Shown here one piece after another: positions 1 to 64,000 of a stretch of DNA of 64,000 nt; the stretch's first letter is position 1; each line of letters starts with the position of its first letter. The position numbers were made by a program, and so were the translations under genes. The stretch comes from Druceiella hillmani (lineage: Eukaryota; Arthropoda; Insecta; Lepidoptera; Hepialidae). The notes beneath the pieces were generated by a model. The model ran no database searches, was not told where the DNA came from, and saw nothing but the letters and a program-made list of their open reading frames with translations. The DNA is taken from the NCBI GenBank assembly GCA_039881145.1, contig JAYKKI010000039.1, positions 19,586,001 through 19,650,000 on the forward strand, written 5' to 3'.

Positions 1-1200
1 TATTATTGTATCGCCTCCAATCCACAAAATCATTTTTTAATGGGTTCAATCGAGCTAATATTGAATAGTGACTGGCTGCTTACGTTTGAACCAAGTGGTA
101 AAATAAGCTCCATTATTTCTTGTAATATAATAATTAACAAAGAAACTTGATAATTTTTAGCAACTTCTTTTTTTAGCAGCTATCACATAATAAACATAAG
201 CGCAGGGCTGCCAGTATCTGAGCACTCGCACCAGTGACTGGATATTTCTATGCTCTTGCCTGACCCCGCACGTGCAATATTATTCCACGCGTGGATAACT
301 TATTTTTTTTTAATATTAAAATAACTGAAGAATAGATTAGCTTTTTTGTATTCTTCCGTTTCCGTACATATTTTTATTTTCCTTTAAAAGTTTTTTTCGC
401 TGTTTTTTTCTGTATTTAAAATTTTATTATTTTTTTGGGAATAAAATGTATTGATTTTCTAGAGTTCCCGCTCTCTGTAAACTGAAATATGTATAGTTTG
501 GACTTCTTCTTTTTTACTGTCAATTGGAGTCATATTTATTTGGATTTTGAAGAAATATTGACTTATCTCTTCATTACTATCTGGTAACTTAACTTATTTT
601 TAAATTATGACAAATTCCGGAAATAAACTCAGCACTGCTCTGAGCAACCCAATATTCTTGTGTTTTGTTAAAAAATGAAAATATATTACTTAATACCGCT
701 CTGTCACATTTCTTGCTCTAAAAAGAGCAAACTTTAAAATACTTATGTAATTGCAAATTTAATTATATGAAAATATATACTTAATTATATAAACAGATTT
801 AGTGCAAACTATATTTTAGTTTCAGAATATAATTTTACTTAAAACCTCCAAAAGTAAAGCGCTAGCCTACTTTGACTCTCATTTATACGAGGAACAATCT
901 TGTGACAGAGTGGTAACAAGTTACTAAAGAACATAAGAAATATTATTTCAATATTGAAATAAGGAAAACAACACCTCTATCTCCTGAACTCATTACAAAC
1001 GATTTTATCGTTATTATTAATTTCTTTATAACTAATCATTGTATGGTAATATAATTAAAATGGGTCTCATTATCTCTTTATAGTTACACGTCACAAACCT
1101 ACTTTTCAAATACTGCTATTGGCTCATCAAATTCGTATCACACAAGCCTATCTCTTTGATCTTTTTTACGAATTGTAACAATTTTCAGCTCATTTTCAAA
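1..1200. other. intergenic, nothing recognised
   Basis: AT-rich sequence with no convincing coding exon, RNA gene or repeat on either strand. Confidence 0.5.
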
Positions 1201-1491
1201 CTTCACGTCTGACACATTTGTTTTTACTGAATTAACCTAAAACTTCATATCTGACACATTTGTTTTTACTGAATTAACCTAAAACTTCACGCCTGACACA
1301 TTTTTTTTACTGAATTAACCTAAAACTTCACGTCTGACACATTTGTTTTTACTGAATCAACCTAAAACTTCACGTCTGACACATTTGTTTTTGCTGAATA
1401 AACCTAAAACTTCACGTCTGACACATTTTTTTTTACTGAATTAACTTAAAACTTCACGTCTGACACATTTGTTTTTACTGAATTAACTTAC
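1201..1491. repeat. 42-bp minisatellite, about 7 copies
   Basis: Direct tandem repeat with unit core CTTCACGTCTGACACATTTG followed by a T-rich stretch and TGAATTAACCTAAAA. Successive units start 42 bp apart (1201, 1243, ...). Units differ by single substitutions and T-run slippage. No coding role is evident. Confidence 0.95.
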
Positions 1492-2128
1492 ATTTTTTTT
1501 CATTGCGTTTATACAGCGAGTCACAGATGAAAATGCAATCCATTTAATCGTACGGAAGCTCTATATTGCAGTTATTTACGTAATCAAACTTCGCTAAATG
1601 CTCGTGGATGATGGCTTTTGATACTTCTAGTATCTGCTAATTCATGCCTTGGTGTAGCAAGGGTTGTTAAGGATCCACGCCTCGGTTTGATCATTGTCAG
1701 TGATGGAAAATCTGAATGAGTGTTCTAAGTGTTTAGGGTTGAAATCACCATCTGTAAACTTAGCATATCACTTGCACATAGTTCTTTCAGCTAAAGAAAT
1801 GACTCCGTAAATAGTACATATCTTATTTATTATATTTGTGGCATTTTTATATTTCTGATAATAGAACAGCGTCCAGTGTGCTTTGTTTTATTTCGTATTC
1901 AAAAGTGTACAAAATTGGACATAAACCAATTTTTATTGAAATGTTTTTCCTAGAGTTGCGTCGAAATGTCACCTTTGAAAATATTTGCGCAAATCATGTT
2001 TTCGATAATTGACATATTCCACATATTTCAAAGCCATCAATAAAAATTAGCACGAACTTTCCGAAGAACCCAATATTATGTACTGTATTTTATTTCCTTT
2101 TTATCATAAATTTTGTATTTTATTTTTT
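1492..2128. other. intergenic, nothing recognised
   Basis: AT-rich spacer between two minisatellites. No gene or further repeat was recognised. Confidence 0.45.
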
Positions 2129-2344
2129 GTTCTTTCCTGATTGTAACTCAGTGTTCTTTCCTGATTGTAACTCAGTGTTCTTTCCTGATTGTAAATTAGT
2201 GTTCTTTCCTGATTGTAACTCAGTGTTCTTTCCTGATTGTAACTCAGTGTTCTTTCCTGATTGTAACTCAGTGTTCTTTCCTGATTGTAACTCAGTGTTC
2301 TTTCCTGATTGTAACTCAGTGTTCTTTTCTGATTGTAACTCAGT
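2129..2344. repeat. 24-bp minisatellite, 9 copies
   Basis: Nine head-to-tail copies of a 24-bp unit (GTTCTTTCCTGATTGTAACT plus CAGT), with only a few substitutions. Because 24 is a multiple of 3, one + frame stays open and reads as an 8-residue repeat (FFPDCNSV). The frame has no ATG start at the array edge and no recognisable protein, so it is treated as repeat-derived. Confidence 0.95.
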
Positions 2345-2857
2345 GATTTAAAACCACTTGCCTAAAATATTTATTACTTTTTTTTATATTCCTTTATTTT
2401 TCTGTTCTCTCAGGTCCCATTTATGTCGGTTTTCTTTGTAAGTTTAAGTGTCAAAAGTTGATTGGTCATTGAACTAATAATTGTCTTCCTTATGCTCGCA
2501 TCATCGCTCATCGCTCAAAAAACGCAACACGTAAGTATGGCAAGTGACAATCTAGTGATTTAAATATGGTATCTAAAGAAGCAATCCAATTGACCAAATT
2601 GTCAGACTGTAATTGGCTTCTTGATTATTTGCATGGCTATTCATGTCATAAGAAACAATATATACACATGTTTAGACAACTCATTTTTTAAATGTTACTT
2701 TATCGCATTTACTATCTTTTAGAACCTTTGCCTTTGCCTATGTTGAATGGAATAAATCATTTCCTGGATACTTGTAACTGCAAGAAATTAACTACAGGAC
2801 AAAAGAAAAATTAAATAAACATTAAACAAAAAATAAAAAAAATTTTAAAAAGAATAT

Positions 2858-2874
2858 GTATATTTATATATATG

Positions 2875-2934
<60 letters not shown>

Positions 2935-2937
2935 GAT
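2858..2937. repeat. compound (TA)n(TG)n(TA)n microsatellite
   Basis: Alternating TA dinucleotides interrupted by a block of TG dinucleotides. Confidence 0.95.
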
Positions 2938-5674
2938 GTGAATACAAAAACTTGCACGTACCAACATACAATATAACTAAATTTATATAAGCAGATACTC
3001 GCATATATTTACGACAAGGATTTATTGGTAATTGCAAAAATTAATCTTATGTTAACGAGAAGTTGGACTTGCAAAGGCGAAATTATTTAGATCAATGATT
3101 TCCAAAGTTGGTGTTATGGGGCAAGATTTCATATAAGGGAAGATTTCAACTAGCGGGTGTCTACGTCAGCAAGAAAAAGATATATGAGCGGATCCCTTTA
3201 GAATATTCCACCTTGTAAGGGTATATTTTTATACAATGTGTTCAGAGCACGACCAGCTTCTGTGCATTGAGACAAAAAATTTACATGAAATCTATGATTG
3301 TGTAATAAATTTATATAAAGTAATAACTGATATGATCGTATATATTTATTACTTTAATGTCAGATTTTTATTTCGGCAGCAATATATTTTTAGATATTTT
3401 ATTTATTGATATTTTGTGATATTATCACTAAGGCTAGAATATTCTCTTGTTAATCTTTAAAACAATTTAAGAAATATTATTGACCTGTTTTATTTATATA
3501 TTTCTTTATTTAATTTTTTATTATGATAAATTCTCTCAACATTTACTGATCAATAGACACTCATCGATGACGTCTATAAAACACTAGAAAAAACAATTAC
3601 GGAATTCGCATCCCTTAATCTTTTCGATATTAAAGCTTTGTTGCACCTTCTTGAAGTGAAACTTATTTATGCGCACCTACTCACGTTGCGCACCGGCTCA
3701 CGTTTCGGGTAAACTCGGCTCCCTTCGGCATCCGCCAAGTGGACTAACTGTTTTTTGGGCTCACCAAGCGCACTATTTTAAAACATCAAGTGGACAACAT
3801 TTTAAAGCGCAACATGCTCACTTTTTGATTAATATTATATTTGAATATAATTTAATATAATATGGGACGTTATTTTATATAATTGGTGTAATAATTCAAG
3901 TGTATACAGTTAGTGTTTAATACTTCATTTGAGAGTAGTTTAATATAATAGCCTATATTATTGTAATTTAAAATAATAATCTCTCATTGTTCCTGATTCG
4001 CCAAATTAATATTCATCCTATAATACCAATGTAATTATGCAAATATTTTAAAATTATAAGTTTCCCTTCTATCGTGTGGTCACAAGAACACACAGGAAAT
4101 ATTTCATTTTTTGACAATCACTACTAGCAATAACGATGTTAAAAATACATACTCCATGTGGTTTCCACATCGTCGACAAATCCGTCAACCTTTCTAGTTT
4201 TCTTCAAGATCAACTTTTCCGTTACTCGTTTTTTGACAGTAACAAATTTCTCTTTCATCAGCCTTCGATCATCAAAGAGTTCATCCAATCACAGTCGAGT
4301 TAAAGCGAACCCATGAAATTTTTACCTTTATAGTTAGGTTTAAAAAAAATATGGCTTATATCAATTAAAATACATTTTATGATTTTTTATTTTTTGAAGT
4401 TATACTTCTTTAAACGCGTTATGAAAAAATGATGAGAGGGAAATTTTAAGATTCGTCACACAAATGTTACAGTATGAAGTTGCAGCGGTTGCAGTCTCGA
4501 AACAAAAGCTATTGGCACCATCGTCGCCTCTGTTCACTGTTTTCATATTCATAGTATTTATCCACATGTTTCTAGTGTCTACATTCACACACGTGTTTTA
4601 GTTTCATATAAGTGCGATTTATATATGTGCTGATAAATTATATTTAGTAGTGATTTAAATTCAATATTTTGATTTACTATTCGTAAATATTAGTGAAAAA
4701 ATTGTGTTTATAGACTTTTTCAAGTGCTCCAATATAATTGAGGTTATCTATCCGTATGTATTATTTAATGATGCCAAAGAAGTATAACTTCTCACGCGCG
4801 TACATAAGTACACGCACCCTTTTTTCTTTATTTAACAAGACAATTGTTATAAAGTCACACGTAAACATCAATAGATAAAAATAAGTATGACAAATGGCCA
4901 ATTCCCAATAAAATAGAAGTATAAATGGATTATAAATATATAATACGTTAACTCCTTTATAAAAAAATCTTACAACATTTTTAAAGGCAATCACTACTTC
5001 TTCGGCATTAGAGTAATGTATTTCTCGCAATTTATTATTTATTCTTGGAAATAAATCAAAATATCATGGTTCCAGGTCGTTGTTTTATGACCTTGGTTTA
5101 CCGACTCTGAAGCATACGAGTATAATTGCCCACGAGAGAAGCAATTGTTTAAACAATTATACCCCGATCACGCATGACGTTGTATTAGGAAAATACTTTG
5201 CAGGCACTCTTATTAAAACGAATAAGAAAATGGCTACAAATAGCATTCACACGTGGTGGACTGTAAGGAAAGAAATAGAGTATTAGAGTTAAAAGTCGCG
5301 TCACTAAACCTAGTGTCGCAATAAATGTCGCAAGCACAGACAGTGGTGTTCACACACAGACACCGAGTGTATACACCAAAGTATCACAGTCTAAACGTAG
5401 CTTTAGTAATATTAAACATTAAATGTGCAAACACAAATAGAAATTTATATAAAAAATCATATCCAAAAAATCAAAATATTGAAATAACAAGAAAGATTTA
5501 AAGTTATAAAATTCATGTTTGACATCTGTTTCTTCAACGCAATAGGGAGAGAGAAGTGCATAATTTTTCATAAAAAAATAACCGAAGCCTAGCCCAAATT
5601 TTTTAAATATCTTGTTTTTTATGAATGTTTTTTTATTTTAAACCAAGAAAAAACGGGAAATTGGCATTTTTGCT
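2938..5674. other. intergenic, no supported gene
   Basis: AT-rich with a somewhat GC-richer patch near 3660-3800. Short open frames (3669-3860, 4400-4588, 4761-5030, 5080-5286) resemble no known family and have no splice or start context to support them. No structured repeat was recognised. Confidence 0.4.
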
Positions 5675-5916
5675 GAAATGAACTTATACCCATTTCTCTT
5701 ATATATGTTACCTACCAAACTCGATTTCAGGACAAACTAGTTTTGCCCAGGCTAAACTAATTCTTCCTATACCCGATAGGATTAACCGGTATAGCCTAGA
5801 CTAGACTAGTTCGTACTAAGTCTGATAGGATAAACCAGTTTAGGCTAGGCCAAACTAGTTGATCCTAATATAAATACGCACACTCTCAGGATAAACTGGT
5901 ATGGCCTAGTCTAAAC
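5675..5916. repeat. left terminal inverted repeat of the Ginger-like element
   Basis: Complementary to 7989-8230. The outer 60 bp are nearly identical in inverted orientation; the inner part is about 80-85% similar by eye and rich in ACTAGT-containing motifs. Confidence 0.85.
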
Positions 5917-6096
5917 ATTATGGAATACCTAGAAAGCCAAAATAAATATATAAACTGAATAAAATACTCCGTAATTGGAAAAATAATAATCTTTTAAAAC
6001 GAGAATGATTCGTCGTTAAAACTAATGGATAATTGGTAATACAAACAATCATATTATAACAAATAATGAAGTGTTTTTTTTTAATACGAACAATAG

Positions 6097-7716
6097 TTAT
6101 ACCTCAATTACTTTATTAAAATTGTTATTTATTATTGGTGTGCTTTGGTGGCACTTAAAATTGCAGAGTATCATTGCTTTCTTGTACTTGTATCTGTTTG
6201 TAGAACAGTTTTTGTTGCAGCTGCATCTCACAAAATCTTGGCCTGATCGAACTGAATATCTCGTAGCTGCAGTTTTTAATGCTATTTCAGAGCCTTGATT
6301 TACATCTGCTACCTCTAAAAAAGTTTGATTGCGAACGTCGAATTCTGATCTGAAAGAAATTAAAAAACTATTACTTTAGAATATCATTAATGCTTCAGAA
6401 AGATAGATAAATAATTAAGTAAGAAGAAACAAAACATACAATATAGTTTCTGAAGTACTTTATAAAAACCATCGTCAATTGTCTGAAGAATAACTCCAAT
6501 CATGTTTCTGAGATCACCTTTGCCTTTGTCAACATGTGGAATCGGTATAGCCACATTATCTCCAATGTTGGCAGGTGGATGAGACTTGTCAGAAGTAGCT
6601 TTCATTTTCTTAGCTTATTTAACAATTTTTTTCTGCTGCAGTTTTTCTAGCTTTTTGAATGTCATTTTTAGATGAAGAAACTTCGTCTTGGTTACTAACT
6701 TCTTCAACGTTACCATCAATCATGTCTTCTATCAGATTAACATTGCAATCATCTTCGATTACCTTCCTTAAGTCATCTTCATTCTGAACATCATTTATGA
6801 TCTCTTGTCTTTCAAATAATGCCTTGTATGGCGATTGTTTTATTCCCGAATGATAGGCATGGTTTTTCATGAATTGGACATATCTCAAGCCTTCTGACCG
6901 TTTCGTTAAAACGTTCCTTCATTCAAGAACCTATCACATTCTCAATATCTTGATTGGCACGTTCAACGGAGCCCTGACTTTGACTGTGCCTGGGTTTTCC
7001 GTGCACAATTTTGAGTTCTGGCTGAAGACTAACAAGCTCACTTATGACATGATTGACAAATTCCCTACCGTTGTCAGATTGAAGAATGCACGGCCCTCCT
7101 ATAGTTAGAAATGTATCATTCAAATGGCTACCTCTGTCGCTCTCTTAGATTGAAACGCGCGTAGCAGAACAAATTTTGTTAGATGGGCTTAGTAAACCAT
7201 AATAAATTTAAAATTTCCATCTCGTTATGTCTGGAAATCGATCAGATCCACTTGGCACCTAACATTCATTTCCGAATGAAGAATGGGCTTAGAAACTAAT
7301 CCCCTTTTCTTCTTTGTTTTCTTTTGATGACAGATACTACACATAGATAAATAAAGGCTTATCATTTGTTTTGTAATATTGGCATATTTTTTTGATATCT
7401 CGGCTAACATACTGTCCCGACCACCGTGGCCGACAGCCACATGAGCTGTGTCAATCACATCATAAAGTTCATCGGAAGGAAGATAGTATTTTATATTACC
7501 TTCACTACGTGCAATTAGTTTTTTCACATCCCTGATTTTTAGCACAGCAAATTATTTCAATCTTCTTTGTTGTAATGGTGTCTTTTTTCAGATTTTTCTG
7601 CATCTTCAACGTTTTCAACGAGTTCCAAATATTGGTTTGATGATAACACATTATAATCAGACGACTTTTTATTTTGTAAAACTTCCGTCAAAAACTTTTC
7701 CCTCCATTATTTTTGA
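6097..7716 (-). pseudogene. Ginger-like integrase/transposase, frameshifted
   Basis: Reading leftwards, an N-terminal piece (about 7716-7560, frameshifted) is followed by 7545-7225. That piece holds a zinc-binding H-x(n)-C-x2-C region (HVAVGH...CSICHQ) and ends in VDLIDFQ with the first catalytic Asp. The core continues through 7124-7224 with stops and then 7123-6923, where QSDNGREF gives the second Asp and SVERANQDI the Glu (36 residues between). Next come the SPYKALFERQ region (6888-6619) and GDNVAIPIPHVDKGKGDLRN (6605-6467). An intron-like gap has a TTTCTTTCAG acceptor at 6350. The last exon (6349-6097) encodes a Cys-rich tail of the form CSCNKNC...CNFKCHQ. At least three frame breaks make it non-functional. 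The family call rests on this domain order. Confidence 0.75.
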
Positions 7717-7988
7717 TCTGCTTGTCGACTTGAGGTAGGTTCATCCACAGAGAAAAAGAAGAAAACTTTGTAATATAATTTAATACGTAAACCTTTAACT
7801 TTAAACTGCAGTCAATAGTCATCAAATAAACACGTCACGCGCGGCTGGTGAGTAGACACAAAATGAGTGTTCAAAACAACGTATGGGCGAACGAGGAGCG
7901 ACGCGGGGCGCTCGGGGCGCGACTTGGGAATTCCCGCATGTACAAGTCCTGACATGTTCGCTCAATTACTTTCGACTAGGCTAAATTA

Positions 7989-8230
7989 GTTTAGACTAAG
8001 CCGTACTAGTTTATTCTGGAGTGTGCGTATTTATATCAGGGTCAACTAGTTTGGCCTAGCCTAAACTAGTTTATCCTATAGGGCTTAGGACGAACTAATT
8101 TGGTCTGGGCTATACCAGTTAATCCTATCACGTATAGGCAGAACTAGTTTATCCTAGAAAAAACAAGATTGTCCTGAAATCGAGTTTGGTAGGTAACATA
8201 TATAAGAGAAATGGGTATAAGTTCATTTCT
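7989..8230. repeat. right terminal inverted repeat of the Ginger-like element
   Basis: Inverted partner of 5675-5916, including the inner landmark of ATATAAATACGCACACTC on the left and its complement here. Confidence 0.85.
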
Positions 8231-9914
8231 TTTGTTTGCGAGAGAATATGTTTTAACCTTTTTTCCATTTAGTTCACTTTATCTTTTATTGCTAAGCACT
8301 TATTACACAATTAAAAATATAATTTCTTACAAATTGGCAAGTATTTACAATATAAATATAGTAAATTTAATTATCCAACTCGCATATTTACTTAATCTGT
8401 CAATTTTAACAATAACATCTTGTTTATCCAACAACACTCAGGAAAAGTCTATTTGTCTATGAATTATGTTTGGAATAAAATTATATGTACATGAGCATAT
8501 GCATTGCATGGGAATTAAATAAATTTTTTTATACATTGGTTATGACCGGAAGTTATTTTAATTAAAGTATTAATGTAATGTATTTCTTTTTATATAATAT
8601 AATACGTAATGAATTTATATTGTAAAAAAATTTATACTAAATGCAATAGGTGAAAGTTATAAATTTAAAAAAAAAGAAAAAAGAACCATAATTTAAAGAT
8701 TTAAAAATTTGTCTGCGACGTCATCTGACTTTTAATCAACAATAGGGCGTCTACAACGCTGATAAAATTTCAAAAAAATATTGTGATTTCTTTACGTTTT
8801 TTTTATATAATATAAACTTATTCTTCCGAAAATTAAAAGCAATTTGCTTATTTACGTTATAATCTAATAGGATGACCCCGAATCGTCGTATATTTTCGAT
8901 GTTGTCAAATAGCCTAACGAGTTTTTTGGTCAGAAAGGGTGAGGGGAGGAGAGAGGGGATTCATTTTGACAGCGTTTGGGAAGATGGATTTTTGGATGGA
9001 TATAATTCAATACGGTATCGGTGTGTAGAAGGTTAGTTGGCGCATTTTGTGTTGTATGCCAAAACTACAGCGACGAATAGGGAGACGTCATGGCAAACTT
9101 CATAAATAACATTCAAAAGTAGGCCACATTACATCTTATCACGCAAGTACTGGTTTAAAAATATTTTGATTCAATCAGAAGCAAAACTTAGGAACGTCAA
9201 AAATATTTTAAAGAAATTAACAATAAAACCGATCTAATCTAGTTTCTAGTTTGCAACTTCATTTATTTACGTTTTGATAATTGTAGTTTTATCAGAACAG
9301 ATTATTTTATATATCCATATATTTTATATCGTTACTCATACAAGTCTTATCTTTGGTTGCGATAAATTCGTAAAACAAATAGGTAACTTCCCACTTAACG
9401 TCATGAGTGTTGCCATTGCAATAAATATTAAGTCAATGAAGATGATTATTTTTTTTTAGCCTTCGATAACAAAAAATGTTTTATTGTCTATGTGACTTTT
9501 TTCTTCATCTGCAATTAATAGGCTAATAATCAAATTATTTTCGTAGCAACAATTCAATAAAAGTAAATTTTAAATATGACATAAGTAAATTTATCAATAT
9601 TGTTTTGTGGATTGAATGAACAGTAAATACCAAACTTTACAAAGAAATTTTCGCATATTAATGCGAATATACAAAATTTGTTTTATACTCTTTGTTTTTT
9701 TTATATTGCCCGTTTCAATAGACATCGTTTTAAGAAATCCTTAACCATTTTAACTTATCTCACTAAATGATCTATTAAATTCAGGAGAATAAAAAATAAG
9801 TACTCTAAACTGTTTCCTAAGAGATTTTTCATAACGTAGTTGGATATTTTTATCACATATGGAAGATTATTCAAATGTATTGTGTATATAAAGAACTTTA
9901 AAAATGCATAAATA
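8231..9914. other. intergenic, nothing recognised
   Basis: AT-rich. Open frames at 8211-8462 and 9274-9459 are hydrophobic low-complexity translations of AT-rich DNA and resemble no family. A small purine-rich patch lies near 8935-8960. Confidence 0.4.
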
Positions 9915-10182
9915 ATTCACAATTAAATGAAACTACGTGAAATAGTATTATTTCTATTTTCTTTAATTTCTTTACCACGACCTAGGTTTCGTTGTATTAC
10001 AATATCTTCAGGTGGACTATTAGTAAAGATATCTTTGCTAATATCCCACCTGAAGATGTTGTAATAAAACGAAACCTAGGTCGTGGTAAAGAACTTATAG
10101 AAAGTAGAAATAATACTACATCACGTAGTTTCATTTAATTGTGAATAATGAATTTCTACAAAATTAACGTCAAATATATTCA
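9915..10182. mobile_element. palindromic element copy 1 with two hammerhead-like motifs
   Basis: A near-perfect palindrome (9915-10146). Its arms start ATTCACAATTAAATGAAACT and meet at a centre near 10030. It is followed by a 36-bp extension (10147-10182) also found beside copies 2 (left side, inverted) and 4 (right side). Each arm has a hammerhead-ribozyme-like motif pointing inward-to-outward on opposite strands (9975-10015 minus, 10046-10086 plus). Stem II has one mismatch in each arm of this copy. The inverted arrangement plus a hammerhead motif recalls inverted pLTRs of Penelope-like elements, but no reverse transcriptase is present, so the family is open. Confidence 0.75.
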
Positions 10183-12177
10183 ACAGCAGAAATAATTTTT
10201 AAATGCTTATCAAATGAACTTTTTTACTAAATTGTAATTGATGGCGTTGCTAAGGTTATTGATAACATTCATAAGACAATAATAAAAGTATTGAATAAAA
10301 TGTTTAAACATTAAAGTAGTCGGAATAAATAAAATTCTAGAAACTTTTGCCTCCTGCTGAAACAGACAGCCGAAAGTAATTTTCTTTTAATTGCACATCC
10401 GTGAAATACTTATTACATAATTAAAATCTGTTTTAATATCTGATAAAAATCTTACTACTTATACTATTTCCCATATAGTCCAAGAGCTGACTGTAAAATA
10501 TAAAGCTACAGGATAAAATGTTAATATGGAATGGTAGCCCATTACGAGTAAATTATGGTTGAAGGTTCAAAAAAAACCTTACTTAAATATATTGAAAGCA
10601 TTTACGTTTTTGGATAGGATATTTATTGAATTTTGATATAACATACGGTTTGAAAAGATTTTAAATAGTTTTTTAAATTTCCAAAAAAAAACAAAATCTA
10701 GGGGAAAACAGGCTTTGCTTGAAGCAGGTAAGCTATTGGGGTAAAGTTAATAAAGGACATAATAATTGACAGAATAAACATTATAAACTTTACATTACAC
10801 GAAAATAACAATAATGTGTCATTATAATGTTTTATAGTAATAAAAATATCTACTTCACCCGTATTTAATAGGACTCAGTATTGTGAAACGTTACATTTGA
10901 AGTGGATAATATATAAGTGTAAACCTAACTATTTGGCATAATTGTTATGAATATGTACCTAATAACAGGCGTTAAATCAGTATTTGTTAGATGTACACTT
11001 TAACGACTTCGTCAGGAAATTGTTAAATAATTTCTTAACAATGTTCTAATGGCTTTCCAAAATAGGAAGTACAAGCTTCGTGAGTCCATTGTTTGCAAAT
11101 TCTGGTGGTTCAAGCCGGTCAGTTATTTTAGGTGGCAAAAGGTCTGCTAGCTGGATCATCAAATATGTTAAGATTAGTAGGCAACGTTTCACTAGATGAG
11201 GAATCGTATGATTACATTCTGCACACTAGTTGTTTTTGACATATGCATAGATTCTTGCGATCTCATAATGAGAAATAGTACGTCTAAACGACGTTAAAAG
11301 ATCGAAACTATTAATTCGAAATAAGTCTTATTAGACTTTGATTCCACTAAGATTCGAAATAAGTATTTTAAGACACATATGTCATTCTCTGAAAAGTCAT
11401 GTCTCAGTCAGTTCAAGGGCTACATGCGATGTGCTACATAAGAGTGAAACAAAACTCACCTCCAAGGAATTTATGGACATGATTTTTCATTACCAGGATG
11501 ACAATATTCTTCGTAGAAAAACATTATCAAAATGACGAAATAGTACAATTAGATATAACAAATGTTATACTCTTTATTGCATAAATGGAAAAAGTGGATG
11601 CAAAGCGATTAATCAGTAGTGAATTTTAATTAGTTCAACTTTGTTTAAAAAACACATATTTTTAATTTTTCTTTCTATATATTTTTTAAATTCCTATGTA
11701 TTCTAATCTTTTAAATTATTCTAGCACTTGCTTTTTCGTAACAGTATTCAAATGTTATTCGGTTGTTCTAAATACAGTATTATTTACAGTTTTATGCAAG
11801 AAGTTATTATATTCAGTGGTTAGATAAATTGTTTTGTCTTGTAGAAATTATGTCATTTTATAAACAAAATAATTGGGCCTTATTTGTGATGGTCATTTAT
11901 TGGTATTCTCCTGTGCTTATGTTGGTGGGTATCAAGGTGGCCAAAATCTGGAAATAATTGTATCTTAAACGTGTTACATGATTATATATTTTTGAATACA
12001 AAATGTATAATTTTGTGTTAATTCTAATTTCGATAATTGAAAATTACGTTGATATTTTTTTTTAATATTGAATGAAATTATAATTTTGGATCTTCAACAA
12101 TTCACCTTAATATAAAATCTTTTAAAATTTTGCCTATGTTTATCTTATGTTTTAAATTTGAAACATAATATAAATTT
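10183..12177. other. intergenic, nothing recognised
   Basis: AT-rich. The open frame at 11338-11535 shows no known motif. No structured repeats were recognised. Confidence 0.4.
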
Positions 12178-13036
12178 GTTAGTTAAATGTATTAACAGAA
12201 TAACTCACTTTTTTATAAGCAATCAATGAAATAATTTAAGCTTACATCTTGTTAGTTAAATGTATTAACAGAATAACTTACTTTTTTATAAGCAATCAAT
12301 GAAATAATTTAAGCTTACATCGTATTAGTTAAATGTTTTAACATAATAATTTACTTTTTTATGAGCAATCAATGAAATAATTTAAGCTTATATATTGTTA
12401 GTTAAATGTATTAACAGAATAACTCACTTTTTTTTAAACAATCAATGAATTAATTTAAGCTTACATCTTGTTAGTTAAATGTATTAACAGAATAACTCAC
12501 TTTTTATAAGCAATCAATGAAATAATTTAAGCTTACATCTGGTTAGTTAAATGTATTAACAGAATAACTCACTTTTTTATAAGCAATCAATGAAATAATT
12601 TAAGCTTACATCTTGTTAGTTAAATGTATTAACAGAATAACTCACTTTTTTTATAAGCAAGCAATGAAATAATTTAAGCTTACATCTTGTTAGTTAAATG
12701 TATTAACAGAATAACTCACTTTTTTATAAGCAATCAATGAAATAATTTAAGCTTACATCTTGTTAGTTAAATGTATTAACAGAATAACTCACTTCTTTAT
12801 AAACAATCAATGAAATAATTTAAGCTTACATCGTATTAATTAAATGTTTTAACATAATAATTTACTTTTTTATGAGCAATCAATGAAATAATTTAAGCTT
12901 ACATCGTATTAATTAAATGTTTTAACATAATAATTTACTTTTTTATGAGCAATCAATGAAATAATTTAAGCTTACATCGTATTAATTAAATGTTTTAACA
13001 TAATAATTTACTTTTTTATGAGCAATCAATGAAATA
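12178..13036. repeat. 73-bp tandem array, about 12 copies, two subfamilies
   Basis: Units of 73 bp share CAATCAATGAAATAATTTAA and GCTTACATC. Most units read GTTAGTTAAATGTATTAACA followed by GAATAACTCAC. The third unit and the last three or four read ATTAATTAAATGTTTTAACA followed by TAATAATTTAC. The array ends about 400 bp upstream of the first exon of the zinc-finger gene. Confidence 0.95.
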
Positions 13037-13433
13037 ATGAAACTGAATATAAGAAAGATTTGGTGTAGGCAACGACTTAATCAAAGTGATACTAAACAGA
13101 AGACAATTTAACTTTCAATGATGAAAAATGTAATTTCCTTTTGAATTATATTATTACCTCTGGCAACAATAGCGAGTAGTTTTGTCTCTGTTCTGTGCAA
13201 GTAATATAGATTATATATTAAAAGCGATATTGTCTAGTTGCGGTGGTTCTAGTTTGTTCTATTGACAAGAAAAATAACGTTTAAAGTTTTTAATAAATTA
13301 TATATTTCAGTTGTATCGTGTCGAATTAATATTAAATACAGAATAACTAGCGTTAAAGTTGGTTAATACCTCTTTAAAGTTGATTGTAAATAAACTGTGG
13401 ACAACAATTTTTAAAGGCGATTACCACTGAATC

Positions 13434-13505
13434 ATGGATTCGATCGATGATCTAACCAGCAAATTGGGTAGAGTATCTATAGAGAAAAAGAGCAAGAATC
13501 AGAAA
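13434..13505 (+). CDS. 3CxxC zinc-finger protein (ZAR1-like), exon 1
   Basis: This is the first coding exon of a 114-residue protein. It encodes residues 1-24, beginning MDSIDDLTSKLGRVSIEKK, and ends at a good donor (GAAA/gtgagt, 13506) in phase 0. The start is the only ATG in frame here and is followed directly by a basic linker like that of insect 3CxxC proteins. The assembled protein has Cys pairs at 44/47, 64/67 and 95/98 plus Cys38 and Cys105. These are the ligands of a zf-3CxxC fold, found in ZAR1, a maternal RNA-binding protein of vertebrates, and in many small uncharacterised insect proteins. RNA binding is inferred from the family, not seen here. A 5' UTR and promoter were not identified; the 73-bp array ends about 400 bp upstream. 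Confidence 0.85.
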
Positions 13506-13557
13506 GTGAGTAAAATTTAATTATTGTTATTATTGTTTGTATAAAAATATATACATC

Positions 13558-13823
13558 TTGAATATATTTGGTGTTAATTTTGTAGAAATTCCTTATTCAC
13601 AATTAAATGAAACCCCGTGATGTAGTGTTATTTCTACTTTCTTTAATTTCTTTACCACGACCTAGGTTTCGTTGTATTACAACATCTTCAGGTGGGATAT
13701 TAGCGAAGATCTTTGCTAGTAGCCCATCTGAAGATGTTGTAATACAATGAAGCCTAGGTCGTGGTAAAGAACTTAAAAAAAGTAGAAATAATACTACATC
13801 ACGTAGTTTCATTTAATTTGAAT
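13558..13823. mobile_element. palindromic element copy 2, in intron 1
   Basis: Palindrome at 13595-13823, preceded by the family extension (13558-13594) that follows copies 1 and 4 in inverted orientation. The left arm keeps the best hammerhead-like motif of the window on the minus strand. The right-arm motif (13724-13764, plus) has GAAG in place of GAAA and a weakened stem I. It sits only 52 bp downstream of exon 1. Confidence 0.8.
13655..13695 (-). ncRNA. hammerhead-ribozyme-like motif (copy 2, left arm)
   Basis: Read on the minus strand: CCAC (stem I), CTGAAGA (matches core CUGANGA), one extra U, GTTGT-AAT-ACAAC (5-bp stem II), GAAA, CC-TA-GG (minimal stem III), TC (cleavage after GUC), GTGG (stem I partner). 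All conserved core nucleotides fit a type I hammerhead except for the extra base between the core and stem II. The two-base-pair stem III is typical of motifs that work as dimers. Activity is untested. Confidence 0.6.
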
Positions 13824-14434
13824 ATATACATAATTTTTATTTAATTTTATGAAGTGAACATTTCATGAAAAAATATCTTGTTGTGAATTGCGTTTTGTCT
13901 AAGAGATAATCTTCTGGTTTTCGATTACATCATTATCAGATATTTTGGCTAGCAAATCGTAATACCTACATCTAGATTGACAAAGAAAGTCTTTATGCTT
14001 CACATTATACCTAATTTCAACTTATGTATAGAGCAAGAAGTTATAATTAAATCCTTACACATTTATTCTTAAATAGCCGTCAATATTTTTTGATTTCATT
14101 ACAGCATTAAACTTTTCAAAATTTTACCATATTTAAAAGACTTTGACTGCTTTCTACGGTTTGCAAAAACTTCATGTATTTATATTTTAATAAATGTAAA
14201 TTTGTGCTTTCTGTCACACACGCTGGCTACACAGACAGCAAAAATTTAGCCTGTTATCTATCGCTAATCGTTCTCAAGACGATATGCTTCAATATAAGTT
14301 GTTTTCTGGCGAGATTTTCCAATAAATTTATATCCAACTCAATATTTTCGTGTATAGGCAGATTTATATACAATAGATTTTTGTTTTTAAATGGTTTCAG
14401 ATCGGTATATTCAATTAATTTTCCACTAGCATAT
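13824..14434. other. intronic, nothing recognised
   Basis: AT-rich intron sequence. The open frame at 14174-14647 runs into the tandem array beyond and shows no known domain. Confidence 0.4.
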
Positions 14435-14905
14435 CTACTCGTATTTTCCTGGACCAATCCAATATACGGTGTCATAGTGAAGTCACAATTGTTCAATATT
14501 TTTATAGAACGTATTTATGTTTTAGAAAGATATAGGAATATTTCTGTTTTATCTTACCTACTCGTATTTTCCCGGACCAATCCATTATACGATGTCATAG
14601 TGACATGGCAAATATTCAATATTTCTATTGAACATATTTCGGTTTAAGAAAGATACAGGAATATTTCTGTTTTTCCTACCTACTAGTATTTTCCCGGACC
14701 AATCCATTATACGGTGTCATAGTGACGTCACAAATATTCAGTATTTCTATAGAATCTATTTGTTTTAGAAAGATATAGGAATATTTCTGTTTTTTCTCTC
14801 TACTAGTATTTTCCCGGACCAATCCATTATGCGATGTCATTATGACGTCACAAATGTTCAGTATTTCTATAGAATCTATATCTGTTTTAGAAAGATATAG
14901 GAATG
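14435..14905. repeat. about 122-bp tandem array, 4 copies
   Basis: Units start near 14435, 14558, 14680 and 14800. Each contains GTATTTTCC(C/T)GGACCAATCC, a TATACGGTGTCAT-like word, and a tail TTAGAAAGATATAGGAATAT. Copies 3 and 4 contain the CRE palindrome TGACGTCA; copies 1 and 2 have degenerate versions. Divergence between copies indicates an old array. Confidence 0.9.
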
Positions 14906-15093
14906 TGAGGAATATATTTTACCACATTAAAGAAACGAACTTTGTGATGATAAAAGGAATGTTTTATATTATAATTATCAATTTGCTTTTTTTATGCGTT
15001 AAATATTTAATGGTTTAACAAAGCGAATTAAGTCAATTTTTTTATAAAATAAACCATGAGTGTCCTTTCTTCCTAAATTTCCAAAATAAAGTT

Positions 15094-15096
<3 letters not shown>

Positions 15097-15141
<45 letters not shown>
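15097..15141. repeat. (TA)n microsatellite
   Basis: Uninterrupted TA dinucleotides followed by a T-rich tract. Overlapping minus-strand open frames are artefacts of this low-complexity stretch. Confidence 0.95.
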
Positions 15142-15143
<2 letters not shown>

Positions 15144-15360
15144 CTTTTTTTTTTTTCTTTTTTTTCTTTCTTAAAATTAAACAATTGAAAAAAATCACTT
15201 TTTGGGAAATGAATTTGTTCCAAAAAGAAAGTAAATACAATATACAAATTGTGTTACTGTTATTTAAAGTATTAGTGTAGTTACTTAAAAAGCGTAATGT
15301 AATTTTTCTGTTTATCACTAATATAATCAATTTTAATTAAGACATCGTCATTTTTTCTGT

Positions 15361-15561
15361 AATTTTTAAATGTTTGTTGTTGTCGTGTCCACATGTGATG
15401 AAGAATATCTCATATGAAAAATGGTCGCCAGAGCCTCGAAATGTTGGACTTCTACCAGTCCCGCTTCGATGAGCGGCCGGGAATCGAACCCGGGTCCTCG
15501 CGGTGCGCGGTCATGCGCTCAACACACTACGGTGACGACTTTTGACTTTGAATTTTTAAAT
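15361..15561 (-). mobile_element. tRNA-derived SINE with 11-bp target duplication
   Basis: Minus-strand unit whose 5' part has a pol III B box (GGTTCGATTCC, 15480-15490) and an A-box-like TAGTGTGTTGAG (15518-15529) at tRNA-like spacing. The T-arm is perfect (CCGGGTTCGATTCCCGG). It lacks an acceptor stem matching its 5' GTCGTCA, so it is not a working tRNA. A tRNA-unrelated body runs to an ACAACAACAAA tail near 15372. The element is flanked by an identical direct repeat AATTTTTAAAT (15361-15371 and 15551-15561). Confidence 0.8.
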
Positions 15562-17085
15562 TATTATTGAAAAAAAACGACCAAATGCAAGTCAAGCACT
15601 TGCGCAATAGCTGCTGTTTTTTTTTTTAAAAATCTGAGGAAAGGTACACCTCATCATTTTTATTCTAAACACTTCATCCCTAATGATGGTGAATTTATTT
15701 AGGTCGTGTGCTAGGGTAGAATACAGTGACTTAGTGTTTTTTTTGGTAATTTTTCGGACCTTTCGGAAGTTAGAGAAAAATTTGAACTTTTGCTTTAACA
15801 AGTTTTCATAAGGTATACCACGCGATGGCCTTTAAAAAAACTAATTGTTAACATACCATTTGATATACATGTATAAAATTAAAGTTTTAAGCACGCAAGA
15901 AAGTAACAAAGATCACAAAGTATTTAAAGTCCCATACAAATAGCTTTGATAGTTGTTAATATCTTCTAAAATGGCAAATTTCTATTTTACACGTGGTATA
16001 AATGTAACTAATAACTGGTGATCTTTATTTTACTGCACATCTGCAAAATTTCCACCATTATTCTCAAACAAATGCATTTTATTTCACTGGTAATTGAAAT
16101 CACGTTACTAGCGGTGTATATTTGAAAAAAGTACTTATTATAAATATACAATATTAGTAAATTTCAGTCACTGCTACTTTTCGTTAATAGATAATAATAC
16201 TTGTGTTTTAACATCGCGATAATGTGTCATCCTTTTAAAAACGATATATAGGTAAGCACATCACCGTGCGTCATTCTGTAGATTTGCCACGCACGTATAT
16301 TGAGTGCATACGTGATAAACAATTCCGACAAGCTGGCTTATTGTATTACAAGGATTATTGTTTTTTACTTAACACATTGAATTATAGAAAGTTTTTTTAT
16401 ATGCCACAACTTACTTATTTACGAGTAATATGTTTTGGTATAGGTACATTACGATAAATTTCAAGATTATGACAACGATGTAAATGTGTGAAATGGGACA
16501 AGTTCTATTAGAAAAAAAGAGTTGAAAATGAAGTAACCCCCAAGTTCCATGTAGTTTATAACTCAGTTAATAATTTCAAAAAATATACATAAACATTTTT
16601 AAGTACTCATTCGTCAAAGCAAGACAAAGCTAATGTCCGCCTGATTTTGCCCATTTTTCGTAAAGTTCACGATTACAACGATCAGCAGAAAGTTATGATC
16701 TCTTTGCCGAATGAAATTTTTTCCTACATAAACACATACAAATAGAATTGCAAACTTTCGAACAACACATTTTTCGATGGAGATATAGTAATATTTTCGA
16801 AAGTTTCCGACGACAGACAGTCCTCAATAAAGTTATCTTCCTAAAGGAAATTCGTTAAAAATATCCACTATAACCCTTATCACTCGAAATGTTAACTGTG
16901 TGGCGATTCGTTTACGAATAAGCTACAATTGCATACACATTAGCTATTTATAGCTTATGTCCGGTAGAATATTGTTACCATAGATTTATTTATACCATTA
17001 GACGGACAAAGGTAAGAGAGACCAATGATGCGTCATGAAGATATTATATATTAGAAAAGGTAACACAATGAAAACCATTGGAGAC
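15562..17085. other. intronic, nothing recognised
   Basis: AT-rich intron sequence. The short open frames at 15592-15801 and 16266-16457 have no recognisable product. Confidence 0.4.
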
Positions 17086-17089
17086 ATGA

Positions 17090-18800
17090 GACGGGTACCC
17101 GATTTGGATCCGATATCCGGCGAATCCGGCATTTTGATAGAATCCGGCCGGATGGATGATAATTAATAGTGATTGAAGAAAACATTTATTAAAACTAAAT
17201 GACATAAAGCACTTAATAGATACATGATGGCGGTTCCATCCATTTCATGGTATATTACTATTCAAATATATATGTGTCTATTTAATTTACAAATTGTGAT
17301 GTAAATACATTTCTGCACAGTTGGCATCAAGTTGGTTTCTTTTTTCTCAAACACTAAACCTGCTCCTGAAAAAAGACGGTCCCTGTAAATGGAGCTTGCA
17401 AACGTTGATAAGTAGTTAGCCGCAACTCTTTATATCGGATAATATCATTTTTAGATGAATAGAGATTTTCCCCTCTTTTAATTGTTGACATACATAAATA
17501 ATGATCCAACTCCGTTGCTGCGCTATTCTTGGACCATCACTCGATGGACCGCTAGGTAACCCGTAATTAACAGCCTCTTCGAAGTATGTCCGAAATAAAT
17601 CATGAGCTTCAGCAGAAATAGTGTGATCTCCGTCTCGCAATATTTTTACTGCGGGCTCTGCTTTATTGCCAATTTCATCATCGTCCATAGAATCTTAACA
17701 TCCAAACATATTTTAGGGCTTCTTTTAGTACAGCCATACGAGCTTGCTCGATTTGAAACGCATTGTGAAAGATCGCGTGCGGGAATCTAAAAAGGTCGAA
17801 AGAAAATAAACTCGGTTTTCATATAAATTCTCAAGATTGAAACGCGTGAGCACGTTCATATTATCTTTTAGGGCGCTTCTAAAATCATGAAATTTAGGAG
17901 TTTTCTCTAACAGTTCTTTCTTTTATAAGTATTTCATCAAGGTGGAAGCGTGTGGAATAACATCTAATAAGGGAGAATATGTTCAACTAGTTAATTTTGT
18001 TACCTCTTTAAAAGACTTCAGTAAAGTAATTAACTGCTGTACTATTTGCCATTGACTGCTTGATAAGTTTTTAAAATTAAAATCTCACGATTCCGAGAAG
18101 TAGACAAGTGACTCGTTTCTGTTCATGGATACGTTCTAGTACCTAAATAATACGTTGAGTTCTACCTGGTAGGAACATCTTGATGCAGTTTGTTTTTTGG
18201 TAGGTTAAGCTCTCCTTAGATTTCATGAAGTTGATTTAAATGAGTCATGGCTCATCGAGCTGCAGAAATGATCTCTTTAGATGAAAGATTAGCGTCAATT
18301 GCGTTGGTTGTGGCTAATTGCACACTGAATAGAACAACGAATCGAAAGAAATTCAGCGTGTCTCACACCTTTTGATATATTCGTAGTACTGTCATGTATA
18401 ACAGCACGGCCTTTCTATGCTGGTATGTTATAATCAAAGATACAATCGAGTAAACTTTTCTATATGTTTTCTGCCATGTGAGATTCTGGAACTAATTTTA
18501 TATTAAGCACTACCTGATTAAGTGTGCAGTCTTCCAGTAAACGATGTGCAGCGCAGCTGAGGAAACATGTTTTGTTATCTTGACATGACCACAAATCTGT
18601 AATAAATGAAATGTGATCAGCCGGTGCTCAGTTGTGTTCGTGTATTCAGTCGGTGTTCAATGTGACATTATCTCATCTACAACTTTTTCTTAAATGTCTA
18701 GAAAATATTTTTGCTAAAACAGCTTTTGTTTGGTATCTCGTATAGCGGAAAAATAATATTCATCAGTCGACGAAATCTCACAAGATTATATGTAATCTGA
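17090..18800 (-). pseudogene. hAT transposase relic (zf-BED type)
   Basis: Reading leftwards from about 18800, scattered pieces align in order with a hAT transposase. There is a DLWS...TCFLSCAAHRLL stretch (about 18600-18540) and an ECSYQVELNVLFRY...MNRNESLVYF piece with a QLITLLKSFKEVTKLTS segment (about 18180-17990). A FLSTFLDSRTR-type piece follows (about 17810-17760). The C-terminal dimerisation region has RDRLFS-GAGLVFEKK (about 17390-17330). Stops and frameshifts are frequent. One longer open piece (17688-17416) covers the linker before the dimerisation region. GC-rich CCGG words at 17100-17150 may be the subterminal end. Clearly dead. Confidence 0.65.
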
Positions 18801-19076
18801 GTCACAAGCTAGGCGCCGAACTCGAGGCGTGTGATTTTTCAACAACCAATCACAGCCCAGCAAGCGAGGGTTTGAGCCACTGCCGGCAGACGCCGATAAA
18901 CTTTATCTCGAGAGAGCCTGGTTGTACTTTAAAATCGTGCAAGTAGTCTGATATTTTTCTTTCCGAATTCTCTAAATGCCAAAATAAAAATTTTAAGTAA
19001 TTCCAAGGTGCTTAAAGGATATTTTTTGGGATTAAGATTTTGCAACTATCATATGCTGCGCAGTAGCGAAAGGCCT

Positions 19077-19412
19077 TTCCAGATTCTTGATTCCACATTC
19101 ACTATTACTGATATCGCTTTCCAGATTCTTGATTCCACATTCACTATTACTGATATCGCTTTCCAGATTCTTGATTCCACATTCACTATTACTGATATCG
19201 CTTTCCAGATTCTTGATTCCACATTCACTATTACTGATATCGCTTTCCAGATTCTTGATTCCACATTCACTATTACTGATATCGCTTTCCAGATTCTTGA
19301 TTCCACATTCACTATTACTGATATCGCTTTCCAGATTCTTGATTCCACATTCACTATTACTGATATCGCTTTCCAGATTCTTGATTCCACATTCGCTATT
19401 ACTGATATTGCC
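19077..19412. repeat. 42-bp minisatellite, 8 copies
   Basis: Eight nearly identical copies of a 42-bp unit (TTCCAGATTCTTGATTCCAC plus ATTCACTATTACTGATATCGCT). Because 42 is divisible by 3 and the unit lacks stops, several frames on both strands stay open (for example a 14-residue FQILDSTFTITDIA repeat). That is an arithmetic consequence, and no gene is called. Near-identity points to recent expansion. Confidence 0.97.
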
Positions 19413-19559
19413 TAAAATACCTTCCCCAAATTTGTCGCCGCTCTCGTTCGGCCTATTCGTACTGGTTATCTGGTTGACGAGTGCCCAGCAAATTCATTAT
19501 CCGTCCCATGTCTAGACAAAACCCTTTTTTCTCAACACAATCGATACTTATTGTAACGG

Positions 19560-20060
19560 AGTGAAATGCGGTCACTTTTCTTTGGTGATTTTAAATTTTT
19601 ACCCACGACTGAAAGGAGGAGGTATATGCATTTAGGATGAGAGGTTGTTTGTGTGTGCAAGCGAATGTTCCCACTTATCTCCAAAACGGTTTGAACGATT
19701 TAGATACGGTTTTCTGTAAAATATTTGCGATTCATTGGCGATGATCCATTACGGTAATTACTTACCAGGGTGCGCCGCAGTAAACATTTTGTCGCAAACG
19801 AATGTTCCTATTTATTTTCAAAATGGTTTGACCGACTTAGACATGATTTTATGCAAAATAAGGATTAATCGTGGATGGTTCACAGATAGATATTATGGTA
19901 TTAGCTTGCCAGGGGGTGCTCCCTTTTTCTCCAAAACCATTTGACTGATTTAGATACGGTTTTCAGTAAAATGTTTATAGTTTAACGGAAAAAGCCATTA
20001 ATCAAGTGTTATGTTGTTAACTTGTCAGGGGGCGCTACAATCAAAATTTTTTGGTTTATC
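19560..20060. repeat. degenerate tandem repeat, about 130-140 bp, 3 copies
   Basis: Three diverged units share (T/C)TCCAAAACGGTTTGA-like and GATTTAGATACGGTTTT words (near 19680, 19815 and 19930) and a CAGGG(G)GCGC word (near 19766, 19910 and 20027). Probably an old element internal repeat; family not recognised. Confidence 0.65.
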
Positions 20061-20361
20061 TAGATTAACTGCTTTGTGGCCTTTCTTCGGCTTCGTCGAT
20101 GTGTGATCCACATGCCATGTTTCTCAAGCACTCTAATTATTCCTATGCTATGCTATTGTCTGGATTGTTGAAGAGTTTTCTTTGATTTAGATTAGTTATT
20201 CCTACGCGGTCTAAAGATCATACTCAACTAAGAGCCAAATAAGCTTCCTCTTTGGCGAATGTTTTTAGAAGCTTAGTTATTAAGACTCAAAATTAAATTT
20301 TTGGTTATGCCCACTATAGATGTAAACGTTTTAATCGAAAAAATATATTATAAAAAGCAAA

Positions 20362-20806
20362 ATTAACAATTTTGAAAAAACCCACGACGGATGTAGTCGT
20401 TGTAATTAAAAAACGATTAACTAATTTTTTTGAAAATCCGCAACTAAGAGAAAGTAAGAACCTATTAATATAATTACAAACCCGAGAAACTCTGTTGGGC
20501 CTGCCATGTCCTGCCTATGTCTAAAATTTTGCGATTTTATCAGTTCGTGACTAACTGAAATTCTCTTTGGTGCGCAAATAGCTTTTTTATGCTGCTACAA
20601 TTTAATCGTTATTGGGAAAGGAAATGGTAATGGCAGCCCCGACAGATTTTCTTTGGTTTGTGTAAGAACCTGTTAATGTAAATAATATTAATAGGTTCTT
20701 ATTTCTTTTACTCGGGGGAGGGGGGTTCAAAAAAAAGATTTAACCGTTTCCCAATTACAACGACTACATCCGTCGTGGATTTTTTCAAAATTTTTAATTG
20801 TTTTTT
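20362..20806. mobile_element. short inverted-repeat element (MITE-like)
   Basis: Arms of about 115 bp. On the left, CCACGACGGATGTAGTCGTT near 20401 is followed by a GTAAGAACCTATTAAT word near 20455. On the right the same two words occur inverted (near 20697 and 20745-20785). A diverged extra copy of the first word lies at about 20309-20340. It has no coding capacity. Target duplication not determined. Confidence 0.65.
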
Positions 20807-22618
20807 ATTTCGTTGTTATTTCATTAAAGTAGTAAATATGTTTAGAACAATGGTTACTTGCTGCGTTTTTTATTGTGGTACTAAATATCGATATGATCCA
20901 GGCAAATACACATTCCATTGGTAAATTGTAAAGAATTGACACCGTATTTTTTATAGATATTTTTGCTAACCCCGCCGAAATTACCATTTTATATGTGACA
21001 ATTCATAGAATAATATTCCTAATGACACGGGTAGGTACCTACAGGGTGAAATAAAATTAATTGTCCCCACTTTTTGTGTTTTAATATTAATTTAATGTTT
21101 AGGCTAATGTTCATCATCTTCTCGATAATTTTGTCGACTAAAATTAATTAGGTTTAGTATTTTTTAAAGGAACTGGATATCGATAGAAATTTAGACATTT
21201 TTTTTAGAATATCATGGCAAATTAGGAACCTCATAATTTCATCATGTCTATCCTCTCTCGTCTGTATTCTGTACATATATCACAGCCCTGTAACTACGTC
21301 ATGTTTAAATATTTTATGAATAAATTTTGCAAGATAACTCGTTTAGTCAACGTACGGACAGGATGATTTTATGGTTCCCATGTATAGGAGGGTACCACCC
21401 CCCTCCTACACATGGGAACTTAAGACAGATTTTCTCACCTACCCCATTAAGTGGAGTATCAGAGAATAAGTCTTTCAAAATGCAATTTAAAAGAAATATC
21501 GTTAGTTAAATGCATTATTTTCGCACATTCTCGCCTCACTATTTTTTCAGTAGCGCGTTTTAAAAACCTGATTAATATCATAATAACATTTAAATTTTTC
21601 GCTTTAGTTATATTGACAAGTCTATAAGGTTAAAAATAGAATCTGTTAAAAATATACAACGGTTATCGACGTCCTTATCGATATTATTGGACACAACTAA
21701 ATTTATACTGTAATTATTTTAGCACGTACAAACAACATTTATTACCAAACTAAAAACCGAAGTCGTATAAACAATAAGTCTATGATATTATTTTTACTGC
21801 GTAACCTTTTTTCTGATTTTGCAATTCAGGATTCGAAAAGCGAGTAGAACTGTTGCCCATATTTTCTGAATATTTTCGAGTTAATTCTCTGAAATATTAA
21901 TATGTAAATATTGCAAGGGTTAAATTTTCAAAATATTATTTTAATTTCATGTGTCGTTGGAGATTTAGAGAAACTGAAGTTTACTATTTGCTACCGTTGG
22001 TTTACTTTGAGAGGAGGGGAAATCAATGGATGGCAGAAATATTAATCGTCTGTTTCGCTCTAGATTTTTCCTGTACTATTCGCTTTAATTGTTGTTGTAC
22101 ATGCCTGAAAGAGACTAAAATTTGCACACAGTGAAAGTCCAAATTATTTATACTTGAGATTAGTGCTAAATAATGGAAGTATTTTAATGTAATTTAGCTA
22201 CGATAATGCTGAGTAGTTTATTTAGATGACATAATATAATATTAATATAAATATTAATTTTTTGAGAATAATCTATTTATTACTTCGTGAAGTAGTTACA
22301 TATTAAGTTTGTATGACATATTCACATTATTATTGAATTATTGATTAAATGATTCCATTAAATTTAAAATGAAAATTAATTTTTCTCACATTAATCCCAC
22401 TTGGCCAATTTTCTTCTTACGCCCACTATTACACTTATAATTAAGCTTTTTAATTTTTTGTAAGCTTTTTATCATTATTTGAAAGTTTCGGGTGATATTA
22501 ACGTAAATTATGAGGTACATGATTCAGCTCATTGTACGTAGATACCTTTGAGATCAATGTCACTCGCTTCCAACGTTCTAGAATAATAATATGAAAATAT
22601 TTTAAAATTGGTATACTT
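20807..22618. other. intronic, one hairpin only
   Basis: AT-rich intron with no coding exon recognised. A 46-bp inverted repeat at 21374-21419 (arms GTTCCCATGTATAGGAGGG and its near complement) is the only structured feature. Open frames at 20805-20987, 21327-21509 and 21949-22134 resemble no family. Confidence 0.4.
21374..21419. repeat. inverted repeat / hairpin
   Basis: About 20-nt arms with one or two mismatches around a GTACCA centre (GTTCCCATGTATAGGAGGG against its complement). Confidence 0.85.
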
Positions 22619-25600
22619 GTTAGCACAAAAGGTAATAAACAAAAAAACAAATTGAAATATTTTCTTATAAAGAAACTAATAAATCCGCATACAAATGTAT
22701 ATTTTTTCTTAAAGGTATAAATATATACATGTTAGCACAAAAGGTAATAAACAAAAACACATTGAAATATTTTCTTATAAGTAAACTGATAAATCCGCAT
22801 ACAAATGTATATTTTTTCTTAAAGGTATAAATATATACATGTTAGCACAAAAGGTAATAAACAAAAACACATTGAAATATTTTCTTATAAGTAAACTGAT
22901 AAATCCGCATACAAATGTATATTTTTTCTTAAAGGTATAAATATAAACATGTTAGCACAAAAGGTAATAAACACATTGAAATATTTTCTTATAAGTAAAC
23001 TAATAAATCCGCATACAAATGTATATTTTTTCTTAAAGGTATAAATATATACATGTTAGCACAAAAGGTAATAAACACATTGAAATATTTTCTTATAAGT
23101 AAACTAATAAATCCGCATACAAATGTATATTTTTTCTTAAAGGTATAAATATAAACATGTCAGCACAGAAGGTAATAAACAAAAACACATTGAAATATTT
23201 TCTTATAAGTAAACTAATAAATCCGCATACAAATGTATATTTTTTCTTAAAGGTATAAATATAAACATGTTAGCACAGAAGGTAATAAACAAAAACACTT
23301 TGAAATATTTTCTTATAAGTAAAGTAATAAATCCGCATACAAATGTATATTTTTTCTTAAAGGTATACATATATACATGTTCGCGCAAAAGGTAATAAAC
23401 AAAAACACATTGAAATATTTTCTTATAGGTAAACTGATAAATCCGCATACAAATGTATATTTTTTCTTAAAGGTATACATATATACATGTTAGCACAGAA
23501 GGTAATAAACAAAAACACTTTGAAATATTTTCTTATAAGTAAACTGATAAATCCGCATACAAATGTATATTTTTTCTTAAAGGTATAAATATAAACATGT
23601 TAGCACAGAAGGTAATAAACAAAAACACTTTGAAATATTTTCTTATAAGTAAAGTAATAAATCCGCATACAAATGTAAATTTTTTTTTAAAGGTATACAT
23701 ATATACATGTTCGCGCAAAAGGTAATAAACAAAAACACATTGAAATATTTTCTTATAAGTAAACTGATAAATCCGCATACAAATGTATATTTTTTCTTAA
23801 AGGTATACATATATACATGTTAGCACAGAAGGTAATAAACAAAAACACTTTGAAATATATTCTTATAAGTAAACTGATAAATCCGCACACAAATGTATAT
23901 TTTTTCTTAAAGGTATAAATATAAACATGTTAGCACAGAAGGTAATAAACAAAAACACTTTGAAATATTTTCTTATAAGTAAAGTAATAAATCCGCATAC
24001 AAATGTATATTTTTTCTTAAAGGTATAAATATATACATGTTCGCGCAAAAGGTAATAAACAAAAACACATTGAAATATTTTCTTATAAGTAAAGTAATAA
24101 ATCCGCATACAAATGTATATTTTTTCTTAAAGGTATACATATATACATGTTCGCGCAAAAGGTAATAAACAAAAACACATTGAAATATTTTCTTATAAGT
24201 AAAGTAATAAATCCGCATACAAATGTATATTTTTTCTTAAAGGTATAAATATATACATGTTCGCGCAAAAGGTAATAAACAAAAACACATTGAAATATTT
24301 TCTTATAAGTAAAGTAATAAATCCGCATACAAATGTATATTTTTTCTTAAAGGTATACATATATACATGTTCGCGCAAAAGGTAATAAACAAAAACACAT
24401 TGAAATATTTTCTTATAAGTAAACTGATAAATCCGCATACAAATGTATATTTTTTCTTAAAGGTATAAATATATACATGTTAGCACAAAAGGTAATAAAC
24501 ACATTGAAATATTTTCTTATAAGTAAACTAATAAATCCGCATACAAATGTATATTTTTTCTTAAAGGTATAAATATAAACATGTTAGCACAAAAGGTAAT
24601 AAACACATTGAAATATTTTCTTATAAGTAAACTAATAAATCCGCATACAAATGTATATTTTTTCTTAAAGGTATAAATATAAACATGTTAGCACAAAAGG
24701 TAATAAACACATTGAAATATTTTCTTATAAGTAAACTAATAAATCCGCATACAAATGTATATTTTTTTTAAAGGTATAAATATAAACATGTTAGCACAAA
24801 AGGTAATAAACACATTGAAATATTTTCTTATAAGTAAACTAATAAATCCACATACAAATGTATATTTTTTCTTAAAGGTATAAATATAAACATGTTAGCA
24901 CAAAAGGTAATAAACACATTAAAATATTTTCTTATAAGTAAACTAATAAATCCGCATACAAATGTATATTTTTTCTTAAAGGTATAAATATAAACTTGTT
25001 AGCACAAAAGGTAATAAACACATTGAAATATTTTCTTATAAGTAAACTAATAAATCCGCATACAAATGTATATTTTTTCTTAAAGGTATAAATATATACA
25101 TGTTAGCACAAAAGGTAATAAACACATTGAAATATTTTCTTATAAGTAAACTAATAAATCCGCATACAAATGTATATTTTTTCTTAAAGGTATAAATATA
25201 AACATGTTAGCACAAAAGGTAATAAACACATTGAAATATTTTCTTATAAGTAAACTAATAAATCCGCATACAAATGTATATTTTTTCTTAAAGGTATAAA
25301 TATATACATGTTAGCACAAAAGGTAATAAACACATTGAAATATTTTCTTATAAGTAAACTAATAAATCCGCATACAAATGTATATTTTTTCTTAAAGGTA
25401 TAAATATATACATGTTAGCACAAAAGGTAATAAACACATTGAAATATTTTCTTATAAGTAAACTAATAAATCCGCATACAAATGTATATTTTTTCTTAAA
25501 GGTATAAATATAAACATGTTAGCACAAAAGGTAATAAACACATTGAAATATTTTCTTATAAGTAAACTAATAAATCCGCATACAAATGTATATTTTTTCT

Positions 25601-26495
25601 TAAAGGTATAAATATATACATGTTAGCACAAAAGGTAATAAACACATTGAAATATTTTCTTATAAGTAAACTAATAAATCCGCATACAAATGTATATTTT
25701 TTCTTAAAGGTATAAATATATACATGTTAGCACAAAAGGTAATAAACACATTGAAATATTTTCTTATAAGTAAACTAATAAATCCGCATACAAATGTATA
25801 TTTTTTCTTAAAGGTATAAATATATACATGTTAGCACAAAAGGTAATAAACACATTGAAATATTTTCTTATAAGTAAACTAATAAATCCGCATACAAATG
25901 TATATTTTTTTTTAAAGGTATAAATATAAACATGTTAGCACAAAAGGTAATAAACACATTGAAATATTTTCTTATAAGTAAACTAATAAATCCACATACA
26001 AATGTATATTTTTTCTTAAAGGTATAAATATAAACATGTTAGCACAAAAGGTAATAAACACATTGAAATATTTTCTTATAAGTAAACTAATAAATCCGCA
26101 TACAAATGTATATTTTTTCTTAAAGGTATAAATATAAACATGTTAGCACAAAAGGTAATAAACACATTGAAATATTTTCTTATAAGTAAACTAATAAATC
26201 CGCATACAAATGTATATTTTTTCTTAAAGGTATAAATATAAACATGTTAGCACAAAAGGTAATAAACACATTGAAATATTTTCTTATAAGTAAACTAATA
26301 AATCCACATACAAATGTATATTTTTTCTTAAAGGTATAAATATAAACATGTTAGCACAAAAGGTAATAAACACATTGAAATATTTTCTTATAAGTAAACT
26401 AATAAATCCGCATACAAATGTATATTTTTTCTTAAAGGTATAAATATATACATGTTAGCACAAAAGGTAATGAACAAAAAACACATTGAAATATT
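22619..26495. repeat. satellite array, about 37 copies of a 104/110-bp unit
   Basis: About 3.9 kb of direct repeats inside intron 1. The unit begins TAGCACAAAAGGTAATAAAC and contains CCGCATACAAATGTATATTT. Two length classes differ by a 6-bp block (AACAAAAACACA versus AACACA). Units are mainly 110 bp from 22619 to about 24478 (two 104-bp units near 22951 and 23055) and 104 bp from 24479 to the end. Diagnostic variants define higher-order units between about 23269 and 24478. A sixfold recurring minus-strand 81-residue open frame is a by-product of the repeat and is not a gene. Confidence 0.97.
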
Positions 26496-27175
26496 TTCTT
26501 TAAAACGTTCCAAAAACAATATTTTACTGTTTTATTACTATTGTACTATTACTCTATGTTCTGTGATCTATTACTTAGTCAGTCCCCCGCGCGGTTCCGA
26601 AGTAAGAGTATGGCTCCTTTGAGTTAGGCGATGATTAATTTTTTACTACAGATTAAGGTATTACACGCCTGAAGAATTTAAATTTCTGTTATAGTTTCGT
26701 GCGTGTAAGACCCGCGAGATATTACATATATGTATTACAATTTATTAGTCTGTAACGTTTTCCTTCATTACGTAAATCAATATGTGTACTGTATTTTGCC
26801 ATAGAGTCATTTAAATGAGCATTCATATTGAAAAATAATCAATAAATGAGTCATTTAAATGAACATTCATATTCCTTAACTGCAGTTTTAAAATTTCTAT
26901 CGGACGCACGCGATACAGTCCACACAAACAATTTTTACTCGGTTATAAATTTAGTCTATTCATTTCAGCATCGTTTTGTGGATACTCGAGAAAGATGGAC
27001 AATATGCCTCATGCCTAATATGTCTACCTCGTGCCTATATATCTGCAGAATAATATTAAAACTTGCTATTTTTATTTGATAAATAATTCATTATACTAAA
27101 CTAATTAGGAATAAAGTTTAGTGTGTTCATAAAATTTCTGCTCGCATGATCTATGGCAAGATTCAATAATTTTAA
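26496..27175. other. intronic spacer with a short direct duplication
   Basis: No gene seen. A word close to GAGTCATTTAAATGARCATT followed by CATATT occurs twice, at about 26806 and 26848. Confidence 0.45.
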
Positions 27176-27179
27176 ATTA

Positions 27180-27480
27180 CCCAGTGATAGAAAGAGCTAG
27201 GTTCGAAGTGTTTTTGGAAGATATGGAAAAGTCGAACGGAGAACCAAAGTAGTCGACATAGCTTTTTACAGAAGCTTTTGTCGAAGATCTGACAACTGAT
27301 AGGGTAGACGAGTTTCTAAGTGAAGACCCCAAACTTCGAAGAATAGTGTGGAACGCCTCTCAACCAGGTGGACTGACAACCTAAAAAGTCGGTGGGAAGC
27401 GGTTGTATGCGGAAGACGGAGGAGCGTGTGATCTTGGGGATGAACTGTGTCCAATAGTGGACAGCTATATGCTGATGTTC
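27180..27480 (+). pseudogene. RTE/BovB-like non-LTR retrotransposon, 3' end
   Basis: The + strand encodes, with stops, the distal end of an RTE-type polymerase protein (a PSTRWTDNLKSRWEAV-like piece followed by MNCVQ-stop-WTA). It corresponds to the usual TRWxDDLxxxxG...GEAYVQQWT ending. A GCTGATG word follows near 27472, consistent with the short 3' tail of this clade. Heavily 5' truncated, as is typical of this type of insertion. Confidence 0.55.
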
Positions 27481-27489
27481 ATTTTATGA

Positions 27490-28050
27490 ATGCATCATTT
27501 GCATTCATGATTATGTCTGTTTTACTTGATTTCAAAAAATGGATATTAACTTTATGGCTAAACTTTAGAAACCTGTAAATATAGCGAAGCTTTTTTCCAT
27601 GCATTAAATCATAAAATAACTTAAAATGTTAGAAAAAACCAAGATGCAGGAAACTGTACCAAAATGTAACTGGTTAAATTCATGTTGATATATAGACTGG
27701 CGTTGATATTTATTAAGGGAAACAGTAATAAGTACAGTCACAGTAAAAAAATTGCTTCCATTTTGAATGAGGGCACGTCTGTGCTTTATCTCTTGACATA
27801 AACTTACACGTTGGATTTTTCCATGGGCTGTTTTAATCATCAAATATTCGTCGGCTATCCACTTGAAGATACATCAGTGGAAGCTGCCCTACGAACGCAA
27901 GAGACTGGAAATAACACAACTGTGTACTACAGAGTACATAATATTTTTTAACAAAGCAAGAAAAAATTGTCTCCATTTAAAGTTTCATTCGGATTAATAG
28001 ATTCATGGCCTTATTAATATGTCTATGATCAAAGTGTTTACGTAGGGTTT
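27490..28050. other. intronic, nothing recognised
   Basis: AT-rich. The minus-strand open frame at 27604-27843 has no recognisable motif. Confidence 0.4.
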
Positions 28051-28056
28051 TCCAAT

Positions 28057-29201
28057 AGGGGCGCTCGAACTTTGACAATGTGTAGCGGCCATGTTGGTGA
28101 AGCTACAGCTGTCAAATTTAGAGGATATAGTAACTAATGTTGAGCAAATCGTCATGGACAGTTACAATGTTGACCGATGTGTTCAAATTATTATACTTTA
28201 TTATCGAAATGAGCGCTCAGTTCGTGCACTACGTGATTTTTACGGTGCACACAATCGTCCTGTTTATTGTTTGGTGGACAAGTTCGAATCAACTGGGTGA
28301 ATAAACAATCAAACAACGCAAGGAACTCATAACCCGAGGAAGTAAATTTCTTGTCGCGCACAAGAACGCGTCTTTAGCAGACCACAACTTGGCGAATTTT
28401 GCGCCGGGAGTTGGGCCTACAAACATACAAAATTTAATTGATCCAGGAAGTGAATTTAAACGACCATAGGTAGCGTTGAGTATTCGCTGACTCGGCTCTG
28501 GAGAAGTTGGGAACGGGCCCCGATTTCGGACGGGAAATCGCCTTCAGCAACGAGACACATTATTGTGTGACTGGCTATATCAACAAGCAAAATTGTCACA
28601 TTTGGGGGATAGCAATCCACACGAGACTCATCAGTATTAAAAGCATCCAGAAAAAGTCATTATTCGTGTGTGAATTTGGGTTCGGTGAGATCTTTGGATC
28701 GTACTTCTTCCACAATGAAACCTGGACCAACATAACTGTCATTGGCGAGAGATACAGGTTAAAAGTGAGACATTTTTGTTGCCTAAATTGGAAGATATAG
28801 ATCTCAACAATATATGGTTCCAACAAGACGGCGCTACGTGTCACATAGCTTATGCAACAATGGATCTTCTGCACGACAAATTTGAGGACAAGGTTATCTC
28901 GTGTTTTGAGAACATCAAATGGCCACCGAAATCGTGTGATTTAACACCATGAGACATTTGCTACGTTAAATTAAAGATCTATTCAAATAAGCCACAGATG
29001 ATTGATGCTTATAAGTCATCATAACCGATACCATCAAAATATTCTCGGACTTCTCGGAAATGCGCCGCCTAGTGAAGCCGCGGCGGCCATTTGGTCGATG
29101 TCATATTCCATACATAATGTAATCGAATATTCTTTCAAATAAAAAAATATTGATATCCCATACACGACTCGTTTCATTTAAATTTAAATTTCGAACGCCC
29201 T
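28057..29201 (+). mobile_element. mariner-family transposon, decayed
   Basis: About 1.15 kb. The left end near 28057 (GGGGCGCTCGAAC) is a fair inverted match to the right end (TTCGAACGCCCT, ending near 29201). Between them is a + strand mariner transposase in several frames. Full autonomous mariners are about 1.2-1.3 kb, so little is deleted. The right end lies inside the first unit of a threefold tandem duplication. Confidence 0.8.
28091..29120 (+). pseudogene. mariner transposase, frameshifted
   Basis: 28091-28300 gives the N-terminal helix-turn-helix region (IILYYRNERSVRALRDFYGA, then HNRPVYCLVDKFESTG). 28507-28800 gives FGREIAFSNETHYCVTGYIN with KQNCHIWG following; the usual first catalytic Asp of FSDEAHF is Asn here. 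The frame then shifts to about 28755-28980, where NIWFQQDGATCH holds the second Asp. PPKSCDLTP, a stop and DICYVK follow, with the third acidic region damaged. Loss of a catalytic residue plus frameshifts and stops make it inactive. Confidence 0.85.
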
Positions 29202-29800
29202 GAACGTAAAAGCTTTTATTTTGTACCTTCAGAAAAATTATTCATAATTTTTATGTAGTTCTAGTTCTTTATTAAAGTGAAATAAACACAAAGCAAAATT
29301 AAAATATTTATTTAAAATAAATGTTTTTTTACTCGAAACCGAAAAGAAATTATACTTTTTCAAATAAAAAAAACGACATCCCATACACGACTCGTTTCAT
29401 TTAAATTTAAATTTCGAACGCCCAGAACGTAAAAGCTTTTATTTTGTACCTTCAGAAAAATTATTCATAATTTTTATGTAGTTCTAGTTCTTTATTAAAG
29501 TGAAATAAACACAAAGCAAAATTAAAATATTTATTTAAAATAAATGTTTTTTTACTCGAAACCGAAAAGAAATTATACTTTTTCAAATAAAAAAAACGAC
29601 ATCCCATACACGACTCGTTTCATTTAAATTTAAATTTCGAACGCCCTGAACGTAAAAGCTTTTATTTTGTACCTTCAGAAAAATTATTCATAATTTTTAT
29701 GCAGTTCTAGTTTTTTTATTAAAGTGAAATAAACATAAAGCAAAATTAAAATATTTATTTAAAATAAATATTTTTTTTTAATCTGAACCGAAAAGAGATT
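29136..29800. repeat. about 224-bp tandem triplication containing the mariner right end
   Basis: Three head-to-tail units (starts 29136, 29361, 29584). Each carries the mariner terminal sequence (ATTTAAATTTAAATTTCGAA plus CGCCC) and about 160 bp of flanking DNA. Units are almost identical; the third is slightly more diverged. The duplication must postdate the mariner insertion. Confidence 0.93.
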
Positions 29801-30065
29801 GCTATAGCCTTGTAAAAATAACACGTTGATATGAATAGAGTCACTTGTAGTCCTTTTATACAACGCCTTTATACATGTATACGAGTATGTCTATTAATTA
29901 ATAACAAATTTGTGATATCTGAAGTAAGTAAATAAAAAAGACAAACAATAATTTAATTTATAATTTAAACAGTATTTTGACCTTAATTATATCACATCCA
30001 GAACATCACGAATTTTCAACTTTGAATTGAAAACAAAGGACTAATAACGAGGACAGGTAAGAAGC

Positions 30066-30380
30066 GAAGGACAGACAATAGACTTTGGACAGCCAACATT
30101 TGAGCGTAATTAAATCATGATCAATTTTAAAAGTGTATATCACGAACGACGAAGGACAGACAATAGATTTTGGACAGCCAACATTAGAGCATAATTAAAT
30201 CATGATCAATTTTAAAAGTGTGTATCACGAACGACGAAGGACAGACAATAGCCTTTGGATAGCCAACATTTGAGCGTAATTAAAACATGATCAATTTTAA
30301 AAGTGTATATCACGAACGACGAAGGACAGACAATAGACTTTGGACAGCCAAACCATGATCAAATTTAAAAATGTGTATCA
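30066..30380. repeat. 85-bp tandem array, about 3.8 copies
   Basis: Units start with GAAGGACAGACAATAGACTT at 30066, 30151, 30236 and 30321. The fourth is internally deleted. The array lies about 220 bp upstream of exon 2. Confidence 0.95.
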
Positions 30381-30528
30381 ACCATAAATTGTGACATTTC
30401 TCCTGGTCGCATCCCAATAAACTCTCAGAAACAACAAAGTTCAAACCACACAAGTCAATATTATCATTTACATTCACAATTAGTGGTTATGAACGTACTC
30501 GGAGTTGCAATGATTAAAAATCAATTAG

Positions 30529-30798
<270 letters not shown>

Positions 30799-31596
30799 TA
30801 GATATATGAAGTTAGGAATAACATTTTTAGTAGAAATATAATTAAGTGAATTACTTTAAACAATCTCAACACGAGGAAATGCTGGTTATGCAAGTATAAC
30901 GCGCTCTATGAGGCTTCCGTAAATACTTATGGTATAAAAACATTTAAACTTTTTCCTAATATTATTTCTCACCACGTAAATATATAAATATATTATTTAA
31001 TATACTTTTTTCATAGACAAGATAAATATACATTTTAAAATACAAAGTTATTTTTGCAGTTGATTTATTGCAGTCATAGTTTGCTAATATCCTACCTGAA
31101 CAACTAAATATAATATCATCAACCATACTTAATATCTTCTAAACATAATACAATTAGACAACATTGATACTACAGTACTCTTCAAATTATTTCAGCCCAA
31201 ATACACATATAAATATAAGTATATAAAATTAAAATAGATAAATATGTAAATAAACAAATATATGAATAAATAAAAAGTGAGATATGTAGAATTAGTGGTA
31301 TAACCTTGTTCTAACTTTCATATATCCTTGCTTTTGTTTAAATATATTACTGAGAATAACTTCCAGTTAATTTTATTACATACACCGGAACATTTACATT
31401 ATACAACCTCATAGAATAACAACAATTGAACATATTACCCTCACTAAAATACTGGTAGATCGTATAACTCTCGGAAATATAATAAAACCTACACCGCTCC
31501 CCTACAATAAACTCACTAAACAATGGAAAAACCCACACAGGCTTCCGCTATTGTGTTTAAAACATATAAATGCTGTGGGATGTTCCTAAGAGTTAT

Positions 31597-31710
31597 TCTT
31601 TGCTAATATCCCACCTGACGATGTTGTCATATAACGAAACCTAGGTCGTGGTAAAGAACTTAAAGAAAGCAGAAATAATACTACATCACGTAGTTTCATT
31701 TAATTGTGAA
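31597..31710 (+). mobile_element. palindromic element copy 3 (single arm), intron 2
   Basis: One arm only, from the palindrome centre (TTCTTTGCTAATATCCCACC) to the terminus (TTTCATTTAATTGTGAA). It is either a half-deleted copy or a monomer form. The hammerhead-like motif is preserved on the + strand, which is the sense strand of the host gene. Confidence 0.75.
31611..31651 (+). ncRNA. hammerhead-ribozyme-like motif (copy 3, sense strand)
   Basis: CCAC, CTGACGA, T, GTTGT-CAT-ATAAC, GAAA, CC-TA-GG, TC, GTGG. Relative to copy 2 the variable core base is C (allowed by CUGANGA). Stem II still pairs through a G-U wobble, so the differences respect the hammerhead model. The predicted cut is after C31647. 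An extra U lies between the core and stem II, as in the other copies. Activity is untested. Confidence 0.55.
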
Positions 31711-32059
31711 ACAATAAAAGGGGAAATTCTTTCTCTTTCACACACTTCGCCACTCCAAATTGACAGACAAATATTGTTTACCGAATTCAATTCATAGGAT
31801 TGTACTATCTTGCACACACAATCGCTTGAAATTAGACATATATTAGGACACATTAGGATGTGTATGGACGCAATCACAATTTGACGTAAAGCTCTCTTAT
31901 TGCGGACAATTTGTCTTTCGGCGTTTAGCCACTATTTTAAAACACAATCTCTTAATTTCAATCATTAAATAATAAATTTAATGATTGAAATAAAGTTAAG
32001 CTAAGCTAAAGCTAAGCTTAGCAATTGCTAACTTTTTTTTGGAAATTGTTGCCTATTTT
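31711..32059. other. intronic, nothing recognised
   Basis: No gene. A short run of AAGCTAAGCTAAAGCTAAGC near 31993 is simple repeat-like. Confidence 0.4.
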
Positions 32060-32755
32060 TTTGTTAAATATACATCTAAGAATAGAAAAACATATTATAT
32101 AAGAGAACACTCCAATTTAAATGTAATTCTCAGCTCATTTACACTATAAAAAGTGTTTTGTTTATAGCATCGAAGGTTTACTATTTAAAGCAATTAACAA
32201 ATTTTTTCCCAAAATATTTGTCTGTTATTTTATTATTAAATAAATATCTAAGAATAGTTAAAAAATCACTAGACGACGAGATAATCCTTTTTATATTATT
32301 CTCAGCTCAGTATATCGCATCAGTATTCTATATAAAGACATTTCTGGTTTAACTGTTTAAAGCCATAAATTACATTCATTTAGAAATATTTGTCCATAAT
32401 TTTTTTGTGAAATAGACATCTAAGAATAGTTAAAAAGTCACTAGACTACGTAACATAACCATTTGTATGTAATTCTTAGCTCAGTATGTCGCAACATTAT
32501 ATTTCTGGTTTAGCTATATACAGCAATATTTACATTGTTTTAGAAGTAATTGTCCAATATTTTATTGTTAAATAGACATCTAAGAATAGTAAAGAAGTCA
32601 CTAGACCACGTAACATAACCATTTTTATGTTATTCTCAGCTGTATATGACGCAACAGTAAACCGCATAAAGACATTTCTGGTTTAACTGTTTATAGCAAT
32701 AAATTACACTGTTTTAGAAATATTTGTCTATGATCAATAGACGTCTAAGTGGTCT
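32060..32755. repeat. degenerate tandem array, about 170 bp, 4 copies
   Basis: The word CATCTAAGAATAG (or close) recurs near 32072, 32250, 32419 and 32577, with a last degenerate one near 32744. TATTCTCAGCTC and GACATTTCTGGTTTAACTGT recur between them. Copies are well diverged. Confidence 0.8.
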
Positions 32756-33985
32756 AATGACTTTTTTATTCTTATATGGCTATTTAACAAGTCTCTGTTT
32801 TCTCAGATATATAGACTGTTTGCTACCACAGTGTATAACTGTATCCGCAAGGTCTAAATCAAAATCTCGTGTCATTTATTATTTATACACTTATGAGTGA
32901 CATCATAAAACGCCAAAAGAGAAACTGCGAAAACTTCATTAAAATATCACGTATTCTGCACATATTTTTTATGTCGTATATATTCGATGTAAGCATTTAA
33001 TAGAAGTACTTCTATTAAAAGTAACAACCAGTTTTTATTTCATCGTAATTGGTATGTTCCGTTAGAAGGTATGCGAATTTATTATTTCAAAATTTTATTA
33101 ATATTGCTTTAGTACTACAACAACAAAGAAGTGCCCCTCTTCTGGATGCTTTGTAATTACACAAATGTATAGTGTACCTACGTACATCACTACAGAGTGT
33201 CTATATTTTAAATCGCGCAATGAAGTTTTCTATCCAGACATACATTTGACGAAATGGGCGTTGCTAAAAGTGATATGTAAAATAATACGGACGAAGAAGG
33301 TGCTTGAACAAGCACACCCAAACACACGCATGAGGGCAGACGTCGTTTTTGATCTTCGACGTCTTCCGCACATAAAAGTAAAGAATACAAATGGATAACT
33401 AAAAGGATTTCGACGAAGTTTTTACTAGCGTATTCTTTTGAGTCGGGTATAACATGTATGTTACATAATCTATAACTATTGTCTCGCAATCGGCCAACTT
33501 AAAAGGAAGATATGGCAATTTGACATTTCAACACACGGTGTACTTACTTAAAAGTGTAGTTTATTTTTATAATCATTATAACAGAATACGTAGTGCGTAT
33601 ATTATTTTAAAATTGAAAAATTATTTACTGTTTGGTTTTGGTAAAAACTAACATCACAGAAAAAGTAGTTATTTCACCACAATTCACTTTTCTTTTAAAA
33701 ACGTAGTGAGAGATTTATCTAAAATGATTTGACATTAATATTTAAAAAAAAAATTGACTATTAAGTTTTATTAAAAAATCGCTCTCATAAATAACATTTA
33801 GGTCATAACTATTATTTAGTCTGAATAAAATTCTTATCCATTTCTTTGAATAAAAGTTAAGTTTGTAAAATTTTTCTAATACCACACAGGGAAATCCCCG
33901 GGCAAAAGCTAGTTATTTTATATTTGAGATCTAATTCCAGTTAAACTATTTTTGATAAGAAGAATATACTTTGCGTAATGCGTTA
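32756..33985. other. intronic, nothing recognised
   Basis: AT-rich. Overlapping short open frames near 33165-33489 on both strands have no recognisable product. Confidence 0.4.
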
Positions 33986-33988
33986 ATA

Positions 33989-34010
33989 CACTTACACACA
34001 TATATATATA

Positions 34011-34056
<46 letters not shown>

Positions 34057-34061
34057 TATAC
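33989..34061. repeat. (TA)n microsatellite
   Basis: TA dinucleotide run with a few interruptions. Confidence 0.95.
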
Positions 34062-34505
34062 GAGCATTATGTAAACTACTTTCTAAATTATTGTAGTAAA
34101 AATGTTTAATTTTAGTAAAATGTAAGACGACATATTTTTATTTTCAAAAATACTCCTTACTTTAACAGGGCAACGACCTGTTTAATAGTCCTCATGAACA
34201 AACGCTACATAAACACGTCGGCACGTACAGTATACATCCATTCGACTAGAAAAGGGACTATATATCGACATCACGATGGACTGTACTTGCTTTGTTAGAT
34301 AGGGATAAGTATTAATACAAAAACACAAATACTCCGCGTGACCATAAATATCAACCGAACAAAACAATGCTAAATCCCCATACGTCAATAATTTCCGCCG
34401 TCAATTTGCCCGTGTCTATGGCACAAATCTTTCAGTATATAAAGGCATGCACTGCATTCTGTTATAATAATTATAAAAGTAAAGTGTATTAATCTTACTG
34501 TTAAC

Positions 34506-35515
34506 TAGCGATGACAGAATTATAACGTAACAGGTATGAATAACATAATATTGATGGAAATTAATATATTATGTTATTGCGATTTACAGATACTATGTTA
34601 TTAAATAACGATACGCTTGGCTAACATCTTACAATATTATGTTGCTATATTGTCAAGCAGCGCTCGTACAGTCGCTGAGTAAAGTGAGAGCGAGACAGCA
34701 CATTTCTTTTCGTCTTGCCCTTCGTTTCATATTTACCGAGCATCACCGAATGACACCGAACTTTACCGAAAGATTAATAATCTGTTATTAGAACGTTCTC
34801 AAATTCATACCTGTTATGTGATCCATACCTATTACCGATTGGAAAGAACGCATATGTTATTAAGAACATTACGCTTGGTAACATGCTAAAATATTATATT
34901 GCGTTATTGTCAAGGAGCGGATGTCATTCGTCGCCTGAATAAAAAGAGCAAGAAATAGCACATTCCTTTTCTTAATGCAATTCATTATTTTATATATTAT
35001 TTGTTTTATGCTTTATTCTTTTGTTTCGTATTGACGGAACATTACCGGATGACATGGAATTTTTACCGAATGATAATAAACAATTAATTACTACAAAGTT
35101 CAAATCTATACTTGTTATTTGAATTTTGTTTATGTTATATTCATTCACTAAGAAACTGTTGATCGCTAACTAACTGCAATTTCTATGCGTTATTGTTTCA
35201 TTTTGTTTAAATTATCGTCCACAAAAAAATACCTATATTCTATCAAAAACCAAATTAAAATTGAACTAGCGTTTCTCCAGTAGTATTCAATATAGATAGC
35301 GATTATAGTACGCATGCACTATACATATTTTGTGTACACACGGAGAAGGAAAATTAATTTCATGGAACATATCGTTTAAGAACGTATTGAACAAATGTTA
35401 TTGTCAATAATGTCCAATAACATGTTATTTTTTAACAGGTTAGATACTATGTTATTGAATAATGATGTTATTCATTATAATAGGTATGGGGAAATAACAG
35501 TTATTTCCATCTCTA
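34506..35515. mobile_element. non-autonomous hAT element with 8-bp target duplication
   Basis: 1010 bp starting TAGCGATGACAG and ending with the complement of TAGAGATGGAAATAAC, matching the TAGNG-type ends of hAT transposons. It is flanked by CTGTTAAC (34498-34505) and CTGTTAAT (35516-35523), an 8-bp duplication with one mismatch. The interior has no transposase but holds two diverged copies of a roughly 260-300-bp segment (compare ACGCTTGGCTAACAT at about 34613 with ACGCTTGGTAACATG at about 34870) and many ATAACA/TGTTAT words. Confidence 0.75.
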
Positions 35516-35995
35516 CTGTTAATTTAAAAAATTATAATATATATGTTAAAAAAATTATAGTTACATAAGCAATATAGGGTATATTAAGTTATTGTGAAGA
35601 ACTACAATAAATTATATAATAACACCAATTACAAGTTGTTATTAATGTTACTATATTTCCTGTTTGAATCTGATATTGCCAGTGGCAAATAATGTAATAC
35701 GATTGCCAAACAATATTATAAAACAAAATTAACTCTTAATCAAATATTACACTGTACGAAGTAAATATAACTTCTTGGTATAGGTACTACGTAGACAATT
35801 AGATGGTATGCAGAATATATTTATCGTTCGGTCATTACAATTGACAAAAAAATTATTATTGGAGTGTCACAGCTACTCGTTATTTTTCTTCACGCGGATT
35901 AAGCATCACTTAATAAAAGTAGACATTTAAAGATGATCATCAGACATCCGCCAACCTTACTTAATCTCCAATAACATGATTTTTTTAAATTTTAG

Positions 35996-36112
35996 TCACC
36001 ATTGGAACCTGGACAAGCATCAGAGAATAAGCCACATTTAACTGAACTCTGCGAGATGTGTAAAGAAATTGGTTACAACTGCAGGGAACTCAGCATTTAT
36101 CGTCGAAAATAA
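35996..36112 (+). CDS. 3CxxC zinc-finger protein (ZAR1-like), exon 3
   Basis: Last coding exon, residues 77-114 and stop (TAA at 36110-36112), entered in phase 0 from acceptor TTTTAG. It supplies the third Cys pair in HLTELCEMCKEIGYNC (Cys95, Cys98, Cys105, with His90 nearby). This corresponds to the HPxHLCExCxxLGYxC ending of insect relatives. The protein then ends in a short basic tail (RELSIYRRK). With exons 1 and 2 the total CDS is 345 bp, and the 114-residue length is normal for the small insect members. AATAAA overlaps the stop codon. Confidence 0.9.
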   Translation, partial: SPLEPGQASENKPHLTELCEMCKEIGYNCRELSIYRRK

Positions 36113-36117
36113 ATAAA
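36112..36117 (+). promoter_or_regulatory. possible poly(A) signal of the 3CxxC gene
   Basis: AATAAA overlapping the last base of the stop codon. A 3' UTR this short would be unusual, and another AATAAA-like word lies near 36728, so the true 3' end is uncertain. Confidence 0.35.
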
Positions 36118-36182
36118 ATACACTTCAATCCTGCGAGCAAGTAATGAATAGGTTCATAATATATATTAAAATAATACTTTGA

Positions 36183-36231
36183 ATATGTGTCCATTTACCA
36201 GCCCCTATATGTGTCCATTTACCAGCCCCTA
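36183..36231. repeat. 24-bp direct duplication
   Basis: TGTGTCCATTTACCAGCCCC followed by TATA is present twice in tandem. Confidence 0.9.
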
Positions 36232-36805
36232 TAAGTGACGTCTAACTATGTCATTACAATGACGAGCACCATCCTGCTCTCACCGAAATGGATACGTATT
36301 TCGCTATCTTACTTACACTGTCGCGCCATTTTTGTATACATATACAAAATTTGTTTAGCACTATAATAATATTTTCAGAAGATTCACACACGAACGAAGA
36401 TGCAAAAAGAGTTAATATTTAGTAAAATTATTTAAAAATGTGTTGAAAAATTGTTGTTACATAAAGGTATATCAAAGTGTTGTGGATTACGACATCTAGC
36501 AATAGACTGAACCGCAGCATAATTTGGAAATTTGGCATAATTTTAACGGACACTTTTGTGCAAAACATTGTCGCTCTAAACGTTCCATACTTGTAGCTTC
36601 TTTTCTCAATATGTATTTGAAGATATGTAGCAAATTGTACTGACAATTGTGTTTAGCTATATTTAAAATGTTTATGATAGACACCAAAATGATACTGTGT
36701 CAAATTTGTATTATAATACTTTTGATGAAATAAAAATTCGAAATATTTTAATGTTTCATTTTTACTTCCCACAAATTGAAATGCATTGAACGAGTAATCT
36801 TGTTT

Positions 36806-36806
<1 letters not shown>

Positions 36807-36837
<31 letters not shown>

Positions 36838-36838
36838 T
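36807..36838. repeat. (TA)n microsatellite
   Basis: Uninterrupted TA run just beyond the 3' end of the adjacent RTE relic. Confidence 0.95.
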
Positions 36839-36864
36839 ACTGATTACAAATTTTATCTCAAAAA

Positions 36865-37480
36865 TTTTTAGTCAGTCTCATTGACTAACCCTCTCTGGTG
36901 CTTTTTCTACGTCGTTTCGCTCTTGACAAAACGGCCGTGGTGAGCATGTAGTATTGTTGTGGGTGGCCGCTGTTACTCGCCTCGTGATTCCTCTCTATAG
37001 CTCTCTCTTTGTTATCGCCCTGTTGCACTCATATAGTAGATCGCTGCACACTTGATCTGATCTGTCCACCGCATCGACGACCTCCCACACGGTCTAGTCA
37101 TTTCTACTCTACCCTACATAAGAATGCGCTCTATGGAGTTAATGTCTCCACTTATGATATGAGCAATAAATTTTAAAATCCGAGTCTGAAAAAGTGGTGA
37201 TAAACATTGCTCGATGCAGAGTTCTTGAAGTATAAAGATATTCGTGTGGAACTCAGTCCACGATACCCCAAGCATTATTCTCCAGCAATACCAACCACCA
37301 GTCTATTTTATTCTTCTCAAATATTTGTAGCGCCTACGTCTCTGCGGCATAGAGAAATATGGAGAACACCAGAGTTCGAACGAGCCGAGTCTTAGTGGTC
37401 GTGCTAATGTTTAGGTCCATCCATATTTCTTTGGTGCTAGACCCCATTAAATAAATGTACCTGTATGTATATAGACTGTC
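36865..37480 (-). pseudogene. RTE-like non-LTR retrotransposon, 3' part
   Basis: Minus-strand translation with stops gives, in order, TKTRLVRTLVFSIFLYAAET (the connection region of RTE polymerases), then a spacer, then CNRAITKRELWRGITRRVTA followed by ATHNNTTC. The last piece matches the usual R-x-WR-x-I-x-RVT-x-x-x-H-D-x-T ending. Fragment of a 5'-truncated insertion; no active site remains here. Confidence 0.65.
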
Positions 37481-40015
37481 GTTAAATTGATATAATAAGC
37501 CGACTTCTATGATTCCTGTAAGATTGTTATAATCAATATAATTTTTCTATGTTTCATCTCGTTCCCAAGATATAATATTTCGAGTAAATGCTAAGCGACC
37601 AAAAGTTAAGCGCCCTACAGTGCATGCACACCGAACGCTGCCCCGCACGGCGTCATCAAAGCGATACACGACAAGCGAGCGATTCCTTTATTCGATTTTG
37701 GATATTAAGCCCTAATAGTAATGAAGTCATTTATACTAGAATAATTCATCTTTATAGTATTGAAACAAATTAAATCATGATTAAAAAAACTTTGAAAATA
37801 AAAAAAATTCTGAATTAAAAATAAATTATTCTGTAATAAAGACCTTAATCGAAAAATCGTATAGAATATTATATTTCCGAGTTCAACCAGAAAAAATAGC
37901 TTGCTCTATCAATTTCACAACACTCGGTTCGACCACAAATAAATTTATTCAAAATTGTGTGTTCTTTACACATCTGGAAAACTTGCTATTGTCTGTGCTA
38001 TCTGCCGCATACAAACATATAAAACAACTCGCTGCTAGGAGAATTTTGAAGACAAGGGTCGCCTAATTCTAGACAGGTTCGGTTATTCGAGACGCCAAAT
38101 ATTAATTTAAAAGCCTTGTCTTATATAGATTTGATTGAATGGCAACAAATATATTCTCCGCCATGAACAATAGCAATGTTTGAAACATTGCTAGTAATAC
38201 AACTTTAGTGGAATCAAGAGGTAATGAAGTTCTTTTTCTATCAATGCCACGTCAGACACAAGCTGTAGAGCGAGTAGTAAAGACAATCACAGAGGTATTC
38301 TTACAGCTTTGCAACAAAAAATCGAGAGAAGCTTTGATAAAAACAAAATTCATTCGCGAAAACGAATGTTGAAGTTTGAAAGCAGGAAAGATTTTAAGAT
38401 TATTTGAATGTTTTTTGACGTTAAACGTCTTTCATTTCGGTCAGAGAGGGGTTGCTTGCGAAAATCATATGTGACGAAATATGTCACGGCAAGATCGCTT
38501 GAAACTTTGGAAGTATAGCTCTTAACTTGTTATTTTAGTACCATACTTTAGAGCATAAATGCCATTACTACGTAGTAGGTATATTGCTGGCGTAAATGGC
38601 GCTGCAGTCGCGTGCAACACGACTCATTCGGAACTAAATTTACCATCGTATGCTATATTTAATTAGTGATTACTCAGCAGTACATTGATCGATTCGAGCG
38701 GGAGCGGTCGCGTTTGACAGAGCTCTCGACATTATAAGCATAGTGATACATTAAACTCGTATTTGTGACCATTAGAAGTTGTAGAATTAAAAAAAAATGT
38801 GTTTTGCAAAAATTTACTCTCACTATGGCGCCAACGCGTGCGGTACGTAATGTACAAAACTGGTGTACAAAAGCTCGAGTAGCAAGAGAGAGAACACTTT
38901 AACCTCAGCGGAACGTGTGCATCTCTACAGGGAACGTGTTAGACTTTCTACATCACACGCTATCTAGTACGTTCAAGGCGTTTTACGTACTCCACTGCAA
39001 CTGTGTCCCTGATACAAACTACCCGTTTTTTTTGTTTTCTTTAAACACTTATGTTGAAATCCTATTAAAATACATTTTTTGTTCTAAAAATGAAGTATTT
39101 TTTTATTAAATATATGCGCTTTTCCTGTTGAGTTATAAAAAATGGTAGTCCAAAAAGGTAGAAAAAATGTTTCAAATGTTTAAAATTGATGCGCGGATAG
39201 AACACTACTTAGAATTTTTTTTTGTTAGAGGTGGATCACCTATTTAAAAAAAGTCTAAACCAAATCTACACCTAGAGAATCTAGGAAAATAATGTATAAT
39301 ATTTTTTTATTCGTACCTTCATTACTGAGAAATAATGTATGTTTCGGTCACAGAATATTTTTATTTTTCCAGATTTCCTAGATCATTATTACATTTAAAC
39401 CTTTCCTTAACATAAAAGAACCTCCATGAAAAAAAATTCTGGTATGTGTTCACGACCACACGGTAGAAGTCAAAACACGTAATTTAAAAAAAATGTATAT
39501 ATATATATATATAACTACATTTATGATATGTGATGGATATTACTTCAGCAAATTAGGAACAATGCGAGATTATTGTTTAAAAAAACAATAAAATAAGCGT
39601 ATTATATTGAACTTCTCTTAAATGAAATATTAATTAACAATAATAGATTCAAATTTAATTAAATTCACCGACCCGAGCGTTACGGCTCAGTTAATTTTAA
39701 ATTAGAAATTTAATAAAAAATTATGTCATTAATGACCACTTATTACTTACGTTCTTGTTACTAAAAAAAGGCTTTAGGGCGCCATTACACCAGATTTCAA
39801 CATTTAATTGAAATGAAATAAAGTACATTTTTATATCCGGGTGGTATTTAGTCTTTAATCGCATACTATTTTATCAGATTAGACTACAGAACTACATGAT
39901 AATGCTATCATTTGTTTCCTCTTCTATAAATAACCATTATTATCTATTTACGGAAAAAACTTCAATTTAGTTTTAGATTGTATTACTATCAAACTAAAAA
40001 TTAAAAATGACTATG
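37481..40015. other. intergenic, no supported gene
   Basis: A CpG-richer stretch near 38560-38920 might be an old promoter or element, but nothing specific is recognisable. A 10-nt-arm hairpin (TAGCAATGTT, TGA, AACATTGCTA) lies at 38171-38193. Open frames are short and unlike known proteins. Confidence 0.4.
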
Positions 40016-40085
40016 AAATGTACTCAGTGATTTGTATGGAGGTAAGTGAATTTTTTTTCAGATTGTTTTCCCAATTTCAGAAGCA

Positions 40086-40086
<1 letters not shown>

Positions 40087-40147
<61 letters not shown>

Positions 40148-40163
40148 CGTGTGTACATATATA
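40087..40163. repeat. compound (TA)n(TG)n microsatellite
   Basis: TA run passing into GT/GTGC repeats. Open frames on both strands here are repeat artefacts. Confidence 0.95.
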
Positions 40164-40429
40164 TTCCCAAAGGTCCATTGAAATATATTTTTTTAATTCG
40201 AAACACACCACATTTTAAATAGAGCTATCCTTAAAGTTCATTATCGTGGCGGTTATATTCTGAAAGAAGGTGAACTTATGGAAGCACCTGGCTAGCATAT
40301 CGTGAACCATGATAGCGTATACAAAAGCAACCAGATAGATATAATATGAGCAGTGTATATGTGACAAATGAATATAAGAGTGACTATTGTGAAATAATGT
40401 TTAATAATCCATTACATAGTTCAGGGAGT

Positions 40430-40610
40430 TGGCAACAGAAGCGAGCTATAGAGTGCATCAGAAATTATTGGTTGGGTGTGAAAAAGAAAATTGTCAGTGA
40501 CTACTGTGTGTTGGAGGACCAAATTAGTTTCGAAGGGTTTTTCTCAAAAACCAGGTATTAACTTTGATGAGCATTTTCGTCAGTTCTCAGCAGTGCCGCA
40601 ACCAGCCTTT
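40430..40610 (+). pseudogene. Copia-like reverse transcriptase fragment
   Basis: Around 40500-40600 the + strand encodes EGFSQKPGINFDEHF, matching the well-conserved (A)KGFSQKPGxDFDExF start of Copia reverse transcriptases. The sequences before and after do not extend the match clearly. A small fragment only. Confidence 0.4.
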
Positions 40611-41009
40611 CATGCGCTCGGTGCGAGCTTCTATAACTGCGCCATTGAAAAATGTTCTAATTTTACCCGGCTGTGACAATAAAATAGACAATGTCTATGA
40701 ATAAAATCTATCATCTAAAAACTAAATTTTCGTTTACATATGTAACTTAGTAAATATTCGTCTAAATATCGTACTAAGTACCTAACTTAATAGAATTTGG
40801 ACAAGAAAAACGAGTGTGCTTTAGACCACACGACTGAAGTAATACTTCAAATTCACAAAATATGAACTTTAAAATGACTTTACAATTTTATTCACTTTAA
40901 ACGTAGAATATTTCATGTATTGAACAAAATAATAATTTATAAAATTATTTTAATTCAAGAACGAAATGAAATTAATAAAAAATCAGTGTTCGCGTAACGC
41001 TAGCAAACT

Positions 41010-41012
<3 letters not shown>

Positions 41013-41066
<54 letters not shown>
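41013..41066. repeat. (TA)n microsatellite
   Basis: Uninterrupted TA run. Confidence 0.95.
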
Positions 41067-41068
<2 letters not shown>

Positions 41069-41074
41069 CTTTTT

Positions 41075-41300
41075 TCATGCACTGGCTATGAGAGGAAGAG
41101 AGAAAGAAAATGTGCGCGCGCACTGCCCTCTCTTGCATATACAGTGTGATATAGACAATAGGCTTGCACTGTGTCTTAGATATACGAAACATAACTGGCT
41201 ATGAGAGAAAGAGAAAAAGAAAATGTGTGCTCGCACCTCTCTCTCTCTCTATTGTCCCTACAGTAATATACGAAACGTAACTCTCTCTCTTTCTGTCTTC
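41075..41300. repeat. GA-rich degenerate direct repeat
   Basis: CTGGCTATGAGAG(G/A)AAGAGA followed by an AAAGAAAATGTG(C/T) word occurs at about 41081 and 41192. CT-rich complements lie between and after. No function inferred. Confidence 0.7.
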
Positions 41301-41559
41301 ACTAACTTATATCTCCCTCTCAACTTCCGTTCGCCTCGCCCGATCACACTTTTTGTAACTCTCGTCACGCATTCACCAGCTTACTCCCCAAGTTAAGCGT
41401 GCGTAAAGAAGTTTTACTTTAATGTTTTTTCGAAAATATTTGCCAAAATAAGCAATAATAATAAAGACCCAAGGCTACAAAAAAAAACAAAAAAAAACTA
41501 CCTACTTAAAGATTTACTTTCCACTCTTTCCTCATTGTGAAGTCCTTGATTACATTTTC

Positions 41560-42450
41560 ATACGACAGGAGACGTGCTGTGTTTACTGAACGCGTCGATC
41601 AACAAAATCGCTAGACCAGACAATCTTTCTTGGCCTACCATTGAACGCAGGTACGTCTTTGTCAATTTGGGCTTACTGAATGATCTCTCGAAAGAAGCTA
41701 CAGTCACTGGCATCATTGAAAAAATCTTTAAAGCGACTACTACGTTGGAAAAAAATTCGTTTAAATCCAGTTCTTCTACAACTTAAAGAAGACCCAAACT
41801 TGATTGACATTTCAATTTGACTCTTTAAGTTTCTAATTCGGTCCAAAATTCTGTGGCATTTATATCTGCAGAATATTTGATACTCAAATCAGCCGCATAT
41901 TTTTTTTAGTTCATCAACTGAGTATATAGTCAGGCGTCAAAAAATAGAAAAAGCCGTGAGTGTTGTGTAGTTTTTCCAATCGTCATTTGAATTCAGAAAT
42001 TATTCTAGCTGTTCTTTCGTTTATCTGAATTTTGGAACTTTATTGTTAGGTTGGCGGCGTCCGAACTTTCGCTTAATTCGTATCTTTTTACTCGCTTTCG
42101 TCGCTTTTCCATAACTTTTTGTCTTTTCGAAAACATTGTCCATAGTCCCTCGAATATTTAGAATCTGCCTTGTTAATTCCTTGATTCATTCAGAGGCTTT
42201 GTTGATTGTAATGTTTCGACTGTAGATCTACATTCACTCTATCAACAGATTCTAAAACTGATCCAAAATTTGCGGAGTACACATAAATTTATAGTTTATT
42301 AGGTCCATTATACTTTTGGCTCTAGCTTTGGAGGCTCGTCTAGTGTTGGCGTGTTTTTTCAAAGATATTTTTAAATATTTCATTATGGTTACCCATTTTA
42401 ACGTAGAACTCGAAAAAATACATATATTTTCTGAATTATTCCAAAGAAAG
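41560..42450 (-). pseudogene. hAT transposase relic (ZMYM1-like type)
   Basis: The minus strand from 41786 to 41574 encodes the C-terminal hAT dimerisation region: LPVTVAS-like MMPVTVASFERSFSKPKL, then TKTYLRSMVGQERLSGLAIL. This matches the SFSKLKLIKTYLRSTMSQERL signature of the ZMYM1-like hAT group. Upstream (about 42130-42030) is a basic KRQKVMEKRRKRVKRYELSE piece like the KRxRKxKRFFDE segment of the same proteins, and between them ADLSIKYSADINATEFW. Stops and frameshifts are present. Terminal repeats were not found. Confidence 0.75.
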
Positions 42451-43015
42451 TGATCATATCAGGTGTCCCACTAGCAGCGTGTACGCCAGATGAATTCAAA
42501 GAATGCGCCACAGGCGGCTCATAATTAGTATAAATGCCAACTTACAATAACAATATCGTTCTCTGGATCAGAAGTAGTGTAGTCCACTCGAATAATAACT
42601 TGAGAGTCCGCTATCGACCAAAGACTTGATGGACGTGAGCACTTGTTCGTCGTGTGCGAGAATTCTAGTTTTTGTTGTTATTCTTACTCGTTGTCACGCT
42701 TTTGGTGTAAAAAGTAAATACTATTTTTTATTTACACTAAAAGAATAAGAAGAAGACCGTTCTTGTTCTATCATAGTGATAGAATAAGCATTCGCTCGTT
42801 TGGTCTAAACCCACCAATAGATATGACTTCTAGTTCTAGCGCAAATTGGCCGACTCCTAACTCAAGGTTCCTCCTCAAGATTCTCAGCCTCAAGGTTCTG
42901 CTCCCTTTACCTGGACACCCTTAGCACCACCCTAGTTTTGGAACTGATTCTCAGACATTCAACGCTAAGACTATTATTGTTGAATAATAAAGGATTAGAT
43001 ATAATAAAGGTTTTT
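42451..43015. other. unclassified, possibly element 5' region
   Basis: Contains an imperfect hairpin (arms about TTTTGGTGTAAA and TTTACACTAAAA near 42710-42750) and a + strand ATG near 42827 starting MTSSSSANWPTPNS that soon breaks. It may belong to the Copia-like element that follows; not proven. Confidence 0.3.
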
Positions 43016-43019
43016 TAAT

Positions 43020-43420
43020 GGTTTCTTAGATAAAGGTGTATCTACAAAAAATCTAGTAGGACTAAATCTAATGATGCTAATAAGGTGCTTAAATTGAATC
43101 ACGCAATCTGTGACTTGAAACAATTATCTAGAGTATGGTACAAAAAATTTATGATTTTGTTTATAAATATTAGGTTATAGGAAGTCTCATTTAGAATCAT
43201 GTTTGTTATTTAAAACAAGTGGCCATATAAAGATTACAATAGTATTACACGTTAACAATATGAATGTTTTTTTTTCAAATAGTAAATCTGAAACTAACAA
43301 GTTAAAAGAAAGCGCGTCATCAATGTTTCAAATTAAAGATCTAGGTTTTGTAAAGCAATCTTCGGTCCTGAAGATTTAACACTGATCAAATAAATATGTA
43401 AAATAAATAAATAATAAAAC
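43020..43420 (+). pseudogene. Copia-like reverse transcriptase fragment
   Basis: Over two frames the + strand gives KVLKLNHAICDLKQLSRVWY followed by KKF (matching KLNKALYGLKQASRxWYxKL). It continues with GHIKITIVLHVN-N (the YVDD region, mutated), SETNKLKESASSMFQIKDLG and FVKQ (matching LKxxLxxxFxMKDLGxxxxFLG). The catalytic YVDD is lost. Confidence 0.75.
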
Positions 43421-43760
43421 TAGAAAATAACATATAGACTATTTCTATATTACATTAATGAACTATTACAGATTTTAATGTAATAAAATGTAAATCAATA
43501 GATTGTATGAGGTTAGTAATAAGAAAATCCATATTAGCAAACGATTTGCAGTATGATGTACTTGACAGTTCTCATCAGACCTTGTATTGTTTTTTGTAAT
43601 AAACATTTGAAGTCAGTTTAATAACTATTATTACAATGAACTTTGGGTTTATGCCATAAGAGTTTTTCTTATTAAAATACAAGTTATTTAAAATTAAAGA
43701 ATGAAAAAATATTGAAATTCTTAAAATAACCAGCCCACAGACCTGTCAGACTTTGTTTAT

Positions 43761-45030
43761 TTACAATACGTAATTTTCAAGCAGTATTCGATTTGCATTT
43801 AAAAATATATTGCAACCAAGGTGCTTTGGGAGTAGACGGTTCCTTTCCCAATTAGTCACCTCTCCAGCTTTTGAAAATATTCTCTCTGATGGAACTGAGA
43901 TGGCCGGAATGCAAAAATATTTTACATGTAATTTGTATAAATCTAGGTTATTATTCTTCATGCTCTTCAAATAAACGAAGGATTGCTTTTTCTGTAAAGC
44001 AGACAAAGCTATAAATACTGTTGTAAAGATATTATATTCTTTATTGATATTATATTCTACGTGTAGACACGTAGATGTTGCAATATATAAAGGTTTTTTT
44101 TCTTCAAGTGATGCCAAATTGATAATGGTTTTGTAGTTTCTTGCTCTTCAGGTACCTCTGTTTCTTTAGGATGACTCGTCACTAAAGTGCTGCGCCTAAT
44201 ACATATCAGTTCTATACAGCATTGCTGGACGCCAGTGACGTTGGAATATACACCAAACCTTGTTTTTTTTTTGTTTATTGCTTTCCATTGCATGAAGGTA
44301 GTTTAAGTTTCTTTAAGTTGAACTCCAGCTTAGATTTTCGGCGTTGGTTAAATTTAAATTATATTGCAGACCTCGTAATAATGGAATGGCCAAACCTATA
44401 TTTTTCTCCAGGTAGTTGTTGTGTAATTTCTTCAATATTTTACAGAACAACCGTTAATATTTTATACATAATCATTAATCTTTAATTATACATAATCTGT
44501 TAATATTTTATACATAATCTTTAATATCTTTAATTATACATAATCTGTTAATATTTTTCGCTCATTATTGTCAGGGAATATTTGTGTGTTATCAATTACA
44601 CTAGCCATAAGTAGTACTTTAACTTCACACAGCCTTGAAAACATTATACCAACACAGTTCCACCTAGTTTCTAGACACTGCCTTAATTTGAAAATCAGCA
44701 TGTTCATTTGTTCCTGTTTACGAATATGAATAGTTGGCCACTATAGCAAAAGTGGGCAACCATCTGTATGCCTTTTTGAATAATATATTGATAACCTTGA
44801 TTACCATCAAATGTTTCCTCTATGATACAAAGATGATGTTCTCGAAGAAACTGATCTGCAGCTATTTTCACGTTTTGTGCATTATCTGATCCTGTTGTAA
44901 CTATTTTCAGAAGGGTATCAAATTCTTGGAATATTTGATGTACATTTTCTCCTACGATTTCTTCGGTATAAGGATTTGGAAGTTCTCTTGTTGTTAAAAC
45001 TAAGGGATGTAGTTCGTCCTTTATAATCAA
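43761..45030 (-). pseudogene. hAT transposase relic (zf-BED1-like type)
   Basis: Two open blocks on the minus strand. 45030-44704 has LHPLVLTTRELPNPYTEEIV and VTTGSDNAQNVKIAADQFLR, matching the TTExxxxxHTAxxI...VTDNAxNMxxA region around the second catalytic Asp. 44117-43761 holds the C-terminal dimerisation domain, HVKYFCIPAISVPSERIFSK with AGEVTNWERNRLLPK (classic CIPATSVPSERxFSxAGxxxxxxRNxLxP). The intervening catalytic segment is missing or scrambled. Confidence 0.8.
44445..44560. repeat. short tandem repeat of TTAATTATACATAATCT-type words
   Basis: Two to four diverged copies of TAATTATACATAATCTGTTAATATTTTATACATAATC-like sequence, here given only as its key words TATACATAATC and TGTTAATATTTT. 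It lies inside the hAT relic between its two blocks. Confidence 0.7.
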
Positions 45031-47225
45031 TGGTAAATGACATTGATATGTGATTTATTAGAATGAGATTTCCGTATATCTGTTTTAACGGCTAAGTAAT
45101 GAAGATTATTCAAGATTTATTTTAAACGTGCACTTACTTTTTCGTACTTATTAAATAACATAGAGTGTGTTAAAACTTGTCCTGCTATATGTATAAACTG
45201 TTTCACTACCCGAGATTTCTCGTTACAAGATTCTAACAAAATTGAGAAACCCCTGTTTCCAACTAGTTAGAGTGGCTGATAATCTCGTTAAGTCGCTCGT
45301 TAATCTCGTTAGGCTCGATAATCGCAAATCATTTGCAACAGTGCAATGTTAACATAACTTCTTCGTTTTTTATTAAATTCTTTTATAACTAGTGTGGATG
45401 ACAAGATTGTCTGATTTAACCTTTTCCTGCAACGCTCACTTACCTTTAGTATTTCTGGTTCTACTGCATTTTTGACTGCATGTCATTCTAAATGACCGAA
45501 TGTCTTCTATGCAAAGTATTGTACTTAAATATTTGCGGAAATTTGTAGATTTTATTGCCCACACTATTACATACGTACTCTCCTATCCGTATCCGTTTGT
45601 GTGTTTACGGAAATTAATGTAGGGCCGTCAGCAGCGTGCAGATAAAGAATATTTACTATTACTATATATCGGTGTCGATCGTTGCGGGCAACGCGCCGAT
45701 CGAGCGAGTTGACGCTAGACATGACCAAAATAGCTGTTTCTCTTTCTGGCTAATAGCGTCCACCGATTGACTATCTCGTTGGCACGTAGACGCAGTAACT
45801 CTGTACTGGCGGGTACGTCTTTGTTATTACCTAATAGTAAAAATGTTATTGTATAAATAAATATTTCATACCATGTGAAGTTAAATTGGCGGGATGAGGT
45901 GAGTGTCGCTTCTTTACGCAGTAGTAGTTAATATTCTTTGACGCTATGGAAGAAAGTTGTGTGGAATGGCGTCAGTTATTATTGAAAGCAAAGTTCTAAC
46001 CGAAGTTTGGGTAATGTACAAAACTTTCCCATGTCCATAAAGGCCCCCCACTTAAGTGATATAAATGCTTCAAAAGAGTTACTCAAAATTTTAAATAGCT
46101 GCATGCCCTTGTCAAATCTGACTGTCTATTGCGCCAAATTTTATTTACGATTTTTGCCATAATTTTGGTAATTGTGGAAGCCCATTTTTGTAAAAATCCT
46201 GCAGTTTGACTGAAAAGAATTTTTCAGTACATTTTTCTACGTTTTCAGTACCATTTTTTCCCTATAGATGATGTTGAAGAGATCGATATAACCGAAAACC
46301 CAAAGGTGTGACGTCAAATATCTAAATATGAAGAACGTATACAAATTTCCTCTCCAAACTAATTCAGCTTTAAAACGCGTTAAAACCTGAAAACCTCTAA
46401 AAGGTCATCCTGACTCCTTTTTTTTCAACCTGAATGATGCAAAATACCACATCACTTCCATAAATCCGGGCAGAAAGCAAGAGATATATAATTTTATTCT
46501 AGCTGTGACAACCATTGAAATTGGACGTGGGATCAAACGAACGGTAATGTGTGCTGCCAAGAATTCTTTTAAAGAAAAAAATGTAAATATTTTTTTAATT
46601 TTAAAATTAAAAAACAAGTGCATGAAAGAATTTTAGTTTGTATTTTATTACGGAGAAATGTTTTATGCAAAAAAGCTTACAAATTGAGAGTGTTGGATTC
46701 AGGAAATTTAGCTTGCTGTATACTTTCCAGACAATGAATTTGAGTATAATTTTTCTCAAAAAAATGGATAAGCATACAAGAAATAGTTTTTTCTGCAAAG
46801 TAAAGTTATTTCTGCATCTTAATGTATCTTTTAAAAGGTATTTTATTTAATGTATCTTTTTAAAGGATTCGTATTACTATAACCATTTTTTTTTTTAAAT
46901 CTGTACAATGCCATAAATACTCTATTGTTTAGTTAGTAAAAATTATTTGCAAAATTATTTAAAAAAAGGAAAGTTTTTGAGACACGGTAAACTGCTTAAC
47001 AGTTTTTAAAAAATACTTCATTGCCCGAAATGAATAAACTTATTTAAAATATCTGCTGGTAGTTTTGTATTTCTGTGAATTTATGTGCTTCTCTATTTAA
47101 AAAAAAGAACTTGAAGGAATCTTTTCAAATTTTACTTACTCAAAGCCCTTTTGACTCTTATTCCAAATTCGAAATGATTTTTTACTGTGAAAACTTTCTC
47201 ATTTCAAAAAATTGTATATACTACC
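45031..47225. other. intergenic, no supported gene
   Basis: CpG-richer around 45640-45830. A + strand stretch near 46495-46560 reads AVTTIEIGRGIKRTVMCAAK, which looks protein-like but was not identified. No array recognised. Confidence 0.35.
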
Positions 47226-47500
47226 ATAAAGGTTATTCTACTATATTGTATATACTACCTAAATTGTATTATATATTATCTATGTAAATTATATATACTA
47301 CTGTAAACATAAATTATATATACTACTGTAAAGGTTATTCTGCCATATTGTATATACTACCTAAATTGTATTATATATTATCTACGTAAATTATACATAC
47401 TACTATAAAGGTTATTCTGCCATATTGTATATACTACCTAAATTGTATTATATATGATCTACATAAATTTTATATATTACCATAAAGGTTTTTAGCTACC
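47226..47500. repeat. about 78-bp tandem repeat, 3-4 copies
   Basis: TAAAGGTTATTCT(G/A)C(C/T)ATA and TTGTATATACTACCTAAATT followed by GTATTATATAT recur near 47228, 47328 and 47406, with a partial unit near 47482. Confidence 0.85.
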
Positions 47501-47516
47501 AAAAACATTTTGTAAA

Positions 47517-47590
47517 AAGAACATTTTTTCAAGATCTGTTACTCCGAGACGTGCGCTTCTCGGAGTAACAGATCTTGAAAAAATGTTCTT
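47517..47590. repeat. perfect 32-bp-arm hairpin
   Basis: Arms 47517-47548 and 47559-47590 are exact reverse complements (32 nt) around a 10-nt loop ACGTGCGCTT. The right arm runs directly into a long TA microsatellite. Confidence 0.97.
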
Positions 47591-47602
47591 ATATATATAT
47601 AC

Positions 47603-47679
<77 letters not shown>
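47591..47679. repeat. (TA)n microsatellite with CATA interruptions
   Basis: Long TA-rich run beginning at the end of the hairpin. The minus-strand open frame across it is an artefact. Confidence 0.95.
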
Positions 47680-47681
<2 letters not shown>

Positions 47682-48163
47682 TATGTATGTGTATCAAATA
47701 ATAGACATCGAAGTTAGCACTCGAAACATGAATATTCTGTTCAAATAATCGTGCACGACTAGTATTGGCGAGCATGTGAATGTGTGATCGTAAAAATGCT
47801 TTCGTAAATTGTGAGGTTTGTGAGTAATAAAAGTACTTTTGAAATATATTTTTTATTAAAATTATAACAAGTGGAAGGTTTTTTTATTAACGTTGTATTT
47901 ATTTGTGTTTGAATGTTTTTTGAGTATGAAAAAATGTACATATCTTTTCATTAAAGAAAAAAAATAAAATTTTCCTTAGTTCCAAAATGCATTATATCTA
48001 AAAAAATCTTATAGAAAATAATTAATTGATGTATTGGTAATAACCAAGAGTATAAAATATAATAGACGAAACATGGGTTAATAAAGGGCAGTATGGTTAT
48101 ATGTAGCTTAATTAAGACTTTTTTTATGTAATGTAGGCCAATTTTATTTTTTTTTTATTTAAT

Positions 48164-49040
48164 TTAGACCAATGTATCAGACAAAGGGATGCACTGGCCT
48201 ACTTGCTCTTTAATATTGCCCTCCAAAATATTTTGTGAAAAGCTCGAACTTAAATACCCGTGGTATAATCTTTCACAAATCTGTTCAAATTTTCGCATTC
48301 GCTGATGATATTGACATTGTCGCAAGAACTACTGAGGCACTTAGAGAGGTTTTTACATCACTAGAGGCTGCAGCCTGCAAAATGCAAAATAACACCAAGT
48401 ATATGACCTGTGCCAATTATACCAGCCCTTATTTTGAACTTGGGGTTTGCTAATTTCAAACCGTTAGCAACTTAATATACTTAGGATCAGAAGTTAATAC
48501 TCTCAATGATATCATGCCTGAGATCCGTAATAGGGTCACAGCAGCTAACCGATGTTTTTTTAGTCTTAAAAATACTTAAAGTCTAACTTCACTAGTAGAA
48601 AAACCAAGATTCTGATTTACAAAAGCTTAATTAGACCCATTCTTACCTACTCTGCTGAGACATGGACAAAAGAAACATTTTAAGAAATATTTTTGTGGGT
48701 CTAAAATGTAACAACATCTGGAGAAGAAAAACTAACTCTGAACTTTACAAATTATTTAAAGAACCGGATATAGTCAAATACATCGTAATTCAGAGAATAA
48801 AATGGGCAGGGCACTTGAGCAGAATGGACGACAGTCGAGTAACAAAAAAGAACTTCTCAGCCAGACCATTGGGCTCCCGAACAAGAGGAAGACATAAACT
48901 TAGGTGACTCGACTGCCTGGAAAAAGACTTTAAAATCCTAAGTGTAACGAACTGGATGTCTCTGGCCAAGAATAGGAGAGCTTGGGAGTTGATTCTCCGA
49001 AAGGCATAGGCCCATCCCAGGGTGTCAAGGTATTGAAGAA
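48164..49040 (+). pseudogene. RTE-like non-LTR reverse transcriptase, 3' half
   Basis: In order on the + strand with stops and shifts: RQRDALAYLLFNIALQN (usual RQGDALxCLLFNLALE), then IFAFADDIDIVARTTEALRE with the catalytic FADD intact (48280-48340). Next is SNLIYLGSEVNTLND...EIRNRVTAANRCFFSL, then an open block 48662-48907 with IKWAGHLSRMDDSRVTKKNF, and finally RAWELILRKA and HP. That is the common RTE-type layout. 5' truncated and frameshifted, therefore inactive. Confidence 0.8.
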
Positions 49041-49057
49041 GAAAAATACCAATGTAT

Positions 49058-49091
49058 AGTAATGAAACATCATCTCAGATGTTTCATTACT
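49058..49091. repeat. hairpin at the RTE 3' end
   Basis: AGTAATGAAACATC and GATGTTTCATTACT form 14-nt perfect arms around ATCTCA, about 30 bp after the end of the RTE-like coding region. Confidence 0.9.
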
Positions 49092-50897
49092 CTAAAAATA
49101 ATTGTTTACAAAATAAAACTTAAATACTGAAAGCTTTGCCATTTATCATCTTATCATAATGTAAATATAAACATAATTAATCAACTAAGGATAAGTTCTT
49201 AGTGATTTAACAACTTCTTTAGCTCTCTTTTTAAATGTGCTGAGCTGTGTTGGCACTTGGTACTTGTGGATTAAGGAGCCAAGACCTCATATTTCTTTGG
49301 ATTCTTTATTTTGCTTATAGTGTCCCTCTAGCGAATACTGAGTGTGATGAATGGACATGTTTCATACCCATCAGAATCATATTCATTTATCATATTTATG
49401 TAAATTTGGTGCAAAACATTTAAATACATCTGGCAATTTCACAAAACAAATACATCGGCAAATTAACAAAAAATTGGACATTTTATCCAACCGTACTGAT
49501 TATATGGCCACATAGTCAAATCGGATTTCATTTACTAATTTATGATTCATTTTGAGGTTATATTACCGGTAGGTAATCATATTTAAAAAAATTAAAAACA
49601 TTATAATCTGATTACTATGAAAACTTAAAAACCGGGTTAGTTCAATTTTTTGAGTTAAAAGAAACTTATTTTTTGTTGTAAAAACAACGATTACTACAGC
49701 TCATTTATTATTATTAACCGTCATCGTTTACTGTTTTACTGTGAGTGACATGCTGTGAAAGAACACGCAAATATTTACAAATTATCCCCTACGTAGGTAT
49801 TATATGATGTATAGGATAATTCATAGTAAAACGACCATTTGTTTTAATAATCCATTTTGGAGCTTAAATTAGAAAGGAATTATTAATGCTTTACTTTTTT
49901 AATGGTCCTTTATTTAATAATCGTCAGAAACTTCCATAACTAGAGAAGCCTTCCATAACTATAAAAATAATTACGATGAATTTTGAGATCATATAATAAA
50001 ATCTTACTATTATTCATCTTATTGTATATGTGCAGATATCTCAACTAAAAATAATTTTTTGTAACATATCGTATTATTTGGCTGTTTTTCTTTTTATAAT
50101 TGTATTAAGGTATTTTGAAATTAGAGACATATGAGTTAAGAAGCCGAGATCTAATATTCTTTGGATTCTTTGTTTTGCTTGTAATTTCTTTCTAACGTAA
50201 ATCAATAACAAAAAAAGGCCGCAATGAGCTGCCCCATTTCAGACTAAGAAGTAAAATTACATTAATATATAATTTTTGTGTCAAACTATGAACAAAATAT
50301 TTGAATACATATGGCTACATCATATTAATAAACAATAGGCCATGCTGAACATATATACTCAAACTAGAGATATGGCCAAATTTCCTTGTGTCACGTTTAA
50401 TTAACGACTTATTTCGAGGTTACGTTACTAATAAGCGATTACATTTAATCAAAAATATCAAGAAAAACATCTCATAATTTAGAATAATACAAGTTGACTA
50501 AAAAAATCTGGGGTCGATTCAAACTTTGAACTTAAAAAAATTAATAAATTTGTTGTTTTTATTTAGTAAAAACAACATTTACAACACCTGGTTTATACTA
50601 GTAGCCGTAAGTTACTCCTATTAGCTAAAGACACGTAGTGAAAAAGTACTGAAATATTTCGTTTTGCCATTTTATCTGACTGGCCATATTACCTTGGGCA
50701 AAATATTGTCATAATCAATTTTGAAATGTATGGAATACCTCTCATAACCATAATAAAAATGTAATTATTTTTCTCTATGTTCATAATGCTATCTGTCATA
50801 ATGTCATTTTAAGTATATGTTTTAAAAACTGCAGGTGTCCGGAGTTCTCTCTAATTTTCTTCTCTTGATATGAAATGCTATTGGATTTAAGTGTAAA
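49092..50897. other. intergenic upstream of inhibitor-2, no gene
   Basis: AT-rich. Two diverged copies of AAGGAGCCAAGACCTCATAT-like and TTTGGATTCTTTATTTTGCT-like words occur near 49274-49318 and 50138-50180, about 865 bp apart, suggesting an old segmental duplication. No clear promoter motif could be assigned. Confidence 0.4.
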
Positions 50898-51458
50898 ATG
50901 TCAGAAAATCTAGAAAAAAAGCCACCGAAAGGAATTTTGAAGACGTCAAAAAGCGTAGAATATCACGATAACCCTTCAACTTCATCCCGAAAAATATCAA
51001 AGGAACAAAGATTTGATGAAATGAACATAATAGCCACCTTCCATCCCTCAGATAAGGATTATGGACACATGAAAATTGATGAACCGAAAACGCCCTTCGC
51101 TGAGTCATCGGACCCAGCCCTTACAACAATAGACCAGTTGGATGCGAGCTTACTGGCTGCAAAACTGGCAGCCAGTATGAATAGACCTACGCGATCGTCG
51201 AAAAGCGACAACGACAGTGATGAAGAAATCATTGAGACGGAAGCGGAAAGAGAGCGCAGATTAGAATTCGAGAAAAAACGCAAGAGCCATTACAATGAAT
51301 TTCAAGCTATGAAGTTGGCAAAGCAGCTAATGGAAGAGGAGGAAGAGGACGAGGAGGAGGAGCAGGAACAGAGTCAAAGGCGAGCCTGGAATTCGCAGGG
51401 ATGTACAAGTGTAAGCGGGGAGCGGGCAAAGGGGCGCGGTAAAAAATCTCATCCTTGA
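50898..51458 (+). CDS. protein phosphatase inhibitor 2 (I-2 family)
   Basis: 186-residue regulator of protein phosphatase 1 (PP1) catalytic subunit; the family inhibits and chaperones PP1 and is switched by GSK3-type phosphorylation. Seen here: KGILK at residues 11-15 (first PP1-binding motif), KEQRFDEMNIIATFHPSDKD at 35-54 followed by YGHMKIDEPKTPF (second PP1-contact region, with the conserved PxTP site at Thr65), and RKSHYNEFQAMKLAKQL at 128-144 (the helix that covers the PP1 active site). An acidic Glu/Asp tract (145-157) is also normal. The start codon has AAA upstream and is followed at once by the usual N-terminus. The last about 20 residues (after RRAW) are basic and atypical; they could be read-through past a GTAAGC donor near 51411. 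Otherwise the gene is intronless, so it might be a retrocopy. Confidence 0.9.
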   Translation: MSENLEKKPPKGILKTSKSVEYHDNPSTSSRKISKEQRFDEMNIIATFHPSDKDYGHMKIDEPKTPFAESSDPALTTIDQLDASLLAAKLAASMNRPTRSSKSDNDSDEEIIETEAERERRLEFEKKRKSHYNEFQAMKLAKQLMEEEEEDEEEEQEQSQRRAWNSQGCTSVSGERAKGRGKKSHP

Positions 51459-51576
51459 CCGTGTTACGTTCTGCCATATTCATTTTAGAAATATCATATT
51501 ACATTGTTATTTATATATTTATAATTAATTAATTGTAAATATTAGCTTATTGTAATGTGCATTTGTCGGTGACAAT

Positions 51577-51582
51577 AATAAA
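51577..51582 (+). promoter_or_regulatory. poly(A) signal of the inhibitor-2 gene
   Basis: AATAAA 119 bp after the stop codon, in the expected position for a single-exon transcript. Confidence 0.6.
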
Positions 51583-51599
51583 TTGTTGCATATTTAAAA

Positions 51600-54500
51600 G
51601 CCAATTGTGATTCCTGAAACTATACTGGTGTTAGTAATATTTGTGAGTTTCAAATTATTCCTTTTTTTAGGTTTGATTTGTAGAAGTTGTGTGAAACCTA
51701 TGTCGATTGGTTTCCAAATATGAGATTATTATAAACAAAAAACATACCGACAAAACCATGACTGATTTCTCATTCTAAATTTGTTGTAGTGTAATTTATC
51801 CAGTAACGCTTTGATTAAATTTGGTAAGTGATTAACTTCATATATTTATTGCTCGTCGTTGGACGGTCTGATTATAACTTCCAAATATTTTTGAACTTTT
51901 GCAATGAATGCTTTTAAGAGTTTTTTCAATATTTATTACGGGTTTAAAGAAAATGAAAATTATTTGTCGGTTCTCAGCCTAAGTGAGACCAGCTGTGAAA
52001 AATGATTTGATTGAAAGGTAACATTTTTTAAATATACAAACTATTGTTATGAATATAGAATCAAAGTTATTTCGAACGACGTAATTGTTGACTGAATTCA
52101 CCAAATTAGTTTAATAAGTTATTGGTTTATTATCTCTTTAAGTTTGGCAATTAGTTGTGTCGTTTTCACGATCTCTCAAACACGATAATGAAATTAACTG
52201 ACTGTTATTGCTAATTAATATTTATTATTATCAAATGAATAATAATATTGTACTGATATTGAGAACACGAAAGGTTTTAAAAAGACATTAAGCTGACTCG
52301 TGACATATTTTTCCTGTACATCTCACATTGTACAACAAAATGTATATTTACACTTTAGGCAGTTCACACAATTGACATGTTTTGCTTAGCTAATATTTTA
52401 AGCAATAAACAGTATAGATGACAGAACCTATAGAAGTAGGCCATTGAAATATTAACGATCGTTTGTCACGCCTAGTTTAGTTGAGTGTTTTCAGTCATTA
52501 CCAGTTTTTTTTCATATATTTGTTTTTAATAATACATATTTTTCTAGTACTTCAACTGCTCTCTAAATTGCTATCAGTGTTATCTTGTAAAATATTAGTG
52601 ACACAGCCCTAGTTTAGCTATTACCTACAGCAGTAACTTGGAGCTGAATTAAAAGTAAACATTTGATTTTGATGGATTATTTGCAAGTCTTAAGATGTTA
52701 CTTTATATTTAGTAATAAGTTCAAAATCCATCCGACTGTATTCGAATTACATGTATTATAATTACTATCCTGACGTTGTTAGGTAGAAATTTTAATACAC
52801 ATGATCTGTAGGTTCGAATACACATAATCTGGATTCAAAACAAATTCAGTTTCATCCATTAGCTTGTAGGCTATAGTTTTCCAAGTGTCTTGTCACATAA
52901 TTTGATTAATATTTTACAGAAGTAAATTCGAATATACTTATAGGAAATTTTATAAATTTGTTCTGCAATATAACCTATCGTACACCATAGAGGTTTTAAA
53001 ATACAGCCAAAAGCATTGTAAGCTGTTTACACATCTTCAAAATATTTTCATAAAGAACACAATAAGAACCAATATTTTTTTAAACATCGAGTAGAGAAGC
53101 TTTGAAGTTGTAAGAGTTTGATTTAAAATTAATAAACACGTTATAATGCTTATCAGAATAAGAAATATTAAGATGATGATAAAGCAGCTTCATATTCTTA
53201 ATTTTCAGGTAAATACTTGATAATATGTTCATACCTATGATAATCCTGCCTGATATATATAGCCTTCAGTTGCTTACAGGACTAGTGACAGTCCTGTAAA
53301 TTTATGTTATTACATTCAGTGCAAGTCGTTCACCTATTTGCAATTAGGCGTGTGACTTGTTTCTAAAGTTTTACAAATTAGAAATTTGTATAAATATTCC
53401 AATTTTATACGCTCTTAATGTGTAGAGGGGATAAACGAATGTGCACTTTATTGTTTGACTTTTATAGTTTATGAAAGCTTTATCTGATTTATTGCTTTTA
53501 TATAATTTAATAGCTGATAGTAAAATAGTGAGTTATATGTTTTACCATTATATCCTTAGGCCATTGCCAAACATTTGAATATAAGGTGCAAGGCAAGTCT
53601 GTTATTGAAAATCATGCTTGAAATTAATGTTTTTGTGTTATCATGTTTCAAAAGAATGTATATAAAATAATGAAAAATTAATTCACCATCTAGCAACAAA
53701 TATGGGACACAACCTATTATATTTATTTTTTACTATTATATGAATGCCTTAAAACTAATAAACTAACTGCTACATAACGATTTTATCTTTTTTCTATTAG
53801 TTTTAGAATACCATAAAATCATAAAAATAAATAAAATTAAAGTGTCTGTCTATGATTTCCAATTACTTTTTTCATTTGCTTATCTGGTTATAGAACACAT
53901 ATTAAAAAAAATGTTGTCTAGTAGAGAAATGTGTACGAATGGCTTAAACTCAAAAATGACAAAAATGTTGAATTTTACACAGTTGTGAATTTTATATAGA
54001 TACTGGGACCAATTTATCGTTGTTTTAATAGTGATATCTCAAACGGTTCCAAAGGTATAACGAAGAAAACCTTACTCAAAAAATTAAGCAACATTGGAGC
54101 GTGAACAACTGTAGGAAAATGCAGAAGCTGGCACCGCATAATATAATCAAATGCTTTAATAAAGAATATGCATGTAATTTAAATTTGGTTCAAATATTTT
54201 TTTCCAGTTATTTTATTAATCGGACACTATATCTAAACCTTTATTTTCTTAATTAATTCCTTTTTAACTGCATAAATTAAAAAATAAAAAGTGCAAGTTA
54301 TGCGAGGGAAATTGAAATTGTCGAAATGCAACACTATTGGTTAGAATGAAACGTGACATCAGAAGCTATGTAAACAAGCTCGTATGTTTACATTTGTGTG
54401 GAATTTGTTGTGTTTCATAAGAAAAAATAATGTTCTTGCAATATTTTACATATTTAGTGCATTTCTAATATAATAGTAAGATTGAGAATCGTCTAGAACG

Positions 54501-56470
54501 ATGACTGAAAGTGGTTTTGTGAAAACATAATCTGATAATTTGCCGAGAATGCATTCATCATGACATTATATTTTGCTTCAAATCCAGATTTTACATCTGC
54601 CAAAGTAATTGCTTTAATACATGATTTATGATTACATTCAATGCAAAACTCACTTATGATTAACTGAAATCATACAAGCTATCCAAATAAACTAGCTATC
54701 CATACTTACTTTAAAGTGATCTTCACAACAATGGAAACAACTTATTGCAGATACTTGATCTCTTCTCATAACCTTGCACCATTATTTTCATATTTTTACA
54801 TTTCTAGGGATAAAAAAAACACTTTATCAGGTGCACTTCTAATAGTATTTTTGCATCTAGGTACGATACAACACTTACAACTTGGGTTTCGAGCTTTTTT
54901 CATGGTTTAAACTGAAAATATGTTTAAATTAACGATAACTATGTAAACAGACACTAGGCATAGCTTTTGACGTCATCCAAGGCGTGCGAGAATGACGGTT
55001 TTTAGTAAGCTGAAATTTATTGACTGTTTTAAATTTAATTGAAACATTTCCAACAGTATTTCTGTGTTTTGCTAGGTCATAATGATGTAAGCAGTCAATT
55101 AAAAATATCAAAATACAACACGCATATTCCCTATTGTTATATTAGAGCTTATTTCTGACACTGTTCAGGAAAAACAGAATTTCTAAACCCAATTTTAGCA
55201 GTGGCAGATCTAGGATTTTATAATACAATTAGAAAAAAAAGATTTGTAATAAAATTATATATTAATTTTTTAAAATTTTCTATTTGCAACAGGAAATATT
55301 TGATTATCGACATCTTCGCCAGAAAACAAATAACAAAAGTTTGCTAATAAGAAAAGCTAACAATTTCATTACCTGTTGATTAGAAATATTAGAAAAAATG
55401 TTTTAACAGCTGTTGAGACCACCAAATAAAACACTGTTTGCTTCAGAGGTTATGAGAGAAAGTAACTGCTGAACACGAACATAAAAGATTAAAGTAAGCC
55501 AAACTGCCGAACACGAATATAAAAGATTAAAGTGAGCTAAAACAAATAAATATGTAATGATAAATTGACGGAATAAAACCCCTTGGAAGGACGAATCTAG
55601 ATTTCAGATAAATATATCTAACAGAAGACATTTTATGTGCCACAAAACAAAGAAAAAAGCTAGAAATTTGCAATGTGCTAATGAATAACTATGGGAAAAT
55701 GGCAATGGCTTGCTGGCACTATGGAGACAAGCATGGGAGTCTTATGAAAAAGAACAGTAAGCTAAATAATGAAACATATTTCGAAATCCTTCAGCGCCAT
55801 ACCGTCTATGCTACTAAACCTTACTGGATGGGACTTTAGCTTTCATGTCTTCGACTGTGTTCAGGACACATAAGGGAAAAAGAAAACACAGTTGGAGTTG
55901 GGAGATGGAAATTACAATTACTTGATCTCTATCAAATTAGGATGAGATGATATAGACAATCCAAGTTGAAAAAGTTCAACAGCTGTGGTACTTTAATTTA
56001 AAAAAAATTATTGTTTTCATTTAAAATCCTTAGCTTTCCATAGTTTTGTGCATTAATGTACAGATTATAAAACCAAAATATTTTTGGAGTAAGTTTGTAT
56101 GTTTAGAAAATTACAAAAAGTGAAACATATTGATAGTGGGGAAAACGAGCAATGAAAACAATTGAATAAATGAGGGTTTTCTGTCTATAAAATTTTTTTT
56201 GATTACTACGCAATTACCATACCTATTTCCTTTTTAGAGTTTGTGTCTTAGAATAAAAAAAAAGGGAACCCTCATAGGTTCACTCTGTTGTCCATCTGTA
56301 GTCGGAGATATCAAGTTGAAATTAATATCAAATTCTCAGGGCCTCGTAGTATGTATAAAAAAGTTATGGTTCTAACTCAATGCAATTAAAAATATTGCCC
56401 TTCAAATACCAAATAATTTGATATTAACACACTCATTAAAAGTACTAACAGTATTTGTTAACTTAGAATC
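51600..56470. other. long intergenic stretch, nothing recognised
   Basis: Nearly 5 kb of AT-rich DNA. No exon with a recognisable product, no RNA gene and no tandem array seen on either strand. 56250-56400 (GGGAACCCTCATAGGTTCAC onward) resembles short element-derived sequence found widely in insects, but this is only an impression. Confidence 0.4.
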
Positions 56471-56474
56471 TAGA

Positions 56475-57560
56475 GATTTGGTTCCTCTTCATCGTCATCA
56501 GCCTGTACCTATTCACTGTTAGAATTAGGCATTTCCCAAGGCGTGTCACTGCACATAGTCTTTCGCATCCTATCAACTTTTTGAAGTCATCTGTACACTG
56601 TGTTTTGAGGTGCGTCGTCTCCACTAGAGAACTCATCTGTCCAATAGGTTCTTCTCATTTCGGATTTTATCCTTCACAGACACTCCAATTGTAGATAGCT
56701 CTTTCCCTTGTTTACTGAGCTATTTTAAATTTATGGTCAGGCCGACCATAAATATCCATATTATCATGTCAAGCACAATGGTTAAAGACCTTCGTCTTTC
56801 AGGACTGCATAATTAGCAACGAAGATAATTTCCCAAACTCCACCCAACCCAGTAGAATTTCTCTATCAGCTTCTATGTCGCAGTTGTTTCTACCCAACTG
56901 AAACATTTATCCAAGTTAGACATACCCTTGAAAAGCTTTGACACTAGCATAATCGACGTTCACTTGTCTTAATTTGACTTTAGTCTTGTTCAAGTTCATA
57001 TCAAGATCTAGTCGCCTGGAAGAATTGTCTAAGCTAGTCAGTATTTCCACCAAATCCCCCAAAAGGTGGTGTGAAAAAAGGGGTGTTTACCTTAATTACT
57101 TGGTCATCAGTGAAACTCAGGTGTGAAGTAAATTTATAATAATGCCCCTCTTTTCCAATCCAAGGTCTTGAAGACATTTTCCAATGCGTATATGAAAATG
57201 TTTGTTGATATATGGTAACATTACCATGTCTCATTTCTTAATGCAGTTGTATAGGTCTTGTTACTTAGTACTGTAAAGAGACGAAAAGCTATACACAGTG
57301 GATGATTACATTGTTCAAACTTTTTATATTCTTTCACTGAATATGGATGTCATTTATGGTGCTGTAACCTTGTCAAACCCCACTCGTCCCAGAGGCTAGA
57401 AGTCATCGAATCTTCATGCGAGATAGTTCATGATAACTCTCAAGAACATCTTGTAGACGTAGCTTAAGAGAGAAATTATTCATTTATTCTTGGGAAGAGT
57501 GTCTTCTCTTGTTTTCTCGTGAGCTATACAATATATCTTAGGTGGAGTGGATAGCATCGT
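56475..57560 (-). pseudogene. BovB/RTE-like non-LTR reverse transcriptase relic
   Basis: Minus strand, in order with several frame changes: HPLCIAFRLF (for PLCIAFVDY), ALENVFKTLDWKRGA and HLSFTDDQVIKV (for HLRFADDIVI; the FADD box reads FTDD), then LDLDMNLNKTKV. Next come QLGRNNCDIEADREILLGWV and EFGKLSSL (for QLGRNNFDxEADRRIQLGWAAFGKL), LKTKVFNHCA, RERAIYN, and TDDFKKLIGCERL near the end. The element ends with a TCATCGTCATCAGCC word whose complement fits the TGATGA-type tail of this clade. The order is canonical; the gene is dead. Confidence 0.85.
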
Positions 57561-59050
57561 AGACATTCATAACGAGTATAGAGTGAATCTGATAGAACTG
57601 TAACCCTTTAGTTTATTCCCTTCCATTTTACCTTCATTTACAAAAATTTTTTGGGGTTTCCCATGGAGAAACGTGGTATGTAGGGATCATTTTTAATTCT
57701 CAAGATATAATCATTGTTCTAAAGAGCCGTTCATAAATTTTGATACATCGGAGTCTATTTATCATTCAACTACAAATAATAATCCCCACTACATCACAGC
57801 TATTCAATTAATCATAAGTAACTTTCTATCTTCCACATTTTATCATAAATACTAAAAAGGTGATGACAATGTAGCTTGATTGTTATTTTAAAATTAAAGT
57901 TTCAAATTAAAGTCAACATTTTTAAAATTTACTTTTAAATATTCAAGTAAAAACAATAGTTATTCATAGTAAATGGCTTTAAAAATCTTAACACCTTAAC
58001 TGTGATTCGGTCAATAAAGAAATTACCAAAAAAATAAATATTGATACATAAATTATTACTACTATGAATGAGGTAAAAGAAGTAGTATGACTTTATTATT
58101 GCACGCTTATAATTAATATATCGACTGAATTTTGACTGACATTTGAGATATCCACGTTGCTGAACATACTTCAAAAAACCTCGCAACCATTCCCTTATTA
58201 ATTTTATCTAAATGCAAACACAAAGACTCAAACAAATTTCATCCATTGATAAGCTATGAATACATTTGGTAAAATAAATTAATTGACATATAGCCAAATA
58301 TATAATATGAACAATATTACGTCCGTCAGATAATAGATCAATAATGTCTTATCTTATCCAATGTATACGTTCAATAAATACATTATTCGCATTCTTATCT
58401 TAATGATACAATACTATCCACAAATATTGAACGTTTGAATACCAAAATAATGAAATGCACAATACAGACTATAAGGTGATAATGCTATAATGAATATAAT
58501 GTCTCTCTGCTGTTCTCCAATTGGATAGCCATTTCCGAGACCATTTGTTACGGTCATAAAAAAATTATACAAATAATGAATTTTATCTTTAAATTTAAGT
58601 CATTCCTAAATTCATGAGGACTTCAGATTGATTTTGCCCTGTTTTGATTAGCAGCTTCCCTATTTATCAATACTTGGACAATCTATCGTTAATTAACTTT
58701 TTCAAGAATAAATACTGATGTTTTTCTGGATAAACTAGTAGTTAAACAACTAACTATAGTAAACAAATTGGAAAATTTTGTCATAAATTGATAAAGATCG
58801 TCAGTAGCTATTATTAAAATATTAAAATAAAAATTTCTGAGCTTGTATACCATCAGGAACAACCTTTCCTCTAAAGCTGCAGGTTTGTTATTCTTGTATT
58901 CATTGATAATATGGTTCATCAAGAATTCATCGACGGTAATTTGTCTGCATTGCCACCATTGTCAATGTTTTGTTTTTACTGGAAGAGTCCAAAAAATAAT
59001 GGAGAGAAATGAATAAATAAATTTGAATTTATTTTGGAAAAGTATATAGG
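57561..59050. other. intergenic with one unexplained minus-strand frame
   Basis: AT-rich. The minus-strand frame at 58955-58689 continues upstream of its first Met to a GCAG acceptor-like site and reads QITVDEFLMNHIINEYKNNK and onward to a stop. It looks less random than its neighbours, but no family was recognised. Confidence 0.3.
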
Positions 59051-59346
59051 CACAATTAAATGAAACTATGTGATGTAGTATTATTTCTACTTTCTTTAAG
59101 TTCTTTACCACAACCTAGGTTTCGTTGTATTACAACATCTTCAAGTGGGATATTAGCAAAGATTCTTTGATGATTTTTAGAATCTGTTTGTATTAATCTT
59201 TGCTAATAGTCCACCTGAAGATGTAATACAACGAAGCCTAGGTTGTGGTAAAAAGCTTAAAGAAAGTACAAATAATACTACATCACATAGTTTCATTTAA
59301 TTGTGAATAATGAATTTCTACAAAATTAACACCAAAATATATTCAA
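59051..59346. mobile_element. palindromic element copy 4
   Basis: Palindrome 59051-59307 with a longer central spacer (about 59165-59200), followed by the family extension 59308-59346. Its hammerhead-like motifs are damaged. The left arm (59108-59148, minus) reads TTGAAGA in place of CTGAAGA and has a GUU site. The right arm (59211-59248, plus) lacks three bases of stem II and has GAAG. Confidence 0.8.
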
Positions 59347-61421
59347 AGTAAATAGAGTTTTTATTTCAGGTAGTAATTTAACAATGATAATTTAAATAAA
59401 TATTATTTGCTACTTCTTTGTAATCGATTCCTCAGTGCTGTGGTACACACTATTTTTAGAATCTGTTTCTATTAAGCTGTGTCAACGGTACCAAGAAAAC
59501 CTATTGGCTATAGTTAGTATTTTCTATTTATCAATGTGATCTTTGTACTAAATTTATGTTCTGCTGTGGATATGTTCTATTGCAGATTCCGATTTCTTTC
59601 AACACAGACTTGGTTCATCCCCTTCAAGATCCATGAGACAACAGACATATTTGTATCTAGATCCCAAAGGCACTAAATTTATCATTTTCTTTAGCCTTTT
59701 CTAAGAAAATGGAGAACATGAAGGCTCTCGCCAAATGAATTTTGATCTTTCAGATATTTCATTAAACTATATGTTAGTAAGTCAGGTCATTGCTGCTTTT
59801 CCCAACTATATTCTAAAGATGATTTGTTTTTCAGTCTCTAAATATTTTCGCAACTTCATCACTATTTATAAATCACTAATAGGCAGATTACCTAATTTAT
59901 GATTATCTATTTAGTCTTCAATCTATTGATTTTCAGAACAAACTTCAAATTACGTTGAAACAATAGATATATTTTAAAAGGCAATGTCATACAACAATAT
60001 AGAAATTTATTGTGGTGCCGCCATCCTTATAGTCAAAGCCTTCTGCTTTGTGTATTCACATATATATGTTGAAAGTACGGAGTCCTGGTGTATTCTTGGC
60101 TAAAAAATCATCGGCTATCGTTACCGTCAATGCATATATTTCGAAAGAACATAATGTGGTGTTCAAAGATTTTCATCTCCATGTACACTTACTGATATTT
60201 TAAAATTGCAACTTTCTTAAATGTGCAGTTTTTTTCAATCAACCAACATATGTTCAGGGCTTGCTTAAGTTCCTTCAATCCTAGCCACGAACCTGGCCGC
60301 TCTACGTAAGGCTTAATTTTTGTGAATAACGAGGCAGTCCTTTAGAATGTAAAGCATGACATTATCAGTATATGAGAACAGAAAGATTCTTCAGTAATTT
60401 TCACATTTTAGTGGAGTTTTTATTACCATACCACAGTCTAGTTCACCATATGGGACAACAAAATTCTATTTCTGCCTATACACAATTTTTTTCTTAATTT
60501 GGTGTAAAGTAGCTTCCACACCACTACAAAAAACATCCAGTTCTTCCACTCTTTTTATAATCTCAATATTAGCAATTCTGTGCTCATCTTCTTTATACAG
60601 GTGTTAAATTGGTTAAGCAAGCTGGTTTCTATGGGTTCGTGAGCGCAAAATAGGATGATTATGATCAATAAATTTTTATTTGAATCTCATCTCATTCTTG
60701 ATTAAGTGTCCTATAATGAATGTGCACCACGCGCATTATCAAAACGATTCTACGCAGCACGGCGAACTCCTTTTTCGAACTTGAATATTATTTTACAGAA
60801 AAAAAAACCGATTACACTGGTAATTAAGTATTTTTCTTGTGTTTTTTTCTTTTTGATAGAAGGTTCTGTTTACGATAATGAAATATGAGAAAATATTGAA
60901 AACAAAAAAATGTTTTGAGATCAAAAATATGAATTATTTTTTTTTTATAATGATGACCCATGTCTCCTCCAAAGGCCTGTGTATTAAAGCCATGATGAGG
61001 AAAATCAGACTTCTGAAAAGATGTCTTAAGGAAAAATATATTGTCTATGTATAAAAATATAACTATAAACAAAGATGTTATATTGTATATATGTGTATTA
61101 GCGCCTTCAAAAAAACTTGAAGTAATTTGTCTGATTTTCAATATCACTATCTCTTTTATTTACATGCATGCAGACTATCTCTTTCCTTCGGTGATTAAAC
61201 AAAGTTAATCGCATATAAAAAATGTCACTGTATGCGTCATTACTCACTAAAACATATGTACATGTATAAATGTATTTATCTCCCTCACACTGAGTATATG
61301 TTATAATGTATCATAATTTAGATCTGTGGTCTCAAGGGTATTCTTCTCTCTTACGCTTATGACATTTATTGTTTCTGTCTCTAAGTATTGACGTTGTAAA
61401 CTTTAAAAACACATTTCTATT
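59347..61421. other. intergenic, possible coding relic on the minus strand
   Basis: No gene can be supported. Between about 60620 and 59980 the minus strand has several stop-bounded stretches that look protein-like (for example KIKPYVERPGSWLGLKELKQ near 60310-60250), but no family was recognised. Confidence 0.3.
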
Positions 61422-62032
61422 CAGTGTTGCCAACTCGGCTACTTCTAAATATGCTAGAGTGATGCTAAAAAATTGTGAAATATGCCAACTTTACTTATAA
61501 AATGGCAACATAATATTAAGTGCTGTATTTATTACTGAATAATATCAAAATCAAAAAGTTTCCAAAATGTTAGGTAACAATATATTAAGCTTTACACTAA
61601 CTTATATTTTGGAATAAAATGTATCTTATAAAATGTATCTTATAATATCTTGATCTTCTCCTGAGCAGCTGTCGATGTGAAAATCTGACAGCCATAATCA
61701 TAACTTTCTTGCTACCTATGCAGCGCAGTACATCGTGAGGAAGTGTATATGATTAACAAGGTTTTTCTGGCTCTTTAGGTCAAATCTGATATAAAGAATG
61801 GCATTTAGGGTTCTCACCGCCAAAAGATTGCACATTTTTTTAGCCAAATTTATTTGGCAAAATACGCCTTCAATACCCGCCTGTGAATGTAGTAATAACA
61901 AAAGAGACATTGCATACTTTGCTTGCATTATTTTTTATGTCTTATAAAAATATGCCAAACGTCAAAAACATATGCTAGATAAAAAGAAAATATACCAAAT
62001 TTAGCATATAAAATGCTAAATTGGCCACACTG
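61422..62032 (-). mobile_element. short hAT element with residual transposase
   Basis: 611 bp with ends CAGTGTTGCCAAC and, inverted, CAGTGTGGCCAAT. It is flanked by TTTCTATT (61414-61421) and TCTCTGTT (62033-62040), an 8-bp direct repeat with two mismatches. Ends and duplication length are typical of hAT. It keeps only the C-terminus of the transposase, so it is a deletion derivative. Confidence 0.75.
61716..61928 (-). pseudogene. hAT transposase C-terminal fragment
   Basis: The minus strand encodes LLLHSQAGIEGVFCQINLAK followed by KMCNLLAVRTLNAILYIRFD. This matches the dimerisation region (xSNAxxERVFSQxNLIKxxxRNRLxxxxLNAxLxIxxxL). The Glu-Arg of ERVFS is Glu-Gly here. The remaining 5' part of the gene is absent from the element. 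Confidence 0.75.
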
Positions 62033-62040
62033 TCTCTGTT

Positions 62041-64000
62041 ATTATTTATTTAACATGTAGAACTAATGTGTGAAATTTTGTATTTTTGTAGTTATTTGTG
62101 TTATGTCTGTTGTTTTTGAAGTTGTGGAATCAATATAAGATTAGATTGGTTCCTAGAAACTTTTTTCTTGACAAAATTGACATTTCTTGACATGCATTCC
62201 ACAATAGCTGCTGTCAACAAATGATTTGAACTGACGCTGATTGACGCAATGCATACGCATTGCAAATAATTTATTGTAGATGTTTTTTGTTAATATATTT
62301 ATTGTGTGAGTATAACAGCTCCTTAGTAGCAAAACAATTAAAGGAATTACAAATGTAACATACGAATGTTTGTTCTAACGCGAGGAATACTGTTATTGAG
62401 GCTTGGGTTATTCCTGCATGAATTCCTTATGCAATACCAGAAACCAATTGACTAAAGACATGAACAAAAATACGTATTGTCTAAATTGGACAATAACCGT
62501 CTTCCTCTCTTAATTGGCATATGTACACAGAATCTACTTATGCAATTCAAAACAGTAACAATATATTAAGAAATTCTGTGTAATTTATAAGACGACCAAT
62601 TTTCTTGTTAAATTATGCTGCAAATGTCTATTCGAGTACTGCGAGCTAACTTAATTTAACATTTTGAAACAAATTTCCCGCGACTTTCAAGCTATGGCTA
62701 TAAACGCGGGTACCTTAGAATAATGAGTACTCCAGAAGGCGTGAACACGCTCGATAGTGTGTCCACAAAACTTCTTATCTTAAAAAGCCGGCTTGTGCTA
62801 TTCCCACCTGTAAATATCACTGGACTGCAAAATAAACAAATGGGGATTACTTTTCATACGTAAAAATTATTACTTAATTTCATTTTCAATTAGCTATGCA
62901 ATTTTAAAATATCGAAGTAGATTATTATTAACAAAAGCGCGCCATTTTTATTGGTGTTGTCACATCTTAAGAAATTGTTTACCCAAATTAAAACATCTTA
63001 ATTGCTCGATAAATGAAAAATGTAAAATTTTATTTGTAAAAAAATTGGGATTTGGAAAATGTCGGAGAATTTGATGTAACGTTTAAATTTCCATTATCAT
63101 ATTCAATTTTAGAATATTTTACATGTTGCGTATATAATCACTATATGCAGGATTATGGCAAGAAACACATGTTACGTTCATTCATTTCCGCCGTCTTCTT
63201 TAATTTCTTTTAAAAATGCGAACCGATATTGTTTAAAATATGAAGAAATGTTATCACGACATTGAATGCTAATTAATATAAATAATTGTTTCGTCCTATT
63301 TTGAATTTCTTTAGTATGAGATCGAATATTTTCAAACTTTCATTATGGACTTTTTCACATCTCTTTTTACTTTCAGACACTAAGATAATCGTTTTCTTTT
63401 TGTATTAAAAGTTTTAAGTGATGAATAAAATGGTAAAACATGACTAAATTTTTAAATAATTCAGAATGTTTAATCTGAACTTTCAGGTTTTAATAGATCA
63501 GAATAAATATTTTTGAAATTCAAAATGGCGGCCTTAATAATACTTCATATAAGCCAAGCCATGACCATATAAATTGATGCAAATATGAATCGTACTGCCG
63601 TAAGTAAATACATTTAATGCGTCGATTTCCTGAAGTTGGTGGGTAAATTTATTCTGCTAGTAACACCGTGCGCATTGGGTAAGGGCGCTAGTAGTCGGAG
63701 TGCGGTGCCCCCTCCACCGATTTTTGGCTTCACCGCGACCGCGAAGATTTGCGCGTATGCGCCTTCTAGATTACTTTATATTCTAAGGCGGGCACACATC
63801 GGATCAACAAAAACAAAACATGTGTTGATCTGTTGTGGACAATTTATCGAACATCAACAAACTTTTCTTCGTTGATGTTTAATAACCAGTAACGTTATAG
63901 TCAAGGCATCGAAACATTCGAATAAATGCGTGTGTTTGACGCCACGAGGCCAACGAACAATGTGCTCATTTGAAGCGCGTGTTTATTTACTGCAGACGTG
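62041..64000. other. intergenic, GC-richer at the right edge
   Basis: No supported gene. A perfect short palindrome GCAATGC-ATAC-GCATTGC lies near 62247. From about 63640 to 64000 CpG density rises and TGTTGATC/GATCAACA words recur, compatible with an element end or the approach to a gene beyond the window. Confidence 0.35.

Follow-up and report, generated by a model that had tools for sequence, protein, structure and literature searches.

Three palindromic repeats in the window, by which we mean the whole 64-kb stretch of DNA that was analysed, are almost certainly insertions of a non-autonomous Penelope-like element (PLE) that has no ORF and consists of two pseudo-LTR (pLTR) cores placed head to head, followed by a tail. 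The arms of these repeats, numbered copies 1, 2 and 4, consist of the pLTR core of a PLE that is common in the same genome and encodes reverse transcriptase (RT) and a GIY-YIG endonuclease. Many such palindromic units are present in the genome, with variable target-site duplications (TSDs) of 9-15 bp and fixed ends. The pLTR carries a PLE-type motif with the layout of a minimal type I hammerhead ribozyme and, as a result, each palindrome has one motif facing each way.

Results

Structure of the repeats in the window

The initial annotation had located arms of about 110 bp, common to four copies, in the window. All four were found where it had put them, copy 3 being represented by one arm only (31597-31710). 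The two arms are 91% complementary in copy 1 (9912-10030 and 10031-10149), 90% in copy 2 (13601-13709 and 13710-13818) and 93% in copy 4 (59051-59139 and 59217-59305). Copies 1, 2 and 4 are units of 265-295 bp in which two pLTR cores lie head to head and one of them bears a tail of about 42 nt; the palindromes run beyond the shared arms by this tail of about 40 nt on one side only. The features are listed in Table 1.

Copy 3 had been regarded as half a palindrome, which was a misdescription, as it corresponds to the 3′ end of a PLE. Positions 31099-31717 are 78% identical over 630 bp to positions 4699-4112 of the PLE copy L186, a stretch that opens where the GIY-YIG ORF ends and continues through the pLTR, and 31080-31099 match the head of another direct pLTR core at 19 of 20 bases, as judged by eye. 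Copy 3 is a PLE devoid of its ORF, and displays the parent setting of the arm inside the window.

Table 1. Coordinates of the palindromic copies, of copy 3 and of their parts in the window.
Feature	Position	Strand	Basis or remark
Copy 1, left TSD (GCATAAATAATT)	9906..9917	.	Pairs with 10186-10197, 11/12 identical
Copy 1, complete miniature palindromic PLE: both arms and tail	9918..10185	+	Inverted-repeat search; ends and TSD
Copy 1, tail-less left arm: pLTR core in reverse orientation	9918..10030	-	91% complementary to right arm; PLE pLTR sequence
Copy 1, left-arm hammerhead-like motif, predicted cut 9979/9978	9975..10015	-	Pattern match 9987-10011 minus
Copy 1, right arm: pLTR core	10031..10143	+	Sequence; inverted-repeat search; arm alignment
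Copy 1, right-arm hammerhead-like motif, predicted cut 10082/10083	10046..10086	+	RF00163 19.6 bits (cut-off 34), E 0.011, 10044-10088
Copy 1, PLE tail	10144..10185	+	In L223 the same stretch is the first PLE ORF codons (MNFYKI...)
Copy 1, right TSD (GCAGAAATAATT)	10186..10197	.	Partner of 9906-9917
Copy 2, miniature palindromic PLE, tail at left	13557..13821	-	10-bp TSDs 13547-13556 and 13822-13831
Copy 2, tail-bearing arm, intact hammerhead-like motif	13655..13695	-	RF00163 16.6 bits (cut-off 34), 13653-13697 minus
Copy 2, short arm, hammerhead-like motif altered (C-to-U in stem I, stem II base, A15.1)	13724..13764	+	Sequence
Copy 3, PLE with ORF deleted	31080..31717	+	Direct pLTR core head joined to post-ORF sequence and tail-less pLTR
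Copy 3, hammerhead-like motif	31611..31651	+	RF00163 17.3 bits (cut-off 34), 31609-31653
Copy 4, palindromic PLE, about 32 additional nt at centre, both motifs damaged	59050..59344	+	
Copy 4, TSDs	59039-59049 and 59345-59355		10/11 identical; score 8, under the count threshold

The arms are pLTRs of an RT/GIY-YIG element

The pointer of the initial annotation to PLEs proved correct. The arm is present in 35 of the 36 PLE loci that were fetched (several of which overlap one place), with identity of up to 98.7%, and in most of the listed arm matches the pLTR extends upstream of the arm in a like manner; L196 was the sole locus of the 36 without an arm match. When the genome was searched for GIY-YIG, two matches exceeded the cut-off: L185, which lies beside an arm, and L187, which has none. 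The order in L185 is an inverted pLTR without the full tail at the 5′ side, a GIY-YIG fragment of the Penelope type with 34.5 bits (cut-off 22.6) and a direct pLTR with the tail at the 3′ side. When this fragment was used as a query, 150 of 150 scored places matched, out of 6151 first-look candidates. Open frames of up to 864 aa are found among these 150 places, as are 25 minus-then-plus pairs within 6 kb, counted by hand. The only long frame that was scanned, 780 aa in L219, contains RVT_1 (E 7.5e-12), with a GIY-YIG match under the cut-off (19.3 bits, E 0.0014). In L223 the PLE ORF opens with MNFYKINAKYIQ, which is encoded by the tail.

The features of a PLE are thus found together: an RT and GIY-YIG source, inverted head-to-head pLTRs, a 42-nt tail and short variable TSDs. 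A convincing TSD was sought for the L186 copy and for L170, and none was found. Some PLEs form minus/plus head-to-head pairs with long open frames, e.g. C1:49482088-49487199 and C137:533978-537908, and the pLTR arms of these pairs are mostly 93-99% alike; this sequence similarity suggests fairly recent activity.

The palindromic family in the genome

The genome searched comprised 2.59 Gb in 181 contigs. The 268 bases of copy 1 as a query produced 1885 first-look candidates, the best 40 of which were scored. All 40 match on both strands at 90-100% identity and each is therefore a palindrome; being the best of 1885, they are complete by selection. These 40, which include copy 1, were aligned together with copies 2 and 4, and copy 3 was excluded because it has no tail (1 of 43). 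The resulting 42 copies align to a unit of about 265 bp made of a short arm, a long arm and the 42-nt tail. All of them are single palindromes and none forms tandem arrays; one has the tail at both ends.

A TSD with a score of at least 9 was considered clear. Such TSDs, 9-15 bp long, flank 26 of the 42 copies, compared with 1.8% of pairs whose two flanks came from different copies, and the other 16, including copy 4, score under this threshold. That the TSDs vary in length and that the tail is on one side only both point to retrotransposition. The palindromes hold only about 12 ORF codons, all within the tail, and have no RT or EN ORF of their own, so that they can be classed only as a non-autonomous PLE derivative. 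An AC-rich stem-loop was looked for in the tail: an AC-rich stretch is present, but the tail folds no better than shuffled sequences and the stem is unsupported.

Comparison of the arms revealed states shared by both arms of a copy. At three polymorphic columns the minor state occupies both arms in 13 copies (8.1 expected), 16 copies (10.0 expected) and 4 copies (0.48 expected), and at the first two columns the arms of a copy agree in the two main states in 29/42 and 33/42 copies. Other columns are arm-specific; at one of them A is found in 23/42 left arms versus 1/42 right arms. Arm identity is 0.9326 within a copy versus 0.9242 between copies, and 0.9526 versus 0.9510 when polymorphic columns are removed. 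The near-equal identities, together with the arm-specific columns and the shared states, indicate that the palindrome is mostly inherited as a unit, with some copying from arm to arm.

A hammerhead-like motif in the pLTR

Every arm had been described as containing, in order, CCAC, CTGANGA, an additional U, a 5-bp stem with a 3-nt loop, GAAA, CCTAGG, TC and GTGG. This order holds for the consensus and not for all arms, since the exact CTGANGA...GAAA is found in four of the seven arms in the window. Some arms are indeed damaged, as had been said. In copy 4 the left arm has TTGAAGA, with C3 changed, and the right arm lacks 3 nt of stem II and has GAAG; in copy 2 the short right arm has CCAT and GAAG. 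The additional U between the core and stem II occurs in six of the seven window arms, and in 74 of the 84 arms of the 42 copies (8 gaps, 2 C). The core is intact in 61 of the 84 arms, and the full core with all stem pairs is present in both arms of 12 copies, in one arm of 20 and in neither arm of 10. The consensus arm shows the conserved core of a type I hammerhead, CUGANGA...GAA-A...UH, together with three stems, and the minimal layout with the self-complementary ACCUAGGU as stem III is supported.

The bare CTGANGA-gap-GAAA pattern is not above chance: four were found versus 2.60 expected, and 26 of 100 shuffles reach four. When stems were required in a looser geometry, 14 matches were seen in 400 simulated windows. 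The strict geometry, fixed post hoc after the motif had been seen, gave one match in 3000 simulated windows, whereas the window itself has two matching arms, both from one family. Rfam detected no hammerhead in the entire window, either at the gathering score or at E<=10. Covariance models applied to isolated sequences placed RF00163 (Hammerhead_1) best by E-value with all scores under its cut-off of 34: three of the seven arms were tried and gave 16.6 bits (E 0.11), 17.3 bits (E 0.067) and 19.6 bits (E 0.011). It was also the best family for one isolated PLE pLTR, at 16.6 bits, the E-values of all four sequences lying between 0.011 and 0.11. The resemblance to a hammerhead is unlikely to be due to chance, yet the hammerhead is an atypical one.

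Several other interpretations of the arm were considered. The additional U was at first assigned to a PLE start codon (CUGAAG-AUG), given that the ORF of the Anolis Poseidon element PAc starts at stem II and that the distance from the ATG to the predicted cut is nearly equal, being 27 nt here and 26 bp from the ORF ATG in PAc, as described in PMC11167929. This was excluded for the palindrome family, because the PLE ORF of L223 begins in the tail and the frame from the motif ATG stops at its third codon; the motif and the ORF start, which is in the tail, are some 60 nt apart with the motif upstream, and the PAc spacing does not transfer. A 35-codon open frame in the arm has no Pfam match and no third-position bias (window arms, by eye) and is taken to be fortuitous. 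Matches to microRNAs over the palindromes are far under gathering scores and fit any long hairpin.

Viral contigs were scanned for the core pattern of the arm, with no match. Degenerate hammerhead scans, one of them capped at 120 stretches, yielded hammerheads in phage contigs; these served solely for comparison of the inserted U, and two of them as controls for folding. The inserted base is T in 22 of 24 well-paired motifs of viral contigs, a set whose retrieval pattern was biased towards motifs with such a base. Phage contigs such as L054, L048, L103 and L049 have type I hammerheads in which a single U is inserted between the core and stem II. Versions without the U sometimes occur in the same contig, and an open frame often starts within about 40 nt downstream.

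Folding, covariation and ends

A dimer-type stem III had been suggested, and in silico the predicted dimer fold comes close to the best dimer structure, with -25.0 kcal/mol versus -26.0 kcal/mol. The monomer ribozyme fold has -4.8 kcal/mol versus -14.6 kcal/mol for the best structure of the 66-nt arm (9.8 worse) and -4.8 versus -8.8 kcal/mol for that of the 44-nt core (4.0 worse). For both phage-contig controls the ribozyme is the best structure. A transcript of the whole palindrome is predicted to form a hairpin of about 110 bp at -157.8 kcal/mol (z -24.7), in which the motif is buried. The suggestion that both strands of the palindrome yield ribozymes is therefore unsupported, since the hairpin of a two-arm transcript hides the motif; the opposed orientation of the motifs is explained by the head-to-head arrangement of pLTRs, which is described for PLEs (PMC3846280).

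The initial annotation proposed covariation as a check and stated that several differences between copies respect the fold. No compensatory change was found in 905 pair cells, and the cited examples are single changes, none of them compensatory. Among the stem changes, 23 one-sided ones keep a pair and 34 break one; slid controls gave 0 to 2 compensatory cells. Of the outcomes that the initial annotation named as refuting, the lack of covariation was observed, and the match to the hammerhead model is only a sub-threshold one. These comparative tests are of low power because the copies are similar and decaying. Variation is 0.0255 at motif sites versus 0.0478 at other sites when all columns are taken (permutation p 0.09), and no extra conservation of the motif is seen without the polymorphic columns (0.0255 versus 0.0225).

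The 5′ ends of PLEs in the pLTR region were found at -179, -41, 57, 98 and 114, and arm fragments start at 35, 67, 67, 102 and 104. Among the few usable 5′ ends none lies at the predicted cut 52/53, the nearest being that of L223 at 57. Of 20 short stretches, three (L233, L235 and L236) aligned over the pLTR/ORF junction. The most likely situation would be that transcripts of tandem pLTRs have activity which is weak or confined to dimers, with masking in the palindrome.

Other features of the window

Two inverted repeats of 211 nt (5675-5885 and 8019-8229) are 90% complementary, and integrase-like open frames were recognized by eye between them on the minus strand (6923-7144 and 7225-7551); the arrangement resembles a transposon that encodes an enzyme of the integrase type. 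A hAT transposase remnant occupies 43761-45054 on the minus strand, with Dimer_Tnp_hAT at 43761-44147 (E 1.2e-08) and no Pfam match at 44704-45054. The stretch 22535-26621 holds two satellite-like arrays next to each other, one repeating every 104 bp or so and the other every 110 bp or so. Short tandem arrays at 1198-1517, 2128-2345, 12030-13132 and 18991-19494 have periods of 42, 24, 73 and 42 bp, and some of these four are open in several frames. A clear host gene for protein phosphatase inhibitor 2 is located at 50874-51458 (Pfam IPP-2), its best named relatives, from Lepidoptera, being about 58-66% identical and one further record, on a short contig, 88% identical; the host is accordingly placed within or close to Lepidoptera.

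Discussion

MITE and foldback elements are small and AT-rich and have long inverted repeats. The palindromes are likewise short, AT-rich and ORF-less with long terminal inverted repeats, the bare motif is at chance level and the looser geometry is matched 14 times in 400 random windows, all of which would suit a MITE or foldback DNA transposon with a fortuitous likeness to a hammerhead. Unlike such elements, however, the palindromes have TSDs varying from 9 to 15 bp, a tail on one side only and PLE-derived arms nearly identical to the pLTRs of the RT/GIY-YIG element. A DNA transposon is already contradicted by these data and is extremely unlikely. Somewhat different is the possibility that the palindrome does not propagate as an element, each insertion creating it anew from PLE RNA through self-priming or twin priming. 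It would agree with the frequent minus/plus pairs of PLEs in this genome, with the agreement between arms of one copy at two polymorphic sites and with the self-priming proposed for PLEs (PMC3846280). The 42-copy consensus nevertheless has a common centre (conservation falls there, and copy 4 differs), the left-arm-specific A is common to many copies, and arm identity within a copy barely exceeds that between copies. We consider formation anew to be unlikely.

The opposed motifs could also be read as a functional two-strand ribozyme device, the RNAs of both strands self-cleaving in a viroid- or retrozyme-like cycle. Of the 42 copies, 12 have complete core and stems in both arms and a further 20 in one arm only, stem III is self-complementary with a near-optimal dimer fold, and the inserted U occurs in phage-contig hammerheads too. 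Against this, the monomer fold is worse than the best structure in both the 66-nt arm and the 44-nt core, the palindrome forms a hairpin at -157.8 kcal/mol, there are no compensatory changes and no clear extra conservation, and in the few cases available PLE 5′ ends and arm fragment starts are absent from the cut 52/53; such a device is very improbable. A further reading is a two-strand, PLE-driven retrozyme, in which the palindromes would be hairpin-RNA parasites of PLEs, copied in trans by the enzymes of the PLE, with each arm partly rewritten from the other in every cycle through self-primed copying, and the opposed hammerheads would process read-through transcripts from both strands before the hairpin closes; we regard this as quite improbable.

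If, as we prefer, the palindromes are an ORF-less PLE derivative, the RT/endonuclease of the full-length PLE would mobilise them in trans and their two outer ends would represent two reverse-transcription start sites. The palindrome may have originated by self-priming or by the joining of two cDNAs, and would now be inherited as a unit, with occasional copying, presumably from one arm to the other. The hammerhead, if active at all, would function chiefly when two pLTRs of the same sense dimerise, and would be largely masked in the palindrome.

Much of this anatomy has precedents. PLEs are described as having inverted head-to-head pLTRs, an optional tail, TSDs of 8-10 bp and a pLTR that runs into the ORF, and their palindromic junctions have been attributed to self-priming (PMC3846280). 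In PAc the tail of 30-40 bp is reported to be the stretch between two RT start sites, and the hammerhead to be inactive without protein (PMC11167929). A. vaga Penelope (PMC3846280) and Anolis PAc (PMC11167929) share with the palindromes the head-to-head pLTRs, the optional tail (30-40 bp), short variable TSDs, a pLTR/tail running into the ORF, an RT and GIY-YIG source and, in PAc, a hammerhead. Unlike them, the palindromes have neither the ORF nor the upstream portion of the pLTR, and they constitute a separate repeat family whose members have a centre in common.

Minimal hammerheads of PLEs without a proper stem III may work as dimers (PMC7761336); such dimer-type motifs of PLEs and Terminons are credited there to Cervera and de la Pena (2014) and Lunse et al. 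(2017). Like the PLE/Terminon hammerheads presented in PMC7761336, the motif described here has its core in pseudo-LTRs, a minimal or missing stem III and no evident loop-loop contact, and dimer action has been proposed; the inserted U and the scores under the Rfam cut-off would set it apart. The palindromes also resemble the metazoan non-LTR retrozymes as described in PMC7229834, which are small (170-400 nt), non-coding, hammerhead-bearing and highly self-paired, and which have been proposed to be mobilised by PLEs (PMC7761336). They differ from the retrozymes of PMC7229834 in being, in the 42 copies aligned, single palindromes and not tandem arrays, in having hammerheads on opposite strands and in that none of these is canonical.

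It is already known that PLEs have tails and head-to-head pLTRs and that their pLTRs carry hammerheads; the palindromic miniature is the unusual part. No ORF-less palindromic pLTR family with partly homogenised arms was found in the literature searched by title and abstract opening. In the monarch butterfly a Penelope-like element is reported to rank among the most populous TE families (PMC8848866). In the genome analysed here the PLE family is large and its copies are very similar (of 6151 first-look candidates, 150 were scored), and a miniature palindromic derivative accompanies it. Two questions thereby become testable: whether insertion ends are shaped by the ribozyme, and by what means PLEs generate and maintain inverted ends in a head-to-head arrangement. 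The agreement of arms at some sites and the left-arm-specific states elsewhere bear on the mechanism of copying. Transcripts of the palindromes would be ready-made double-stranded RNA and may contribute to silencing of the parent PLE.
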